IMG/VR virus record: IMGVR_UViG_3300006484_000012
Location: 1 to 58,886 of that record
Direction: 5' to 3' (one strand)
From: a virus
Length of the DNA stretch: 58,886 bases
Numbering within the stretch: position 1 is the stretch's first letter; each line of letters begins with the position of its first letter. Below, one piece after another: positions 1-58,886 of this stretch. The notes beneath the pieces were generated by a model that was given only the letters and a program-made list of their open reading frames with translations, ran no database searches and was not told where the DNA came from. The position numbers and the translations under genes are program-made.

Positions 1-1
1 G

Positions 2-670
2 TACAATATATTTGTGAAGGGGTACACCAAAAAACAATGGAAAAAAGACCCAAAAGAGCTACCGACAAGCATAATAAGAAGGCTTCCTATAAGAATGTCT
101 TTTGAAGATAATTACTACGAAGACACGTATTCAGGAATACCAATAGGCGGATACACACAGATATTTGAAAACCTATTATCAGGCATAGAAGTACGCCTAG
201 ATACTGATTATTTTAACAACAAGGACTATTTTAACGATATATGTAAGAAAATCATATATACAGGCCCCATAGATAGATTTTACTCATATATGTACGGAAA
301 GTTAGAATATAGAAGCCTCAGATTTGATACTATAAGACTAAATATGTCTGATTATCAAGGTGTTGCTGGTATGAATTATACTGATGAGGAAGTGCCTTTT
401 ACTAGGATAGTAGAACATAAACATTTTGAATTTGGAAAACAAAAGAATACTGTGGTAACATTTGAGTACCCAGAATCCACAGGAGATCCATATTACCCAA
501 TAAATGATGATACTAATAACTTGTTGTACCAAAATTATAAAAAGATGATGGACAAAGAGACAAAATACATCTTTGGTGGGAGGCTTACAGACTACAAATA
601 TTATGATATGCACCAAGTTGTGGCTTCTGCTTTACATAAAAGCCAGAAAGAAAATATTTATAATATATGA
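2..670 (+). CDS. glf: UDP-galactopyranose mutase, C-terminal part (5' end outside window)
   Basis: Flavoenzyme that interconverts UDP-galactopyranose and UDP-galactofuranose. The frame is open from the first bases of the window, and the residues just before the first in-window GTG already fit the family (a GYTKKQW motif follows), so the true start lies upstream. About 222 residues remain of a usual 370-390. Visible family signatures are GYTKKQW, RLPIRMSFEDNYY, GGYTQIFENLL, YTGPIDRFY, a GDPYYPINDDTN segment and the FAD-side FGGRLTDYKYYDM near the end. It overlaps the next gene by four bases (ATGA). A glycan-precursor enzyme next to structural genes points to sugar modification of virion or host surface, which is inference. 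The family assignment is secure; activity is not shown. Confidence 0.93.
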   Translation, partial: YNIFVKGYTKKQWKKDPKELPTSIIRRLPIRMSFEDNYYEDTYSGIPIGGYTQIFENLLSGIEVRLDTDYFNNKDYFNDICKKIIYTGPIDRFYSYMYGKLEYRSLRFDTIRLNMSDYQGVAGMNYTDEEVPFTRIVEHKHFEFGKQKNTVVTFEYPESTGDPYYPINDDTNNLLYQNYKKMMDKETKYIFGGRLTDYKYYDMHQVVASALHKSQKENIYNI

Positions 671-1401
671 ACAACTATCAAGTTTTTATTTCTGGGGATG
701 CTGCTGGGCCATTTGACATATACTACGACAGTATATCAGTTGGTACTCAGTTAGACACTGGTGTGTCCAGAAGTAATCTTTTGACAGGCTACAACGTAAC
801 AGGAATACCTTCATCAGCAAATAGCATAATAGTATTTAATACGGACTCAGGATGTAATAACTATGTTACCTATTATATAAAACCTCCGACTGCAACTCCT
901 ACAGTCACCCCTACACCAACCCCAACCCCTACTGTAGTAGTAGATTGTTCTCTATCTGGAGGGTCTGTTATAGAGCCGACACCACCGCCTACCACAACAC
1001 CAACAGTAACAGCTACCCCAACACCAACAGCTACACCAACACCAACCCCAACACCAACAGTAACAACCTATACGCTTAGTATATATGCTAAATTTGATGT
1101 AGAAGATGCACCAATTGACGCTGTTGCTGTATGGACTTCTCCAACTGGAGACCCTGGTAGTTGGACTAGAAGAGGATCGGCATTAGCATCTAATTGTACT
1201 ATTAAGTACTTAGCTACGGTTGCCCCAGGCACTACAGTGTATTATTGTGTTGCTGATGGATCAGATGAGACTCTTGTGTACTATACCGGTGTCTCTACTA
1301 CCGCCACTTGTCCTGCTAGTGTTGGCGGTAGTTCTATTTCTTCCGTTACTGTTAATGCTAATACTGATAGGGCTTTAATCTGTGGAAGCGCACAGGTCTA
1401 A
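667..1401 (+). CDS. Thr/Pro-linker virion protein with C-terminal module shared with the 36.4 kb gene
   Basis: Function not recognised. The protein has 244 residues in three parts. An N-terminal domain (about 1-75) carries an AGPF...R-x2-LL-x-GY pattern. Two Thr-Pro repeat linkers (about 76-95 and 108-136) follow. A C-terminal domain (about 137-244) contains AVWTSPTGDPGSWTRRGS and [13 protein letters not shown]. The N-terminal domain is related to that of the next gene. The C-terminal domain is closely related to the last 110 residues of the gene at 36393-37724. Such architecture fits a surface-exposed virion decoration, fibre or adhesion protein. Thr/Pro linkers are common O-glycosylation targets, but nothing here proves modification. 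The start is fixed by the ATGA overlap with the mutase gene. Confidence 0.75.
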   Translation: MNNYQVFISGDAAGPFDIYYDSISVGTQLDTGVSRSNLLTGYNVTGIPSSANSIIVFNTDSGCNNYVTYYIKPPTATPTVTPTPTPTPTVVVDCSLSGGSVIEPTPPPTTTPTVTATPTPTATPTPTPTPTVTTYTLSIYAKFDVEDAPIDAVAVWTSPTGDPGSWTRRGSALASNCTIKYLATVAPGTTVYYCVADGSDETLVYYTGVSTTATCPASVGGSSISSVTVNANTDRALICGSAQV

Positions 1402-1422
1402 ACATAATAATAAAAATAAAAA

Positions 1423-2463
1423 ATGTCTACTAAATCAATAACAGTAACAGTATCAAGTATAGGAGCCTCAGCAGGACCTTTTAACATATCTGATAATGTA
1501 TTAGGAGTGGTTGCAATGAATGTCACTAGATCACAGCTATTAGCAGGGTATCCTGTAAATGTAGATGTAAACGCTACTGTTATAACTGTTACGTCTATCG
1601 GCACATGTACTACTTCTTTAAACATAAATCTGTCTACTCCAACTCCCACACCAACTCCCACAATAACTCCAACCCCTACGGTATCTCCAACTCCGACACA
1701 AGCTCCTATATACTTCGATAGTAATTTTACAAATAGCAGTAATAACTGTGGAAGTGGCGGCAGAATATGGTCAAGGCTAGTAGCACCAGCAGGAACAACA
1801 GTAGAGTTTACAGTAACTTCTCAACAATTTATAACTAGTATAAACTCTGTAAGTGCTTCTATATCCGGCATATTGTACGAGACGGTGCTGCCTGCATCAA
1901 TTCCAGCACTAGGAACAGTGGTAACATCTTCATACGCTAGTGTAACTTTAGCTGGAATACCAACATCTCTAACAAATACACAAGTTACGACAGTTACATC
2001 CCCATCAATAGGATACAAAGATTACATATTAGTTTACAGGACTAATAATTTAGCATCAAATTTTACAAACGGTCAAGCTACTGTAACAATAACAAAAGTA
2101 AATGGGGTATCTGTAGTCAACGGAGGAAGCCTATCTACCTCGTATAACTGTTCTGATGTCACTTATTATGATTACTCTATATCTTCTGTTGGTTATGCAA
2201 ATTGTGGAGCCGCTTGTGATTCTACAGTATTACCAACAACAACAGTATACGCAACAGTTTCAAATGAAAATCTACTGGTAGCCCAGTATTTATACACTAA
2301 ATCTGGAACAACATATACTTTATGGACTGGAGGAGACGGATTGTATCACAGAATAACTAGAGTAGGAAATATGGGAAATGGTTATTCTGCTGTTGTAATT
2401 CCTACAGGAAGAGTAGTATCTGTTAATACATGTACTAGTGTGAGTCCTGGAACATGTGGCTAA
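1423..2463 (+). CDS. Thr/Pro-linker virion protein, N-terminal paralogue of its upstream neighbour
   Basis: Function not recognised. The protein has 346 residues. The N-terminal domain (about 1-72) repeats the pattern of the preceding gene: AGPFNIS, then a VTRSQLLAGYPV segment. A short Thr-Pro linker follows (about 73-94), then a different Ser/Thr/Val-rich beta-type domain (95-346) with a few cysteines near its end. Two adjacent genes with one head domain and different tails look like alternative display proteins on a common anchor. The ATG lies behind an A-rich stretch without a Shine-Dalgarno sequence. Likely a virion surface protein, by inference from composition and neighbours. Confidence 0.72.
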   Translation: MSTKSITVTVSSIGASAGPFNISDNVLGVVAMNVTRSQLLAGYPVNVDVNATVITVTSIGTCTTSLNINLSTPTPTPTPTITPTPTVSPTPTQAPIYFDSNFTNSSNNCGSGGRIWSRLVAPAGTTVEFTVTSQQFITSINSVSASISGILYETVLPASIPALGTVVTSSYASVTLAGIPTSLTNTQVTTVTSPSIGYKDYILVYRTNNLASNFTNGQATVTITKVNGVSVVNGGSLSTSYNCSDVTYYDYSISSVGYANCGAACDSTVLPTTTVYATVSNENLLVAQYLYTKSGTTYTLWTGGDGLYHRITRVGNMGNGYSAVVIPTGRVVSVNTCTSVSPGTCG

Positions 2464-2475
2464 TAATATAAAAAT

Positions 2476-2775
2476 ATGATAACTTATCAAGATTTTAAAC
2501 TTAACTTTACTAATAATCACATGATTATAGAACGTACTATAAAATGTACTATTAAAGATCATGAGATGAACTATAGCTACAACCCATCTTTATTAAATTC
2601 AGGAAGCGAAGAAACTATGTTAGCTTTTGCAACAGGGTCTGATTTCATGCCATATGCAAGTGCAGTAGGGTTTTATAATGACGCTAATGATTTATTGATG
2701 GTAGCTAAGTTTGCACAGCCAGTGCCGATATCAGCAAATACAGATACGAATTTCTTAATTAGAATGGATATATAA
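2476..2775 (+). CDS. Small conserved phage structural-type protein
   Basis: A 99-residue protein of beta-rich composition with no membrane segment. Its second half has FATGSDFMPYASAVGFYNDAN followed by VAKFAQPVPIS and a closing FLIRMDI. I know this pattern from unannotated proteins of large environmental phages, usually beside fibre or decoration genes, but I cannot give it a function. It starts 12 bases after the previous stop and ends one base before the next start, so it is probably translated from the same message. A minor virion protein is the best guess. Confidence 0.65.
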   Translation: MITYQDFKLNFTNNHMIIERTIKCTIKDHEMNYSYNPSLLNSGSEETMLAFATGSDFMPYASAVGFYNDANDLLMVAKFAQPVPISANTDTNFLIRMDI

Positions 2776-2776
2776 T

Positions 2777-3211
2777 ATGTGGTTTTACAAAGGTCAGGTT
2801 ATAACAGACATCTCTCAGTTTCCAGAAAATGCATACGGTTTCATCTATAAGATAAGAAAGATAGACGGGGGCAAATTCTACATAGGCAGAAAGAATCTAA
2901 TATCAGAGAGGAATAAACCTCTAACAAAAAAGGAGCTATCAGAGCATACCGGTAAGGGTAAGAAACCTACTAAAAAGAAGGTAGTCTCTGAAAGCGATTG
3001 GAAGACCTATTACGGGTCTAACGCAGCTCTTAAGGTCGATGTAAAGGAGCTAGGTAAAGAATCCTTTATTAGGGAGATAATGCACATATGTACCCACAAG
3101 AAACAGATGACATACCAAGAGCTAAGACACCAGATTATAAATGGGTGCTTAGAGTCTACAAACTGCTATGTTGATAACATTCTCGGTAAGTTTTGGAGAA
3201 AAGATATTTAG
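2777..3211 (+). CDS. GIY-YIG nuclease-like protein, SegE type
   Basis: A 144-residue protein with the two halves of a GIY-YIG nuclease fold near its N-terminus: YGFIYKI (about residues 20-26) and FYIGRKNL (about 34-41). Downstream are WKTYYGSN, a GKESFIREI helix and a Gln/Glu-rich TYQELRHQI segment. This spacing is typical of the SegE branch of phage GIY-YIG proteins. Known Seg proteins are free-standing homing endonucleases that nick or cut relatives' DNA near their own gene. No NUMOD DNA-binding repeats are present, unlike in the endonuclease at 50906. It sits directly before the primase gene, a common kind of location for such elements. Catalytic competence is not established. Confidence 0.7.
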   Translation: MWFYKGQVITDISQFPENAYGFIYKIRKIDGGKFYIGRKNLISERNKPLTKKELSEHTGKGKKPTKKKVVSESDWKTYYGSNAALKVDVKELGKESFIREIMHICTHKKQMTYQELRHQIINGCLESTNCYVDNILGKFWRKDI

Positions 3212-3226
3212 TCGTATCTTTGGTTA

Positions 3227-4168
3227 ATGGAGAATGTTCTTTCAGGACTATTAGATCAAGTATTAGGGTACGGAGAAAAAGCAACAAGAACTAACAGGAA
3301 ATATCATTGCCCTTTCCCTGATTGTCCTACTCATGGAACATCAAAAAGAAAGATAGAGATCGATGTAATTACGGATTCCGAAGGTAATAATAGATGGGCT
3401 TGTTGGGTATGCGGTAATAAAGGACGCACCATAAGATCTTTATTTAGGAAAATAGGTGCCACAGCTAGCCAACTTAGAGACCTAGCTAACATAATAGTAA
3501 GAACAGATAGGGAAGACCAGGACACTGCGCAATTTGATGGCATACTTCCGGTAGAATATAAATCTTTATTGGAGATAAAACCTCACGATATACTGGCAAA
3601 ACACGCCATGTTGTATCTAAAAAAGAGAGGAGTAACAGAACAGGATATAGTCAAGTACCAGATGGGGTATTGTGAAGAGGGGCCTTACGGAGAAAGAATA
3701 ATAATGCCTTCTTTTGATGCTGCTGGTAAGATAAACTTCTTTGTAGGGAGATCATTTGATCCAGAAGTAAGGCTAAAATATAAATACCCACAGGCTTCTA
3801 GAGATATTATCCCATTTGAGATGTACATTAATTGGGATATACCTGTGGTTTTGTGTGAAGGAGGGTTTGATATGCTGGCTATTAAACGTAATGCCATACC
3901 GCTGCTGGGTAAGTCTATAACTCCCAAGCTGATGAAAAAACTAGTAGAATCAAAAATACAGAAAGTATACGTAGCTTTGGACAAAGATGCAATAGCAATG
4001 GCTTTAAAGCACTGTGAGACTCTTATGTCACTAGGAAAGAAGGTATTTTTGGTAGAGATGGATGATAAAGACCCATCTTCTATGGGGTTTGAGGCGTTTC
4101 TATCTCTTATTCAGCAGGTGGAGCCTCTAACAACTAATAAACTATTAAAATATAAAATGTCACTATAA
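3227..4168 (+). CDS. DNA primase, DnaG/gp61 type
   Basis: Makes RNA primers for lagging-strand synthesis. The 313-residue length is close to T4 gp61 (about 340). An N-terminal zinc-binding site is visible: C28, C33, C59 and C62, with the last pair in CWVCG. A Toprim domain follows, with the acidic EGG at 211-213, the DKD at 252-254 in a VALDKDA context, and a DDKDP segment at 279-283. Both metal-binding acidic motifs are intact. No helicase gene is near, so the partner must lie elsewhere. The gene starts 15 bases after the GIY-YIG gene and its stop shares one base with the next start. A replication gene between virion genes is a little unusual. Confidence 0.88.
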   Translation: MENVLSGLLDQVLGYGEKATRTNRKYHCPFPDCPTHGTSKRKIEIDVITDSEGNNRWACWVCGNKGRTIRSLFRKIGATASQLRDLANIIVRTDREDQDTAQFDGILPVEYKSLLEIKPHDILAKHAMLYLKKRGVTEQDIVKYQMGYCEEGPYGERIIMPSFDAAGKINFFVGRSFDPEVRLKYKYPQASRDIIPFEMYINWDIPVVLCEGGFDMLAIKRNAIPLLGKSITPKLMKKLVESKIQKVYVALDKDAIAMALKHCETLMSLGKKVFLVEMDDKDPSSMGFEAFLSLIQQVEPLTTNKLLKYKMSL

Positions 4169-4716
4169 TGGAAAATAAATCAAACTTCCTCATCCAACTG
4201 GATGAAACTCAGTACCAAACCCCAGATATAACTAAGAAAGGGGTTGCCAAAGCTGCTACAAACATATATACCGCAGTAATGAACGGGGATATGTCTGCTG
4301 TTGACGTAGCTGTGATGCTTAAGTTCGTAGAAGAGACAGGTAAAAGTCTTAAAGAACTGGCAGACGATAACGGTAAAAATACTTTTGTAGACTTAGTACG
4401 AGAAGATATAGAGAAGAACGCAGATGATGGTAAGACTTTCAATACCAAACATGGTGTCAAGTTTGAACTATACGAGGCAGCTACAAAGTTTGATTACGAG
4501 TCCTGTGGAGACCCTGTATGGAATAGACTTAGCAAGGAGGCAGAACTGGTAAAGATGAAGATGAAAGAAAGAGAGTCTTTTCTTAAAGGATTAAAATCTA
4601 CAATAACAATGAATATAATGGATCCAGATACCGCTGAGTTCCATGAAAATGTAGAATTATACCCACCAGCCAAGTCCTCCACCTCTACCTACAAACAAAC
4701 GATGATTAACGGATAA
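4168..4716 (+). CDS. Conserved phage protein of unknown function
   Basis: A 182-residue, mostly helical and charged protein with no signal peptide or membrane segment. The middle holds GVKFELYEAATKFDYESCGD, followed by DPVWNRL, a Lys/Glu-rich helix (KMKMKERESFLKGLK) and a terminal YPPAKSSTST segment. I associate this pattern with proteins of Bacteroidota phages that have no known role. Translational coupling to the primase (TAATG overlap) hints at DNA metabolism or regulation rather than structure, but this is weak. The hairpin and TATTTATA motif behind its stop mark the end of this transcription block. Confidence 0.6.
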   Translation: MENKSNFLIQLDETQYQTPDITKKGVAKAATNIYTAVMNGDMSAVDVAVMLKFVEETGKSLKELADDNGKNTFVDLVREDIEKNADDGKTFNTKHGVKFELYEAATKFDYESCGDPVWNRLSKEAELVKMKMKERESFLKGLKSTITMNIMDPDTAEFHENVELYPPAKSSTSTYKQTMING

Positions 4717-4742
4717 ATTCGATATTTATAACAGTATCGAAT
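4717..4742 (+). promoter_or_regulatory. 8-bp inverted repeat with TATTTATA motif
   Basis: ATTCGATA (4717-4724) and TATCGAAT (4735-4742) form a perfect 8-bp stem around a 10-base loop. The TATTTATA motif (4723-4730) spans the loop edge and ends 16 bases before the next ATG. No T-run follows, so it is unlikely to be a terminator. Operator, promoter or RNA-processing site are all possible. Confidence 0.5.
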
Positions 4743-4746
4743 AAAT

Positions 4747-5382
4747 ATGCAAGAACAACATCCGTGCTACTATCCTGGGGAATTCGCACCCCCAACTAAA
4801 ATGCATTTGAATGCATTGTACTGGCTATTAAATAGACCAGAGATAAGTCATGTCCATGTGGTAATAGGGAAAGATAACGGTCCGATAAGCCAAGATCAAA
4901 AGGCAAAAATGTGGGAGATGCTAATGAAGTCTAGTTTTTCACCGCAAGCCACAGTTATAAAATCAAAAGAAAACGGACCTCTTAGTGAAGTATATTCTAT
5001 ATTTGAAGCCAAAAGCGACAAGCCAGCTTATGTAGCACTAGATGAAAAAACAGCAAGGAATAAAAAATTGCAAAATAAATTTGATAAATTCCCTTATTAC
5101 GGGATGCAACTATTACCTTCTCAATTCTTTAAATCTTCTGCAAACTTACAGCAAGCTATACAAAATGATGATAGAGCAGCAGTAAAAGGAGAACTACCTG
5201 ATGATTTTTCAGATACACAAGTAGATGAGTACATGAGAATATTAAAAGCACCATCGACATTATCCGATGAGCCTCTACAAGATAAATCACCTCTAATAAA
5301 TTATAAAGAAGAGTACACCAAGAAATTCAGTGATGGATTCTGGAAGAGTGTATTTGAGCCCCTTAAACAAGACGATATATGA
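4747..5382 (+). CDS. Nucleotidyltransferase-fold protein (cytidylyltransferase-like)
   Basis: A 211-residue protein with an N-terminal Rossmann-type nucleotidyltransferase signature: YPGEFAPPTKMHLNA, in place of the usual GxFxPxHxGH. The first histidine position is a threonine (T-x2-H form). A second ISQDQKAKMW segment corresponds to the ISxxxR-type motif but lacks the arginine. The fold fits the NMN/pantetheine-phosphate adenylyltransferase superfamily, which transfers a nucleotide from NTP to a phosphorylated acceptor. The C-terminal half (about 130-211) has no recognisable domain. Its gene opens a block of small head-associated genes and follows a TATTTATA/hairpin site. It could be a NAD-salvage enzyme or a non-catalytic relative. 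Confidence 0.6.
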   Translation: MQEQHPCYYPGEFAPPTKMHLNALYWLLNRPEISHVHVVIGKDNGPISQDQKAKMWEMLMKSSFSPQATVIKSKENGPLSEVYSIFEAKSDKPAYVALDEKTARNKKLQNKFDKFPYYGMQLLPSQFFKSSANLQQAIQNDDRAAVKGELPDDFSDTQVDEYMRILKAPSTLSDEPLQDKSPLINYKEEYTKKFSDGFWKSVFEPLKQDDI

Positions 5383-5972
5383 AACTAAGAGAAATATTCC
5401 TAGAAGCATTTGATGATTGCGGCTGTTCTGGAGATACTTTATCCGAAGGATTGAGGTACCATGTAGATAATGATAGACCTCTCACAGAGAATATCTATAG
5501 ACCATTCTCTAAGAAGTACTTCGACTTATTCAAAGAAGCTCGTGAACTATATAAGAAAGGTCTAATAGTAATAACTGAGGAAGAAGAGAAAATTCTATCT
5601 AATACTGATCTAGGAGAGTATGGTTATTATAACGGGGTAAAAGTTCCATTAGACTTTCCCATGAGTATGGAGCAAATACAAGAGGTGAAGCATCAAGGCA
5701 AAGACGTTGAATTAAATAAACCAAAGCGTGGTGGAAGTAAAAAGTTCTACGTATATGTACGTAAACCAGGCGGAGGTGTTAAGAAAGTATCTTTTGGAGA
5801 TACAACAGGGTTAAAGGCTAAGATAAATGATCCTAAGGCTCGTAAATCTTTTGCAGCTAGGCATAAATGTGCACAAGCTAAAGATAAGACTAGCGCTGGT
5901 TATTGGTCGTGCAGACTTCCAAGGTATGCAAGTATGCTTGGGTTAAAATCTAATTTTACAGGATTCTGGTAA
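5379..5972 (+). CDS. Small conserved phage protein with capsid-targeting-like leader
   Basis: A 197-residue protein that begins MKLREIFLEA, a short amphipathic leader shared in style with several neighbours and reminiscent of T4 capsid-targeting peptides. Residues about 100-185 form a Lys/Arg-rich, Cys-containing domain: KKFYVYVRKPGGGVKKVSFG, then KSFAARHKCAQAKDKT and YWSCRLPRYA. Similar domains occur in unannotated proteins of T4-like marine phages. The four-base ATGA overlap with the upstream gene implies coupled translation. A packaged internal head protein is plausible, by inference from the leader and the gene neighbourhood. Confidence 0.65.
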   Translation: MKLREIFLEAFDDCGCSGDTLSEGLRYHVDNDRPLTENIYRPFSKKYFDLFKEARELYKKGLIVITEEEEKILSNTDLGEYGYYNGVKVPLDFPMSMEQIQEVKHQGKDVELNKPKRGGSKKFYVYVRKPGGGVKKVSFGDTTGLKAKINDPKARKSFAARHKCAQAKDKTSAGYWSCRLPRYASMLGLKSNFTGFW

Positions 5973-5973
5973 T

Positions 5974-6237
5974 ATGGAAGACAGGCCCTACACAGAAATA
6001 TACAATGAAGGTTGGTACGAAAGAGTATTCAAAGCTGATGTAGACTCTGGAGAATTAAGGTGGCATAGGGATAAAGAGGATCGTATAATCGAACCTATAA
6101 AACAGACCGATTGGTTTTTTCAGAAAGACGGAGGACTTCCTATGAAAATAGAAGGTCAGATTCATATATCAAGAGGAGAGTGGCATAGAGCTATAAAAGG
6201 TACAGGAGATTTAAAAATAAGAATTAAAAAACTATAG
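5974..6237 (+). CDS. Small cupin-like phage protein
   Basis: An 87-residue protein with the look of a minimal beta-barrel. It contains GWYERVFKADVDSGELRWHR, an EDRII strand, WFFQKDGGLPMKIEG and a final EWHRAIKGTGDLKIRIKKL. The spaced His/Arg residues and the length match small cupin-like proteins that I have seen in T4-like environmental phages. No catalytic function can be assigned. It starts one base after the previous stop. Confidence 0.5.
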   Translation: MEDRPYTEIYNEGWYERVFKADVDSGELRWHRDKEDRIIEPIKQTDWFFQKDGGLPMKIEGQIHISRGEWHRAIKGTGDLKIRIKKL

Positions 6238-6239
6238 TT

Positions 6240-6818
6240 ATGGCAGATACTCAGTTAAAGAAAGAGTTTAAAGAAAGAGATGTTCAAAGGTTAAGGAACA
6301 TTATCACCAAGAAGTATGGCAACTCTACAGGAGCCCAGGTAGGTTATGAGAAACAAACAGAGGATAGACTAGAAGGAGATGTGTGGGAAGATAACGGAAA
6401 GACATGGACTATAAAAGATGGTCTAAAACAAACCGTTACTAAACTAGATGAGATAAAAAAGGCAACAAGGATGCCTTTATTATGTCCAAACTGTTCTCAA
6501 CCGATGAAAACATCTTTAGATAAGAAGATGTACCCAATCCACAAAACATGCTTCGGCTGTGTTGTTAGTATGGAGACTAAGTTGAAGATGGAGGGTAAAT
6601 ACGAGGAATACTCTAGAAACATGGTTACAAAGAACATTGTAACCCATATAGAAGAAGCATCCCAGTTCATAGAAGAGTATGCAAGAAACACAGTAAAAGA
6701 GACCTATGTAACGGAACAAGGGGATGTAGAAGAGTGGGAAGGTGGGGTAGATAAGGAAAAGTTAGTAGAAAAATGGAAAGAAGGGTTACAAGAAATGAAA
6801 GAAAGACTCGAAAGCTAA
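6240..6818 (+). CDS. Zinc-ribbon phage protein of unknown function
   Basis: A 192-residue charged protein. Two CxxC pairs lie in its middle: CPNC (about residues 82-85) and CFGC (about 104-107), giving a four-cysteine zinc ribbon. On both sides are Lys/Glu-rich helices, and the C-terminal third is acidic and coiled-coil-like. No nuclease, helicase or protease motif was seen. It may be a structural head protein or a small nucleic-acid-associated factor. The stop is followed by a TATTTATA site. Confidence 0.6.
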   Translation: MADTQLKKEFKERDVQRLRNIITKKYGNSTGAQVGYEKQTEDRLEGDVWEDNGKTWTIKDGLKQTVTKLDEIKKATRMPLLCPNCSQPMKTSLDKKMYPIHKTCFGCVVSMETKLKMEGKYEEYSRNMVTKNIVTHIEEASQFIEEYARNTVKETYVTEQGDVEEWEGGVDKEKLVEKWKEGLQEMKERLES

Positions 6819-6819
6819 A

Positions 6820-6827
6820 TATTTATA
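6820..6827 (+). promoter_or_regulatory. TATTTATA motif
   Basis: Intergenic TATTTATA, 17 bases before the next ATG, followed by an A-rich leader. One of a recurrent set in this window. Confidence 0.45.
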
Positions 6828-6844
6828 CATATAAATAAAACATA

Positions 6845-7471
6845 ATGAAACTCTCTGAAATTTTTAAAGAAGCCTTACTGGAGGCAAAAAAGAAAAAACC
6901 TTCTGCAGGACTGTCTAAAAAAGAAAAATCAGCGGTAGTTAAAAAGGCAAAAGCAGGTAAAGATATTGGTAAGAAGGGTAAAGGGTTTGAAAAAGTAGCT
7001 GATAAAGCTGCTGAAAAGTACGGCTCTAAGGAAAAAGGAGAGAAAGTGGCAGCAGCTGCAATGTGGAAGAACGTTAAAAGAGTTAAAGAAGGCGCTGATG
7101 GAGAAGATCATGAAGTGTCCATGGCAAAAAGTAGCCTAGAGTCAATAATAAAGTCAGCTGTAGATCTAGCTAGAAAATTAGGAGATGAAGAAAGGAACAT
7201 CCCAGGATGGATTCAAGATCATATTTCTAATGCAGAAAACTTTATAGATCAAGCAGCTCAGGGATTCCATGAGTTAGGTGGAGAAGAAGAAGAAGGTGAT
7301 GAGGAAGAAGAAATGATTCAGCCGGTAGATGAGAAAAAACTTACAAAAGCTGAGAAAGCTAAGAAAGAAGATATAATAAAAGCAATGGCTATGAAAGGCG
7401 GAGGCAAAGATAAAATGGGGCCAAAGCAATACGCTATAGCTACCGCACAAGCTATAAAATCAGCAGAATAG
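6845..7471 (+). CDS. Lys-rich putative internal head protein with capsid-targeting-like leader
   Basis: A 208-residue protein starting MKLSEIFKEALLEAKKK. The LLE-A step would suit a T4 gp21-type cleavage site, (L/I)xE. Next comes a very basic segment (about 15-85) with AGKDIGKKGKGFEKVADKAA, then a helical domain (about 95-145: SMAKSSLESIIKSAVDLARK, IPGWIQDHISNAENFIDQAA), an acidic stretch (about 147-160) and a basic tail. Basic internal proteins with such leaders are packaged with DNA in T4 and its relatives. The assignment is by analogy only. It ends by sharing one base with the next start. Confidence 0.6.
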   Translation: MKLSEIFKEALLEAKKKKPSAGLSKKEKSAVVKKAKAGKDIGKKGKGFEKVADKAAEKYGSKEKGEKVAAAAMWKNVKRVKEGADGEDHEVSMAKSSLESIIKSAVDLARKLGDEERNIPGWIQDHISNAENFIDQAAQGFHELGGEEEEGDEEEEMIQPVDEKKLTKAEKAKKEDIIKAMAMKGGGKDKMGPKQYAIATAQAIKSAE

Positions 7472-8019
7472 TGAAATTTATAGACATACTAAAAGAGTTG
7501 TTTGAAGAGGATGACGTCACAATAAAGTGTAAAAACGAAGAGTGTGGATGGTCGTGGAAGTTGTCCAAAGGAGGAGATGATCCTTATACATGCCATAAGT
7601 GCGGAGAGGATAATTCAGACCAAATGCTTATGGAAAAGCTATGCCCTAAAGGAAAGGCATATGCTGAACGTAGAAAAGCAGCAGGAGAAAAACACTCAGC
7701 CTATCTGATGGGCAGAGCAGTTCAAGTGTGTAAAGGTATGATAAAGGAAGAAGATTTAGAGGAAGACCTACACAGCTGGTTTAATAAAGAAGACTGGGTT
7801 AGAATAGATACTGAAGGCAATATAGCTGGACCTTGTGGAACTATGAAAAAAGGAAGTCCAACCACAAGATGTCTGCCTAGAGCTAAAGCAGAAAGATTAA
7901 CAAAAGCAGAAAGAGCTGCAACATCAAAAAAGAAAGTGGCAGCATCAAAAAAAGGAAAACAATTTGTATCAAACACTGACAAAGCAAAAGTATCGTTTAA
8001 AAACAGATCAAAAAAATAA
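7471..8019 (+). CDS. Zinc-ribbon, Lys-rich putative internal head protein
   Basis: A 182-residue protein with leader MKFIDILKELFEED, which has candidate (L/I)xE sites. The start codon is GTG. A zinc ribbon follows: C-x4-C (about residues 20-25) and CHKC (about 41-44). The middle segment is KGKAYAERRKAAGEKHSAYL. The last part has LHSWFNKEDWVRI, then PCGTMKKGS and RCLPRAKAERLTKAER, a pattern that recurs in unannotated phage proteins of the DUF6321 kind. The C-terminus is strongly basic. Leader plus basic tail suggest packaging inside the head. The true role is unknown. Confidence 0.6.
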   Translation: MKFIDILKELFEEDDVTIKCKNEECGWSWKLSKGGDDPYTCHKCGEDNSDQMLMEKLCPKGKAYAERRKAAGEKHSAYLMGRAVQVCKGMIKEEDLEEDLHSWFNKEDWVRIDTEGNIAGPCGTMKKGSPTTRCLPRAKAERLTKAERAATSKKKVAASKKGKQFVSNTDKAKVSFKNRSKK

Positions 8020-8630
8020 TGAATACAGAACTAATAGTAGCTATAATAACTGCTGTAACAACTTCTGTAGTTGGTCCTGTAGCGGTACATTACGTAAAGT
8101 CAATAACTGATAAAAAGAAGAAAGATTCATTGTTAGAGTCTATGGAGTTTGACCAGACTATAACTGATAAACTTTCTGAAATAAGAAAAGACAGCAACAG
8201 TGATAGAGTTTGGTTAGTACAATTTCATAATGGAGGACACTTTTACCCAACAGGAAAATCTATACAAAAATTTAGCATGGTCTACGAAGTGGTATCTTCT
8301 GGAGTAGTACCTTGTCAAACACAATTTCAAAACATTCCAGCTAGCTTATTTAGCAAATCAATACACAGTTTATATAAGGGTTCTATTATATCAATACCAG
8401 ATACAACTGTATCAGAAAGACAATACGAGGGGTTTACTTCGGTAATACACAGCGCTAATGTTAAAAGTGCTTATATGTTTCCTTTGTATACAATAAAAAA
8501 TGAATTTATAGGTATTGTAGGGATAGACTACGTAACTAAAAAAAGAGACTTAAGAGAAAAAGAACTTACAGATTTTGATTTAGATTTATCAACAATAGGT
8601 GGAGTATTAAACAATTATTTAAAGACATGA
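8019..8630 (+). CDS. Membrane-anchored GAF-domain-like protein
   Basis: A 203-residue protein. An N-terminal hydrophobic segment (about 4-25: LIVAIITAVTTSVVGPVAV) is followed by a short basic helix, which suggests a single-pass anchor with the rest in the cytoplasm. The remainder looks like a GAF-type sensor domain, with DRVWLVQFHNGG, a SMVYEVVS segment, AYMFPLY and FIGIVGIDYV. No kinase or cyclase domain is attached. GAF domains bind small ligands; here the ligand is unknown. It could act in superinfection exclusion, lysis timing or sensing of host state. It overlaps the next gene by four bases. Confidence 0.6.
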   Translation: MNTELIVAIITAVTTSVVGPVAVHYVKSITDKKKKDSLLESMEFDQTITDKLSEIRKDSNSDRVWLVQFHNGGHFYPTGKSIQKFSMVYEVVSSGVVPCQTQFQNIPASLFSKSIHSLYKGSIISIPDTTVSERQYEGFTSVIHSANVKSAYMFPLYTIKNEFIGIVGIDYVTKKRDLREKELTDFDLDLSTIGGVLNNYLKT

Positions 8631-8890
8631 TAAAGTTATTAAGTTTACTTGAAGAATACGGCGGTGGAGAGTACATTCTCCCAAAAGATCATAAAGCTGG
8701 TATTAGAGTCCCTAAAGGTGGGGCTTGTTGCGCTAATTGCAGCTACTGGAATGAAGGAAAAGAAGACAAACCAGGTAATTGCAGCAATGAACTATATAAA
8801 AAATGGAGTGGTAATGAGAGTATTCCATATGATCCATTAGAGTATTGTACGGACTGGTGGGAGCCTAAGAAAGTAGAAAAGGCCAAATAG
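8627..8890 (+). CDS. Small cysteine-rich protein with capsid-targeting-like leader
   Basis: An 87-residue protein that starts MIKLLSLLEEYGGGEY, with a possible LLE-E cleavage step. The rest holds a cysteine cluster: GACCANCSYW, then PGNC, and PYDPLEYCTDWWEP. Spacing and aromatic context resemble the small HiPIP-like cysteine domains seen in phage proteins, so an iron-sulfur or zinc site is likely. A second reading frame inside the gene (8649-8840) is a shadow. The function is unknown. Confidence 0.55.
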   Translation: MIKLLSLLEEYGGGEYILPKDHKAGIRVPKGGACCANCSYWNEGKEDKPGNCSNELYKKWSGNESIPYDPLEYCTDWWEPKKVEKAK

Positions 8891-8895
8891 GTCTA

Positions 8896-8903
8896 TATTT
8901 ATA
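8896..8903 (+). promoter_or_regulatory. TATTTATA motif in a 12-base dyad
   Basis: The surrounding TATATTTATATA (8894-8905) is nearly palindromic and ends only a few bases before the ATG at 8909. If it were a promoter, the message would be nearly leaderless. Confidence 0.42.
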
Positions 8904-8908
8904 TACAT

Positions 8909-9439
8909 ATGAAACCTAATTATCATTATATATTTCAAAATAAGCTGTTAGAAGCTGCTGAGATAACGCCAATCGAAACAGAATCTAACTTAGAAAAGAT
9001 TCTTGCCAAATCCCCCAAAGTTACCTCTGTGCTATTAAAACTATTGACAACACAGAAGAGTAAAAATGATACAGCTTTAGAACAAATAAGAGAAACAGTA
9101 TCAGATATTAGGTGTATATCTTATAAGCCTACCACATTCAGAGTCGTAATACCTAACGGTAACTACTTCGATATAAAATACGACCCGACCCCATTAGAAC
9201 TACAATACCCAGAGGATTTTAAACCTTCTGATGCTTTCCAAGTAATAGCCAGCGGTAAAAAATATAATATAGTTAACAGGTCAGAATATGAACAAGCCTT
9301 AGATGCTATAAACGTATTACTTAAAAACAACCCTATAACAAAAGAACCGGAGCCAGAATCTGAGCCAGCATCAGCAGAAACACCTCCTGAAGGGGAGACT
9401 CCGCCAGAAGAAGAGATACCAACAGAACCTGCAGCATAA
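8909..9439 (+). CDS. Unknown phage protein with acidic Pro/Glu tail
   Basis: A 176-residue protein. Its beginning, MKPNYHYIFQNKLLEAAE, again contains an LLE-A step near residue 15. The central part (about 25-135) is a mixed alpha/beta domain with FRVVIPNGNYFDIKYDP. The last 35 residues are a low-complexity Pro/Glu/Thr tail. No known domain was recognised. The position within the block of leader-bearing genes suggests a head-associated protein. It shares its last base with the following metalloprotease gene. Confidence 0.55.
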   Translation: MKPNYHYIFQNKLLEAAEITPIETESNLEKILAKSPKVTSVLLKLLTTQKSKNDTALEQIRETVSDIRCISYKPTTFRVVIPNGNYFDIKYDPTPLELQYPEDFKPSDAFQVIASGKKYNIVNRSEYEQALDAINVLLKNNPITKEPEPESEPASAETPPEGETPPEEEIPTEPAA

Positions 9440-9870
9440 TGGACTTAAAATATCAAAATATTAACCAAGACGTACAGGTATCTGGACAAAATATTGTTCC
9501 ATACTTGCTTAATTTGGCTGAGTATATACAAAATTCAGGCATAACTATAATGCCCTATCCAAAAGTAACCATAGCAGCAACTACTGAAAATGCTAATGAT
9601 CCTTTTGGAAAAACTGCTTATTACGACCCAACACAGAGATCTGTGACATTATTTGTAGCAGGCAGACACATAAAAGATGTTTTGAGAAGCTATGCACACG
9701 AACTGATACACCATAACCAGAACCTTTCTGGAATGTTTGATCAAAACAACATTAATGCATTATCCGACCCAAAGTATGCAGAAAATGATAAACATCTTTT
9801 GAATATGGAAAAAGATGCCTATCTTCGTGGAAATATAGCATTTAGATTTTGGGAAGATTCAATGAAATAA
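9439..9870 (+). CDS. Zincin-type metalloprotease-like protein
   Basis: A 143-residue protein with a clear HExxH zinc motif, in AHELIHHNQ (about residues 92-100). Upstream is DPFGKTAYYDP and a strand SVTLFVAGRH; downstream is HLLNMEKDAYLRGNIAFR, whose Glu could be the third zinc ligand. The pattern matches small predicted metallopeptidases in T4-like environmental phages. No signal peptide is present, so it probably acts in the cytoplasm or in the virion. Substrates could be head proteins or host proteins; neither is shown. Confidence 0.7.
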   Translation: MDLKYQNINQDVQVSGQNIVPYLLNLAEYIQNSGITIMPYPKVTIAATTENANDPFGKTAYYDPTQRSVTLFVAGRHIKDVLRSYAHELIHHNQNLSGMFDQNNINALSDPKYAENDKHLLNMEKDAYLRGNIAFRFWEDSMK

Positions 9871-9871
9871 A

Positions 9872-10207
9872 ATGAAACAGTACATTATAACAGGCATTAT
9901 AGTAATAATAGCTATCGCACTTCTATACCCAGGATCTTACGATGATTCTAAATATGAACAAGCTATAGATAGCTTAAATGTAGAAATACAAATTAAACAA
10001 GATTCTATTAAAATATCTCAACTAAAAATAGATACTCTTGAACATAAGGTGCAGTTAGCCGAAGATAAAATAAGAGATAATCAAGGTAAAGTCAGAAAAA
10101 TATATGAAACATATGAAATACAAATTCAGTCTGTTGACAGCTATGACATTAATCAGCTTGAGCAGTTTTTCTCAGATAGATATAAAGATACAACAGGTAC
10201 CAAATAA
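9872..10207 (+). CDS. Spanin-like inner-membrane subunit (putative)
   Basis: A 111-residue protein. It begins with a hydrophobic segment (about 4-20: YIITGIIVIIAIALLY) without a lipobox, followed by a long coiled-coil region (about 28-85) and a C-terminal QLEQFFSDRYKD. The order N-terminal anchor plus periplasmic coiled coil is the layout of an i-spanin. The last 104 bases overlap the next gene in another frame, as in the Rz/Rz1 arrangement. In Bacteroidota phages such pairs often lie next to lysis genes, though no endolysin is seen here. The role is inferred from architecture only. Confidence 0.5.
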   Translation: MKQYIITGIIVIIAIALLYPGSYDDSKYEQAIDSLNVEIQIKQDSIKISQLKIDTLEHKVQLAEDKIRDNQGKVRKIYETYEIQIQSVDSYDINQLEQFFSDRYKDTTGTK

Positions 10208-10532
10208 CGATACCGTAAAGCTGCATAAAGATATAGCCAAGAAGGTAGCAAAAGATTTAGTATATTTAGATGCTATCAAAATTGAGAGGCGTATATTATT
10301 AGATAATATAGATATTTTAAAATCTATAAATACTTATAAAGATTATATAATAGTAAACAAAGACGAGCAGATAGACAAGTATAAGGGTATTATAAAAATA
10401 CAAGAGGATAAAGAGAAAGTATATGCTTCTAATATATCTAATTTAAAAACTGATTTAAAAAAGCAAAAGCTAGCTAAAAAACTATCTTTAGGATTGGTAT
10501 TACTAGCTTTAGGATTTGCTGTTGTGAAATAA
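10104..10532 (+). CDS. Spanin-like partner with signal peptide and C-terminal membrane segment (putative)
   Basis: A 142-residue protein whose ATG lies inside the previous gene in a different frame. Residues 1-24 look like a Sec signal peptide ending SLSSFSQ. A NNDTVKLHKDIAKKVAKDL segment, a coiled-coil region (about 60-120) and a C-terminal hydrophobic stretch (about 126-141) follow. There is no lipobox cysteine, so it is not a classical Rz1-type o-spanin. The pair could be a two-protein spanin variant or another envelope complex. A later internal start cannot be excluded, but the signal peptide supports the first ATG. Confidence 0.5.
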   Translation: MKHMKYKFSLLTAMTLISLSSFSQIDIKIQQVPNNDTVKLHKDIAKKVAKDLVYLDAIKIERRILLDNIDILKSINTYKDYIIVNKDEQIDKYKGIIKIQEDKEKVYASNISNLKTDLKKQKLAKKLSLGLVLLALGFAVVK

Positions 10533-10533
10533 G

Positions 10534-12114
10534 ATGTCGGATCAAGAAAAATCCATAAAAGAAATAATCAGGGAAGAGTACTTAAAATGTGCTGCTGACC
10601 CCGTATATTTTCTAAAGAAATTTGTATATATACAGACCAGTGAAGGTCGAATGTTATTCAATCCATATGTATTCCAAGAAAAGTTATTATTCCTACTTAA
10701 CAAGCACGATAGAACTCTTATCCTCAAATCAAGACAGCTTGGTATTACTACTCTTACTGCTGCATACGCTCTGTGGCTAATGACCTTTAAGAAAGATCAA
10801 TCTATCTTAGCACTGGCTCCTACACAAGAAAAAGCTAGAAATATAGTAGATAAAGTAAGATTTGCTTATGATAATCTACCAAGTTGGATTAAAATACCTT
10901 CAGTAGAAGACAATAAATTAACTCTTATCCTAAACAATGGATCAAAGATTAAAGCAGCTTCTGGAGCCTCTGAGAGTGCCAGGGGTTATACTGCTAATGT
11001 GCTAGTATTAGATGAGGCAGCCTTCATTGAAAATGCTGAGGATTTATGGGGATCAGCACAGCAAACCCTTGCAACTGGTGGTAGGGCTATTGTATTATCT
11101 ACTCCAAATGGAGTCGGACAGTGGTTCCACCAACAATGGGTAGGCGCAGAATCAGAAGATAATAATTTCCTCCCTGTTAGGCTACCGTGGAGTGTACACC
11201 CAAGCAGAAATCAAAAATGGAGAGAAGATCAAGATAAGGAATTAGGTAAAAGAATGGCTGCACAAGAGTGCGACTGTAATTTTATATCTTCTGGAGATAC
11301 CTATTTTGAAGCAGAAGACTTAGAATACTACACAGAAAGAACAAAAGATCCTATAGAACAAAGAGGCCCTCACAAAGATTATTGGATATGGGAATACCCT
11401 AAACCAGATGGTAATTATATGCTGATCATAGATACGGCTAAAGGAGACGGTTCTGACTCTTCTGTAATACAAGTCATAGATGTGTTTAGCGGATCTCAAA
11501 TAGCTGAGTATAGAGGAGATATGGACACCAAAAGCCTATCTAAGTTTGCTGTAGCCATAGCCACTGAATACAACAGTGCCCTTTTAATCGTAGAAAACAC
11601 AGGTTTAGGACATGCTACGATAACAGATGTTCTAGAATTGAATTATAATAATATATACTATTCTCCTAAAGGGGATACTCTAAATGTATCGCAGTACATC
11701 ACCCAGATGTACAACTACGATACCAGTAAAATGACTCCTGGATTTACAACATCCACAAAAACAAGACCGGAAGTTCTACTATCTTTCAAACAATACATAA
11801 GAGATCACAGTATATCTGTTAATTCTAGAAGATTAGTCTCAGAAATGTCTACCTTTATATGGAAAAACAGTAAGCCACAAGCTCAATCTGGATACCATGA
11901 TGACTGTGTAATGGCCTATGCTATAGGGATGTTCCTTAGGGATAGTGCTATTCATTATAAAAATAAAGGAATAGATATGCAAAGGGCTTTACTAAACAAT
12001 ATATCAAGAGTGTCAGGAGTGGGTAAAAATAATGCACCTAACCAGAACCAATTTGTGAACCCATATAACATGAATGTAAATGGTCAACAGGAAGATATTA
12101 CCTGGCTATTATAA
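10534..12114 (+). CDS. Terminase large subunit (gp17-like)
   Basis: The DNA-packaging motor: an ATPase that drives DNA into the prohead and a nuclease that cuts concatemers. The protein has 526 residues. ATPase: Walker A-like SRQLGITT (66-73), Walker B VLVLDEA (156-162), and coupling motif STPNG (189-193). RNase H-like nuclease: LIIDTAKGDGSD with D300, E354 in LIVENTG, and HDD at 455-457. All expected acidic residues are present. The small subunit gene is not recognised nearby. In T4 the sheath and tube genes separate terminase and portal; here the portal follows directly after a 47-base gap. Confidence 0.95.
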   Translation: MSDQEKSIKEIIREEYLKCAADPVYFLKKFVYIQTSEGRMLFNPYVFQEKLLFLLNKHDRTLILKSRQLGITTLTAAYALWLMTFKKDQSILALAPTQEKARNIVDKVRFAYDNLPSWIKIPSVEDNKLTLILNNGSKIKAASGASESARGYTANVLVLDEAAFIENAEDLWGSAQQTLATGGRAIVLSTPNGVGQWFHQQWVGAESEDNNFLPVRLPWSVHPSRNQKWREDQDKELGKRMAAQECDCNFISSGDTYFEAEDLEYYTERTKDPIEQRGPHKDYWIWEYPKPDGNYMLIIDTAKGDGSDSSVIQVIDVFSGSQIAEYRGDMDTKSLSKFAVAIATEYNSALLIVENTGLGHATITDVLELNYNNIYYSPKGDTLNVSQYITQMYNYDTSKMTPGFTTSTKTRPEVLLSFKQYIRDHSISVNSRRLVSEMSTFIWKNSKPQAQSGYHDDCVMAYAIGMFLRDSAIHYKNKGIDMQRALLNNISRVSGVGKNNAPNQNQFVNPYNMNVNGQQEDITWLL

Positions 12115-12124
12115 TAATACTCGA

Positions 12125-12132
12125 TATTTATA
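12125..12132 (+). promoter_or_regulatory. TATTTATA motif before portal gene
   Basis: Sits in TCGATATTTATATATA in the terminase-portal gap, 29 bases before the portal ATG. Confidence 0.45.
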
Positions 12133-12161
12133 TATATTAAAATGATAAATTACTAATAATT

Positions 12162-14018
12162 ATGCCGGTAGATAAGTCGCTTTTTCCCAGGCTCAAACGT
12201 TTATTCTCCACTGACGTTGTCGTAAGAAATGTTGGAGGTAAGCAGCTGCGAGTAATGGACGTAGAGAGAATACAATCTTTCGGACAGCTGCAGACAAACT
12301 CTCTAGTAGATAGATTCACAAGGCTACATAAAGCAGGTCAAAGGATGCAGTTTAACCCAACGTTAAACTACCAAACTCTAAGACTCCAGTTGTACGCAGA
12401 CTATGAAGCCATGGACACAGACGGTCTAGTATCTTCAGTACTGGATATATTATGTGAAGAAGCTACCCTAAAAGGAGACACTAACGAAGTTCTAAAGATC
12501 AGAAGTTCTAATGAGAATATCCAGAAAATCTTATACAATCTATTCTATCAGGTATTAAATGTAGAATTTAATCTACCTATGTGGATAAGGTCTATGTGTA
12601 AATATGGTGACTTCTTTTTGAAATTAGATATTGCTGAGAAGTTTGGAGTATATGGGGTAAGACCTTTATCAGTATATGATATGATTCGTGAAGAAGGACA
12701 AGATCCAAATAACCCATCATATATTAAATTCATATATGACCCAGTTGCTGTAGCTGGTGGAACCACTGCTACTAAAAATAAAGAGTCTTTTGAGAACTTT
12801 GAGATAGCTCACTTTAGATTATTAACTGATACAAACTATCTTCCTTTTGGTAGATCTTATATAGAGCCTGCAAGGAAGTATTTTAAGCAGTATACCCTTA
12901 TGATGGATGCTATGCTATTGCATAGGATTATGAGGGCTCCTGAGAAGCGTGTATTCTACATTAACGTAGGTAATATACCTCCTAATGAAGTTAATGCGTT
13001 TGTACAACAGACTATTACTGGAATGAAGAAAACTCCATTTGTAGATCAACAAACAGGAGACTATAACCTGAAGTTCAATGTACAGAACATGATGGAAGAC
13101 TTCTACATCCCTGTAAGACCTGGAGACAATACTACAAAGATAGACACTACAAAAGGCTTAGAGTACGCTGGTATAGAAGACGTTGAGTTCCTTAGGGATC
13201 TTATGCTAGGTTCTATGAAAGTGCCTAAATCGTTCCTAAACTACTCAGACGAGCTTAACGGTAAATCAACTATTAGTGCATTAGATGTAAGGTTTAGTCG
13301 CACAGTTGAACGTTTACAGAGGATTATAATCAGTGAATTAGAAAAAATAGCGATAATTCATCTATATGTTCAAGGTTTTGAAGACGCTGATCTTCTTAAT
13401 TTTAACCTTGAATTGAATAACCCATCGATAATCTACGAACAAGAAAAGATAGCCCTCCTTAAAGAGAAGGTTGATCTTGCTGGAAATATCATGGATAAGA
13501 AGCTATTCTCTTCTGATTGGGTCGGAGATAAGATATTCCAGATGTCCGAAGATCAGATTAACGAACAGAGAGATCTTATAGCAGAAGACGTCAAGAGAAC
13601 CTTCAGATATAACCAAATAGAAAATGAAGGTAACGACCCTTCTATCTCTGGAGAGTCTTATGGTACGCCACACGACTTAGCATCTGTATATTCAGATGGT
13701 GGGAAGGAAGATCCTAATCTAGATGTGCCAGATCCATACGATGAGTTTGAAAAAAACCCAGTAGGCAGACCTAAAGAGAAAGCATCTATATTTAAAAGCG
13801 ATAAATCTGCTTTTGGTAGGGATCCGCTAGGTTCTAAAGGTATGAAACCAGACACTCCGTTTGACAAAACTAGGGTAGATAAAGTAAAACCGTTTGCATT
13901 AGAGTCCGCTCTGAGAGGCCTAGAAGGCAAAAGAAAAAAGAAAATTGTTCTATATGAACAAAAAGATCAAGAATCAGGGCTATTAGATGAAAGTAACCTT
14001 ATTAATCACGATATTTAG
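12162..14018 (+). CDS. Portal vertex protein (gp20-like)
   Basis: The dodecameric ring through which DNA enters and leaves the head. With 618 residues it is somewhat longer than T4 gp20 (524). Family features: an N-terminal FPRLKRLFSTDVVVRNVGG, the DMIREEG and NFEIAHFRLL segments of the wing, YIEPARKYFKQYTLMMDAML in the helical part, then YIPVRPGD and EFLRDLMLGSMKVPKSFL before the clip/crown. The final 120 residues are a flexible charged tail absent from T4 gp20. Position between terminase and prohead core genes agrees. It probably nucleates head assembly together with the core. Confidence 0.92.
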   Translation: MPVDKSLFPRLKRLFSTDVVVRNVGGKQLRVMDVERIQSFGQLQTNSLVDRFTRLHKAGQRMQFNPTLNYQTLRLQLYADYEAMDTDGLVSSVLDILCEEATLKGDTNEVLKIRSSNENIQKILYNLFYQVLNVEFNLPMWIRSMCKYGDFFLKLDIAEKFGVYGVRPLSVYDMIREEGQDPNNPSYIKFIYDPVAVAGGTTATKNKESFENFEIAHFRLLTDTNYLPFGRSYIEPARKYFKQYTLMMDAMLLHRIMRAPEKRVFYINVGNIPPNEVNAFVQQTITGMKKTPFVDQQTGDYNLKFNVQNMMEDFYIPVRPGDNTTKIDTTKGLEYAGIEDVEFLRDLMLGSMKVPKSFLNYSDELNGKSTISALDVRFSRTVERLQRIIISELEKIAIIHLYVQGFEDADLLNFNLELNNPSIIYEQEKIALLKEKVDLAGNIMDKKLFSSDWVGDKIFQMSEDQINEQRDLIAEDVKRTFRYNQIENEGNDPSISGESYGTPHDLASVYSDGGKEDPNLDVPDPYDEFEKNPVGRPKEKASIFKSDKSAFGRDPLGSKGMKPDTPFDKTRVDKVKPFALESALRGLEGKRKKKIVLYEQKDQESGLLDESNLINHDI

Positions 14019-14021
14019 TAA

Positions 14022-14029
14022 TATTTATA
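14022..14029 (+). promoter_or_regulatory. TATTTATA motif
   Basis: Lies in the 26-base gap after the portal gene, 15 bases before the next ATG. A near copy, GATATTTAG, lies just upstream across the portal stop. Confidence 0.43.
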
Positions 14030-14044
14030 GAAGATCAATATACA

Positions 14045-14887
14045 ATGAAGCTTAAACATAATAAACTTCGGAATACCGGCCTTTTGTTTGAATTGCTTGT
14101 TAGGCAAATCACTAGTGATACGCTTAATAACAGGGAATCCAAAGCCGTGGACATTCTGAAAAACAACTTTAACAATAACGCTATTGCTAAGGAGTATAAG
14201 ATATACAAGGCTCTTTTGAACAACAAGAACCTATCCGAAGCAAAAGCCAATATTGTCATAGAATCTGCTATAGAAGCACATAAGAAGCTTAATAAGAGCC
14301 TTCTAAATACTCAAAAGTATAAGCTAATATCTCAGATTAAGGAGAACTACGACATTGAGGAGTTCTTTAAATCTAAGATTGACAACTACAAGACTTTAGC
14401 ATCTGTATATATGATGTTTGAGATGTACCAATCTGACAATATTGATCCTGAAAACCAAGTGAAATATAAGTTTTCCATTATGGAAGACATTTGCGATGGT
14501 GTAAAAACCAAGAGCAAAGACCCGGTATTGGAAGAATACGAGGGTTACGATAAAGGCACCAAAGCTTTAGTGTATAAGCTAATGGTACAGAAATTCAACG
14601 AGAAGTATACTCAGTTTAACTCAAAACAGAAGAAGCTTTTAAAAGAATATATAAATAATATATCAACTCCTGATACTTTTAAAGAATATGTAAATGAAGA
14701 ATTTACAAAACTAAAGACTAAATTAACCAATCTATCATCTAAAATATCAGATGAAGTGAGGAAAGTTAAGCTACAGGAAGTAGTAAACATAATAAAGCCT
14801 ATACCACAACACAAGCAAGTTTGTGATCTAGACTTAGAAAACCTACTTCATTATTATGAACTAGAAAAAGAGATGGAAAATGTCTAA
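14045..14887 (+). CDS. Conserved helical protein of the prohead gene cluster
   Basis: A 280-residue, almost entirely helical, Lys/Asn-rich protein that starts MKLKHNKLRNTGLLFELLVRQ. Similar proteins with the HNK-RNTGLLFELLVR opening lie between portal and prohead protease genes in T4-like environmental phages, where T4 has gp67 and gp68. A prohead core or assembly role is therefore likely, but this rests on position. No enzyme motif or membrane segment is visible. It overlaps the next gene by eight bases in another frame. Confidence 0.65.
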   Translation: MKLKHNKLRNTGLLFELLVRQITSDTLNNRESKAVDILKNNFNNNAIAKEYKIYKALLNNKNLSEAKANIVIESAIEAHKKLNKSLLNTQKYKLISQIKENYDIEEFFKSKIDNYKTLASVYMMFEMYQSDNIDPENQVKYKFSIMEDICDGVKTKSKDPVLEEYEGYDKGTKALVYKLMVQKFNEKYTQFNSKQKKLLKEYINNISTPDTFKEYVNEEFTKLKTKLTNLSSKISDEVRKVKLQEVVNIIKPIPQHKQVCDLDLENLLHYYELEKEMENV

Positions 14888-15113
14888 GAAAGATATGAAA
14901 GAGATGTCTTCTACAGGCGGAGGAGCTCCAGCAGCAGATCAAGGACATGCTAATCCAGGAGAAGGAGAAGGCATGGCTACTAAATTTGGGTTTGGCGGTG
15001 CAGGTGGGACTAAGGCTAAGAGAAAAAAAGGATTAATGAAGAAAAAAGTTGCTGAGTCTGAAGATATTGACTTAGCTCTAGAATATAAAAGACTATTTAA
15101 AAAGGAACTATAA
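14880..15113 (+). CDS. Small Gly-rich, basic head-associated protein
   Basis: A 77-residue protein with a Gly/Ala-rich first half (TGGGAPAADQGHANPGEGEG), a basic patch (TKAKRKKGLMKKK) and an acidic-aliphatic tail. It has no recognisable domain. Size and place between portal and protease suggest a core component comparable to T4 gp67, which is small and removed by proteolysis. That is only an analogy; T4 gp67 is acidic and this protein is not. Its last base is shared with the next start. Confidence 0.5.
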   Translation: MSKKDMKEMSSTGGGAPAADQGHANPGEGEGMATKFGFGGAGGTKAKRKKGLMKKKVAESEDIDLALEYKRLFKKEL

Positions 15114-15667
15114 TGACAACACAGCAATTATACCAAAAGGTATTGAATGAGCAAATGACTGAATCAGAATTTCTTTGGCACGTTAGGAGAAACCCTACGT
15201 ACAATGATATGTTGACCAACACAATGTCATATAAAGATACTGTATCTAAATTGAAAGGAAGAGGACACATATCTGACCCCAACGCTAAATCAGAAATAAA
15301 GACTGGCTATAATTTCTTTAGTGCGTTTAAAGCACTACAGGAATCTCTTACCGAAGGTAAAAAGCAAAAACTTAAAGGTGGTAAAGGAGATAAGCTAACA
15401 GCTGATGATGTAAACTATTATGAGTTTACGAAAGGATGGAAGCATGAGCTTGAGCATACTGACGACATTGATAAAGCAAAAGAAATCGCTTTAGACCATC
15501 TTGCTGAGGATCCAAACTATTATACTCGTCTTGATATGATCGAGTACAAAGCGAAGAAAAAGAATCGTAATGATCTTCCTATTGAAATTAAAAAGAATAA
15601 TTTTAAAGATAAGGAAAATCAAATGAAGAACGCCCCTAAGAAAAAAGCTCCTAAAAAGGACAAATAG
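15113..15667 (+). CDS. Head-cluster protein with DUF5661-like domain
   Basis: A 184-residue protein. The N-terminal MTTQQLYQKVLNEQ offers an LNE-Q step comparable to a prohead protease site. The middle (about 85-150) has a domain with FTKGWKHELEHTDDIDKAKE and ALDHLAEDPNYYTRLDMIE, a pattern that I associate with the DUF5661 type found in phage proteins. The last 30 residues are Lys-rich. It is probably a structural or packaged protein; no catalytic motif is seen. Confidence 0.55.
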   Translation: MTTQQLYQKVLNEQMTESEFLWHVRRNPTYNDMLTNTMSYKDTVSKLKGRGHISDPNAKSEIKTGYNFFSAFKALQESLTEGKKQKLKGGKGDKLTADDVNYYEFTKGWKHELEHTDDIDKAKEIALDHLAEDPNYYTRLDMIEYKAKKKNRNDLPIEIKKNNFKDKENQMKNAPKKKAPKKDK

Positions 15668-15668
15668 G

Positions 15669-18524
15669 ATGGGCCTACAGTCTGAAATATATGATTTCTT
15701 TAACGAAGCCGAAGAAGATCCTATAAAAAGGAAGAGACGGACGAGGGATGAAATGGAGCCTCCTAAAAAAGCTTCAAAAACATACGGATTAAATATAAAC
15801 CCAGAAGGGTTAAAATCTTCATATAAGGCAGGATCGGTACACGAAATAAGATTTAACAACCTTACTAAAGGGGTACGTCAAAAAATATACACTATATATA
15901 GGTCTATTTCAGAGCAAGATTTTAAAGATCTAAAACAAAATGTAAATCCTAAAGTATCGACCTTAGTATCACCTACCAGCTCAGAACCTAATCATTACAT
16001 AGACATATACTATATAACTATACCAAAGGCTAGATTTGGAAGAAGGACTGGTGCGGACCATACTTATTACATATATCTAAAAGAGGATGTAGTTAAAGGA
16101 TTAACTAATGAACAAAAAGATAAGATAAAGCTAGTACTAGTTCCTATAAAAGATATTTCTGAAGGTTTAAGTAAAAGGCCTATGGACTTATTTACTTTTA
16201 ATAGTTTTTTAACTGATAGAGAAAAGCAAAAACTTAAGAGGGTAAAATCAACACCTGCTACATCAACTGGTGATGAAGAAGAGCCTCTAGACGTAGATCT
16301 TAGTTTTCTTTATGATGAAGCTGACATGGAAGAACCAGCAGATGAGGAAATACCGGAGCCCCAAGCTTCTAAAACAACGGATGTAGCAGATAATTTTTCT
16401 AAAGAAGATAAAGCAGCTGCCTCTGGGTTTGTATTAGACAATGATAGAATATTAAATAAGATAAAAAACAATTATGATCTATCAAAAACAACATCAATAC
16501 CAGACGCAGAAAAGAAAAAAGCAAAAGAAGAAGTAGGAAACTCTATAAAAATATTTCTGAATAAGTTGTTTGATTCTATAGAAAAAGAATCAGAAAGAGA
16601 TGCTGCTATAGAGTATATAATAAAAAATAGATTAGACAAAGATAATAAAGGTGACCTATATAAAATGATAAAATTAATATACGATAATATGAAAAGCCTT
16701 AAAGAAAGTTCTTTTTTAAACGAGGAAGAAGCAAGGAAGAAGTATCTAATTAAAACCATTCCAGGAAGCAAACTAGATGGTACTTTAATTAACAGTAAAG
16801 TAGCTAAAAAGAATATTGATGATAAAGGAGAAACAGCTACAGGGGAGTATATTATAAGTCTCACAGATACTCAAGTTAGAAACTTTAAATCTGCAAAAGG
16901 TTTAGAAAGCGGATTTAAATCTATTGAAGATTATAAGGAAGAGCCAAAAGCTTCTAAAGATAAACCAGTAGATGAGCCAACTATAGCTAAAGCTGATGAA
17001 GGTCCTAAGTATAAAGTAGGGCTAACAATAGATGGCGGAAAAGAAAATGTAGCAGACATGAGTGTAGGTCAGATACTTAAATTTGTTAAGTCTGATCCTG
17101 ACAATAAAGATATAGCTTTTGAAGATATTGAAGTTGGAGTACCTCTTCAATTTAACCAAAAGATGTCTGTTGGCCCAGTTAGAAAAGGAAGCATAGTATT
17201 AAAAAGCAAAAGCCCAGTAGGTCAAAAAAGTGATCTTACAAAAGTACTAACTACTTTTAGATCTGAACCCGGTAAAGAAAAAGCTACTCAAGATAAAGTA
17301 AAGGCAGAAAAGCCAGAAATGAAAACTGTTAAGCAAATGGGTAGGTTTATAAGCGTACCTGTTAATATGGGAGTTAAAATGGCAACTATAAACCCATCTG
17401 ATCTAACGTACAAATATTATATAGTAGATAAAAATGATACGGAGAAGTATCCAAACGGTAGATTATTGAGAGATGCTGATGGTGGGCCTCTTGGAACCGA
17501 TGATAGAGTAGAAGCTATGGAAATAGCTAAAAAAATGGGACCTGGATATTCTGTTTATCAAAAAGCAGAAATGAAAGCGAAAAGAGTGGACATAGATGAA
17601 GACTTATCTAAAGAAGATAAGAAAAAAATAGAAACTTCTAGAGTCTCTTTTATAATACAAGACCCTACAGACGCAGACAAAACATTAAACGTATCAGATA
17701 CTGTAAAAAGTGCTATGTTCAATAAAGATAAAAATGAACTAATAGTAGAATTGACTAGTGCTGGAAAAGCAATGTTTGTTGGAACTAAAAACGGAAACGT
17801 TACAGGTACATACGAAGCCCCAGATAAGAAGGTTACAAAGATACAAGATACAATGGATCCTCTTAATAAAGTACTAGATAAAGTATTTCCTAGCCCTGCT
17901 AACGAGGCAATGGAATCATATATTCGTAAGCGTATTCGTGAGGCAATCAAAGAAGCCGAAGTAAGCCAGTATTGGGGATATCAAGGTAAAGATGTAAAAA
18001 AAAAGCGTCTTGAAGAGTATCTAAAGAAGTATGATTGGGGTTTTCAAGACAGTGATAATCCTTACACACACGCTAACGGCAGTGCTAAACATGCTATAGT
18101 ATCTAAACTAGTACATGAACTACAAGCAATGGGCGTAGATGCAATAGCAATATTCAATTCATATGCACCAGAAGGGTATCAAGTATCAGATCTAGATCAA
18201 TTAGACTATGCTTCTGACTCTCCATTAGGATCACAGCTTACACAGCCATACAATCCAGACTCTTTGACTGCTAGAGGCGGTAGAGTAGCTGAACAAGGGC
18301 CAGTGGCAACTAAAGGTCAAGGAGCTGACCAGTTAGATAGATTGGTTGCTAATATAACACCGCAGCTTAAAGATGCTATAAAAGCAAAGGGAAGTGCAAA
18401 AAATGCAGAAGGTTTAATATCTGTGTTTAGGCAAGCTAAAGGAATATCTGATGACAATAAGGACCCTAATGATGAAAAAAATGTTACAGATGAAATGATT
18501 TTCAAAAAAATAAAAGGAATATAA
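15669..18524 (+). CDS. Very large charged head-cluster protein of unknown function
   Basis: A 951-residue protein between core genes and the prohead protease. It begins MGLQSEIYDFFNEAEEDP, resembling the leaders of its neighbours, and is rich in Lys, Asp and Glu throughout. Beta-type domains lie in the first 180 residues and around 490-640, with long disordered linkers between. Near residue 755 a second SYIRKRIREAIKEAE helix starts a compact domain with QYWGYQGKDVKKKRLEEYL and a HAIVSKLVHELQAMGVDAIA helix. No polymerase, nuclease or protease motif was recognised. Packaged internal protein or core component are the best options; T4 has no counterpart of this size here. Confidence 0.6.
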   Translation: MGLQSEIYDFFNEAEEDPIKRKRRTRDEMEPPKKASKTYGLNINPEGLKSSYKAGSVHEIRFNNLTKGVRQKIYTIYRSISEQDFKDLKQNVNPKVSTLVSPTSSEPNHYIDIYYITIPKARFGRRTGADHTYYIYLKEDVVKGLTNEQKDKIKLVLVPIKDISEGLSKRPMDLFTFNSFLTDREKQKLKRVKSTPATSTGDEEEPLDVDLSFLYDEADMEEPADEEIPEPQASKTTDVADNFSKEDKAAASGFVLDNDRILNKIKNNYDLSKTTSIPDAEKKKAKEEVGNSIKIFLNKLFDSIEKESERDAAIEYIIKNRLDKDNKGDLYKMIKLIYDNMKSLKESSFLNEEEARKKYLIKTIPGSKLDGTLINSKVAKKNIDDKGETATGEYIISLTDTQVRNFKSAKGLESGFKSIEDYKEEPKASKDKPVDEPTIAKADEGPKYKVGLTIDGGKENVADMSVGQILKFVKSDPDNKDIAFEDIEVGVPLQFNQKMSVGPVRKGSIVLKSKSPVGQKSDLTKVLTTFRSEPGKEKATQDKVKAEKPEMKTVKQMGRFISVPVNMGVKMATINPSDLTYKYYIVDKNDTEKYPNGRLLRDADGGPLGTDDRVEAMEIAKKMGPGYSVYQKAEMKAKRVDIDEDLSKEDKKKIETSRVSFIIQDPTDADKTLNVSDTVKSAMFNKDKNELIVELTSAGKAMFVGTKNGNVTGTYEAPDKKVTKIQDTMDPLNKVLDKVFPSPANEAMESYIRKRIREAIKEAEVSQYWGYQGKDVKKKRLEEYLKKYDWGFQDSDNPYTHANGSAKHAIVSKLVHELQAMGVDAIAIFNSYAPEGYQVSDLDQLDYASDSPLGSQLTQPYNPDSLTARGGRVAEQGPVATKGQGADQLDRLVANITPQLKDAIKAKGSAKNAEGLISVFRQAKGISDDNKDPNDEKNVTDEMIFKKIKGI

Positions 18525-18535
18525 TTATATACAAC

Positions 18536-19144
18536 ATGCAAGTACTTACAGAATACCATCAGATACAATTACCGAATCAGCTATTAGAAGCATACGAACC
18601 TGGTAAGCCTATGATGATCACAGGAGTGATTATACAACGTTCTAATGCTAAAAATAGGAATGGCAGGGTATATCCTTCAGATGTATTGAGGAGAGAGATA
18701 GATAAGTACAATGATACTATGGTAAAAGCTAACCGTGCTTTAGGAGAACTAGACCACAGTGATTCTAACGTAGTGAATCTAAAGAACGTATCACATAATA
18801 TCAAGAAGATATACTGGAAAGGAGATGATGTATGTGGAGATATTGAAATACTAGACGGAGATGAGTTCCCAGCAGGCAGAATAGCCGCAGGATTGCTTCG
18901 TAGAGGCATTCCAGTAGGTATTAGTTCAAGAGGTATGGGAAGTGTACAAGAATCACATGATGGTACCGTTACTGTTAATGATGATTTTAATCTTCTTACC
19001 TTTGATTTAGTGTCCTTTGAATCAACCCAAGGGGCCAACCTAAGCCTCAGAGAAGGATATGAAGCAACTAAAAAGTCATACGATAGTATAGATAAGATAG
19101 TTAAAGATTTAATTTGCAATAATACCGGTGTTTGCCACTGCTAA
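18536..19144 (+). CDS. Prohead core protease (gp21-like serine protease)
   Basis: Cleaves scaffold and capsid proteins during head maturation, typically after (L/I)xE. The protein has 202 residues, close to T4 gp21 (212). Catalytic motifs are visible: GELDH at 70-74 (His74) and GISSRG at 128-133 (Ser130 or 131), with DFNLLTFDLVSFEST near 150-164 as the following conserved strand. The N-terminus contains QLLEAYEPG (about 15-23), a plausible self-cleavage site. Order protease-scaffold-capsid is as in T4. Confidence 0.93.
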   Translation: MQVLTEYHQIQLPNQLLEAYEPGKPMMITGVIIQRSNAKNRNGRVYPSDVLRREIDKYNDTMVKANRALGELDHSDSNVVNLKNVSHNIKKIYWKGDDVCGDIEILDGDEFPAGRIAAGLLRRGIPVGISSRGMGSVQESHDGTVTVNDDFNLLTFDLVSFESTQGANLSLREGYEATKKSYDSIDKIVKDLICNNTGVCHC

Positions 19145-19297
19145 TTAAAAAATATTTATAAAAAGATTGGTTTTTATAATTTCTATATATTTATTATAGA
19201 AATATTCGCCTAATACTCTTTTCTATAAAGAGTTGAAATATAAAAAATCTATTGCACCTCTAATAGGCGTAAATCCAAAAAACAAATTTTAAGGAAA
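19145..19297 (+). promoter_or_regulatory. 153-base structured leader before the scaffold-capsid genes
   Basis: The longest gene-free gap in the window. It contains TATTTATA (19153-19160), a 9-bp inverted repeat (19179-19187 with 19195-19203) whose 7-base loop is TATTTAT, and a second 7-bp hairpin (19215-19221 with 19227-19233). CGCCTA (19207-19212) can pair with TAGGCG (19264-19269) around the second hairpin. An AAGGAAA just before the ATG is one of the few Shine-Dalgarno-like sites. Placement before the most highly expressed genes suggests a promoter plus a stabilising 5' leader. Confidence 0.5.
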
Positions 19298-20380
19298 ATG
19301 AACACAAATTTGCTCAAAGAAGCAATCGCAGATGCGGATGCTATCAAAAAAATGGCTATTGAGAATGCCAAGGCTAGTTTAAACGAAGCTTTTGATTCTA
19401 AAATCAAATCTATGCTTACTGCACGTCTTGAAGAAGAAGCTGATGACCTCGAAGAAGAATACGAAGAGGAAGATGAAGCTGCTTTATTTGAGAAAAAGAA
19501 AAAAGTTGCTGAACCTGAAGAAGATGGATCTAAAGAACACGAAGCAGGTGAAAGTGATGAGTATGAAGCAGGAGAAGAAGAAGAAGAAAAAGAAATGAAA
19601 AAATCATCTGAAGAAGACGAAGCTGACGAAGGATTCAATCTTGATGAACTATTAGCAGAATTAGAAGCTGACGAAATGGGTAAAGATGATAAAGTAATGG
19701 AAGCTCCTGAAGAAGAAGAAGATGAAGCTTACGAGGCTAAAGAATCTGAAGAAGATGGTGAAGTTTACGAAGCTGAGGACAAAGACGATGCCGAAGAAGA
19801 AGAAGCTAAAGAAGATATGGATGAAGAAATAGATATCCAAGCTCTTTTAGCTGAACTTGCTGGTGATGATGATGAGGAAAAAGAAGAAAAAGAAGAAGAA
19901 AAAGACGAAGTTGCAACTCTTGAAGAAGAGATGATGAGTCTTCTTGAAAAAATGAAGCAAGCTAAAGCTGCTAAAGAAAAGAAAGAAGATGAACCAAAAG
20001 AATCAGAAGAACTTCAAGAAATTAGACGTCAAGCTGCTGAGTTAACTCAAAAGGTTAATGAAACCAATTTGATCAACGCTAAACTTCTTTATCTGAATAA
20101 AATTCTTCGCAAGTACAACTTGTCAGAACAACAAAAGATTAAAGTTATCAGTGCTTTTGACAAAGCTGAAACTGTTAATGAATCAAAGATCGTTCACGAA
20201 TCTTTGGATCAAGCATTCAGCGTTAAAAACGATAATGTTAAATCCGGTCTTAAAGAATCTATCGGTTTCGCTTCTAGCGCAGCTGGTACTTCAACAAAAC
20301 GTGTTATAAACGAAAGCGTAGTTGGCGATGTTGATAAACAAGTATCAAGATGGCAGAAACTTGCTGGTATAATCAAGTAA
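19298..20380 (+). CDS. Prohead core scaffold protein (gp22-like)
   Basis: Forms the inner core around which the capsid assembles and is then degraded by the prohead protease. The 360-residue protein is extremely Glu/Asp-rich from about residue 45 to 230. A helical C-terminal part follows (about 235-360), with an ELTQKVNETNLINAKLLYLN helix and a final VSRWQKLAGIIK, typical of gp22-type scaffolds. The N-terminal MNTNLLKEA and several later xxE steps could serve as cleavage sites. It is longer than T4 gp22 (269), mainly because of the acidic region. Codon choice (CTT, CGT, GCT) shifts toward that of the capsid gene. Confidence 0.87.
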   Translation: MNTNLLKEAIADADAIKKMAIENAKASLNEAFDSKIKSMLTARLEEEADDLEEEYEEEDEAALFEKKKKVAEPEEDGSKEHEAGESDEYEAGEEEEEKEMKKSSEEDEADEGFNLDELLAELEADEMGKDDKVMEAPEEEEDEAYEAKESEEDGEVYEAEDKDDAEEEEAKEDMDEEIDIQALLAELAGDDDEEKEEKEEEKDEVATLEEEMMSLLEKMKQAKAAKEKKEDEPKESEELQEIRRQAAELTQKVNETNLINAKLLYLNKILRKYNLSEQQKIKVISAFDKAETVNESKIVHESLDQAFSVKNDNVKSGLKESIGFASSAAGTSTKRVINESVVGDVDKQVSRWQKLAGIIK

Positions 20381-20407
20381 TTTAAAAACAAAAATAAAAA
20401 TTAGAAA

Positions 20408-22036
20408 ATGAACGTACAATCTCTCTTAGAAAGTTCTAATCCTTACGCTTCCCAAATGACGGAAGCCCAAAGGTTAGTTAAGAAGTGGGGTGAAACTGGT
20501 CTTTTGGAAGGTAATGACCTTTCAAAGCAACCATACGGCAAAGAGCGTATGGCTATCATCCTCGAAAACCAAGCTAAACAGCTTATGGTTGAACAATCTC
20601 AAACTGGTACTGGTGGTTCTTTTACCGTTGGTTCTGGTGAACAATGGGCTGGTGTAGCTCTTCCGCTCGTGCGTAAGATCTTCGCTGACATTTCTGCTAA
20701 AGAATTTGTTAGTGTACAACCAATGACCCTCCCTGCTGGTCTTGTATTCTTCCTTGAATTCAAGTATGGTACTAACGTACCAGGTACAGCACAAGCTAAC
20801 AGATTTACTTCTGGTGATAGCATGTATGGTACAACCAACGTTAAAGATGTTGATCCTTCTGGTGGTCTTTATGGTGCTGGTCGTTTCGGTTACTCAATTA
20901 ACGAAGCTTCTGCTTCTGCTAACTATGTAATCACAACTGCATCTGCAGCTGACGTTAACTTCAATTCTCTTTACAGTGCTTCTGCAGCTGCTGGTCAACT
21001 ACGTAAGTTGTCTATCACAACTGCAACTGTTGCGCTTTCTGGTATGGATACTAACGGTGTTCGTGGATTTGTTGTAACTGGTAGCGGTGTTAACGAAAGC
21101 AACTTGCTTGCTGAGTTTACTTCATACGCTTCTAACGGCACTCTTTCTTTCGTTGTATCTGGTTCTGCAGGTCAAGTAAACCTTGGATCTGGTTCTGGAG
21201 CAGTATTCTATCAAAAGCAACCTGCTGATAACAGCCGTGGTGACTTCGAAGATGCAGCATCTAGCCCATTAACTGGATCTAATGCAATCCCTGAAATCAA
21301 CGTAGAAATGCGTTCTGAGGCAGTTGTTGCTAAAACAAGGAAATTAAAAGCTAAGTGGACTCCGGAATTTAGTCAAGATTTGAACGCATACCAATCTTTG
21401 GATGCTGAAGCTGAATTGACTTCAACTCTTTCTGAGTACATTTCTCTTGAAATCGATCTTGAGATCATCGACATGTTGATCCAAAATGCAAACACTACCG
21501 AATTCTGGTCTGCTGCGAACAATACGTTCTACAATAAAGCAACTGGAACTTGGACTGCTCCTTCAACTGGATTCTACAATACACAAGGTGGCTGGTTTGC
21601 TACATTGGGTACAAAGATCCAAAGCGTAGCTCGTACTATTCACAAGAAGACTCTTCGTGGACAAGCTAACGTTATCATGTGCGGACCTTCTATCGCTACA
21701 ATCATCGAATCTATCCCTGGCTATGCCGCTGATACCGATGGTAGCAGAGAAGAGTTTGCAATGGGTTCACACAAAGCTGGTCAATTGAATAGCCGTTACA
21801 AAGTGTATGTTAACCCATACATGAATGAAAACACTGTTCTTTTGGCTTATAAAGGCAGCCAGTTCCTTGAAACAGGTGCTGTGTTCGCTCCTTATATTCC
21901 ATTGATCATGACTCCTTTACTCTACGATCCAGAAACTTTCACACCAAGGAAAGGTCTGATGACTAGGTATGCTAAGAAAATGTTGCGTGCTGAATTCTTC
22001 GGAAAGATAGCAGTAGCTGATCTAGCCTCTATCTAA
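20408..22036 (+). CDS. Major capsid protein (gp23-like)
   Basis: The main shell protein, 542 residues against 521 in T4 gp23. The N-terminal VKKWGETGLLEG and AIILENQAK segments line up with the gp23 start (KW, LLEG, ENQ), and VRKIFADISAKEFVSVQPMT lines up with the gp23 region ending in GVQPM. The maturation cleavage in gp23 is near residue 65; here LMVE-Q at about 59-63 is a candidate by position. The gene uses many CGT, AAC, TTC and GGT codons, unlike most neighbours, as expected for a highly translated gene. A strong terminator follows. Confidence 0.95.
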   Translation: MNVQSLLESSNPYASQMTEAQRLVKKWGETGLLEGNDLSKQPYGKERMAIILENQAKQLMVEQSQTGTGGSFTVGSGEQWAGVALPLVRKIFADISAKEFVSVQPMTLPAGLVFFLEFKYGTNVPGTAQANRFTSGDSMYGTTNVKDVDPSGGLYGAGRFGYSINEASASANYVITTASAADVNFNSLYSASAAAGQLRKLSITTATVALSGMDTNGVRGFVVTGSGVNESNLLAEFTSYASNGTLSFVVSGSAGQVNLGSGSGAVFYQKQPADNSRGDFEDAASSPLTGSNAIPEINVEMRSEAVVAKTRKLKAKWTPEFSQDLNAYQSLDAEAELTSTLSEYISLEIDLEIIDMLIQNANTTEFWSAANNTFYNKATGTWTAPSTGFYNTQGGWFATLGTKIQSVARTIHKKTLRGQANVIMCGPSIATIIESIPGYAADTDGSREEFAMGSHKAGQLNSRYKVYVNPYMNENTVLLAYKGSQFLETGAVFAPYIPLIMTPLLYDPETFTPRKGLMTRYAKKMLRAEFFGKIAVADLASI

Positions 22037-22060
22037 TCAGATGAGGAAATAAAATGAAAG

Positions 22061-22086
22061 AGCCGGGTTTATCCCGGCTTTTTTAT
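22061..22086 (+). terminator. Rho-independent terminator after the capsid gene
   Basis: AGCCGGG (22061-22067) and CCCGGCT (22073-22079) form a perfect GC-rich 7-bp stem with a 5-base loop, followed at once by TTTTTTT. It is the only strong terminator found in the window. Confidence 0.93.
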
Positions 22087-22096
22087 TATTATAATC

Positions 22097-22104
22097 TATT
22101 TATA
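22097..22104 (+). promoter_or_regulatory. TATTTATA motif after the terminator
   Basis: Lies between the capsid terminator and the PhoH gene, 12 bases before its ATG. A restart of transcription here would fit a promoter role. Confidence 0.5.
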
Positions 22105-22116
22105 TAAAACTAGTTT

Positions 22117-22806
22117 ATGTCATCAAACCATCACAAAGATCCCGTGTTTCAGCAGAAGAGAGTCCCTAAAAACCCAATCAAATTTCAGTTATCATTAAAC
22201 GATGAACAGAAGATTGCAAAAGAGAAAATAATAAACAGCGATATTGCAGTTATCAGAGGAAAGGCAGGTAGTGGTAAATCGTTATTAGCGGCACAAATAG
22301 CACTAGATATGCTATTTAAGAAAGAAGTTGAGAAGATTATAATAGCTAGGCCCGCTATTACAGCCGGAGAACAGATTGGATTCTTGCCAGGTACAAAAGA
22401 TGAGAAGATGGCACCATTTACCGCACCTGTATATGATAACATGTATAGGCTTACTGGTAAAGAAAAGATAGAAAAGTTAGTATTAGAAGGAGAGATAGAG
22501 ATCATCCCAGTAGGATTTCTTAGAGGGTTCAACTTCAGTAACTGCATAGTCATAATAGACGAAGCACAAAACTGTTCTGAGAATCAACTGGAGCTTATTA
22601 TGGGACGTTTGTGTATAGGATCCAAGATTATTATATGTGGAGACAGTGCACAGATAGATCTTAAGAATAAGAAAGACTCAGGGTTTGATTTTATATGTAA
22701 GCATATGAAAGATATCCCAGGATTTAGCACAATAACCCTGCAAACCAATCATAGGCACCCAATAGTAGAACCTATGCTGGCTATATTTGAACAATACAGG
22801 AGTTAG
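22117..22806 (+). CDS. phoH: PhoH-like ATPase
   Basis: A P-loop ATPase of the PhoH family, common in marine and freshwater phages; its role in infection is unsettled, and RNA-related or phosphate-stress functions have been suggested. The 229-residue protein has Walker A GKAGSGKS (48-55), a IIIARPAITAGEQIGFLPG segment, Walker B VIIDEAQN (145-152), a IICGDSAQIDL motif and a TNHRHPIV arginine-finger region near the end. It consists of the PhoH core only, with no PIN domain. It begins a new transcription block after the terminator. Confidence 0.93.
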   Translation: MSSNHHKDPVFQQKRVPKNPIKFQLSLNDEQKIAKEKIINSDIAVIRGKAGSGKSLLAAQIALDMLFKKEVEKIIIARPAITAGEQIGFLPGTKDEKMAPFTAPVYDNMYRLTGKEKIEKLVLEGEIEIIPVGFLRGFNFSNCIVIIDEAQNCSENQLELIMGRLCIGSKIIICGDSAQIDLKNKKDSGFDFICKHMKDIPGFSTITLQTNHRHPIVEPMLAIFEQYRS

Positions 22807-22809
22807 CGA

Positions 22810-22823
22810 TATTTATATTTATA
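22810..22823 (+). promoter_or_regulatory. Two overlapping TATTTATA motifs
   Basis: TATTTATA occurs at 22810-22817 and again at 22816-22823 in the short gap before the neck gene, 11 bases from the ATG. Confidence 0.47.
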
Positions 22824-22834
22824 AAGAATTATAA

Positions 22835-24058
22835 ATGGCAGGACAAGTAGAAATACAATATTACGACGCATCTATAGCATTATTGCCAGTATCTGGTAAT
22901 ACTCCTTTTGGATATTATGATGCTGATCCTCAATTTCAGGCAGACGGTCCAAAATTTGTAAAATTTGCATCTAGAAGACTGGGATATCCTATCATGGAGA
23001 TAGAATTACAAGATATCAACTTCTACGCTGCATTGGAAGATGCAATATCTGCATATGGTAAAGAACTATATGAGTATAAGATAAGAGAGAATTACTTATC
23101 GATGGAGGGAAGCCCCACTGGTAGTTCTTTAAATAATGCATTAATCCAGCCTAACTTTACAAATATAATGAGAATAGCTGCTGATTACGGCAGTGAAGTA
23201 GGAAGTGGAGGAAATGTACCTTATTATACAGGATCAATAGATTTATATTCAGGACGTCAGTATTACGATTTAAACGCATGGGCTAGTTCTTCTGGCGCAG
23301 CTCAATCTGGAGATCAGATAGATATAAAAAGGATATTTTACGAAGCACCACCAGCTATTACAAGGTACTTTGATCCATATGCAGGAACTGGTACAGGATT
23401 GCAATCATTGATGGAAACTTTTGGCTTTGGTCAAATGTCTCCTGGTATTAACTTTATGTTGATGCCTGTATATTTTGATGTACTTAAAATACAAGCTATT
23501 GAATTCAATGATCAAATAAGAAAATCAGCTTATACATTTGAGATACACAACAATCAATTGAGGATATTCCCAATACCAACTTTTGATAGGAGGTTATATT
23601 TCACATATGTTAAGAAGTCTGAAATGGGTTCTTTGATCAGAGGTGGAGTAGCTATATCTGGATCGTCTGCTACAAGTGTAACTACTGTAGGTATAGGACC
23701 TGGAAGTGCTAATATAATCACAAACATAAGTAATGTTCCGTTCCACACAATTGTATACAGTCAAATCAATGACATATTCAAAAAATGGATATTTGATTAT
23801 GCTCTAGCTATAACTAAAGAGACTTTAGGAAATATAAGAGGGGTGTATAGCCAAATACCAGTACCTGGAGCAGAAGTTACTATAAACGGACAGACTTTAA
23901 TAGATCAAGCCACTGCTGAAAAAGGTGCTTTAATTGATCAACTTAGAGGAACTTTAGATGATACGTCACGTCAAAAACAGATGGAGAAAAAATCTCAAGA
24001 AGCTGCTATGATGCGTGATACTTTTATCAATTTTCCAATGCCAATTTACATAGCATAA
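22835..24058 (+). CDS. Neck protein (gp13-like)
   Basis: Probably a head-completion/neck protein. The 407-residue protein has an early FASRRLGYPIMEIELQDINF and a FYAALEDAISAYGKELYEY helix, a pattern shared by neck proteins of T4-like environmental phages. The middle contains FEIHNNQLRIFPIP and LYFTYVKKSEM; later there is YSQINDIFKKWIFDYALAI and LGNIRGVYSQIPVPGAEV. The C-terminal 60 residues are a helical tail with MRDTFINFPMPIYIA at the end. It follows PhoH and precedes other connector-type genes. The family is fairly clear; the exact T4 equivalence is inferred from order. Confidence 0.72.
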   Translation: MAGQVEIQYYDASIALLPVSGNTPFGYYDADPQFQADGPKFVKFASRRLGYPIMEIELQDINFYAALEDAISAYGKELYEYKIRENYLSMEGSPTGSSLNNALIQPNFTNIMRIAADYGSEVGSGGNVPYYTGSIDLYSGRQYYDLNAWASSSGAAQSGDQIDIKRIFYEAPPAITRYFDPYAGTGTGLQSLMETFGFGQMSPGINFMLMPVYFDVLKIQAIEFNDQIRKSAYTFEIHNNQLRIFPIPTFDRRLYFTYVKKSEMGSLIRGGVAISGSSATSVTTVGIGPGSANIITNISNVPFHTIVYSQINDIFKKWIFDYALAITKETLGNIRGVYSQIPVPGAEVTINGQTLIDQATAEKGALIDQLRGTLDDTSRQKQMEKKSQEAAMMRDTFINFPMPIYIA

Positions 24059-24447
24059 TGGTAAAGTTAATAGATATATTAATAGAAGATAGATTTGAAA
24101 GAAAAGAGTCTATAAAGAAAACTTTTCATACGTACTCTTGTGTATTCCTTATTAAGTTTAAAAAAAAGTTTAATAGAGTACAGGCCGTAGAAAGAGTAAG
24201 AGGTATAAAGAGTGTTACTATTGTAGACTTGAGAGGAGATGAAAGATTGGATAAAATTAACAGAACTCTCACAGACTATGAATATAGTACAGTGGAGGTT
24301 AAATTTATTACCAATAAAGATCCTAAAAAACATCTAGAGTATATTAAAAAAGCTATGGTGGGTTCTGATAAAAAACAAGATATTGATAATATTGTTGGCA
24401 TAGTTGCGGCTAAACCCAAGCTAGACACTTTAATACAACTAGATTAA
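24058..24447 (+). CDS. Small conserved neck-cluster protein with leader
   Basis: A 129-residue protein. It begins MVKLIDILIEDRFER, which resembles the leader of several 5-9 kb genes (LIE-D step). The remainder looks like a small alpha/beta domain with VQAVERVRGIKSVTIVDLRG and YSTVEVKFITNKDPKKHLEY, of ferredoxin-like type. No function is recognised. It is wedged between two neck genes with one-base overlaps, so it is probably a structural or assembly protein. Confidence 0.55.
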   Translation: MVKLIDILIEDRFERKESIKKTFHTYSCVFLIKFKKKFNRVQAVERVRGIKSVTIVDLRGDERLDKINRTLTDYEYSTVEVKFITNKDPKKHLEYIKKAMVGSDKKQDIDNIVGIVAAKPKLDTLIQLD

Positions 24448-24935
24448 TGGCACTATACGGCGGAATAAGAGCAAGATCCTTTTTCAGACATCACAGCAGA
24501 CAAATCGTAAATAGGATTATTGCTGAGGAGGTGCTGTATTATAAGATATCTCTACCGGAGACTAAGTATAATATATACGGAGAGTCTAAAAACAAGATGT
24601 ATAACCAGCCTATATTAATAGCTTGTCTATACTTAGTAGATCAACAGGTGTCTGAAGACCAAACCTTTGGTAAATCTAGAGCACAAACAGCAGAGTTTAG
24701 ATTTTTAAGAGATGATTTAATAGATTTAAATTTAGTTACTGAGGCTGGAGACATTATATGTTGGCAAGAATCTTACTATGAAGTAGATCTTGTAGTAGAA
24801 AACCAAAGAGTGATGGGTAAGAACCCAGAATATTCTTTAGAATCAGATCTAGAGAAGTATGGTGAGTCATGGTCTATGATATGTAAGGCGCATCTTACTG
24901 GAGTTAATAAACTAAACCTCATTAAAACTACATAA
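24447..24935 (+). CDS. Neck / head-tail joining protein (gp14-like)
   Basis: A 162-residue protein that starts MALYGGIRARSFFRHHSRQIV. It has FRFLRDDLIDLNLV and GDIICWQESYYEVDLVVENQ, features of the gp14-type neck proteins in T4-like phages, and ends in a LESDLEKYGESWSMICKAHL segment. It lies just downstream of the gp13-like gene, the same order as in T4. It would join the completed head to the tail. Confidence in the class is moderate, since neck proteins diverge strongly. Confidence 0.65.
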   Translation: MALYGGIRARSFFRHHSRQIVNRIIAEEVLYYKISLPETKYNIYGESKNKMYNQPILIACLYLVDQQVSEDQTFGKSRAQTAEFRFLRDDLIDLNLVTEAGDIICWQESYYEVDLVVENQRVMGKNPEYSLESDLEKYGESWSMICKAHLTGVNKLNLIKTT

Positions 24936-24936
24936 A

Positions 24937-26193
24937 ATGCCACTACAAAAGCGTGTCATAAAAAATAGACCAAAAACAGAGGCTGAAATATTAAATTCTC
25001 AGATAGATCCTTATATAGAAACTTCAAGTAAGCCCTCTATACAAGATTACAAAAGAGGAGATGATAATTCTTTACGTGGAGAAGAGATAAAAAACATATC
25101 TGTAGGTCTTCAAGATATAGATAGTGCTATATTGTATTATTTTGATGAAGTCATAAAGCCTTACGTAATAAACGAAGGGTCTAAGCAAAACATTCCTATA
25201 ATATTTGCTGATGCTGAGAGATGGAAAACAGCACAAAAGGACGGAGTGTACAGAGATAAGGAAGGTAAAATTATACTTCCTATAATAACTGTTAAAAGGG
25301 ACAACTTAGAGCGTAATAGGTCCCTCACAACTAAGCTTGATGGCAACAAAGTAAACATATATCAGAACTACGAGAAGAGGTATACTAAAAAAAATCAATA
25401 CGATAACTTCGCAGTCCTTACTAATAGAGCTCCTGTAAGAGAATTCTATAATGTAGTAGTCCCTGACTATTATACACTAACATATACTTGTAATATATAC
25501 GTATCTTTTTACGAAGATCTCAATAAAATTATAGAGGCGATAGGGTTTAGATCAGATGCTTATTGGGGAGAGCCTGGAAAGTTTTTATTCAAAGCTAGAA
25601 TTGACAACTTCCCTATTACAAATGAGATAGCTGAGGGAAGCGATAGGCGCTTTATAAGCACCTTTACTCTCGTAATGAACGGATACCTCACCCCAAACAA
25701 TATAGATCGATTCTTGGCCTCTAATGCATTCAAGTACAGATCTAAAACACAAATACTATTCACACTAGAGGCATCAGGACAAAATGTAGAGGATATAAGG
25801 TATTCTACAGGAACTACACCATCTGTTGCTAAAACATCTTACATACCAGAAGGAGTGAACGTGACAAATATAACACAGATAAATGTAATAGATGCAGCTA
25901 CAATAACATATCTAAATGCATCTAAGACATATAAGGCAGACCCTGCATCAACAACTGCAAATACTGCAACATTCCTTAATACATCAATACTGCAACCACC
26001 AGTATCATCACAATTACCAGCTACATCTATAAATGATTTCAAGTTCTTTGTAAACGGAGTATTTGTAGACGCAACGCATATAATATCGTTTGGTGAAATA
26101 GGAGCTAGTACTTTATTAACAGTAAATACGGCAACATTAGGGTATACATTTGATAGCGTAGATGAAATAATAGCAGTAGGTAAATTTGAATAA
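24937..26193 (+). CDS. Tail-completion / sheath-stabiliser-type protein (gp15-like?)
   Basis: A 418-residue protein. A conserved-looking core (about 60-265) holds GLQDIDSAILYYFDEVIKP, the AERWKTAQKDGVYRDKEGK segment, TLTYTCNIYVSFYEDLNKII and FISTFTLVMNGYLTPNNIDR. A Ser/Thr-rich C-terminal extension (about 290-418) ends with FKFFVNGVFVDATHI. The core matches proteins annotated as tail-sheath stabiliser or tail terminator in T4-like environmental phages. Position after the two neck genes supports this. Sheath and tube genes are not in the window, so its partners lie elsewhere. Confidence 0.55.
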   Translation: MPLQKRVIKNRPKTEAEILNSQIDPYIETSSKPSIQDYKRGDDNSLRGEEIKNISVGLQDIDSAILYYFDEVIKPYVINEGSKQNIPIIFADAERWKTAQKDGVYRDKEGKIILPIITVKRDNLERNRSLTTKLDGNKVNIYQNYEKRYTKKNQYDNFAVLTNRAPVREFYNVVVPDYYTLTYTCNIYVSFYEDLNKIIEAIGFRSDAYWGEPGKFLFKARIDNFPITNEIAEGSDRRFISTFTLVMNGYLTPNNIDRFLASNAFKYRSKTQILFTLEASGQNVEDIRYSTGTTPSVAKTSYIPEGVNVTNITQINVIDAATITYLNASKTYKADPASTTANTATFLNTSILQPPVSSQLPATSINDFKFFVNGVFVDATHIISFGEIGASTLLTVNTATLGYTFDSVDEIIAVGKFE

Positions 26194-26195
26194 CT

Positions 26196-26429
26196 ATGGC
26201 ATTAATTAGATCAAAGCAACTTAATAAAAATATGACTGGAGATTTTACTTTCTCTGGCATGACAACTTTTATACAGACCTCTTCTGCAAAGCCTGCAATA
26301 GTGATAAGCGGGTCTCAAGAAGTAGGACCAACCTCCATTTATTCTGGTTCTATATACATAGCAGGCCTTGGAACATTTGCCGATACAGGAAGTAACGAAG
26401 TTATTGATCTAGGAGATAACTCTTTTTAG
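26196..26429 (+). CDS. Short fibre-associated protein
   Basis: A 77-residue protein that starts MALIRSKQLNKNMTGDFTFSG. Its Ser/Thr/Gly-rich beta composition, with VISGSQEVG and YSGSIYIAGLG, resembles short stretches of the fibre proteins nearby. It is probably a small tail or fibre attachment protein. It comes right after the tail-completion gene, and the gap behind it carries a TATTTATA dyad before the first giant fibre gene. Confidence 0.5.
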   Translation: MALIRSKQLNKNMTGDFTFSGMTTFIQTSSAKPAIVISGSQEVGPTSIYSGSIYIAGLGTFADTGSNEVIDLGDNSF

Positions 26430-26440
26430 AAGTTACTGGA

Positions 26441-26448
26441 TATTTATA
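26441..26448 (+). promoter_or_regulatory. TATTTATA motif in GATATTTATATC dyad
   Basis: Part of a 12-base near-palindrome (26439-26450) in the gap before the first giant fibre gene, followed by an A-rich leader. Confidence 0.47.
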
Positions 26449-26480
26449 TCTAAGAGAGATTACAAAAATAAAAAGTATAA

Positions 26481-29400
26481 ATGGCTACTTGGCTCCAGAT
26501 AACCCCTCAGGATGGGAATGCTACATATAACAATGTTACGGTATACAATACAATCGTAGCTAACTCTGTTAGCTCTTCTTTTACAGGATCATTTACAGGC
26601 TCTTTTAATGGAACCTTCTCAGGGTCTTTTGAAGGAGTATCTCAAACAGCATCATGGGCTATAAGTGCAAGTTATGCAATATCTGCATCTCATTTTGATG
26701 AAGTAGATCCTGTATTTGTAGCAAAATCTGAATCTTTAGCTACCACGGGGTCTAATATTTTTTATGGTAGTCAGTCTATATATGGAGATTTAGTACTACG
26801 TGGTACTGCTTCTATTGATATGTTGATAGTTACTTATCAATCTTCGTCAATAATATATGCATCTGGATCTACTAAATTTGGAGATACCATAGATGATACA
26901 CATGAATTTACAGGATCTTTATATATATCAGGATCAATATATGATCCACACTTACAATATACAAGCAGTGCTGATTTATTTGTTGTAGTAGATCCCATTA
27001 CTGGAGAGTTCAAATACTCATCCAGTGGGGCTAGCGGAACATCTGGAACTAGTGGAACCTCCGGATCTACTGGAAGTGACGGCACATCTGGTTCATCCGG
27101 AACCTCAGGCTCTTCTGGAAGTGGTGGCACATCAGGCACTTCTGGTTCTTCTGGAAGTGGTGGCACATCTGGATCAACAGGCTCTAGCGGTTCAACAGGT
27201 ACGTCTGGATCTACTGGCTCTTCTGGATCTACTGGTTCATCCGGTTCAACTGGAACCTCAGGTAGTTCAGGAAGTACTGGTTCATCTGGATCAACAGGTA
27301 CTAGTGGTAGCTCAGGCTCCTCAGGATCTTCTGGAACTAGCGGCTCATCTGGCTCTTCTGGAACTAGTGGCAGCTCAGGTACATCTGGATCTACCGGAAC
27401 AAGCGGAACTTCTGGTTCATCTGGTTCTACGGGAACATCTGGCACTGCAGGTTCTACTGGTACTTCTGGCACTAGTGGAACATCTGGATCAACAGGTACA
27501 TCTGGCACTAGTGGAACATCTGGATCAGCTGGAAGATCTGGAGATAGATACTTAACTACCTCCACTACTTGTGCAACTTTAGGACAAAGTGGATCTATTA
27601 CTGTAGAGTTAGGATTGTCTTATTCTACTGCACAGACTTTCTTAATGTCTTATGATGTTAATAATTACCAAGAAGCAAGTGTAGTATCATATAACCCATC
27701 TACAGGAGTGTTAGTATATAGTATTCCAAATGTAACTGTCGGAAGTGGAAATTATTGTTCTTGGCAAGTTAACCTAGCAGGTGCTAGTGGTGGAGATGGA
27801 TCTTCTGGATCATCCGGAACCTCTGGATCATCTGGTCAAAATGGTTCCTCTGGATCATCTGGCACTGCTGGAACATCAGGTTCTACAGGTACTAGCGGCT
27901 CATCAGGTTCTACAGGAAGTTCAGGCTCATCAGGTTCTTCTGGTACATCTGGTTCTAGCGGCTCCACCGGAACTAGCGGCTCTTCTGGATCAACTGGTAC
28001 ATCTGGCACATCTGGATCAACTGGTACTTCTGGCACAGGTGGATCATCAGGTACTAGTGGGGTAACAGGATCTTCTGGTACATCTGGGTCTACAGGTACT
28101 AGCGGAACTTCTGGAACTACTGGATCATCTGGATCTACCGGCACCTCAGGAACCACAGGTACTAGTGGATCATCTGGTCAAACAGGGTCATCCGGCTCCT
28201 CAGGAGAAACAGGTAGTTCAGGTACTAGTGGATCATCTGGCTCTTCAGGATCTAGAGGTTCTTCTGGGTCAAGCGGTACTTCTGGATCAAGCGGCTCTTC
28301 CGGCTCCTCTGGTCAGAATGGATCATCTGGAACTTCTGGTACTAGTTTTTCATATGACCCAGTAACTATACCATCGGCTTCTGCTCTAATATATAGAGAT
28401 GAAATCGAAACAACGGGAACAGCAACAAATGCAAGCGCTAAAACATTTACAATCTCAGCCAATACATATGATTTTATTATGGCTGAAGCTGAGATTGACT
28501 ATTTAACTCAAGCAAATACAAACTCAACAGCTACATTTAATCTTTCATATGGTGGTGTAGTAAAAAGATCAATAGTTTTAAGAGGGGATGCTACAGGTGC
28601 TGGGGATCAATTTGCTATGGGAGCTGTATTAAAATATAGTGAACTAGCAACTACAAGTCAAGCAATAACAGTATCTGTTACTGCTACAGCAGGTGCAGGC
28701 ACATGGTACGTAGAAAGTCTAAGAATATACGGTATTAAAAGTTACGTAACAGGAGCTGGCTCCTCAGGATCATCTGGAACATCCGGTTCCTCTGGCACTT
28801 CTGGTTCATCTGGTAGCTCAGGCTCATCAGGTACTTCTGGTTCTTCTGGTACATCTGGCTCCTCTGGCACTAGAGGGTCTTCAGGATCCTCAGGTAGTAC
28901 TGGCACCTCAGGATCATCAGGAAGCAGCGGAACTTCAGGCACATCTGGATCTTCTGGCACTTCAGGTACTTCTGGATCTGCAGGTACGTCAGGTTCTACT
29001 GGAACCTCTGGTTCAGCAGGCACATCTGGTTCAGCAGGTACTAGTGGACAAACTTTTGGTACATCAGGTTCTTCAGGAACTTCGGGTACTTCTGGTTCTT
29101 CTGGTACATCTGGCTCCTCTGGAAGTTCAGGTACAAGCGGTAGCTCAGGTACTAGCGGTACATCTGGAACTTCAGGTAGTACAGGTACCTCTGGATCTTC
29201 GGGTACTTCAGGTAGTTCAGGTTCATCTGGATCTAGCGGTACCTCAGGATCATCTGGACAAAACGGTTCATCTGGTACTAGTGGCACTTCCGGTTCATCA
29301 GGAACTTCAGGTACCTCAGGATCATCTGGCTCAACTGGCACTTCTGGTAGCTCTGGTTCAACTGGTTCATCTGGTTCTTCTGGTCAAAACGGTTCATCTG

Positions 29401-32400
29401 GATCATCCGGTCAAAATGGTTCTTCCGGCACAAGTGGAACTTCGGGATCATCTGGGTCTACTGGTACCTCCGGATCTTCAGGCTCTACTGGAACTTCAGG
29501 ATCATCAGGGACATCTGGATCCTCTGGACAAAACGGTTCATCTGGAACTAGCGGAACTTCGGGTTCTACAGGTACATCAGGTACATCAGGATCATCTGGT
29601 TCTTCTGGATCTAGAGGATCTTCAGGTAGCTCAGGTTCAACAGGAACTTCTGGTTCTTCTGGATCTACCGGAACTTCAGGTTCTAGCGGATCTACAGGAA
29701 CGTCTGGTTCTTCAGGAACCTCAGGAAGTACTGGCACATCTGGTACATCTGGATCATCTGGTACTGGTTTCAATACAATACATACTCCTGCTATAGGTAG
29801 AATACTACTAGCTGATAATAGCACAAATGCTGCTACAGCATCAGTCAGTATGAGCTTTAATAATGGGGTGTTATTACTAACAGGAAGCATTCTTGCAACT
29901 GGTAATATTCAAGCAAACACTTTAATAGTACAGACTATAAGCTCCTCTGTAATATACTCTAGTGGTTCTAATATATTTGGTGATAATTTATCTGACAGCC
30001 ATGAATTTACAGGCAGTGTTAAAGTTACTGGCTCTGTTTCTATAAAAAATCTAGCTCTTAACGCAGGCCTAACTCAGTTTGTAGTAATAGATCCAACAAC
30101 TGGTCAACTATATTATAATATTTCTGGTGCTGCAGGATCTTCTGGCACTAGTGGCTCTTCAGGTTCTTCTGGATCATCTGGTTCAAGCGGATCAAGAGGC
30201 TCTTCAGGCTCTACTGGCTCCTCAGGATCTTCTGGCTCAACTGGCACTTCTGGATCTTCAGGTTCTACTGGATCAAGTGGTAGCACAGGTTCTTCAGGCT
30301 CATCTGGTCAGAATGGGTCATCAGGCTCTAGCGGTTCAACTGGCACTTCTGGCTCTTCAGGTTCTTCTGGTTCTAGTGGCCAAAATGGTTCTTCAGGCTC
30401 ATCTGGTCAGAATGGATCATCTGGTACATCCGGATCATCAGGTGTAAGCCCTACTATAACAGGTACAGCGTACTATGTACCAAGATATAATGCAGCAGGT
30501 AATGCTTTAGAAAATACCACTGCTATGATATATAATAACGGCAATAATGTCGGTATTGGTATCACGACGCCAAACGCTAAACTACACATTAGTGGAGCGT
30601 CAGCATCAAATGCTTTAAATGTACACAGATTATCAGGATACGCAAGCATCTATGGTACTAATGATCTAATATTAGAAACAGATAGTACTTTCTACATAGG
30701 TGAATACGCAGCTAAGCCTATATACTTTAACGGTGCTAATGGAGTTCCGGGCACTGTTTATATAGCTTCTGATGGAAAGATGGGCATAGGTACTACATCA
30801 CCAGCAGTTAAATTACATATTGTAGGTCCTTCTTTAACACAAAATAGTGAAGCTACATATGGTTTATGGGTATCAAATACAGTAACTCCTAGTAAAGCAT
30901 TAGTATTAGGATACGATACAACAAATGATGCTGCCCAGATTAATGCCGTACATCAAGGAGTTGCATGGAAAAACATTTCCATGCAAACTAATGGTGGTAG
31001 TTTATTAATAGGTGAAACAACTACACCTTATCTGTCAAAGTTTGCTGTATCTTATGATGCTTCAACAACAAATGGGCCTATATTCTTAGACAATAGAACA
31101 TTTGGCTCAGGAAAGGGAGGAGCGTTACATTTAGGAGGCAGATATAATACCGCAGGATCTTACAGACCATTTGGTTCAATTGTTGGGGCAAAAGAGAATG
31201 CCACTGATGGGAATAGTGCAGGTTACCTTGATTTTTATACCAACAGTGATGCAGCAGATCCTTCACAAAAAGTGCGTATCACCTCTGCTGGCTACGTAGG
31301 TATAGGTACTACAAGTCCTCAATCTTTACTTCATGTAGCTGGAACTTTATCTTATGGATCAGTAAGAATAAGCCCAACCTCAACAAATGGTGAGGCTGCT
31401 ATGGGATTTTATTCTGACACTGCTGGAAGTACTACTAATACTTCTTGGGTAGTAGGACAAGGTGGGTGGGGAAACTCAGGTAAATTTGTCATAGGTAATG
31501 AAAATGGAAGTGCCGGAGGTAACGTAAGATTATTAATAGAACCATCAGGTAATGTTGGCATAGGTACTACAAGTCCGCAAGCAGATTTACACGTCTATAG
31601 AGCTGGGAGCACAGCAGGCACTACTATTGGATTAAAAGTTAACCATGAGTGTAATGCTGTCGATTTTGTAGTTTTATTTACAGGTAACGAATCAGTATCT
31701 ACCAACAGATTCGTAATGACTCAAGGTGGTGACATAGGTATAGGCACCACAACACCAACAGCAAAACTCCAAGTATCAGGCTCTACAAACGTAGTAAACA
31801 TAATAGGGTCAGGAAGTTTAGCATCATCTTCTCTATTCTCAGTAGATGGAAATAACGGTAGATTATTTGAGATCACAGATGACCTATCTGACTCTATATT
31901 CTCTGCCAATACAATAGCAGGTCTACCTGCAATAGAAGCATTCTCAGACTACACTGTTACTTTAGGACAGTATAGTTCAGCAGGATCTACACTAAGAGTG
32001 TCTGGAAGTAACGTTTTAATATACACAGGTTCATTAGCTGTGGGAAATATTGTACCATCCACTACCAGAGGAAGGATAGATGCAACAAATGATATAGTTG
32101 CTTATAGCACATCTGACAAAAGGTTTAAGATTAATGTAACAGAAATAGCAAATGCTATAGGAAAGATAAATGAAATAAGGGGAGTTGAGTTTGACTGGCT
32201 TACCAACCCAGAATATCACGGAAACCAAGGACATGACGTAGGGGTAATAGCTCAAGAACTTGAAAAAGTACTACCAGAGGTAGTTACTACAAGAGAGAGT
32301 GGGTATAAAGCAGTTAAGTATGAAAAAATAATACCTTTGTTGATAGAAGGTATAAAAGAACAACAAAAACAAATAGAAGATTTACAAAAACAAATTGACT

Positions 32401-32417
32401 ATTTGACAAATAAATAA
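26481..32417 (+). CDS. Giant collagen-like tail fibre with C-terminal S74 chaperone
   Basis: A 1978-residue fibre. The N-terminal part (1-180) has GSFTGSF-type repeats and a THEFTGSLYISGS module. Four collagen-like Gly-X-Y blocks of Gly/Ser/Thr follow, at about residues 184-353, 434-620, 760-1095 and 1215-1321. Two beta domains interrupt them (about 354-433 and 622-758). The distal shaft carries five GIGTT-SP or TP repeats, each followed by a KLHI-type strand. The C-terminal 100 residues match the Peptidase S74 intramolecular chaperone: SDKRFKINVTEI near 1877, VGVIAQELEKVLPEVV and YEKIIPLLIEGIKEQ. This domain trimerises fibres and then usually cuts itself off before SD. It is the only fibre in the window with a visible S74 domain. 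Confidence 0.9.
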   Translation: MATWLQITPQDGNATYNNVTVYNTIVANSVSSSFTGSFTGSFNGTFSGSFEGVSQTASWAISASYAISASHFDEVDPVFVAKSESLATTGSNIFYGSQSIYGDLVLRGTASIDMLIVTYQSSSIIYASGSTKFGDTIDDTHEFTGSLYISGSIYDPHLQYTSSADLFVVVDPITGEFKYSSSGASGTSGTSGTSGSTGSDGTSGSSGTSGSSGSGGTSGTSGSSGSGGTSGSTGSSGSTGTSGSTGSSGSTGSSGSTGTSGSSGSTGSSGSTGTSGSSGSSGSSGTSGSSGSSGTSGSSGTSGSTGTSGTSGSSGSTGTSGTAGSTGTSGTSGTSGSTGTSGTSGTSGSAGRSGDRYLTTSTTCATLGQSGSITVELGLSYSTAQTFLMSYDVNNYQEASVVSYNPSTGVLVYSIPNVTVGSGNYCSWQVNLAGASGGDGSSGSSGTSGSSGQNGSSGSSGTAGTSGSTGTSGSSGSTGSSGSSGSSGTSGSSGSTGTSGSSGSTGTSGTSGSTGTSGTGGSSGTSGVTGSSGTSGSTGTSGTSGTTGSSGSTGTSGTTGTSGSSGQTGSSGSSGETGSSGTSGSSGSSGSRGSSGSSGTSGSSGSSGSSGQNGSSGTSGTSFSYDPVTIPSASALIYRDEIETTGTATNASAKTFTISANTYDFIMAEAEIDYLTQANTNSTATFNLSYGGVVKRSIVLRGDATGAGDQFAMGAVLKYSELATTSQAITVSVTATAGAGTWYVESLRIYGIKSYVTGAGSSGSSGTSGSSGTSGSSGSSGSSGTSGSSGTSGSSGTRGSSGSSGSTGTSGSSGSSGTSGTSGSSGTSGTSGSAGTSGSTGTSGSAGTSGSAGTSGQTFGTSGSSGTSGTSGSSGTSGSSGSSGTSGSSGTSGTSGTSGSTGTSGSSGTSGSSGSSGSSGTSGSSGQNGSSGTSGTSGSSGTSGTSGSSGSTGTSGSSGSTGSSGSSGQNGSSGSSGQNGSSGTSGTSGSSGSTGTSGSSGSTGTSGSSGTSGSSGQNGSSGTSGTSGSTGTSGTSGSSGSSGSRGSSGSSGSTGTSGSSGSTGTSGSSGSTGTSGSSGTSGSTGTSGTSGSSGTGFNTIHTPAIGRILLADNSTNAATASVSMSFNNGVLLLTGSILATGNIQANTLIVQTISSSVIYSSGSNIFGDNLSDSHEFTGSVKVTGSVSIKNLALNAGLTQFVVIDPTTGQLYYNISGAAGSSGTSGSSGSSGSSGSSGSRGSSGSTGSSGSSGSTGTSGSSGSTGSSGSTGSSGSSGQNGSSGSSGSTGTSGSSGSSGSSGQNGSSGSSGQNGSSGTSGSSGVSPTITGTAYYVPRYNAAGNALENTTAMIYNNGNNVGIGITTPNAKLHISGASASNALNVHRLSGYASIYGTNDLILETDSTFYIGEYAAKPIYFNGANGVPGTVYIASDGKMGIGTTSPAVKLHIVGPSLTQNSEATYGLWVSNTVTPSKALVLGYDTTNDAAQINAVHQGVAWKNISMQTNGGSLLIGETTTPYLSKFAVSYDASTTNGPIFLDNRTFGSGKGGALHLGGRYNTAGSYRPFGSIVGAKENATDGNSAGYLDFYTNSDAADPSQKVRITSAGYVGIGTTSPQSLLHVAGTLSYGSVRISPTSTNGEAAMGFYSDTAGSTTNTSWVVGQGGWGNSGKFVIGNENGSAGGNVRLLIEPSGNVGIGTTSPQADLHVYRAGSTAGTTIGLKVNHECNAVDFVVLFTGNESVSTNRFVMTQGGDIGIGTTTPTAKLQVSGSTNVVNIIGSGSLASSSLFSVDGNNGRLFEITDDLSDSIFSANTIAGLPAIEAFSDYTVTLGQYSSAGSTLRVSGSNVLIYTGSLAVGNIVPSTTRGRIDATNDIVAYSTSDKRFKINVTEIANAIGKINEIRGVEFDWLTNPEYHGNQGHDVGVIAQELEKVLPEVVTTRESGYKAVKYEKIIPLLIEGIKEQQKQIEDLQKQIDYLTNK
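27025..27540 (+). repeat. Collagen-like Gly-X-Y block 1
   Basis: Encodes tandem G-S/T-S triplets, mostly GTS, GSS and GST. Codons for Gly, Ser and Thr vary between copies, so the DNA is far less repetitive than the protein. Confidence 0.9.
27781..28343 (+). repeat. Collagen-like Gly-X-Y block 2
   Basis: Same triplet type as block 1. GQNG and GETG triplets interrupt the Ser/Thr pattern at intervals. Confidence 0.9.
28757..29764 (+). repeat. Collagen-like Gly-X-Y block 3 (longest complete block)
   Basis: About 335 residues of Gly-Ser/Thr triplets, with a GQTFGTSG interruption near 29050 that breaks the triplet phase, and several GQNG units. Confidence 0.9.
30124..30446 (+). repeat. Collagen-like Gly-X-Y block 4
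   Basis: About 107 residues of the same triplets leading into the GIGTT-repeat shaft. Confidence 0.88.
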
Positions 32418-32422
32418 GTTAT

Positions 32423-33118
32423 ATGGCTGAAATATATGGACCTACTATCGTTAGAAATGGGTTAGTATTATTATTAGATGCTGCCGATAAGAAGTCCTAC
32501 CCAGGAAGCGGTACTACATGGTATGATATTAGTGGCAATAGTAATTTAGGAACTCTAACAAACGGACCTACGTTTAATTCTGGTAATTGGGGTTCTATTT
32601 TTACTGATGGAAGTGACGATGTTGTTACAACTACCTATTTTGGAAGTGCAACTGATAATTATACATTTTCTGTTTGGTTTAAAAATGATAATTATTCTGA
32701 AATTAAATATATTTTATCAAGAGGAAGAGATGGGTTTGGTAATGGATGGAGTTTATTTAATGCAGTAAGAGACACTGGATATGCAATTATTGGAGTCGTT
32801 CCAACCTCTCCATCAACAGTTGGAATAAGCGTTGACTCAACATCAGTATTAGCACTTAATAAATGGTATTATATTACAGGTGTTTGGACTGCTGGTGTAT
32901 CACTTCAAGTGTATGTAAATGGTGTTTTTGAAAATACAACAACATCAGTTGCAGGAAGAACAATTTTAAGATCATCATCAAATGGTTGGTGTTTAGGTAG
33001 TATTAGTAATACAATATTTACAAGCGGATACACAGCAGCCTGCCACATATATAATCGAGTCTTAACAAGTAAAGAGATATTGCAAAACTACAACGCAACT
33101 AAAACACGATTCATATAA
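32423..33118 (+). CDS. LamG / concanavalin-like lectin domain protein 1
   Basis: A 231-residue single-domain jellyroll protein. It shares the family frame of all seven copies in the window: NGLVLLLDAADKKSYPGSG, a WYDISGN turn, NGPTF, a strand ending in DGSDDVV, then a YVNGVF strand and the closing IYNRVLTSKEILQNYNATK. LamG-like domains bind carbohydrates or proteins. With fibre genes on both sides it is probably a virion adhesin or a fibre-tip lectin. No signal peptide is present, as expected for a virion protein. Confidence 0.82.
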   Translation: MAEIYGPTIVRNGLVLLLDAADKKSYPGSGTTWYDISGNSNLGTLTNGPTFNSGNWGSIFTDGSDDVVTTTYFGSATDNYTFSVWFKNDNYSEIKYILSRGRDGFGNGWSLFNAVRDTGYAIIGVVPTSPSTVGISVDSTSVLALNKWYYITGVWTAGVSLQVYVNGVFENTTTSVAGRTILRSSSNGWCLGSISNTIFTSGYTAACHIYNRVLTSKEILQNYNATKTRFI

Positions 33119-33119
33119 C

Positions 33120-34631
33120 ATGCCATCATCATCAGGACCTAATACAGTTAATGACTCACTAATATTTGCTTATGATGTAGCAGATATAAGGAATTCCTAT
33201 ATAGGAGAGCCGACTACTAATCTTCTCCCAACACCAGAAACTAATGCTATTCCTAAAATAGGAAATGGTTGGGGAACTTTTAATGTTAATCAATATAACG
33301 GAGGTAATTATTTTAGTATAGGAACAATCTCTAGTGTAAGTAGCAATGTCGTAACAACAGCAGGAACGCACCCTTTAAGAACATATGACGCTGTTACACC
33401 TCAGACTACTGGAGGCGGTGTTACTAATGGAACAAATTATTTTGTTAAAAAAATATCTGACACTCAATTTAGTTTACATGAATATAATGGTTCCCAAGAT
33501 GGTTCTCAAGGGTATATAAGTACATCTACTGGAACCTTTAAAGTGTACGATAGCATAGCTACTGATACAAGAGTTTCTATAAATTCTACAAGTTTTCCTA
33601 CTATGTGGTGGGGCCCTCCCCATGTACCTAATTCGGGGTTAGTTAAAGAAATAATTTCAAATGGATTTAAAGATCCCTATACTGCAATTGTAACTGATTG
33701 TGTAAGATTACATTGGCATAGACCAGATGGTGTAACTGATGGAATGGCTTATGGAGTAGATGCTACAACAACTCCATCAACAACCACAACGGTATCCTTT
33801 TGGGCTAGGGCAGCCAACGCTGCTGCAGTAGGAAACTATATACAATTTCAAAATTATAACTATAGTGGCCCTGAAGGGTATAGTTATTATAGTATGAATG
33901 CTACTTGGGGAGCCTTGGGAGAGTGGGTAAGAAATAGCTACACATTTACTGCAACACATAATGCTTTAATTTCATATTGGTTTCCATCTGCTGCAAATAT
34001 GGATGTTGATATATCAAATATACAAGTAGAACAAAATTCCCATAGAACTACATTTGTAGCTGGTACTAGATCTGTAACAAATTCTTTATTGGATTTAAGT
34101 GTAACTGGAAAAACAATAGACGTTACTAATGTATCTTTTGATTCCAATAGCCAAATAACATTTGATGCAACAAATGACTATATAAATACTTCCTTCTCAG
34201 CACAAACCATATCAAATGTGACTATAGAAGCTATTGTATATGATACTAGAAATAATGGCGGATATAGAGCTATAGTCCAAAGCAACCTCAATTCAGATGA
34301 TGCTTTATATATATACCCTAATAACACTTTAGGCTTTTGGCCATGTGGAGGAGGATCATTAACTGTACCTGCAAACCAATGGAACCATGTTGTTGCTTCT
34401 TATAATGGAGGATCCATCATATATTCCGTTAATGGAGTATCTCAAACGGTCAATACAGTCTGTTCTGATATAACAAATTGGGAATTCTTAAGAATAGGAG
34501 CTCATGGGGTTGGAGATGGTGAAAGATGGGGAGGACAAATATCTGTAGTTAAAGTATATAACAGAGCTCTAACCCAATCAGAAATAGCAAATAACTACCG
34601 CGCATATAAATCACGTTTTAATTTAAGTTAA
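33120..34631 (+). CDS. Two-domain LamG-like lectin protein 2
   Basis: A 503-residue protein, about twice the length of the basic LamG copies. The N-terminal part starts NTVNDSLIFAYDVADIRNSY and then has an additional carbohydrate-binding-like beta domain (about 40-310) beginning PTTNLLPTPE and ending near DVDISNIQVEQNSHRTTF. The LamG domain follows (about 320-503), with FDATNDYINTSF, YSVNGVSQTV and VYNRALTQSEIANNYRAYK. It starts one base after lectin 1 and ends one base before lectin 3. It is a probable adhesin with two glycan-binding surfaces. Confidence 0.8.
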   Translation: MPSSSGPNTVNDSLIFAYDVADIRNSYIGEPTTNLLPTPETNAIPKIGNGWGTFNVNQYNGGNYFSIGTISSVSSNVVTTAGTHPLRTYDAVTPQTTGGGVTNGTNYFVKKISDTQFSLHEYNGSQDGSQGYISTSTGTFKVYDSIATDTRVSINSTSFPTMWWGPPHVPNSGLVKEIISNGFKDPYTAIVTDCVRLHWHRPDGVTDGMAYGVDATTTPSTTTTVSFWARAANAAAVGNYIQFQNYNYSGPEGYSYYSMNATWGALGEWVRNSYTFTATHNALISYWFPSAANMDVDISNIQVEQNSHRTTFVAGTRSVTNSLLDLSVTGKTIDVTNVSFDSNSQITFDATNDYINTSFSAQTISNVTIEAIVYDTRNNGGYRAIVQSNLNSDDALYIYPNNTLGFWPCGGGSLTVPANQWNHVVASYNGGSIIYSVNGVSQTVNTVCSDITNWEFLRIGAHGVGDGERWGGQISVVKVYNRALTQSEIANNYRAYKSRFNLS

Positions 34632-34632
34632 T

Positions 34633-35844
34633 ATGGGAGGACAACAAGGATACAGTAAAGTAACAACAAATAATCTCATATTTGCGTATGATACTGGTGA
34701 TAAAATAAATAGCTATAAAGGAAGACCTACTGATAATCTAATAGCAAATGCTGGTATAAGTATATATAATAACGTAGGTGGAGATGTTAGTATAACCTTA
34801 ACTCAAACATCCGATTCTTATAAAGGAGCCTCTATATGGAAAGAAGTAATAACCCCTACAACTAGTACAGGGGTATCCTACCTAACCAATGGTAACAATC
34901 CAGGAATTGGAGTAGTAACTACCGGAGGTGGAGGTATAGCCAACAGATATACTGGGCATACTATTTTTTTTAAACCCGTAGGCCCGATGTTTAGTAGTCC
35001 TATATTTACTAACTATTCAAACATTGCTGGTTGGCAGAGTAGTGATCAATACGAAAGTATGGGAGATGGGTGGTTTAGAGCTAAGGTTCTTTGGTATGAT
35101 ACAGTAACAAGAACTGACGGTAAGTATTGGGCTATTAATCCTTCTGGAGCTACTATAAATGTTCCCATTACTATATATTGGGCTGGCCCTTTCAAAGAAG
35201 ATCTAAATAGCACTACTATATCCCAATTTATAAATGGTACAAGATCAGTTACTCAAGGCTTGATAAATTTAGCTAATCCAGCAGCGACTTTAGATTTAAC
35301 TAGCGTATCCTTTGATTCTAATGCACAAATTGTATTTGATGGTACTGATGATTATGTATCAACCAATGGAGTAACTGATGCTAGTTTAAATAGTAGCTCG
35401 TGGACTATGGAAGCTGTAGTAAAATTTGATACTGTTAGTAAAGCTGGCAGTGTTGATAACGCTATTTTTGGACACGGGGTTGCAAGTAATTCTAATGGAT
35501 TGCATTTAGGGGAAAGAACAGCTAAAGCATATTTTGGTTTTTATAACAATGATCTAATAGGAACTATTACTTTATCTGCTGGAAAGTATTATTTAATACA
35601 CTGGGTATATAACCAATCCACAGCTTCAAAAACAATCTACGTAAACGGAGTATACGATGTAACATCAACACAAACAGCGTATACAGGAACAGGGAATAAT
35701 TTTGAAGTGGGTAGATATCCATGGGCTCCGGCATATCTTATGGACGGAAACATATATGTCGGTAAAATATACAGTAGAACACTTACCCAAGCAGAAATAA
35801 CTCAAAACTACAATCACTACAAAACTCGCTTTAGTTTAACTTAA
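34633..35844 (+). CDS. Two-domain LamG-like lectin protein 3
   Basis: A 403-residue protein of the same plan as lectin 2. The beginning is TNNLIFAYDTGDKINSYKG, followed by an extra beta domain (about 35-205) and a LamG domain (about 215-403) with FDGTDDYVSTNG, IYVNGVYDV and IYSRTLTQAEITQNYNHYK. It closes the first lectin array. The TATTTATA motif directly behind its stop separates it from the small genes. Confidence 0.8.
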   Translation: MGGQQGYSKVTTNNLIFAYDTGDKINSYKGRPTDNLIANAGISIYNNVGGDVSITLTQTSDSYKGASIWKEVITPTTSTGVSYLTNGNNPGIGVVTTGGGGIANRYTGHTIFFKPVGPMFSSPIFTNYSNIAGWQSSDQYESMGDGWFRAKVLWYDTVTRTDGKYWAINPSGATINVPITIYWAGPFKEDLNSTTISQFINGTRSVTQGLINLANPAATLDLTSVSFDSNAQIVFDGTDDYVSTNGVTDASLNSSSWTMEAVVKFDTVSKAGSVDNAIFGHGVASNSNGLHLGERTAKAYFGFYNNDLIGTITLSAGKYYLIHWVYNQSTASKTIYVNGVYDVTSTQTAYTGTGNNFEVGRYPWAPAYLMDGNIYVGKIYSRTLTQAEITQNYNHYKTRFSLT

Positions 35845-35852
35845 TATTTATA
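35845..35852 (+). promoter_or_regulatory. TATTTATA motif
   Basis: Occupies almost the whole 11-base gap after lectin 3 and ends 3 bases before the next ATG, a spacing that would leave no leader. Confidence 0.38.
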
Positions 35853-35855
35853 TAT

Positions 35856-36194
35856 ATGAGTGAAGTATTCCCAAATAGAAGATGGCTAGTAATACCGACA
35901 ACAATTACGGGATCTATTGACTATAACCAAGTAATAGAATATTCCCCTGAAAGCCTTAGATATAGCATAGATACTACACAAACCTTTGTAAAGTATGAGA
36001 TAAACGAAATAACAGCAAGCTATACTCAATCATATTATAATGCTGAAACTGGCCAAACTGGAAGCTATACAGTACAAGCTGGAATATACGGTAGACCATC
36101 CATATACTCCTCTAGTTACCAAGAATATAACCACGAAGACATCCTAACTCTACTAAGCACAGAGGCCTGGACATCCCCTATAATCGAACTTTAA
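35856..36194 (+). CDS. Small conserved fibre-cassette protein A
   Basis: A 112-residue protein with RRWLVIPTTITGSIDYNQVI, then SIDTTQTFVKYEI and a C-terminal HEDILTLLSTEAWTSPI. It is a paralogue of the 86-residue protein at 52336-52596, which has the same TFVK and ILATEEWTSPI landmarks. Both follow a LamG array, so the gene belongs to the duplicated fibre cassette. A structural or fibre-assembly role is likely but not proven. This copy has a Tyr/Ser-rich insert in the middle. Confidence 0.65.
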   Translation: MSEVFPNRRWLVIPTTITGSIDYNQVIEYSPESLRYSIDTTQTFVKYEINEITASYTQSYYNAETGQTGSYTVQAGIYGRPSIYSSSYQEYNHEDILTLLSTEAWTSPIIEL

Positions 36195-36206
36195 AAACAT
36201 AAAACT

Positions 36207-36383
36207 ATGAGATATCAAGTAATAATGCAGTTTATACCAGGTCTAGATCAAATATGGGTGTCAAGATTGACCCCAGAAGACCCAGAGTATGTATACGATA
36301 CTGATCAAGAAGCAATAGCTAAAGCAGCTGAATTAGAAGCAGCAGATCCTACAGAAAGAAAGTACAAAACAGAGGCTATATAA
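36207..36383 (+). CDS. Short conserved-context protein, 58 residues
   Basis: A 58-residue ORF that starts MRYQVIMQFIPGLDQIWVSR and has an Ala/Glu-rich helix in its second half. It begins 12 bases after the previous stop and ends 9 bases before the next start, filling the only place a gene could fit, with an A-rich leader (AAAACT) before ATG. No domain is recognised. Its reading frame fits the compact layout, so I think it is real. Confidence 0.55.
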   Translation: MRYQVIMQFIPGLDQIWVSRLTPEDPEYVYDTDQEAIAKAAELEAADPTERKYKTEAI

Positions 36384-36392
36384 GTAAAAAGT

Positions 36393-37724
36393 ATGGCACT
36401 ACCATTAAGTGGAACATTGTCGATGAATGATATACGAGTAGAACTCGGAATACCTGCGCAATCTCCATTTTCTTTGGATACTGCTACTAATGGTGGATAT
36501 GTCACCCTGAATATATGCAGCCCATATTTGCCAGTATCTACTAACCCAGACGCTATCAGTGAATGGTACGGGTATTGTCATACTTGTGTTTGTCCAACAA
36601 CGCCTACACCTACTCCACTACCAGCAACAGCTACTCCTACTCCTTTACCAGCTACTGCTACACCTACACCTACTCCTACTCCTTTACCAGCAACAGCTAC
36701 TCCTACTCCACTACCAGCAACAGCTACGCCTACGCCTACACCACTACCAGCTACTGCTACTCCTACTCCTACACCTACTCCACTACCAGCTACTGCTACG
36801 CCTACACCTACTCCTTTACCAGCTACAGCTACACCTACTCCACTACCAGCTACAGCTACTCCTACTCCTTTACCAGCAACAGCTACTCCTACTCCTACTC
36901 CTTTACCAGCTACTGCTACACCTACACCTACTCCTACTCCTTTACCAGCAACAGCTACTCCTACTCCTACTCCTACTGTAGCCTCTGTTCTTTGGACCAT
37001 TGGATATAATGGAACTGGAACTTGGAATGGATGGAGTGATTTTGGAACAGCTTGTTTCTATGCTGAGTCTATACCATTCCCTAAAAATGTTTATACTGCT
37101 GGTAGTAGTTTTGTAAATGGATCTATACTGTATACCGATGTTACTAGAGCAACACAATTTACTTCTGGAGGTGGATGGTTTACTATCTTTGCTGGAGGTA
37201 ATAGATATGGCTTTACATATACTACTAATGTTGGTGTTCAAAACCTTACAATATGTGCTGCTTCAACTCCTACACCAACACCTTTACCAGCAACAGCTAC
37301 CCCTACTCCTACACCTACTCCTTTACCAGCTACTGCTACACCTACACCAACAGCTACCCCTACTCCTACCCCTACGCCAACAATACTAACATACACAATT
37401 AACATATATGGTAAATTTGTTTCAACAGATCCGCCACTAGATGCTGTGGCTATATGGACTTCTCCAACTGGAAACGCCGGTACTTGGACTAGAAGAGGAT
37501 CAGGATTAACATCTACTTGTACTGTTAAATACACAGCTACGGTTACTCCGGGAACTACAATATACTACTGTATTGCAGATGGGGCAGACGAAACTATTGT
37601 GTACGCTACCGGTGTCTCTACTACTGCTACATGTCCTGCTAGTGTTGGATCTAGTTGCGTTTCTTCTGTTACTATTAATGCTAATACTAATAGAGCTTTA
37701 ACTTGTGGAAGCGGTCTATGTTAA
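36393..37724 (+). CDS. Virion protein with [10 protein letters not shown] repeat linkers
   Basis: A 443-residue protein. The N-terminal domain (1-63) opens [19 protein letters not shown], a start typical of phage structural proteins, and ends [10 protein letters not shown] long tandem linker of [10 protein letters not shown] units follows (about 64-195), then a small beta domain (195-285), a second linker (287-330), and a C-terminal domain (331-443) with [19 protein letters not shown] and [13 protein letters not shown]. This last domain is nearly the same as that of the gene at 667-1401, about 36 kb away. Frames +1 and +2 inside the repeat are open only because of the repeat. Thr/Pro linkers are possible O-glycosylation targets, and the glycan island starts 43 bases downstream. 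Confidence 0.75.
36595..36978 (+). repeat. Tandem Pro-Leu-Pro-Ala-Thr-Ala-Thr-Pro linker repeat
   Basis: About 13 units of [10 protein letters not shown](TP), with variable numbers of TP pairs and with shuffled Thr, Ala and Pro codons. A shorter second run lies at 37264-37383. Confidence 0.9.
37264..37383 (+). repeat. Second Thr/Pro linker run
   Basis: Two [10 protein letters not shown]-type units followed by [11 protein letters not shown], inside the same gene as the first run. Confidence 0.85.
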
Positions 37725-37767
37725 TAATAAAATAAATTACATATCTTTGCACTTAAAATAGGTTTTA

Positions 37768-40329
37768 ATGAAACAAAAGTTATTATTTATAGCTCCACAT
37801 CTCTCTACCGGAGGGATGCCACAATACCTCTATAAACAGATTACAGCCGTTTTAGAGGACTTTGACGTATATTGTATCGAATGGGATAACGTAACAGGCG
37901 GAGTCCTTGTAGTACAGCGTAATAGAATCCTAGAGGTATTAGGAGATAAGTTGATAACCTTAGGTGAGGATAAGACTAAGTTGTTCTCGCATATCAATAC
38001 CATAAAGCCTGATCTGATACATCTTCAGGAGATCCCAGAGATGTTTATGGGATATGAAATAGCTGAAAAACTATATGCAGGTGATCGTACTTATAGAATA
38101 ATTGAGACATCTCACGACTCTAGTTACGAGGTTAAAAATAAAAAACACTTCCCAGATAAGTTCATGATGGTTAGCCAGTATCAAGTAGAGGCATACAAGG
38201 CTATTAACATACCATGTGAACTAGTAGAATATCCTATAGAATACAAAACCAGGACCAAAACTAGGGAAGATCTATTGATTGAATTAGGGTTAAATCCAAA
38301 TAAAAAGCATGTTATTACGGTGGGCCTATTCACTCCTAGAAAGAATCAAGCAGAGGTCATAGAATATGCTAGGATGCTTGAAAACTACCCTATTCAATTT
38401 CACTTTATTGGGAATCAGGCGGACAATTTTAAACCGTATTGGGAGCCTTTAATGAAGAATTTTCCTCCAAACTGCAAGTGGTGGGGAGAAAGAAGTGATG
38501 TTGATAAGTTTTATGAGGCTGCTGATTTATTTCTGTTCACGTCTAGGGGATTTGCCACTGATAAAGAGACCATGCCGCTAGTAATAAGAGAAGCTATCAG
38601 TTGGAAAATACCATCTTTTATCTATAATCTTGATGTATATTTGAATTATTTTGATACCTTTGATAGTATTAAATACTTAGATTTTAAAAGTAAGGAAAGT
38701 AATATTAATGGCATATTAAAATCATTAAAAATAAATACTATGGCTTCTTTCTATGTAAATTATGATAGTGCAGATAATAAAGTGTATTTAAAATCTGAGG
38801 AAACCTATGAAGGTATTATAGTTTCAATAAAAGATATAGACTCCCATGCTGTAATATGGGCTGCTAAATATGATTTTTTTTATAAAGATATGGAGTATTG
38901 GATTATACCTTCTCCAAAAAGTTATTTAGATTTTGAAAAGGATCCTACTTTTGGAGGACTTTTAGTAGAGTTCTATCAAAAAGGTGCGCTTATATTTAGT
39001 AAAAGTATAAGAATAAAGGAAATCTTTGTAGATAAACCTAAGTTGATAATTAAAAACATAGAGGAACCCACCTATATAAATTACGTAGAATTTTTTATAG
39101 ATAAAATATATGACAATTATTTAAAAGAAAAGAACTTTGATACTATAGTAGACGTAGGAGCCAACATAGGAATTTGGATAGAGTACGTAAAAAGCGTATC
39201 AAATTATAAAAAAATATATGCTTTAGAACCAAATTTAAAAGCATTAAAAGTTCTAAACGATACATATGGAAACTCACCAGAAGTACAGATAATTAGCAAA
39301 GCTATGTCAAACATAGATGGAGATCTTGAGTTTTTTGTAGATGAAGAAAATTCAACTATATCCTCAGCCGCTAAATACGGAAACTTAAACAACTCCTATA
39401 CTGTATCATCTATAACTCTTAAAACTTTTCTAAAAGAATACAACTTAGAAAAAATAAATCTATTAAAAGTCGATATTGAAACTGGAGAATATGATTTATT
39501 CTCTTCTCTAGATGAAGAAGATTTTAAAAAAGTAGATAATATCTTAGTAGAATATCATCTAATAGCAGGAAAATCATACGATGTAGACGTTAAAAATCTG
39601 ATAAACACATTAGAAAAAGCAGGGTATAATCTGACAGTAAGAAATATGCACTCTATAGGAGGCTTCATATTTGCAACAAAAGAAAAAGTAAAACAATCAT
39701 TAGATAATATAAAACTTAAAGACTACCTAGATAAAACCCCAGCTCCAGATAAAAGAGATTTGGCAGTAATAGTAAACAACTTATTTCCTGAAGGAAAGGG
39801 AGTTGAAATTGGTGTTTTGAGAGGAGACTACTCAAAGTTAATATTGGAAAGATGGCATAAGGGTACTCTATACATGGTTGATACATGGAGACATCTAAGT
39901 GATTATATAGACATGAATGGCCAAGATGATGCATATCATTATGATTGTTTGGTAAAAACATGTGAATCTGTAAAACCTTGGCAAGAAAGAGCGCATATAC
40001 TAAGAATGGATAGCGTGCAAGCAGCTAGCTTATTCCCAGATGAGCATTTTGATTTCATATACATAGATGCTGATCATTCTTACGAAGGGGTTGTTAGAGA
40101 TTTAAAGGCTTGGTGGCCTAAGATAAAGAAAGGTGGATTGTTTTGTGGAGATGATTATATACCAGATGATGGAGATATTTGGTTGGTATTAGGAGACAAG
40201 CAAGAGTATGCAGGAAAGTTTGGAGTTAGAAAAGCAGTGAACGAGTTTATAAACAAAAACAATCTTAGTTTATACGAAACTAAAAATGAACCTTACTGGA
40301 AACAGTGGTATACTTTTAAACCATATTAA
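37768..40329 (+). CDS. Fusion: GT4 glycosyltransferase, FkbM methyltransferase and second SAM methyltransferase
   Basis: An 853-residue fusion. Residues 1-300 look like a GT4 (GT-B fold) glycosyltransferase: KLLFIAPHLSTGGMPQYLYK, VITVGLFTPRKNQAEVIEYA, and LVIREAISWKIPS near the donor site. A small beta module (about 325-430) is shared with the next-but-one gene. A FkbM-type methyltransferase follows (about 435-640), with VDVGANIGIW near 461 and LLKVDIETGEYD near 566. The C-terminal part (about 655-853) is another class I methyltransferase, with VEIGVLRGDYS near 679 and FIYIDADHSYEGV near 763. It probably adds a sugar and O-methylates it. TATCTTTGC upstream (37742-37750) resembles a Bacteroidota -7 box. 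Targets are unknown. Confidence 0.85.
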   Translation: MKQKLLFIAPHLSTGGMPQYLYKQITAVLEDFDVYCIEWDNVTGGVLVVQRNRILEVLGDKLITLGEDKTKLFSHINTIKPDLIHLQEIPEMFMGYEIAEKLYAGDRTYRIIETSHDSSYEVKNKKHFPDKFMMVSQYQVEAYKAINIPCELVEYPIEYKTRTKTREDLLIELGLNPNKKHVITVGLFTPRKNQAEVIEYARMLENYPIQFHFIGNQADNFKPYWEPLMKNFPPNCKWWGERSDVDKFYEAADLFLFTSRGFATDKETMPLVIREAISWKIPSFIYNLDVYLNYFDTFDSIKYLDFKSKESNINGILKSLKINTMASFYVNYDSADNKVYLKSEETYEGIIVSIKDIDSHAVIWAAKYDFFYKDMEYWIIPSPKSYLDFEKDPTFGGLLVEFYQKGALIFSKSIRIKEIFVDKPKLIIKNIEEPTYINYVEFFIDKIYDNYLKEKNFDTIVDVGANIGIWIEYVKSVSNYKKIYALEPNLKALKVLNDTYGNSPEVQIISKAMSNIDGDLEFFVDEENSTISSAAKYGNLNNSYTVSSITLKTFLKEYNLEKINLLKVDIETGEYDLFSSLDEEDFKKVDNILVEYHLIAGKSYDVDVKNLINTLEKAGYNLTVRNMHSIGGFIFATKEKVKQSLDNIKLKDYLDKTPAPDKRDLAVIVNNLFPEGKGVEIGVLRGDYSKLILERWHKGTLYMVDTWRHLSDYIDMNGQDDAYHYDCLVKTCESVKPWQERAHILRMDSVQAASLFPDEHFDFIYIDADHSYEGVVRDLKAWWPKIKKGGLFCGDDYIPDDGDIWLVLGDKQEYAGKFGVRKAVNEFINKNNLSLYETKNEPYWKQWYTFKPY

Positions 40330-40330
40330 T

Positions 40331-41161
40331 ATGATACTAATACTATACAGTGATAAAGGGTGTGAACATCAAGCGATATGTTGCATTAAATCTTTAACAA
40401 ATAAGTTAGGAGATAATGATCAAATTGTATACTATACTGTAGGGTTCAAAAGTGATTTTAATTTTAAAAAATTATATAAAATACAGATACCTGTAAATCC
40501 TACATACCCAAGATTTCATTATTATAAGGCAGAACTTTCTCTCTATACTATGGATCTTTTTCCAAATCAAGAGTATGCTTTTACAGATACTGATGTTTTA
40601 TTTTCATCTAACTTTGAATTTAATAAAGTATCCCATTCAAATAACTACCCTTTAGCATCGTATGGTCCATTTGAATACCCTTTTATGTGGTGGGATGGCC
40701 CTGGAGGTAAAATTATATACGATGAAAAAGCTTTGATGAATTATTGTAACGTTCAACAAAGAAGCCAAAGATATCTATGGTCTTGTTTCTATTCTTTTAA
40801 TGAAAGTTGTAGAGATTTTTTTGAAGAATATACCTCTTTTTGTAATAACAAGTATCTCTTAGATAGACAAGCCTTATATTACCCTTATGCAGACGAGACC
40901 TCTTTTAATATATGTCTCTGGAAAAGAGGGGCTACTAATAATCTTGGGTTCGCTTTTGTAAATACTCATAGATTAGAGACTGTAAAAAAGGTAGAAGAGT
41001 ACAAAGTGACCAATCAACACGGAGGAAATAACTACGATGCGTTTGGATCCGATTGGGAATATATACATGACTCCAAAGATATTTTATTATATCATGGGTT
41101 TAAAGAAAAGGATCAAATGGAAGAAGCAACAAACTATATTTTAAATTTACAATCCAAGTGA
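40331..41161 (+). CDS. DxD glycosyltransferase-like protein
   Basis: A 276-residue protein. I place the start at 40331, two bases after the previous stop (MILILYSDKGCEHQAICC), rather than at an in-frame ATG 45 bases upstream that overlaps the fusion gene. A nucleotide-sugar transferase fold (GT-A type) is suggested by the N-terminal strand-helix pattern and by AFTDTDVLFSSNF, a DxD-like motif. A YADETSFNICLWKRG segment and a DSKDILLYHGF ending complete the usual layout. The enzyme is likely to work with its neighbours on one glycan. Donor and acceptor are not known. Confidence 0.68.
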   Translation: MILILYSDKGCEHQAICCIKSLTNKLGDNDQIVYYTVGFKSDFNFKKLYKIQIPVNPTYPRFHYYKAELSLYTMDLFPNQEYAFTDTDVLFSSNFEFNKVSHSNNYPLASYGPFEYPFMWWDGPGGKIIYDEKALMNYCNVQQRSQRYLWSCFYSFNESCRDFFEEYTSFCNNKYLLDRQALYYPYADETSFNICLWKRGATNNLGFAFVNTHRLETVKKVEEYKVTNQHGGNNYDAFGSDWEYIHDSKDILLYHGFKEKDQMEEATNYILNLQSK

Positions 41162-42081
41162 AGTTCTTAAATGTCAATTTTAAAAAAGAAACTTTTACAA
41201 TTCTTGTAAAGTATCTACAAGAAACTGAAATTAAAGGGAAAATAGTAATCTCAGACTTACTCATAGACTGTGTTTATTTTATATGGGATGTACAATTAAA
41301 CAAATCATTTGATGGGTGGGTAGTTCCTTTTAATGAAAAGATAAATGACACTATAATAAACAGTAAAAGTTTTTACGGCTTTAATGTAAAACTGTATAAT
41401 GAAGAAAACAGACTCTTACAAGTAGAGAAGATACTAGTAAACGACAGTGTTTACGAAACAGGCACAATGTACGCAACTCCAGAATTTGATGTTACTGGCC
41501 CTTCTTACGTAGATTTTTTTTATGGAGATCTGTGTAAGAACATAGATACTTCTGGAACGGTTATAGATGCTGGAGCTAATGTAGGATTCTTTACTTTATA
41601 TTGCAAAAAACATGGATCAAAAAGAATTTACAGCATAGAACCTGATCCAATGCCTTTTTTTTATTTAGAAAAAAACTATGGTTTTGATCCCGGAATCATA
41701 CTCTTAAACAAAGTATTAAACGATACAGAACAGCCTGTAAGTTTTGATATATGCATAGGCGCATCAGTAGGAAGTGCTATAAGCAAGTATACAAACTATG
41801 AAAATAAACAATCTGTATTGGTGGAGTCTGTGACAATTAATAGTATACTTAAAATAGAAAATAGAATAAATCTGTTAAAATTAGATATAGAAGGGGCTGA
41901 GTTTGATGTAATAGAAAAGTTAACAGCAAATGAATTTGATAAAATAGATCAAATGTTTATAGAGTTTCATAATAATCCAAAAGATATAGAAAGCACTCTA
42001 ATAAACAATAATTACTTTGTTGAGTACAGAAACTCTACCAAAGAAGATACTGTAGGATTTATATACGCTAAGAAAAGATGA
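41158..42081 (+). CDS. FkbM-family methyltransferase with N-terminal beta module
   Basis: A 307-residue protein with a GTG start that overlaps the previous stop. The N-terminal 110 residues (VNFKKETFTILVKYL, GKIVISDLLIDCVYFIWDV, GWVVPFN) align by eye with residues about 325-430 of the fusion at 37768. The methyltransferase domain follows, with VIDAGANVGFF near 136 (SAM-binding motif), IYSIEPDPMPF, and LLKLDIEGAEFDVIEKL near 238. FkbM enzymes O-methylate sugars or glycosylated products. Two FkbM domains in one island suggest two methylation steps or alternatives. Confidence 0.85.
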   Translation: MKFLNVNFKKETFTILVKYLQETEIKGKIVISDLLIDCVYFIWDVQLNKSFDGWVVPFNEKINDTIINSKSFYGFNVKLYNEENRLLQVEKILVNDSVYETGTMYATPEFDVTGPSYVDFFYGDLCKNIDTSGTVIDAGANVGFFTLYCKKHGSKRIYSIEPDPMPFFYLEKNYGFDPGIILLNKVLNDTEQPVSFDICIGASVGSAISKYTNYENKQSVLVESVTINSILKIENRINLLKLDIEGAEFDVIEKLTANEFDKIDQMFIEFHNNPKDIESTLINNNYFVEYRNSTKEDTVGFIYAKKR

Positions 42082-44159
42082 AGATAATAAACGTCACTCC
42101 AGGATTAATACCAATCCCTCCTAATGGTTGGGGAGCTGTGGAAAAAATAATATGGGAAACTCATAATGCCTTGTTAAAACTAGGGCATAATTCTACAATA
42201 GAATACTTAGATGATGTAAAAGACTGTGATGTGGTGCATATTCATGTTGCTAATCTAGCAAACATTGCACATGAGAGAGGTATTCCATATTACTTTACAA
42301 TGCATGACCACCATGCGTATCTATATGGGAAAGATTCAGCAGTGTTCAAAGAAAACATGCTTGCAATCAAAAATGCCAAAAAAGCATTCGTCCCCGCTAA
42401 ATTCTTGGTCGGTTATTTTGGAAACATACCGGAGTATTTTTCTCATGGAGTAAACATAGACTACTTCACTCCTAGTGGAACTAGCGAACCAAAGCTATTA
42501 TGCGTAGCAAATAATGGGTTTATACACGATCAAGCGGAGGATAGGAAGGGTTTTGGGTATGCCATAGAAGCTGCTAAGAGGTTAAACCTACCTATAACCA
42601 TAGCTGGGCCCAGTAACAACAAGAGATACTTTGAAAAATACCCTTCTGACTATGAGAAGCTAACAATTCTATATGATCTAACAGAGGATCAATTGAAAGA
42701 CTTATATAAAGAGCATAGTTGCTTCTTACACTTATCCACTTTAGAAGCTGGACACCCGAATCTAACTCTACTGGAGGCAATGGCATCAGGTTTGCCAGTA
42801 GTGGGTACGTATGAAGATGGTAATAGTCTGGATGGTATGATAGTGGTGGGTAGAGATGTAGACCAAACAGTTAAAGCAATAGAGGAAGTATTTGCCAACC
42901 CCACTAGGTATTTGTATTATTCAAATACTGCAAGAATGCAAGCTAAAGATCTATCATGGGAAAATAGAACAAAAGAACTGTTAAAACATTACACAATGAG
43001 TTTTAAAAAACAATTAATAGATAGCTACAATAATACTAAAATTATAGGAGTAAAATCTAAGCCTCTTAGTCCTGTGTTCAATATGAATTTTATAGATGGT
43101 GCTTTTTTTGAGATATTAGGAGGACCCGACAGGGAGTACAATGTCCAGTTTATAAACAAAAAAACTGGACAAATAGTCCATAAATCCAATATAAAAAAGG
43201 ATCATTGGGTAAAGGCATCAATCTCATATTTTGTAGATTGGAGTATATTTGTAGACGATGGCCTAAGTTCATATGAGTTTAAGCCAGACTATACCGGTAA
43301 GAGAGTGTATATAGCTTTAGACTCAAAAGCACTAGGTGATACTCTAGCTTGGTTTCCATATGTAGAAGAGTTTAGAAAAAAACACAACTGTAAGGTAGTT
43401 TGTTCTACTTTTTGGAATCATTTCTTCAAGCCAGAGTATCCAGAGATTGAGTTTGTTAAACCTGGGGAAGTGGTGAATAATATATATGCCATGTATACTT
43501 TAGGCTGGTTCTACACCCCAGACGGGTCTTTTGATTTTAGAAAGGTTCCTGAAAACTTTAGAGACCAATCACTACAAAAGACAGCCTCAGATATATTGGG
43601 ATTAGAGTTTAAAGAGGTAAAGCCAAAGATAAAGCTACCTAAAATAGGATCAAAAGAAAGAAAAGTTACTATTGCTATGCATTCTACAGCACAATGTAAG
43701 TATTGGAACAATGAGACGGGGTGGCAGAAGTTAGTAGACTACCTACTGGAGAACAAGTATGAGGTTGTAATGGTATCTAAAGAAGAAGATGGCTACATGG
43801 GAAATAAATATCCTAAAGGAGTGACACATCTACTAGATAGCAGCTTAGAATCAGTAATAAGTGAGGTATTAACATCAGAAATGTTCATTGGAATAAGTAG
43901 CGGACTAAGCTGGTTGGCTTGGGCTTTAGGAACTAACACATGTCTAATATCAGGGATAACCAAGCCTGAGTCAGATTTTACTCCAACAGTAAGGATATCA
44001 CCAAAAGAGTCTGTTTGTAGATTCTGTTTTAATAAAGAGAAGCTAGATCCAGGAGATTGGAACTGGTGTCCTAAGCATAAAGGAACAGATCGGCAGTTCG
44101 AATGCACCAAAACAATCACTGCAGAGGATGTAATCTCAAAAATATCCAATCTACTGTAG
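42078..44159 (+). CDS. Fusion: GT4 glycosyltransferase and TibC/Aah-like protein O-heptosyltransferase
   Basis: A 693-residue fusion. Residues 1-310 form a GT4 glycosyltransferase: PPNGWGAVEKIIWETHNAL, FVPAKFLVGYFG, and HLSTLEAGHPNLTLLEAMAS. Residues 315-693 look like a bacterial autotransporter heptosyltransferase: FNMNFIDGAFFEILGG (335-349), LDSKALGDTLAWFPYVEEF (414-432), AMHSTAQCKYWN and GISSGLSWLAWALG (605-618). The final C647, C650, C664 and C676 match the iron-binding cysteine motif of TibC. That family O-glycosylates serines of repeat proteins with heptose. Here the sugar could differ. It overlaps the previous gene by four bases. Confidence 0.85.
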   Translation: MKIINVTPGLIPIPPNGWGAVEKIIWETHNALLKLGHNSTIEYLDDVKDCDVVHIHVANLANIAHERGIPYYFTMHDHHAYLYGKDSAVFKENMLAIKNAKKAFVPAKFLVGYFGNIPEYFSHGVNIDYFTPSGTSEPKLLCVANNGFIHDQAEDRKGFGYAIEAAKRLNLPITIAGPSNNKRYFEKYPSDYEKLTILYDLTEDQLKDLYKEHSCFLHLSTLEAGHPNLTLLEAMASGLPVVGTYEDGNSLDGMIVVGRDVDQTVKAIEEVFANPTRYLYYSNTARMQAKDLSWENRTKELLKHYTMSFKKQLIDSYNNTKIIGVKSKPLSPVFNMNFIDGAFFEILGGPDREYNVQFINKKTGQIVHKSNIKKDHWVKASISYFVDWSIFVDDGLSSYEFKPDYTGKRVYIALDSKALGDTLAWFPYVEEFRKKHNCKVVCSTFWNHFFKPEYPEIEFVKPGEVVNNIYAMYTLGWFYTPDGSFDFRKVPENFRDQSLQKTASDILGLEFKEVKPKIKLPKIGSKERKVTIAMHSTAQCKYWNNETGWQKLVDYLLENKYEVVMVSKEEDGYMGNKYPKGVTHLLDSSLESVISEVLTSEMFIGISSGLSWLAWALGTNTCLISGITKPESDFTPTVRISPKESVCRFCFNKEKLDPGDWNWCPKHKGTDRQFECTKTITAEDVISKISNLL

Positions 44160-44189
44160 GTCTATCCTGAAATATAGAGTTTTTATTCA

Positions 44190-44197
44190 TATTTATA
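44190..44197 (+). promoter_or_regulatory. TATTTATA motif before fibre gene 2
   Basis: Located in the 94-base gap after the glycan island, 56 bases before the fibre ATG. Confidence 0.45.
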
Positions 44198-44200
44198 TAC

Positions 44201-44237
44201 GCCTATATAGGCCAGCGAAAGCTGCGTGTAAATACAC
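44201..44237 (+). promoter_or_regulatory. Three consecutive small hairpins in the fibre 2 leader
   Basis: A perfect palindrome GCCTATATAGGC (44201-44212) is followed by CAGC-GAAA-GCTG (44213-44224), a GNRA tetraloop hairpin, and by GTGT-AAAT-ACAC (44226-44237). Together they could cap or stabilise the 5' end of the fibre message. Confidence 0.4.
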
Positions 44238-44253
44238 TTAGAGACTCATACAT

Positions 44254-47200
44254 ATGGCCCAAATACTCAAACTCCGAAGGAGCGCTATATCTGGCGCTAA
44301 GCCTACTATATCCCAAATAGAATTTGGTGAAGTAGCAATGAACACAGCTGATGGTAAGCTGTTTATGAAGGTTAGCGGTAGCGGAGGAGATAGTGTAATA
44401 GAAATAGGGGCCAATTCTGCAAATGTTTCCGGATCTATATACCATATACCTGTATTCTCAGGTCCTAATAATATAGTAACCAGTTCAATATACCAATCTG
44501 GATCTTTTACATCTATAAGGAAAACTACAGTTCCTGTAAATCCAACAAATCCAGATATACTATTTGTAAACGGAGATGGTGTAAATACTTACAATCTTAT
44601 ATCTGCACATGGTAGGCTTAATAACTATGTACAAGTAAATGTACAAAACTACAGTGCAGGGGCTTTTGCTTCTTCTGACATAGTAGCTACTGCAGATAAT
44701 GGGAACGAGACTGTCAGATATATTGACATGGGTATCAACAGTAGCGGATACACATCCCCAGACTTCGTAGGTTCTGCAGGAGATGCATATATGTACTCTA
44801 CTGGTAATGATCTATATCTAGGTAATGCTTCTGCTGGTAAAAGGGTAATAATATTTAACGGAGGCTTTGATGCCTTTGTTAACGCTAGAGTGTTTATACA
44901 CGAACAGGGTACCATAGGATTTAATACAGATACTATAGATTATGATAATCCATCGTCTCTAAGAGTATTCGCAGCAACTACTAGTTCATATAACTTAATA
45001 TATGCACAAGGGGATGTAAATAATTACTCCCAGATTAATATAAAAAATATTAATTCTGGAGTTACCGGATCTTCTGACATAGTAGCAACCAGTAACATAG
45101 GTGATGAAGAAAGCTACTATGTTAATATGGGTATCAATGGAGACGGCTATAATATAGAAGATGGAATAGGCAGTCAAAATGATGCTTATTTATACTCTAT
45201 TGCAGAAGACCTATTGATAGGAAATGCTGCTGAAGGCAAAAGGGTTATTATATTTAATGGTACGGGATCAGCAGTAGCCAACGCTCGTGTGTACATAACT
45301 GCAGACGGTACCGTAGGAATTAACGCTAGTGATAATAACCCATCAAATCCAGAATCATTATTAGTAGAACCTTTGGTAATTACAGGAGTAGGCCCGTCAG
45401 GTTCTTTTTCTAACTTAATAATAGGAAAGGGTATAATAAATGAAAGTTATTTACAGTTAAACATAATAAACTTAGGTACTGGATCATATGCATCTGCTGA
45501 TATAGTAGCTACAAATGATATAGGAACTGAAACTGATAACTACGTTGATATGGGTATCAACAGTAGTAATCACATATTTGATCCATCGTTTGGTGTTGGT
45601 GGGCCTAGTGATTCATATCAATTTTCTACGGGTAGAAACCACTACATAGGTAGTGCTACTAGCGGTAGTTTAATTTTCTGGACTAGAGAAGACTTTGACG
45701 GTGAATTAGGAGCTAAGTTAACACTAAGACCAAATGACGTACACTCCTTAACCGGATCTCTATCAGCTACAAACGGATTCACAGGTTCGCTACAAGGGAC
45801 TTCTAGTTGGGCAGAGAACGCTTTAACTGCTTCTTATATAACAGCCTCTAATGTTTACGGACCTTATGGACAAAACAGTGTAATAAGCGCATCACACGCT
45901 GTTACAGCATCTTCAGCAGACAATTTCCTTGTTAGAGGCACGCTTACAGCACAGACTATAGTAGTTCAAACTATTACATCTTCTGTAGAGTTTGTAACAG
46001 GGTCTACTCATTTTGGAACCATCATCCAAAATACACATGAATTTACTGGATCTTTATCAATATCTGGATCCTTAGTAATCAACGGTACATCATACACTGC
46101 AGCCACATCAGGAACTAGTGGTACATCTGGTACAGCAGGATCTTCAGGCACTTCCGGAACCTCTGGTTCATCTGGTTCTACAGGTACTAGTGGTAGTTCT
46201 GGTACATCTGGTTCATCTGGATCAACAGGTACTAGCGGCAGCTCTGGTAGTAGTGGCTCTTCAGGCACTTCTGGCAGCAGTGGTTCAACAGGAACTTCAG
46301 GATCTTCTGGGTCAACAGGTACATCTGGCTCTTCTGGAACCTCAGGGTCTTCTGGAAGTGCAGGAACATCTGGAACTAGTGGAAGTTCCGGTAGCACAGG
46401 TACCTCTGGATCATCTGGTACAAGCGGAACATCCGGTTCTTCTGGATCTACCGGTACTTCAGGATCTAGTGGGTCAAGTGGCACATCGGGATCATCAGGT
46501 AGCACAGGTACAAGTGGAAGCTCAGGATCTAGTGGATCTACTGGTACATCAGGTTCAGCAGGAAGCTCAGGCACTAGTGGCAGCTCAGGTACTTCTGGAA
46601 GTGCAGGATCTAGCGGAACGTCTGGTTCCTCAGGTAGTACAGGTACATCCGGCTCTTCTGGTACTTCTGGCTCAGCCGGATCTTCTGGAACATCAGGAAC
46701 TTCAGGAAGTAGCGGTACAGGGTTTAATACTATAAGCAATGCTGCTATAGGCAGAGTCTTAATATCTGACGGTACTTTAAATGCAGCCACAGCATCAGCT
46801 ATCCTAACCGTTAATAACGGAGCGGTGAGTATGTCTGGCAGTGCGTTCATCACTGGCTCACTGACAGTATCAAATACAATAACAGCACAGACTCTTATAG
46901 TACAAACTATCACGTCTAGCGTAGAATTTGTGACTGGGTCTACTCATTTCGGTAGTATAATATCAAATACACACGAATTTACTGGTAGCGTAACTATATC
47001 AGGGAGTTTATCTGTAAATAACAGCAGTGTTGTATTGTCTAATCAGACAGGATCAATGTCTGTTGCTACTGCTTCAAATGTATTAGGAGGTGCTACAAAC
47101 TATATACCACTATGGAGTGGAGCAACTAGTTTAAGTAGCAGTGTAATGTACCAATCATCAAGTAATATTGGTATAGGTACTACAACTCCAAATGCTTTAC

Positions 47201-48657
47201 TAAATATAGTATCAACTTCAGGAGACGCTTTTATATTTAAAGGATCTGGTGGTAAAGAATTTATTAGTATTAATCATTTGGGTTATCTTAAATCTAGAGC
47301 TTCTGACACTAACGGAGCTAATATGCATTTTCTTGATAATGCTGGAGCCAAAAGAATGGAAATGGCTGTTGATACAACATCCATGAACTGGTATTCTGAT
47401 GCTTTAGCTTCTTTCTTTTTAACATTCCAACATTCAACAGGAAATATTGGTATAGGTACTACAAACCCATCATCAAAATTAGAAGTAGTTCAAAGTGGGT
47501 CAATACCGGGTATTACAGTTAAAGATGGTACAAATCCACAAATTCAAACTACTAATGGTACTGTAATTGCAAAGCTACAAATAGCAGCTAGTGCTTTAAT
47601 AGGTACTGAAACTAATCACGATTTTACAATCTATACAAATAATACTGAAAAGGTGCGCATTACCTCTACTGGTAATCTCGGCTTAGGTGTTACACCGAGT
47701 GCGTGGGATAATGGTCAAAAAGTTTATCAAAGTGGGTTAGGTTCATTTTATGGTTTACCAGATGGTGGAGCAACTATTTTAGTTAACAATGGATATTATA
47801 ATTCAGGTTGGAAATATAGCTCAAATGGTTCAGCAGGTAATTATCAAATAGTTCAAAATGCACACCAATGGTTAACTGCCCCAATCGGCACGATAGGCAA
47901 TGCTATCACCTTCACCCAAGCAATGACTCTTACTGCTAATAACAGGTTATTAATAAATCAAACTGGTGACACTGGAGAACAACTACAAGTTAATGGTACG
48001 GGTAGGTTTAGTGGTGGGTTGACATTAAACAGAGCAGCAGGGGGAGATGCAAATGGAATAATATTACAAACATCTGGGACAAGTAATTGGTATGTTGGTA
48101 GTTCGGCTATAGGGTCTAATACAGATTTGCAATTTTATAATCATTCAGCAGCAGCAGTTGTTCTTAATATTGCCAATACCACAGGTGCAGCCACGTTTAG
48201 TAGTAGTGTGACTGCAGCTTCATTCACAGGTTCTCTATTCGGCACTGCAAGCTGGGCAGAAAACGCAATAACATCATCATACTCACTAAATGCGATAAGC
48301 GCATCATATGCTGCAACAGCATCATACGCAAACTCTTCATTTGATATAGGCATAGCCGAATTCAATTCAACTTCCTCTACAACAGCAGCAGGAACAACAG
48401 CCGTATCTATAATCCCTACAGGATCATTCAAATCAGCATTTTACAATTATTATATAATGTCTGCTTCAAATGCCAGATCAGGACAAATAATGTCAATATG
48501 GAGTGGAAGTACAGTAAGATATACCGAAGTGACAACTACTGATATAGGAAATACATCACTAGTGTACATGAGTGTTGGACTATCTAACGGTAATGTTCTA
48601 CTTAATGCATCTTCTTCTGGAGGTTGGACAGTAAAAGCATTAGCAAACTTATTATAA
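44254..48657 (+). CDS. Giant collagen-like tail fibre 2
   Basis: A 1467-residue fibre. The start, MAQILKLRRSAISGAKPTIS, is a common phage fibre N-terminus that links to the baseplate. Three tandem repeats of about 130-140 residues follow (about 95-500), each with an ASSDIVAT-like and a DMGINSS-like segment. A SSADNFLVRGTLTAQTIVVQ module precedes one collagen-like block (about 618-822) and a second copy of the THFG...THEFTGS part. The distal shaft has GIGTTTP repeats and a closing GSLFGTASWAENAITSS module. No S74 chaperone domain is present, so trimerisation must be achieved otherwise. Confidence 0.87.
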   Translation: MAQILKLRRSAISGAKPTISQIEFGEVAMNTADGKLFMKVSGSGGDSVIEIGANSANVSGSIYHIPVFSGPNNIVTSSIYQSGSFTSIRKTTVPVNPTNPDILFVNGDGVNTYNLISAHGRLNNYVQVNVQNYSAGAFASSDIVATADNGNETVRYIDMGINSSGYTSPDFVGSAGDAYMYSTGNDLYLGNASAGKRVIIFNGGFDAFVNARVFIHEQGTIGFNTDTIDYDNPSSLRVFAATTSSYNLIYAQGDVNNYSQINIKNINSGVTGSSDIVATSNIGDEESYYVNMGINGDGYNIEDGIGSQNDAYLYSIAEDLLIGNAAEGKRVIIFNGTGSAVANARVYITADGTVGINASDNNPSNPESLLVEPLVITGVGPSGSFSNLIIGKGIINESYLQLNIINLGTGSYASADIVATNDIGTETDNYVDMGINSSNHIFDPSFGVGGPSDSYQFSTGRNHYIGSATSGSLIFWTREDFDGELGAKLTLRPNDVHSLTGSLSATNGFTGSLQGTSSWAENALTASYITASNVYGPYGQNSVISASHAVTASSADNFLVRGTLTAQTIVVQTITSSVEFVTGSTHFGTIIQNTHEFTGSLSISGSLVINGTSYTAATSGTSGTSGTAGSSGTSGTSGSSGSTGTSGSSGTSGSSGSTGTSGSSGSSGSSGTSGSSGSTGTSGSSGSTGTSGSSGTSGSSGSAGTSGTSGSSGSTGTSGSSGTSGTSGSSGSTGTSGSSGSSGTSGSSGSTGTSGSSGSSGSTGTSGSAGSSGTSGSSGTSGSAGSSGTSGSSGSTGTSGSSGTSGSAGSSGTSGTSGSSGTGFNTISNAAIGRVLISDGTLNAATASAILTVNNGAVSMSGSAFITGSLTVSNTITAQTLIVQTITSSVEFVTGSTHFGSIISNTHEFTGSVTISGSLSVNNSSVVLSNQTGSMSVATASNVLGGATNYIPLWSGATSLSSSVMYQSSSNIGIGTTTPNALLNIVSTSGDAFIFKGSGGKEFISINHLGYLKSRASDTNGANMHFLDNAGAKRMEMAVDTTSMNWYSDALASFFLTFQHSTGNIGIGTTNPSSKLEVVQSGSIPGITVKDGTNPQIQTTNGTVIAKLQIAASALIGTETNHDFTIYTNNTEKVRITSTGNLGLGVTPSAWDNGQKVYQSGLGSFYGLPDGGATILVNNGYYNSGWKYSSNGSAGNYQIVQNAHQWLTAPIGTIGNAITFTQAMTLTANNRLLINQTGDTGEQLQVNGTGRFSGGLTLNRAAGGDANGIILQTSGTSNWYVGSSAIGSNTDLQFYNHSAAAVVLNIANTTGAATFSSSVTAASFTGSLFGTASWAENAITSSYSLNAISASYAATASYANSSFDIGIAEFNSTSSTTAAGTTAVSIIPTGSFKSAFYNYYIMSASNARSGQIMSIWSGSTVRYTEVTTTDIGNTSLVYMSVGLSNGNVLLNASSSGGWTVKALANLL
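46109..46721 (+). repeat. Collagen-like Gly-X-Y block in fibre 2
   Basis: About 204 residues of Gly-Ser/Thr triplets, with occasional Ala (GSA) and no GQNG units. Confidence 0.9.
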
Positions 48658-49421
48658 TGCCAATAACGTTTTTAAATAGAAATAACTCAGGTAATATATC
48701 ACTTATTAATAGAAATAATAGTGGTGGACTTAGTATGTCATCATTATCTACTATTGTAACAGAAGGATTAGTATTAAATTTAGATGCTGGTAATGTATTA
48801 AGTTACCCTGGTAGCGGAACTACTTGGACTGATTTAAGTGGGGGTAGTAGAAATTTTACGCTAAACAACTCTGTGTCTTGGAATAGTGGAGGATACTTTT
48901 CTTTTGATGGCATAGATGATTATATGGAAGGGCCAGCATCAAATGCTTTTAATCTGGATCAAGAGCACACAGTAGAAGTCATAATACAGCCAACTGTAGC
49001 AAAAGCATGTACATTGTTTCATTGGACAGATGCTGCAGGAACAAGAACTATAAGCGGACATACTCCATGGTCAGATAGCGTAGTATATTACGATGTAGCT
49101 GGGTGTTGTCTACCTACTCAAAGAGTTTCATATGGATCTAATATACTAAATAAAATAACTATTATGACTTTTAGATGTAGAACCTCTGAATTTCCTAGAA
49201 GACAAGTATTTGAAAACACAGTGGAAAAAGTAAACTCTGGGGTAAATACCACCAACACATTATCATTTGGATCACTACCTGTCACATTAGGTAGTTTTTA
49301 TAACGACAGAAGCCCCTCTTATCCAGGGAGACTTTATAATATTAAGGTATATAATAGAGGTTTAACAGACGCAGAGATGTTACAAAACTACAACGCACAA
49401 AAATCAAGATTCGGACTATAA
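48657..49421 (+). CDS. LamG-like lectin protein 4
   Basis: A 254-residue protein. The start is placed at 48657, where ATG shares a base with the fibre stop, rather than at an in-frame ATG 33 bases upstream inside the fibre gene. A short leader with two near-identical NRNNSG units comes first, then the LamG frame: EGLVLNLDAGNVLSYPGSG, WTDLSGG, FDGIDDYMEG and IKVYNRGLTDAEMLQNYNAQ. Several cysteines are unusual for the group. Probably a virion lectin. Confidence 0.8.
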   Translation: MPITFLNRNNSGNISLINRNNSGGLSMSSLSTIVTEGLVLNLDAGNVLSYPGSGTTWTDLSGGSRNFTLNNSVSWNSGGYFSFDGIDDYMEGPASNAFNLDQEHTVEVIIQPTVAKACTLFHWTDAAGTRTISGHTPWSDSVVYYDVAGCCLPTQRVSYGSNILNKITIMTFRCRTSEFPRRQVFENTVEKVNSGVNTTNTLSFGSLPVTLGSFYNDRSPSYPGRLYNIKVYNRGLTDAEMLQNYNAQKSRFGL

Positions 49422-49433
49422 AAAATAAAAAGT

Positions 49434-50120
49434 ATGGCATTTGGAAATGGACCGAGGATTGTTACTAGTGGGTTGGTATTATCATTAGATGCCGGAGACA
49501 GGAATAGTTATGTGAGTGGGTCTAGTGTTTGGAATGATGTTAGTGGGAATGGAAAGACAGGAACTCTATCTAATGGGCCTACTTTTGATACTACTAATGG
49601 AGGAAGCATTGTTTTTGATGGAGTCGATGATTACGTAGCAGTTGCTGGATCTATAATATTAACTCAAGCTACTTTTTTGCTATGGATAAAAAGAAATGGT
49701 CTTCAAGTAAGTTATACAGGATTGATGCACTCAAGAGGCGGTACAGGAGGTAATGTAACTGGAATGAATGTTGATCCATCTGGACAACAAGGTATAGGAT
49801 ACCATTGGAATGATACAGTTACTACGTATGGATGGAATTCAGGATTAGTAATACCAGAATCTTGGAGCATGATTGCTATTACCGTTGTTTCTACTTTTGC
49901 AATAGCGTATTTGGTAAATCAATTAGGACTAAGATCAGCTACAAATAGCGTAAGTCATGCATCAACAACATTAGCTGCTTTATCTTTAGCTAGAGACAAT
50001 ACGGGATCAGGTAGAATTTTTAAAGGAAATATAGCCGGAGGATTACTATACAACCGAGCCTTATCAGCAACAGAAGTCCTACAAAACTATAACGCACAAA
50101 AATCACGCTTCGGCTTATAA
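49434..50120 (+). CDS. LamG-like lectin protein 5
   Basis: A 228-residue single LamG-like domain: SGLVLSLDAGDRNSYVSGSS, WNDVSGNGKTG, NGPTF, VFDGVDDYVAVAG and LLYNRALSATEVLQNYNAQ. Its closest relative in the window is the gene at 51658, which shares DRNSY-SGS-VWNDVSGNG. The loops between shared strands differ strongly among copies, as expected if they contact different ligands. An A-rich leader (AAAAATAAAAAGT) precedes the ATG. Confidence 0.82.
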   Translation: MAFGNGPRIVTSGLVLSLDAGDRNSYVSGSSVWNDVSGNGKTGTLSNGPTFDTTNGGSIVFDGVDDYVAVAGSIILTQATFLLWIKRNGLQVSYTGLMHSRGGTGGNVTGMNVDPSGQQGIGYHWNDTVTTYGWNSGLVIPESWSMIAITVVSTFAIAYLVNQLGLRSATNSVSHASTTLAALSLARDNTGSGRIFKGNIAGGLLYNRALSATEVLQNYNAQKSRFGL

Positions 50121-50122
50121 CT

Positions 50123-50839
50123 ATGGGAGTATCAGGTGGACCAAATATGATTGATGATGGATTAGTATTAGCATTAGATGCTAGTGATAGAAATTCATAT
50201 CCTGGGAGTGGTACTACATGGAGAGACTTAACTGCAAATAACTTTACTGGCAGTTTAGTGAATGGACCTACTTTTAGTTCTAATAATTTAGGAAGTATTG
50301 TGTTTGATGGTCTTGATGATTACGTATTAATTAATAGTGGAAGTACAATTTTAAATCCTACTAGTTCAATTACTGTATCTTCTTTTTTTAACGTTACCTC
50401 TTACGGAGCAAACTACGCCCCTATTGTATTTAAGCAAAATAACTATGCAGACTTTTATGAACAATACGTACTAAGCGCTGGACCCTCAGCTATATTTTTT
50501 GGAGTAACAGGTACAGACAGAGTTCAAAGAGGAGCTTTAGCGACTATGAGTGCTTTTGGTATAAATGTACATGCTGTCGGAACTTGTGATACTATTACAG
50601 ATGAAATAAAGATATATATTAATGGCAGGTTAATTACAACTGGGGTATTTACATCTACTTTTGATATTGCAATAGATACACCTGTTAATATCGGAGGCAC
50701 AGGTGTTTTAAAATTTGGAGGTTCATTTAGAGGCTGGACAAATGGAAAAATATATAATACACGGATATATAACCGAGCTCTCTCAGCACAAGAAGTCCTC
50801 CAAAACTACAACGCATTAAAATCAAGATTCAATCTATAA
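50123..50839 (+). CDS. LamG-like lectin protein 6
   Basis: A 238-residue single LamG-like domain: DGLVLALDASDRNSYPGSG, WRDLTANNFTG, NGPTF, VFDGLDDYVLINSG, a YINGRLITTG strand and IYNRALSAQEVLQNYNALK. It begins two bases after the preceding stop. It is the last complete lectin before the endonuclease insertion. The function is as for the other copies: a probable glycan-binding virion protein. Confidence 0.82.
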   Translation: MGVSGGPNMIDDGLVLALDASDRNSYPGSGTTWRDLTANNFTGSLVNGPTFSSNNLGSIVFDGLDDYVLINSGSTILNPTSSITVSSFFNVTSYGANYAPIVFKQNNYADFYEQYVLSAGPSAIFFGVTGTDRVQRGALATMSAFGINVHAVGTCDTITDEIKIYINGRLITTGVFTSTFDIAIDTPVNIGGTGVLKFGGSFRGWTNGKIYNTRIYNRALSAQEVLQNYNALKSRFNL

Positions 50840-50843
50840 AGTT

Positions 50844-50924
50844 ATGGCAACACAATACGCAAACGGTAAAATACAAAATCTACATATTTATATAAAAGAT
50901 AAAATATGTACATATATTGTATAA
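50844..50924 (+). pseudogene. Severed 5' end of a LamG-type gene
   Basis: A 26-codon ORF that starts MATQYANGKI. The first ten residues match the start of the lectin at 51658 (MSTQYAFGRI), after which similarity stops and the frame runs into the leader and start of the endonuclease gene. It is best read as the remnant of a lectin gene interrupted by the endonuclease, whose 3' side supplied a new start. Confidence 0.55.
50885..50892 (+). promoter_or_regulatory. TATTTATA motif before homing endonuclease
   Basis: Lies 13 bases before the endonuclease ATG and inside the severed lectin remnant, so the insertion seems to carry its own copy of the phage motif. Confidence 0.45.
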
Positions 50925-51661
50925 CCAATATGATAAATAATAAGATGTATGTTGGTAAAATGAGTAAACCTGTTAACAAAAGTAAGTATTACTTAGGATC
51001 AGGAGTGATAATAAATAAAGCTATACAAAAGTATGGAAAGGAAAGTTTTATTAAAGAAATACTAGAAGAAAATATAAAACCAGAAGAACTATCAATTAGA
51101 GAAATATTTTGGATAGAAAAGCTTAATACAAAACGTCCTAATGGGTATAATTTAACTGATGGTGGAGAGGGTACTGCTGGGTATAAAAAAACACATACCC
51201 AAATAGAAAATCATAGGAAGGCTATAACAGGGAAGAAAGCGTCTGAAGAAACAAGAAAAAAAATGAGTGAGGCTCATATTGGTAAGAAAAAAACAGAAGA
51301 TCACGCTAAAAATATCTCAAAAGGGTTAAAAGGAAGAAAACTTAGTTTGGACCACATTAAAAAAGTGTCTGAAAGAAATAAAGGAAAAAAGATCTCAGAA
51401 GACCAGAAAAGAATGATAAGCGAATTTCATAAAGGTAGGCCAACTTCTGAGGAAACAAAGGTAAAGATGAGTTTGGCTAATAAAGCTAAAGTGAATATAC
51501 AATTACTTAGTTTAGATGGACAAATAATAGCAACTTACGAATCTATAAAAGAAGCCATCCGTCAAACAGGAGCAACTGCTTCAGGGGTATTTAGATGCTT
51601 AAGCGGTGAAAGAAAGACTCACAAGGGCTATATATGGAAACGATTAAATGAAGACAAATGA
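50906..51661 (+). CDS. GIY-YIG homing endonuclease with NUMOD repeats
   Basis: A 251-residue free-standing homing endonuclease. The nuclease domain (1-90) shows MYIYCITNMINNKMYVGKMS, GKESFIKEIL, an IREIFWIEKLN segment with the catalytic-type Glu, and NGYNLTDGGEG. Residues about 95-200 hold NUMOD3-type DNA-binding repeats (SEETRKKMSEAHIGKK and four degenerate copies). The last 50 residues resemble a NUMOD1/helix-turn-helix unit (LLSLDGQIIATYESIKEA). It sits within the lectin array, and its stop overlaps the start of the following lectin. Flanks of 30-60 bases are too short for a group I intron. Confidence 0.9.
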   Translation: MYIYCITNMINNKMYVGKMSKPVNKSKYYLGSGVIINKAIQKYGKESFIKEILEENIKPEELSIREIFWIEKLNTKRPNGYNLTDGGEGTAGYKKTHTQIENHRKAITGKKASEETRKKMSEAHIGKKKTEDHAKNISKGLKGRKLSLDHIKKVSERNKGKKISEDQKRMISEFHKGRPTSEETKVKMSLANKAKVNIQLLSLDGQIIATYESIKEAIRQTGATASGVFRCLSGERKTHKGYIWKRLNEDK

Positions 51662-52332
51662 GTACTCAGTATGCTTTTGGCCGTATTGTAACTTCAGGAT
51701 TAGTATTAGCATTAGATGCTGCTGATAGGAATAGCTATATGAGTGGATCTACTGTTTGGAATGATGTTAGTGGAAATGGGAATAGTGGATCCCTAGTTAA
51801 TGGACCTACTTTTTCAAATAATAGCATTGTATTTGATGGTGTAGATGATTATGCTGTAAGAACAGACGCAGCCTTAAAAAACTACACTACTATTACTGCA
51901 AATATATGGATGTATTTGACCTCATATATAAGCAGTTACGAAACTTACATTTCTTATAATGCAGAGGAGGGAACTTTAGTTCAAGGGTGGGGGGTAAGAA
52001 GATCTCTCGGTGCTACTTTTCAATATTGGGGCGGTACAGGGAATACTGGTATAAAACTATATAAAAATGGAGTACTTGCAGGGTCATCTGTAAGTACTTG
52101 GGCTACTGTTAGTAATATCAATACGACTGGCTCGTGGGAAATGATAACATTAGTTGCCACAGGAGTTTCTTCTTGGAATACACATAATAGATTTACTATA
52201 GCTAACAGAAGTGATAGCATAAATACAGCTACTAATATGCAAGCTGGGTCTTTTATTTTGTATAACAGAGAGCTAACTATACAAGAAATCCTCCAAAACT
52301 ATAACGCACAAAAATCACGCTTTAATCTATAA
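51658..52332 (+). CDS. LamG-like lectin protein 7
   Basis: A 224-residue single LamG-like domain: SGLVLALDAADRNSYMSGS, WNDVSGNGNSG, NGPTF, VFDGVDDYAVR and LYNRELTIQEILQNYNAQK. The first four bases overlap the endonuclease stop (ATGA). Its N-terminus, MSTQYAFGRI, resembles the severed remnant at 50844, although the codons differ, so this 5' end may have come in with the endonuclease. The domain looks intact and functional. Confidence 0.82.
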   Translation: MSTQYAFGRIVTSGLVLALDAADRNSYMSGSTVWNDVSGNGNSGSLVNGPTFSNNSIVFDGVDDYAVRTDAALKNYTTITANIWMYLTSYISSYETYISYNAEEGTLVQGWGVRRSLGATFQYWGGTGNTGIKLYKNGVLAGSSVSTWATVSNINTTGSWEMITLVATGVSSWNTHNRFTIANRSDSINTATNMQAGSFILYNRELTIQEILQNYNAQKSRFNL

Positions 52333-52335
52333 ATT

Positions 52336-52596
52336 ATGCATAACTACGAACACAGAGAATTCATGATCTTCAACGTATCAGAACTACCAAACGTTGACTT
52401 TACTCAAGTACTAGAGACTTCTATAGATACCGTAAGAAAGTCTGTAGATCAAACCAAGACATTTGTAAAGTGGGACTCAGAAACAATCCCATCATCAGTA
52501 GATGGGTTAACTACAAAACAAGGGCCCTACACATACGATGAAATATTGATAATATTAGCCACAGAAGAGTGGACTAGTCCTATTGTATTACCATAG
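52336..52596 (+). CDS. Small conserved fibre-cassette protein B
   Basis: An 86-residue paralogue of the protein at 35856-36194: REFMIFNVSELPNVDFTQVL, then VDQTKTFVKWD and a DEILIILATEEWTSPI ending. It lacks the Tyr/Ser-rich insert of copy A. It follows the second LamG array just as copy A follows the first, which supports duplication of a whole cassette. The role is unknown; fibre assembly or attachment is a guess. Confidence 0.65.
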   Translation: MHNYEHREFMIFNVSELPNVDFTQVLETSIDTVRKSVDQTKTFVKWDSETIPSSVDGLTTKQGPYTYDEILIILATEEWTSPIVLP

Positions 52597-52603
52597 ATCT
52601 CTA

Positions 52604-52611
52604 TATTTATA
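52604..52611 (+). promoter_or_regulatory. TATTTATA motif in a hairpin before fibre gene 3
   Basis: CTATA (52601-52605) pairs with TATAG (52610-52614) around TTTA. A second stem, ACTGT (52616-52620) with ACAGT (52633-52637), follows before the ATG at 52646. Confidence 0.45.
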
Positions 52612-52645
52612 TAGGACTGTCGGATAGTGAAAACAGTAAATACAT

Positions 52646-55600
52646 ATGCCACAAGAATTTCGGATAAAAAACGGGGTCATAGTAGACCAAGGAGGGGCTA
52701 ATATAACAGGCTCTTCAGCTATTTCAGGATCTTTAGCAATCAATGCTTCAGGATCTAATGTATTTACTGTTGACGGCACTTCAGGCCGTCTCTTCTCAGT
52801 CGATGATTCTCTATCAGGATCTCTATTTTCCGTCAATACAGCCGCTGGATTACCCGTAATAGAAGCCTTCTCAGATAATACTGTCAGAATTGGCCAGTAT
52901 GGTAAACAAGCACTATATGTATCTCAATCTTTAGTAGGTATAGGCAAGGAAGGGCCCTTAAGCGCCACCTTAGATGTATCCGGATCAGTAGCTATAACTG
53001 GTAGTTTAAACGCACCAAGCATAACTGGTAGCCTATTTGGAACCGCAAGTTGGGCTCTAAATGCTATAACATCATCATATGCAGTATCTTCTAGCTTTGC
53101 AACAACCTCTCTAACAGCTTCTTATGCTGTTAATATGATTATATCTGGAGGATTAACAGATGTAGATTATATACAATTTGATACTACGGCATCTGTAGTG
53201 GATGCTGTGGGAAGATTAAAGTATGATTCTGGAGAAGGTACTCTACAACTTGGATTAGCTGGAGGAAATGTTATTGCAAATATAGGTGAAGATCTATACC
53301 AATACGCTTACAACAGTACAGGAAATCCTTTAACAAAAGGACAAGTAGTATATATTTCAGGATCACAAGGCAACAGAGTAGCTGTTAAATTAGCTTCAGC
53401 AGTTGCTGAACAAGGATCAGCTAATACTTTAGGATTTGTAGCAGAACCAATATCAGCTGGAGCTGAAGGATGGATACAAACAGAAGGATCTTTAAGAAAA
53501 ATAAATACATCTGGATTAATAGCTGGTAGAGCTATATATCTAAGCGGTTCTGCAGGACAATATACTCAAACTAGACCAATTGCTCCTAATCACACTGTTA
53601 TCTTAGGTTTTGTTGAGAGAGTAAATGCTACTTTAGGATCAATATACATAAAAATCGATAACGGTTACGAATTAGGCGAGCTCCACGATTTAATAGACAC
53701 GACAACTACATCATCATACGGTGATCTGCTCGTTAAAAGCGGAAGTGTTTGGACTAATTCTAAACAACTTACCGGATCTTATCAATTAGTAGGATCTATT
53801 AATATAACAGGGTCTTTAAAACTATCAACTCCTACTTATAATACATCTAGCATAAATGTACTTACGTACAACACAGCTAGTAGTACAGTAGAGTATAGTA
53901 CTATCAATGATCTTACTTTCACAAAAAATATAGTCAACGTAGGACTTTCTGGAAGTAGAGGAGTTAGGTATAACGCTATTAAGACTGCCATATCTAGCAT
54001 CACAGATGCTTCTGAGAACAATACTTACACAGTAAGTGTAGCTCCTGGAATATACATAGAAGATACTATTACTGTTCCTTCTTGGGTAGCAATTAAAGGA
54101 GACAGTTCTATATCAACTGTAGTTTCTGCCTCTAACCCTAGTTCAAGTATCTTTGTAATGAGTGACCAATCTATGGTCATAGACATGCAGATTCAAGGAA
54201 CTACTTTTACAGGATCTTCTGCGGTAGTGTACTCTTCTGCTACAACCCCTCAAAGAAATGCAATTGCTTACGTAGAGAACGTTCGCTTTGGAACTAACTA
54301 TACAAACGCTAAAGTAATTGGTAGCGGAAGTAGTGGAAACTGTATATTACAATGTTCTAACGTTAAATACGGAGGATACACAGACGCAGGCTTATTAAAA
54401 TCATTTGATGTAGGATTCCATGTAACTTCTGGTTCAAGCGGAGGTATTGGTAGGATGCAATTGAGAAACGTCACTTCTACAAATGGTGGTGTAGCAGGAA
54501 GTGACAACAACCAAATATTTGCTTTAGCAGACGCTCCTGGTTGTACATTCATTGTTAATGGATGTTTGCTAACAAGATCGACAGGAACTGCTAGAGGTAC
54601 TGGATTTAAAGTATATAACGGGGGACAGCTTCGTTTAACAGGTGTTAACTTCCAAAGGTGGATAAATGGTATATGGGCTCCACAAACCGGATCAGCACCA
54701 AGTATAGATGCAATTGCACTTAACTTTGAAAACTGTACAACAGACGTATTAATAGAACATACAGGATCTACAGGTAAAGTACAAGGTACAGATAACTTCT
54801 TAAAAACCATTATCCCCACAGATGCGCCTTTATATGAAGTAGGACAAGATCCAAGAAGATTGTTTGTAGCTAAAAAAGGAGGAGATTTCACCTCAATCAG
54901 TGCATCTGTAGCTTGGATTAGTGGGTCAAACGAGAATAATCGCTATGTAATTGAAGTTGGTCCTGGCCAATACACAGAAAATACAATTGACTTAACTGGT
55001 AGACCATATGTAAGTATTGTTGGTAGTAACATTCAAACTACACAGATATTCCCAAGCAGTTCTACCCAGCACATCATTAAGATGGGCATCAATAATGAAG
55101 TATCATTTTTGAGCTTAGCAAATGCAGGATCAGGATACTCAGCAATATATGTTGATGATATTGGTGATTTTGCTCAGGTACATAAAATATCAATTTACGA
55201 TTGTGATAGAGGTATAACTGTTTTAGCAAACACTACTGACACTCAATTCTATGGAGAATATGTTGATATAAACGGTACTTTTACTTATGGAACTTATATT
55301 TCCTCTAGTAATGGGGGTTCTGTATCTACTACTGTAGAAAACTACTACCTATTCCCTTCAGCAAGTGCTACTATAGGTAACTTTGTAACAGGTCCTAGCT
55401 CTAGCCTAAGTTTATATACATCTAAGTTCCTTGGAGACGGTACAACTGATTCAACAGCAGTTAAATTAGAAAATGGAGCTCAATTAGAAGGAGCTGCTAT
55501 TGATATTCAAGATTGGGATTATGGATATGTAGTACCTAATGTAGGAATAGGTCCTAACTTTAGAGTAGTGGGATCAATGATACACGACTCTACTACTTAT

Positions 55601-58600
55601 GATTTTAATATATTAAATGCAACTACAAGAGGTAGATACCAAGGAGTATCAGATCATTCTAAAATTAATAATGCAAGTGAAGATTTCTATTGGAACTTCT
55701 TAGATGATGCTGACGGTGAAAATGATATCACAAGAAAATTATCTGTAACATTTGCAGATGGTACTCATACAGACGCTACAACCCTTATCTTTAAGGGTAG
55801 TTCAATGGGTGTAATGGAAGGGGGTCAAATTACTATTTCTGGTAGTTTAACAATTAACACTGCAGCTGGATTTGGCTACTTAGAAAATTCAATAAACCCT
55901 GATGTATACCAAAGAGTAGATTGGGTTAATAGCACATTAACTCTATCTCCAAATACAAATAATTACATCTATCTTGATGAGAGTGGTATATTATCAGCAG
56001 CAGGTTCTGCTCCTAATAGTACACAAAACATTATATTAGGAAGAGTAGTAACAAATGCTACTGGGGTAGAATTTATTGATCAGAGTCCATATGATGGGGC
56101 TCACATGTCTAATAAACTATCTAAGTTTAATAGAGACGCCCTAGGACCTGTATTTGCTGATGGATCTATAGTATCTGAAAATGTTACTCCTTTTAAATTA
56201 GACGTAACACAAGGTAGCTACTTCTTCTCAGAAAATAACTTCACTCCAGCTGGTACAGGATCTATAAACTTTACACAATACTATAGAAGCGGATCAGGGT
56301 GGAATAGATCTCAAACCACAACTGTAACTTCTAATACCTTTGATTCTGGAAGTGACGTTTTAGTTCCTCTATCCTCATCAGCTTACACTAAACATACTTT
56401 ATATCTTGTAGGGGATGGTGTTGATGAAGAATACTTCTTAGTTGTAGGACAAACACAGTACAATTCATTAGTAGAAGCTGAAGGTGCAGCATTGCCTACT
56501 CCTCCAACATATTTTAGTGATGGTGTCGTATCTCTAGCCTCTATCTATGTAAGATCAGGTTCAGCTAATATAATAGAGATACAAGATATTAGACCTATTA
56601 TTGGTTTTAGAGCTGCTGGAGTTAACGCCTCTGCCACTCACGGAAACCTATTAGGGTTAGGTGCTGACGACCACACTCAGTATCTTCTAGTAAATGGTAC
56701 TAGACAAATGTCTGGTAACTTAGGACTAGGAGGAAATAACATATACAATGTAGCACAGGTTAGCGCCTCTTCTATTATATCCCCGTCTATTACAGGATCT
56801 TTACAAGGTACTGCAAGTTGGGCTTTAAATGCGTTTACTGCATCTTCAGCAGATAACTTTACTGTAAGGGGAACCCTAACAGCTCAAACTTTAATAGTTC
56901 AAACTATTACTGCTTCTGTAGAATTCGTAACTGGATCTACTCATTTTGGTACGGTAGTACAAAACACTCACGAATTTACTGGTTCAGTATCAATATCTGG
57001 ATCTTTAGTAATAAACGGAACTTCATATACAGCAGCTACATCTGGCACATCTGGAACAAGCGGTACTTCCGGTTCTACAGGAACATCGGGAACTTCCGGC
57101 TCTTCTGGGTCATCAGGAACCAGAGGCTCTTCTGGATCAAGTGGGTCAACTGGTAGTAGTGGTTCTACAGGAACTAGTGGAACATCAGGCTCTACAGGTA
57201 CTTCTGGTTCATCTGGCTCAACAGGTTCTTCAGGTAGCACAGGTACCTCAGGATCTAGTGGTTCAACAGGTACATCTGGAAGTAGTGGATCCTCTGGTCA
57301 AAATGGTTCCTCAGGTAGCAGCGGTTCAACTGGTACATCTGGATCAACAGGTACATCGGGCTCTACAGGAACTAGTGGTAGTTCCGGAACATCAGGTAGC
57401 TCTGGCTCTACTGGAACTTCAGGATCTACTGGATCATCTGGCTCTTCAGGGTCTAGCGGTGCAAACGGTTCCTCAGGTACTTCAGGCAGCACTGGAACCT
57501 CTGGAAGTACTGGATCATCAGGTACAAGCGGTACCTCAGGCTCTAGCGGCTCTACAGGCACGTCAGGAAGCTCTGGCACAGCTGGAAGCAGTGGTTCTTC
57601 TGGAAGCTCCGGTACCTCAGGCTCTAGCGGCTCTACAGGTACGTCTGGATCTTCAGGTAGTACAGGTACTTCTGGTTCTAGCGGTTCAACAGGCACATCT
57701 GGTTCCTCTGGAACTGGTGGCACTAGTGGATCATCTGGTACAGGCTTTAATACAATAAGTAACCCAGCTATAGGAAGAGTGTTAGTAGCAGATGCTTCTA
57801 ATAATGCAGCCACAGCTTCAGCTATCCTAGTTGTAAATAATGGTGCAGTAAGTGTGTCAGGTAGTACAATTATAACAGGTTCCTTAAGTGTATCTGGTGC
57901 TAGTGGAACTACACTATTTTCTTCAAATGTAGATACATTATTATTAACAGGGTCTGCTATAATAACAGGATCTGTTGTTGTAACAGGCAGCATAAACGTA
58001 TTAGGATCTATTACAGGATCTTTATCAGGGACTGCTAGTTGGGCTATAAACGCTCTTACAGCATCTTCTGCAGATAACTTTACAGTAAGAGGAACCTTAA
58101 CAGCCCAGACTATAGTAGTTCAGACTATAAGCTCATCAGTTTTATACTCTAGTGGGTCTAATGTATTCGGAGATTCTTTATTAGATAATCATGAGTTTAC
58201 AGGTAGTGTAAAGATTACTGGCTCTATAGCTGTAAAAGACTTAGCTTTAAATTCAGGATTAACTCGATTCGTAGTAGTTGACTCAGCTACTGGACAGTTC
58301 TTTTATAATACAGCAGGTGCAGCAGGTTCTTCTGGTACGTCTGGTTCCTCAGGCAGCTCAGGACAAAATGGTAGTTCAGGATCTTCAGGATCAAGCGGAT
58401 CATCTGGACAAAACGGTAGCTCAGGAACCTCAGGTTCTACAGGTACTAGTGGGTCAAGTGGATCATCTGGTAGCTCAGGACAGAATGGATCTTCAGGTAC
58501 TTCAGGCAGTACAGGAACTAGTGGTAGTGCAGGATCATCTGGATCCAGTGGTCAAAATGGTAGTTCAGGCACATCTGGAAGTACAGGTACTAGCGGTAGC

Positions 58601-58886
58601 TCTGGATCTAGTGGTCAAAACGGTTCTTCTGGTACATCCGGTTCTACGGGTACTTCTGGTTCTAGTGGATCATCGGGACAAAACGGTTCTTCTGGAACAT
58701 CTGGTTCTACTGGTACAAGTGGCTCATCCGGAAGCAGTGGATCTAGTGGTCAAAATGGTAGTTCTGGTACATCTGGCTTTACTGGAACTTCAGGATCTAC
58801 TGGTTCTAGTGGTTCTTCAGGCTCTTCAGGACAGAATGGTTCCTCAGGCACATCAGGCTCCTCAGGATCAACTGGTACATCAGGAT
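52646..58886 (+). CDS. Giant fibre 3 with beta-helix region and collagen-like blocks (3' end outside window)
   Basis: The ATG at 52646 opens a frame that stays open to the window end, giving at least 2080 codons. N-terminal part: GSLFGTASWALNAITSSYAV and fibre-type beta repeats. At about residues 230-330 is an insert with KGQVVYISGSQGN, as in phage fibre shafts. Residues about 395-1150 look like right-handed beta-helices: two VAPGIYIEDT/VGPGQYTENT-type pectate-lyase-like starts, each followed by stacked strands. Collagen-like blocks lie at about 1464-1698 and from 1892 to the end. Between them are copies of the RGTLTAQTIVVQ and NHEFTGSVKITGS modules. A depolymerase or passive beta-helix shaft are both possible. 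Confidence 0.85.
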   Translation, partial: MPQEFRIKNGVIVDQGGANITGSSAISGSLAINASGSNVFTVDGTSGRLFSVDDSLSGSLFSVNTAAGLPVIEAFSDNTVRIGQYGKQALYVSQSLVGIGKEGPLSATLDVSGSVAITGSLNAPSITGSLFGTASWALNAITSSYAVSSSFATTSLTASYAVNMIISGGLTDVDYIQFDTTASVVDAVGRLKYDSGEGTLQLGLAGGNVIANIGEDLYQYAYNSTGNPLTKGQVVYISGSQGNRVAVKLASAVAEQGSANTLGFVAEPISAGAEGWIQTEGSLRKINTSGLIAGRAIYLSGSAGQYTQTRPIAPNHTVILGFVERVNATLGSIYIKIDNGYELGELHDLIDTTTTSSYGDLLVKSGSVWTNSKQLTGSYQLVGSINITGSLKLSTPTYNTSSINVLTYNTASSTVEYSTINDLTFTKNIVNVGLSGSRGVRYNAIKTAISSITDASENNTYTVSVAPGIYIEDTITVPSWVAIKGDSSISTVVSASNPSSSIFVMSDQSMVIDMQIQGTTFTGSSAVVYSSATTPQRNAIAYVENVRFGTNYTNAKVIGSGSSGNCILQCSNVKYGGYTDAGLLKSFDVGFHVTSGSSGGIGRMQLRNVTSTNGGVAGSDNNQIFALADAPGCTFIVNGCLLTRSTGTARGTGFKVYNGGQLRLTGVNFQRWINGIWAPQTGSAPSIDAIALNFENCTTDVLIEHTGSTGKVQGTDNFLKTIIPTDAPLYEVGQDPRRLFVAKKGGDFTSISASVAWISGSNENNRYVIEVGPGQYTENTIDLTGRPYVSIVGSNIQTTQIFPSSSTQHIIKMGINNEVSFLSLANAGSGYSAIYVDDIGDFAQVHKISIYDCDRGITVLANTTDTQFYGEYVDINGTFTYGTYISSSNGGSVSTTVENYYLFPSASATIGNFVTGPSSSLSLYTSKFLGDGTTDSTAVKLENGAQLEGAAIDIQDWDYGYVVPNVGIGPNFRVVGSMIHDSTTYDFNILNATTRGRYQGVSDHSKINNASEDFYWNFLDDADGENDITRKLSVTFADGTHTDATTLIFKGSSMGVMEGGQITISGSLTINTAAGFGYLENSINPDVYQRVDWVNSTLTLSPNTNNYIYLDESGILSAAGSAPNSTQNIILGRVVTNATGVEFIDQSPYDGAHMSNKLSKFNRDALGPVFADGSIVSENVTPFKLDVTQGSYFFSENNFTPAGTGSINFTQYYRSGSGWNRSQTTTVTSNTFDSGSDVLVPLSSSAYTKHTLYLVGDGVDEEYFLVVGQTQYNSLVEAEGAALPTPPTYFSDGVVSLASIYVRSGSANIIEIQDIRPIIGFRAAGVNASATHGNLLGLGADDHTQYLLVNGTRQMSGNLGLGGNNIYNVAQVSASSIISPSITGSLQGTASWALNAFTASSADNFTVRGTLTAQTLIVQTITASVEFVTGSTHFGTVVQNTHEFTGSVSISGSLVINGTSYTAATSGTSGTSGTSGSTGTSGTSGSSGSSGTRGSSGSSGSTGSSGSTGTSGTSGSTGTSGSSGSTGSSGSTGTSGSSGSTGTSGSSGSSGQNGSSGSSGSTGTSGSTGTSGSTGTSGSSGTSGSSGSTGTSGSTGSSGSSGSSGANGSSGTSGSTGTSGSTGSSGTSGTSGSSGSTGTSGSSGTAGSSGSSGSSGTSGSSGSTGTSGSSGSTGTSGSSGSTGTSGSSGTGGTSGSSGTGFNTISNPAIGRVLVADASNNAATASAILVVNNGAVSVSGSTIITGSLSVSGASGTTLFSSNVDTLLLTGSAIITGSVVVTGSINVLGSITGSLSGTASWAINALTASSADNFTVRGTLTAQTIVVQTISSSVLYSSGSNVFGDSLLDNHEFTGSVKITGSIAVKDLALNSGLTRFVVVDSATGQFFYNTAGAAGSSGTSGSSGSSGQNGSSGSSGSSGSSGQNGSSGTSGSTGTSGSSGSSGSSGQNGSSGTSGSTGTSGSAGSSGSSGQNGSSGTSGSTGTSGSSGSSGQNGSSGTSGSTGTSGSSGSSGQNGSSGTSGSTGTSGSSGSSGSSGQNGSSGTSGFTGTSGSTGSSGSSGSSGQNGSSGTSGSSGSTGTSG
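57037..57741 (+). repeat. Collagen-like Gly-X-Y block 1 in fibre 3
   Basis: About 235 residues of Gly-Ser/Thr triplets, with single GQNG, GANG and GTGG variations. Confidence 0.9.
58321..58886 (+). repeat. Collagen-like Gly-X-Y block 2 in fibre 3 (runs off window)
   Basis: Gly-Ser/Thr triplets in which GQNG recurs every 15-30 residues, giving a higher-order period not seen in the other blocks. The block is cut by the window end. Confidence 0.9.

Follow-up and report, generated by a model that had tools for sequence, protein, structure and literature searches.

Why would a virus of bacteria carry glycosyltransferase and methyltransferase genes between genes for collagen-like fibres, and what do the encoded enzymes modify? 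The question is raised by a 58.9-kb IMG/VR virus contig, analysed here over its whole length and referred to as the window. The phage is T4-like, and families were recognised for its terminase (10534), portal (12162) and major head protein (20408).

Organisation of the island and its neighbours

The island (37768-44159) comprises four genes, all on the same strand, with Ser/Thr collagen fibre genes on either side (Table 1). A preliminary description made from the sequence alone had assigned GT4, DxD transferase, TibC/Aah, FkbM and methyltransferase domains to these genes. Open reading frames and family matches agree, yielding two GT4 domains, a GT6-like DxD transferase, two FkbM domains, one other methyltransferase and a match to TIGR04414 (Aah/TibC). 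The same description placed the island between fibres whose repeats consist almost entirely of Gly, Ser and Thr and beside a Thr/Pro-linker protein, and both features are present. Ser or Thr fills 480, 129 and 248 X/Y positions in the first, second and third fibre, respectively (the third counted to the contig end), and Pro fills none. All three match Pfam Collagen (E = 5e-103, 337 bits; E = 1.8e-27, 95 bits; and E = 1e-55, 185 bits; cutoff 27.2), while the linker protein has no family match. A UDP-galactofuranose-forming enzyme had been noted at the left end of the window; the mutase is there, but lying 37 kb away and cut by the contig edge it has no tie to the island, and its membership is unsupported.

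Small LamG/concanavalin-like proteins (32423-35844, 48624-50839 and 51658-52332) flank the fibres on both sides and have a similar C-terminal NYNA-K-RF motif; two of the three tested matched Laminin_G_3. A GIY-YIG homing endonuclease with a NUMOD3 motif is encoded at 50906-51661, within this fibre/lectin cassette.

Table 1 Features of the window relevant to the island; substrate assignments are predictions.
Feature	Position	Strand	Description	Basis
UDP-galactopyranose mutase	14..670	+	5' part missing at contig edge	PF03275, E = 7e-75
Fibre, likely substrate 1	26481..32417	+	260 Gly-X-Y triplets, 92% Ser/Thr, no Pro; C-terminal Peptidase_S74 chaperone	Pfam Collagen
Thr/Pro-rich linker protein	36393..37724	+	Possible second substrate; adjoins island upstream	Sequence
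P1	37768..40329	+	853 aa; GT4, ~120-aa accessory module, FkbM, Methyltransf_24	PF00534, PF05050/TIGR01444, PF13578
P2	40331..41161	+	276 aa; putative GT-A glycosyltransferase, GT6-like (histo-blood-group A/B transferase fold)	9-sequence alignment, low-confidence model
P3	41158..42081	+	307 aa; accessory module homologous to P1 module, FkbM methyltransferase	TIGR01444, hhalign
P4	42078..44159	+	693 aa; GT4 (1-320) fused to TibC/Aah-type protein O-glycosyltransferase (about 336-691)	TIGR04414, PDB 4RAP
Fibre, likely substrate 2	44254..48657	+	67 Gly-X-Y triplets, 96% Ser/Thr, no Pro	Pfam Collagen
Fibre, likely substrate 3	52646..58886	+	At least 137 Gly-X-Y triplets, 90% Ser/Thr, no Pro; continues past contig end	Pfam Collagen

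Domains of the island proteins

In P1, the GT4 domain (PF00534) covers residues 171-296, the FkbM domain (TIGR01444; E = 5e-22, 78.9 bits against a cutoff of 37.7) residues 459-597 and Methyltransf_24 (PF13578) residues 679-797. The FkbM domain of P3, which has a class I methyltransferase fold, exceeds the same cutoff (E = 2.7e-25, 89.5 bits). Immediately N-terminal of FkbM in both proteins lies a module of ~120 amino acids (P1 residues ~326-455, P3 residues 1-128), and the two copies belong to one family (hhalign E = 1.5e-46). A relationship between this module and the N-terminal barrel of TibC was considered and rejected (hhalign probability 1.6-18%), and the idea of a single substrate-binding module serving all the enzymes was therefore dropped.

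The P2 reading frame was called at 40286-41161, and alignment with eight relatives placed its true start at 40331. A D-T-D motif is invariant across the nine aligned sequences. P2 has no family match by sequence and no detectable sequence similarity to GT6. The AlphaFold2 model is of low confidence (pLDDT 54), yet Foldseek matches 1-47 are all of GT6 type (best 4ayj, E = 1.6e-4). We provisionally describe P2 as a GT6-like glycosyltransferase, an assignment of low confidence that leans on a weak model.

The P4 GT4 match spans residues 153-302. Residues 350-691 match TIGR04414 (hepto_Aah_TibC) with 275 bits, above the curated cutoff of 200, and comparison with the TibC crystal structure (PDB 4RAP) gave E = 6e-50.

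Active-site residues and the donor sugar

TibC uses Asp110 as its catalytic base, Lys230 and Thr226 to bind phosphate, Trp305 to contact the heptose, Arg286 to contact adenine and four Cys residues to bind iron (PMC4358343). We surveyed these positions in 55 non-redundant phage TibC-type domains. The equivalents of Asp110, Lys230 and Trp305 were kept in all 55, and each iron-finger Cys in 54. P4 of the window retains the counterparts of Asp110 (D421), Thr226, Lys230 (K541) and Trp305 along with all four iron-finger Cys (TibC Cys339, 342, 358 and 370). Arg286, which reads ADP through its contact with adenine N1, is replaced by Val593. This arginine was found in 12/12 autotransporter-neighbour enzymes, but in only 18/55 phage domains and 3/9 bacterial enzymes with collagen neighbours; two in three collagen-associated enzymes have lost it. 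The hydrophobic pair that TibC has at its beta-hairpin thumb tip (F265/V266) is commonly Tyr-Met in phage domains, with gaps in others. Retention of the catalytic and iron-finger residues together with loss of Arg286 suggests that fold and reaction type are kept, and that the donor nucleotide may have changed relative to TibC.

A heptose-nucleotide gene (HldE domain II) scored above cutoff in 1 of 43 related records, and phage-made ADP-heptose was accordingly rejected as a regular part of the system. One phage record with a TibC-type domain (L365, equal to G016, 144669-145088) has a heptose-nucleotide synthase (TIGR02199) above cutoff. The domain had been described at the outset as a protein O-heptosyltransferase: the family holds, but heptose as the transferred sugar is not established. 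Since Arg286 is lost and heptose-nucleotide genes are rare in these phages, we use the term TibC-type protein O-glycosyltransferase and leave the predicted sugar unspecified.

TibC-type domains accompany Ser/Thr collagen in phages

Searching IMG/VR with P4 returned 47 loci. Their gene maps place the TibC-type domain near Ser/Thr collagen genes or in tail regions, and a P1-like GT4 usually accompanies it; the GT4 part of P1 was present in 38 of the 56 fetched phage loci with the domain (loci partly overlapping). A comparable layout is seen in the isolate Microcystis phage Mel-JY01 (L002, PP395634.1), where no more than 2 kb separate the TibC-type gene from a Gly-Ser/Thr collagen, and in a 735-kb huge phage (L001).

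As TibC-type and collagen genes are both late genes, control comparisons were used. Two sets of IMG/VR records were collected with sequence patterns, a DNA pattern matching G-T-S-G-(S/T)-S collagen for one set and a pattern matching G-P-x collagen for the other, and whole records, which are fragments and partly redundant, were searched with a profile of the TibC-type domain. The domain was detected in 24/48 Ser/Thr-collagen records and 1/47 Pro-collagen records (Fisher, 4e-8), and the sole positive Pro-collagen record also matched the Ser/Thr pattern. The search for such islands beside collagen-like fibres in other phages, proposed in the preliminary description as a check, thus gave a supportive result. 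Record size does not explain the contrast, since it persisted among records of at least 50 kb (18/29 versus 1/22). Whole-record searches were preferred because stretches fetched by the patterns were too short and uncentred; these gave 8/105 for Ser/Thr and 1/77 for Pro (p = 0.08).

In 18 of the 24 positive records, no more than about 5.5 kb separated the domain from a Ser/Thr collagen gene, without a formal null model for distances, and the remaining six had no Ser/Thr collagen within 10 kb of it. Late structural genes cluster, so proximity by itself is weak evidence. The association is incomplete in both directions: half of the Ser/Thr-collagen records (24/48) lack the domain, through either their fragmentary nature or other solutions, and four long records (G101, G103, G106 and W03) have the domain without the collagen pattern. 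Some phages without adjacent collagen encode mucin-like Ser/Thr-rich proteins there instead, and Ser/Thr-rich ORFs in general made up 22/648 in loci with the domain versus 0/308 near terminases.

In the huge phage LR756501.1 (W01, 735 kb), 1629 Ser/Thr collagen pattern matches on one strand occur together with a TibC-type domain. In Mel-JY01, hypothetical proteins of VPEVPEVP type annotated in GenBank (PP395634.1, 1-651 and 739-2298) are antisense to the Ser/Thr collagen, whose real + strand frame is mostly unannotated. Such misannotation may hide this type of fibre elsewhere.

Bacterial homologues and phylogeny

Scanning GTDB genomes produced 323 bacterial stretches, and the best 80 were retained. 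Among these 80, the nearest non-phage enzymes, including those of Methylobacter and relatives, are 45-52% identical, and in Methylococcaceae and other Pseudomonadota their genes adjoin small G-S/T repeat proteins. Three of three such neighbours tested (L453, L454 and L465) match Pfam Collagen. More distant bacterial enzymes in the same 80 adjoin large proteins, and 3/3 of those tested have AIDA repeats. Repeat proteins are enriched near the bacterial enzymes, making up 18/301 ORFs within 3 kb versus 5/450 farther away (p = 3e-4). Three nominally bacterial stretches (L457, L459 and L462) were counted as phage contigs because phage-like genes surround the enzyme.

When 97 domains were placed in a tree, the branch containing the enzymes with AIDA/autotransporter-like neighbours, 28 enzymes in all, formed one clade (100/100). 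Phage enzymes, like bacterial ones with collagen neighbours, fall outside it, partly intermingled, with deeper forks and the root unsure. In several Methylococcaceae chromosomes (L450, L451, L453, L454 and L460), the partner of the enzyme is a small G-S/T repeat protein bearing an apparent signal peptide, possibly a glycosylated secreted collagen of methanotrophs; in L450, from Methylobacter luteus, this protein is encoded upstream of the enzyme.

Which molecule is modified?

The fibres are not the only candidate acceptors in the virion. The island could instead glycosylate the Thr/Pro linker, the LamG-type lectins, the tail sheath or mucin-like Ser/Thr proteins. The linker is encoded immediately upstream; in one phage group (L009, L015, L020 and L049) the island abuts the tail sheath, although the 182-kb record of this group is rich in Ser/Thr collagen elsewhere; and in another (L038 and L045) mucin-like Ser/Thr-rich proteins take the place of adjacent collagen. 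Their tracts, upstream of the TibC-type gene (L038, 2-1330; L045, 1113-3329), have 80 Ser/Thr per 100 residues, with runs of Thr and repeated PSPSPS. However, the contrast between Ser/Thr and Pro collagen and the collagen-like neighbours of the bacterial enzymes favour G-S/T repeats as the target, and we consider these other acceptors unlikely.

Surface-polysaccharide clusters commonly carry GT4, GT6-like and FkbM enzymes. The content of the island would thus also fit remodelling of host LPS, capsule or exopolysaccharide during infection, for superinfection exclusion, receptor masking or surface conversion, and a UDP-galactopyranose mutase is encoded on the same contig. Some phages do use glycosyltransferases for serotype conversion (PMC12619734). 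The TibC family, by contrast, acts on proteins, and no flippase, polymerase or lipid-carrier gene was found among the window proteins searched. Nor does the domain behave as a generic sugar enzyme: it follows the fibre sequence type, whereas the generic GT2 family PF00535 shows no enrichment (11/48 Ser/Thr-collagen versus 15/47 Pro-collagen records). Homologous islands accompanying host LPS or capsule genes rather than fibres, the outcome that would have refuted the initial proposal, were looked for and did not occur. Host surface modification is, in our judgement, improbable.

The link might also be indirect, if a group of large aquatic phages merely happened to combine Ser/Thr collagen with many late-region sugar enzymes. 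Both kinds of gene do lie in late structural regions, and phages with Pro collagen may have other hosts and belong to other lineages. Against this, in a small lineage-matched set of T4-like records chosen by terminase, the domain was present in 4/10 with the Ser/Thr pattern and 0/24 without (p = 0.0045), and the GT2 control was not enriched. The association further recurs in bacterial chromosomes and in phage enzymes less than 80% identical and scattered over the tree, leaving coincidence only a slender chance. Hypermodification of phage DNA or RNA can be practically discounted: DNA-modifying phage glycosyltransferases are known (cited in PMC12619734), but catalytic and iron-finger elements of the TibC type belong to a protein glycosyltransferase (PMC4358343), and the neighbours are fibres rather than DNA metabolism genes.

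A model for fibre glycosylation

What was observed directly is the set of domains and residues, the order of the genes and the link to Ser/Thr collagen in both phages and bacteria. Together these make it probable that the island serves as a cassette for fibre glycosylation, in which the TibC-type domain starts a sugar on Gly-Ser/Thr collagen, other enzymes extend it and the methyltransferases cap it. P4 carries a domain from the TibC branch that accompanies such collagen, and the virus therefore probably glycosylates its own fibres. The preliminary suggestion that the phage may O-glycosylate and methylate its fibres is supported by the phage, lineage-matched and bacterial comparisons, with the modification itself still inferred.

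In the proposed sequence of events, the TibC-type domain of P4 would act in the host cytoplasm, placing the first sugar on Ser/Thr of Gly-Ser/Thr stretches in newly made fibre chains, probably before these trimerise. Elongation would fall to the GT6-like P2 together with the GT4 domains in P1 and P4, and the FkbM and other methyltransferases would cap the glycan with O-methyl groups. The glycan would probably substitute for proline/hydroxyproline, stabilising and hydrating the proline-free triple helices, and may further protect the fibre or tune adhesion. Stabilisation and hydration are the most economical benefit for helices without proline. There is a precedent in a worm cuticle collagen that carries glycosylated Thr. 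Animal collagen chains are modified prior to helix formation, and the glycan of the collagen-like protein BclA is thought to aid hydration (PMC8968730). In the absence of biochemistry, the acceptor, reaction order, timing, donor sugars and benefit are inferred only.

A more far-reaching possibility, advanced here only tentatively, is that a TibC-family branch with an altered donor pocket has specialised on proline-free Gly-Ser/Thr collagens in phages and bacteria, forming a dedicated system with its own sugar donor in which the glycan, not proline or hydroxyproline, holds the helices together.

Large aquatic phages often encode Gly-Ser/Thr triplets by the hundred, and how these stay stable in the absence of proline is unexplained; a conserved partner enzyme that follows precisely this type of sequence offers a testable answer. 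The model links phage fibres with an established family of protein-glycosylating enzymes, takes the TibC family beyond autotransporters and leads one to expect glycosylated collagen-like proteins in bacteria, Methylococcaceae among them. Recombinant fibres may misfold or lack activity if produced without the island, and the enzymes could be used for producing glycosylated, proline-free collagen.

Comparison with known systems

Our literature search, outside which most subscription journals lay, found no report linking TibC-type enzymes to phage collagen fibres, no paper combining FkbM, phage, tail and collagen, and none on Mel-JY01. The closest enzymes are the TibC/Aah bacterial autotransporter heptosyltransferases (BAHT; TIGR04414, 4RAP), which share homology over the whole domain, D110, T226, K230, W305 and the four-Cys iron finger, as well as a repeat-rich Ser acceptor protein encoded next door. 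Hallmarks of the BAHT family further include a dodecameric assembly and sugar transfer to Ser of the partner protein. Unlike these, the window domain is fused to GT4, falls outside the autotransporter clade and lacks the ADP-reading Arg286, and its neighbours are G-S/T collagen-like fibres, with no AIDA beta-helix or autotransporter partner. P2 resembles the GT6 family (histo-blood-group transferases, BoGT6a) in its low-confidence model fold and invariant DTD, but not detectably in sequence. BclA and mimivirus collagen (PMC8968730) are likewise glycosylated collagen-like proteins, although they involve other enzymes, whereas the window collagen is Pro-free, nearly all Ser/Thr and from a tailed phage. 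Mycobacteriophages encode glycosyltransferases thought to decorate their own virion, at capsid and tail-tube subunits (Freeman et al. 2023, as cited in PMC12619734). Phage-encoded enzymes with the virion as presumed target are common to both systems; the inferred collagen fibre target, the TibC-type domain and methyl capping set the present one apart. Phage-encoded virion glycosylation and TibC-type enzymes were thus already known; what appears to be new, judged from sequence, is a collagen-associated TibC branch inside a putative phage fibre-modification cassette.

Follow-up and report, generated by a model that had tools for sequence, protein, structure and literature searches.

What does a phage do with a glycosyltransferase of the TibC type? 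Glycosyltransferases are common in phages, and TibC-type heptosyltransferases have been known as virulence-linked enzymes of bacteria that act on autotransporters. The locus described here, in which a TibC-like domain is fused to a GT4 domain, lies in an IMG/VR virus contig whose major head and terminase genes are T4-like, analysed over its whole length of 58,886 nucleotides (hereafter, the window). Because the capsid protein is closest to that of Flavobacterium phage immuto (54%), followed by Microcystis phage Mel-JY01 (52%), a Bacteroidota host is possible. The reading that we favour, with a probability of about 0.57, is that the phage makes this enzyme to O-glycosylate the proteins of its own fibres, where it would place heptose on Gly-Ser/Thr-Ser/Thr repeats, with the GT4 half adding another sugar.

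The fusion enzyme (42078..44159; all features given here are on the plus strand) is a 693-residue protein whose open reading frame shares its first four bases, ATGA, with the end of the FkbM-methyltransferase gene before it, and its predicted structure has a mean pLDDT of 87. Residues 1-310 (42078..43007) form the GT4 domain, which scores above the gathering thresholds of Pfam PF13692 (1.6e-10, 41.9 bits against a gathering score of 27) and PF00534 (8e-10). Its predicted GT-B fold matches BshA and sucrose-phosphate synthase with Z of ~26 over 290-300 residues. The motif EAGHPNLTLLE is invariant across the GT4 subfamily, and its glutamates, E223 and E233, are spaced E-x9-E, two residues wider than the usual E-x7-E. 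After a low-confidence linker (roughly residues 310-330, annotated as 311-330, 43008..43067; pLDDT ~50), residues 331-693 (43068..44156) make up the TibC-like domain, which comprises a beta-barrel, the catalytic lobes, a thumb and a cysteine finger. An earlier note had proposed such a fusion and had named a TIGR04414 profile search and a structure prediction among the ways to check it. The profile search returned 275.4 bits, where the cut-off is 200 (6.6e-82, residues 350-691), which together with the Pfam matches confirms the two-domain arrangement, and the predicted structure has the TibC fold, superposing with Z of 40.5 and 2.4 Å over 354 residues at 32% identity (model residues 331-693 on chain residues 21-387). 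In a sequence search the best PDB relative is likewise TibC (4rap, E 6e-50, residues 337-690). The domain is complete, as had been proposed, and its start, beta-barrel included, falls near residue 331 instead of residue 315.

An assembly error or a chance fusion can be ruled out because more than 25 further, independent contigs encode the same GT4-TibC fusion, as does a 735-kb phage genome (40% identity, 99% of the length covered). Both halves of the protein are under purifying selection, with a dN/dS of ~0.1 for the GT4 half (compared with relative L002) and a dN of 0.15 with saturated dS for the TibC part. In the related phage contigs L064 and L065, an unfused homologue of the GT4 half (E 5e-79) is located just upstream of the TibC-like gene. 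This arrangement supports one shared product for both halves and makes the order of transfers that had been suggested, priming on Ser by one half and extension by the other, plausible.

Residue roles are taken from the TibC structure paper (PMC4358343), in which D110 is the catalytic base, T226, K230 and W305 form the donor site, and R286 contacts adenine; correspondences were drawn by sequence alignment to TibC and 76 nonredundant viral relatives. The equivalent of D110 is D421 (codon 43338..43340), located within LDSKALGDTLAW (residues 414-425), and T226, K230 and W305 correspond to T537, K541 and W612, so that the catalytic core is kept, as the earlier note had held. The TibC iron ligands C339, C342, C358 and C370 align with C647, C650, C664 and C676 (44016..44105). 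All eight of these residues are invariant in the viral relatives (76/76). The four-cysteine iron motif recognised earlier thus stands as far as the alignment of its ligands goes; that it superposes on the iron site is indicated by the aligned sequences inside a fold that matches, and the cluster is best described as a candidate metal site. BAHTs are characterised by ferric iron and a dodecameric assembly, and in the phage enzyme the tip of the thumb remains hydrophobic, with Y573-M574 in place of TibC F265-V266, and the position of P300, which sets sugar stereoselectivity in TibC (PMC4358343), is occupied by Ser-607, as in AAH. R286, whose contact with adenine fits ADP in TibC and which is highly conserved in BAHTs (PMC4358343), is replaced by V593 (codon 43854..43856). 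Arginine is found at this position in only 9 of the 76 viral representatives, and all TibC-clade rows of the alignment keep it. The loss of this adenine contact suggests that the donor nucleotide may differ from ADP.

A profile scan detected the TibC-like domain in at least 583 IMG/VR viral contigs, where it either stands alone (~385 aa) or is fused to other types of GT4, to FkbM or other methyltransferases, or to unassigned domains; the window-type GT4 fusion requires at least 10 changes on the tree. A phylogeny built from 121 sequences unites TibC with the bacterial enzymes of the autotransporter type in a single clade (support 100) and places the fusion enzyme outside of it, within a mostly viral group. 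We therefore file the enzyme as a putative TibC-like sister branch and not as an autotransporter heptosyltransferase, since it has lost R286, lies outside the clade and has no autotransporter partner among its adjacent genes, despite scoring above the TIGR04414 cut-off. The membership originally proposed is accordingly not supported in the form given, all the more as the branch is tied to Gly-Ser/Thr repeat proteins. A TibC-like mode of action is a separate claim from family membership, and the better supported of the two. Three loci from Flavobacteriales/Bacteroidetes 'genomes' (L059, L064 and L065) were considered as bacterial members and rejected as such; L064 and L065, at the least, have the look of phage contigs and hence provide no independent bacterial support, though they are counted among the 24 non-TibC-clade loci discussed below. 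A downstream gene of ~1,000 aa with a nucleotidyltransferase-like N-terminus was also seen at 29 loci, with matches too weak for use.

The fusion gene is the last of an overlapping, same-strand run. It is preceded by a multidomain protein combining GT4, FkbM-methyltransferase and Methyltransf_24 domains (37768..40329; Pfam and TIGR matches), a putative GT-A-like glycosyltransferase named for its invariant D-T-D motif (40331..41161; no family match, and a predicted structure with a pLDDT of 42, too low for use), and the FkbM-family methyltransferase that overlaps the start of the fusion enzyme (41158..42081; TIGR01444 2.7e-25). This same glycosyltransferase/methyltransferase group also supplies the gene that immediately precedes the TibC-like one, a same-strand relative of the multidomain protein, in 54 of 75 nonredundant viral loci. 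On one side the run is flanked by a Thr/Pro-rich protein without a family match (36393..37724), and on the other, directly downstream of the enzyme, by a 1,467-aa collagen-like fibre (44254..48657; Pfam Collagen 1.8e-27). No autotransporter was seen among the scanned flanking genes (adjacent genes only), which encode the collagen-like fibre, FkbM proteins and glycosyltransferases instead. The collagen-like fibre is one of three long window proteins with Gly-Ser/Thr-Ser/Thr blocks, all proposed here as acceptors. Its block spans residues 620-823 (46111-46722) and holds 130 Ser/Thr in 68 triplets; a tail-fibre protein (26481..32417; PHROG tail fiber 3e-115) has five blocks with 491 Ser/Thr, and a large fibre-like protein whose reading frame is open-ended (52646..58885) has two blocks with 254 Ser/Thr.

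The TibC-like branch is statistically linked to these repeats in both bacteria and phages. Applying one criterion throughout, a (Gly-Ser/Thr-Ser/Thr)n repeat ORF was found in the flanks of 18 of 24 non-TibC-clade genome-contig loci (a set in which a few contigs binned with bacterial genomes are those of phages) compared with 2 of 55 TibC-side loci (p 8e-11, not corrected for shared ancestry). The repeat ORF in the former is often only 13-1,100 bp from the TibC-like gene. Chromosomal relatives outside the TibC clade, from Methylococcaceae, other Gammaproteobacteria, Burkholderiales and others, adjoin small secreted or lipoprotein-like proteins with SGTSGTSGSS repeats, the repeat that the window's fibres also carry. 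For eight bacterial genomes with sizes of 2.3-9.2 Mb, all repeats among the matches listed are in the ORF or ORFs beside the gene, and in two further genomes the same is true of 13 of the 15 and 7 of the 8 matches listed. Three loci lack the strict repeat pattern; one of these has a neighbour of the GTAGTSG type. Among viral records of at least 40 kb, the six-fold repeat is present in 23 of 40 with the gene versus 1 of 46 control records that lack it and were picked by another gene (p 3e-9, ancestry uncorrected). In the reverse direction, 30 viral records of at least 40 kb picked only by the repeat carry the gene in 16 cases and lack it in 14, and among capsid relatives of the window the repeat occurs in 3/3 with the gene and 4/43 without it. 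It should be noted that most records in the reverse and capsid comparisons are fragments, and that fragmentary records hide absences in all such counts.

These counts also bear on a different choice of acceptor within the virion. The substrate could be a capsid or tail protein or the mucin-like, Thr/Pro-rich protein at 36393-37724, with the repeats being merely frequent in phages of this kind. The Thr/Pro-rich ORF immediately precedes the cluster and has a homologue beside the cluster in L002, making it a second possible acceptor, and the repeat is absent from 17 of the 40 viral records with the TibC-like gene, most of which are fragments. However, no such ORF was found beside the cluster in L003, and the bacterial relatives indicate Gly-Ser/Thr repeats as the partner independently of phage type. 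We consider this explanation unlikely.

A further alternative, which we regard as a little less likely still, is modification of the host surface during infection, in which lipopolysaccharide (LPS), capsule or a host adhesin would receive the sugar, for instance as a block to superinfection. LPS is the normal target of GT9-type heptosyltransferases, and a cluster with several glycosyltransferases and methyltransferases is typical of polysaccharide loci; phage glycosyltransferases that alter host surface glycans are also well established, and PMC12619734 mentions them as well. Against this, the closest fold is that of a protein O-glycosyltransferase, TibC, down to the beta-barrel and the cysteine finger, the cluster is placed among virion fibre genes, and the bacterial members of the branch are paired with Gly-Ser/Thr repeat proteins. 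That the phage simply picked up a true autotransporter heptosyltransferase acting on a host autotransporter is very improbable, for while the TIGR04414 score, TibC fold, active site and cysteine finger would all fit, the position in the tree, the lost arginine, the scanned neighbours and the hundreds of viral copies, which do not resemble a recent pick-up, all speak against it.

The likely sugar is suggested by the neighbours of related phage genes. HldE (RfaE) serves in ADP-heptose synthesis. At 16 of the 75 nonredundant viral loci, the TibC-like gene is followed by two genes, often overlapping, of which the first resembles domain II and the second domain I of HldE. The best match of the former is heptose-1-phosphate adenylyltransferase (TIGR02199, ~1e-25 to 1e-29) and that of the latter heptose-7-phosphate kinase (TIGR02198, ~1e-31 to 1e-36), both below the curated cut-offs. 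Both genes are present in a contig whose full GT4-TibC fusion is 60% identical to that of the window, and a heptose-7-phosphate kinase-like gene is found in a 221-kb contig that also carries a GT4-TibC fusion. Since HldE-like genes neighbour the TibC-like gene in these relatives, heptose is the likely sugar for the enzyme branch, a statement that applies to the branch and not to the window's phage itself. The window has no match to HldE domain II in its 58,886 nucleotides, GmhA-type SIS genes occur in only 2 of 16 records, and Hld-like genes are common in phages generally (each kind in at least 580 contigs, the best ones being mostly away from any TibC-like gene). The idea that all phages of the branch have Hld genes was rejected, as domain II was present in only 1 of the 28 first-checked records; they mark a sub-branch.

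Taken as a fibre glycosyltransferase, the enzyme would work as follows. The TibC-like half would bind an NDP-heptose and move heptose onto Ser/Thr of the (Gly-Ser/Thr-Ser/Thr)n repeats in the neighbouring collagen-like fibre proteins, and the fused GT4 half would extend the repeat glycan by a further sugar. Other glycosyltransferases of the cluster and the FkbM-type methyltransferases would finish the glycan, the latter by capping it, and the modification could stabilise, shield or tune the adhesion fibres. A more far-reaching version, which we offer as speculative and rather doubtful, is a self-contained viral pathway. Such viruses would produce nucleotide-heptose themselves by means of split enzymes of the HldE kind, a TibC-fold enzyme would load hundreds of Ser/Thr in the fibre repeats, and fused glycosyltransferases and methyltransferases would extend and cap the product. 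The donor in this pathway might be a virus-private one other than an ADP-sugar, because it is precisely the enzymes with neighbouring Hld-like genes that lack the arginine.

These results describe a separate, mainly viral branch of a family regarded as bacterial and autotransporter-directed, one that follows Gly-Ser/Thr-Ser/Thr repeats rather than autotransporters. Many phage fibres, and some small proteins of bacteria that are secreted or lipoprotein-like, consist largely of such repeats. If the favoured reading is correct, these low-complexity repeats would gain a purpose as a sugar-bearing scaffold, with an enzyme and a likely sugar named, and phage fibre glycosylation would become directly testable by co-expression in E. 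coli. We found no report of a phage-encoded TibC-type enzyme (a weak negative, limited to open-access literature), nor, in the same literature, of a link between the TibC family and Gly-Ser/Thr repeats.

Among known systems, glycosylation of mycobacteriophage virions involves phage-encoded glycosyltransferases and the C-termini of capsid and tail-tube proteins (Freeman et al. 2023, as cited in PMC12619734). The two systems are alike in having phage-encoded glycosyltransferases that act on virion proteins, as is known there and proposed here; they differ in the TibC-type enzyme, the proposed repeat-fibre acceptors and the T4-like phages of the present case, and the available text of PMC12619734 names no TibC-type enzyme. 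Comparison with HldE (RfaE) concerns the relatives, in which the TibC-like gene is followed by two small genes matching HldE domain II and domain I; unlike HldE, these genes are split, divergent and below curated cut-offs, with none found in the window. The GT4 half shares its GT-B fold with BshA (Z ~26) and SdgB (Z ~23), the latter also a protein repeat O-glycosyltransferase, which glycosylates SD repeats, but differs from enzymes of this type in having E-x9-E for E-x7-E and an identity of only 16-20%. The closest counterparts are TibC and AAH (BAHT; TIGR04414; PDB 4RAP, 4RB4; PMC4358343), with which the phage enzyme shares the whole fold including the N-terminal beta-barrel, the equivalents of D110, T226, K230 and W305, the four-cysteine iron-finger positions and the hydrophobic thumb tip, and, with AAH, the Ser at the stereoselectivity site. 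In contrast to both, it is phage-borne, fused to a GT4 domain and placed outside the TibC clade, has Val for R286, and has as its genomic partner a Gly-Ser/Thr repeat fibre instead of an autotransporter.

Small repeat proteins beside TibC-like genes (those with a domain matching TIGR04414) provide candidates for the acceptor in bacteria. In Gammaproteobacteria, the TibC-like gene is flanked by small lipoprotein-like ORFs carrying SGTSGSS repeats (loci L070:5796-7003, L072:5905-7070, L074:3730-4128, L075:3596-3934 and L076:9222-9629, with two such ORFs in L073, at 6521-6901 and 9264-9890), several of which have an acidic tail. These neighboring genes look like a dedicated enzyme-substrate pair. 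In the window, a mucin-like protein built of repeats (13 residues, not shown here) is encoded at 36393-37724, just upstream of the sugar cluster, and is a possible second acceptor. Many G-S/T repeats are also encoded by the 207-kb record G107 (the record of locus L295), the only control viral record to carry them without a TIGR04414 match, and a different enzyme for these repeats may be encoded there.

Two groups of genes recur in the phage loci. In 29 loci the TibC-like gene is followed, at position +2 or +4 (L151, L155, L156, L159, L168 and others), by a conserved gene of ~800-1,200 aa whose N-terminus weakly matches nucleotidyltransferases. Phages also carry a split HldE-like pair, with the nucleotidyltransferase first and the PfkB kinase second (L155:6078-7209, L159:6074-7205, L156:6080-7214, 13 further loci, and L137:6930-8043). 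HldA-like and HldC-like genes each occur on at least 580 viral contigs and, among the matches listed, the majority are not next to a TibC-like gene.

Some TibC-type genes are unusual or doubled. A TibC-like protein of a Pacearchaeota MAG (L068:997-3348) retains the equivalents of TibC D110, T226, K230, R286 and W305 and has none of the four iron-finger cysteines (0/4), and Acidaminococcaceae and relatives carry a tandem pair of TibC-type genes (L079, L080, L081, L083, L084, L093).

Regarding contig origin, tail-sheath or collagen-like fibre genes are found on contigs L059, L064 and L065 (Bacteroidetes, Flavobacteriales and Winogradskyella MAGs), which appear to be phage sequences placed in bacterial bins. 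LR756501.1 and LR756503.1 agree in length (735,411) and in both the match they give and its position, and seem to be a single genome deposited twice. Among known phages, Microcystis phage Mel-JY01 (PP395634.1) encodes a TibC-like domain at the C-terminal end of WWT39291.1 (L050:4397-8080), annotated as 'methyltransferase FkbM'. Its capsid is 52% identical to that of the window, for which the best match is a Flavobacterium phage.
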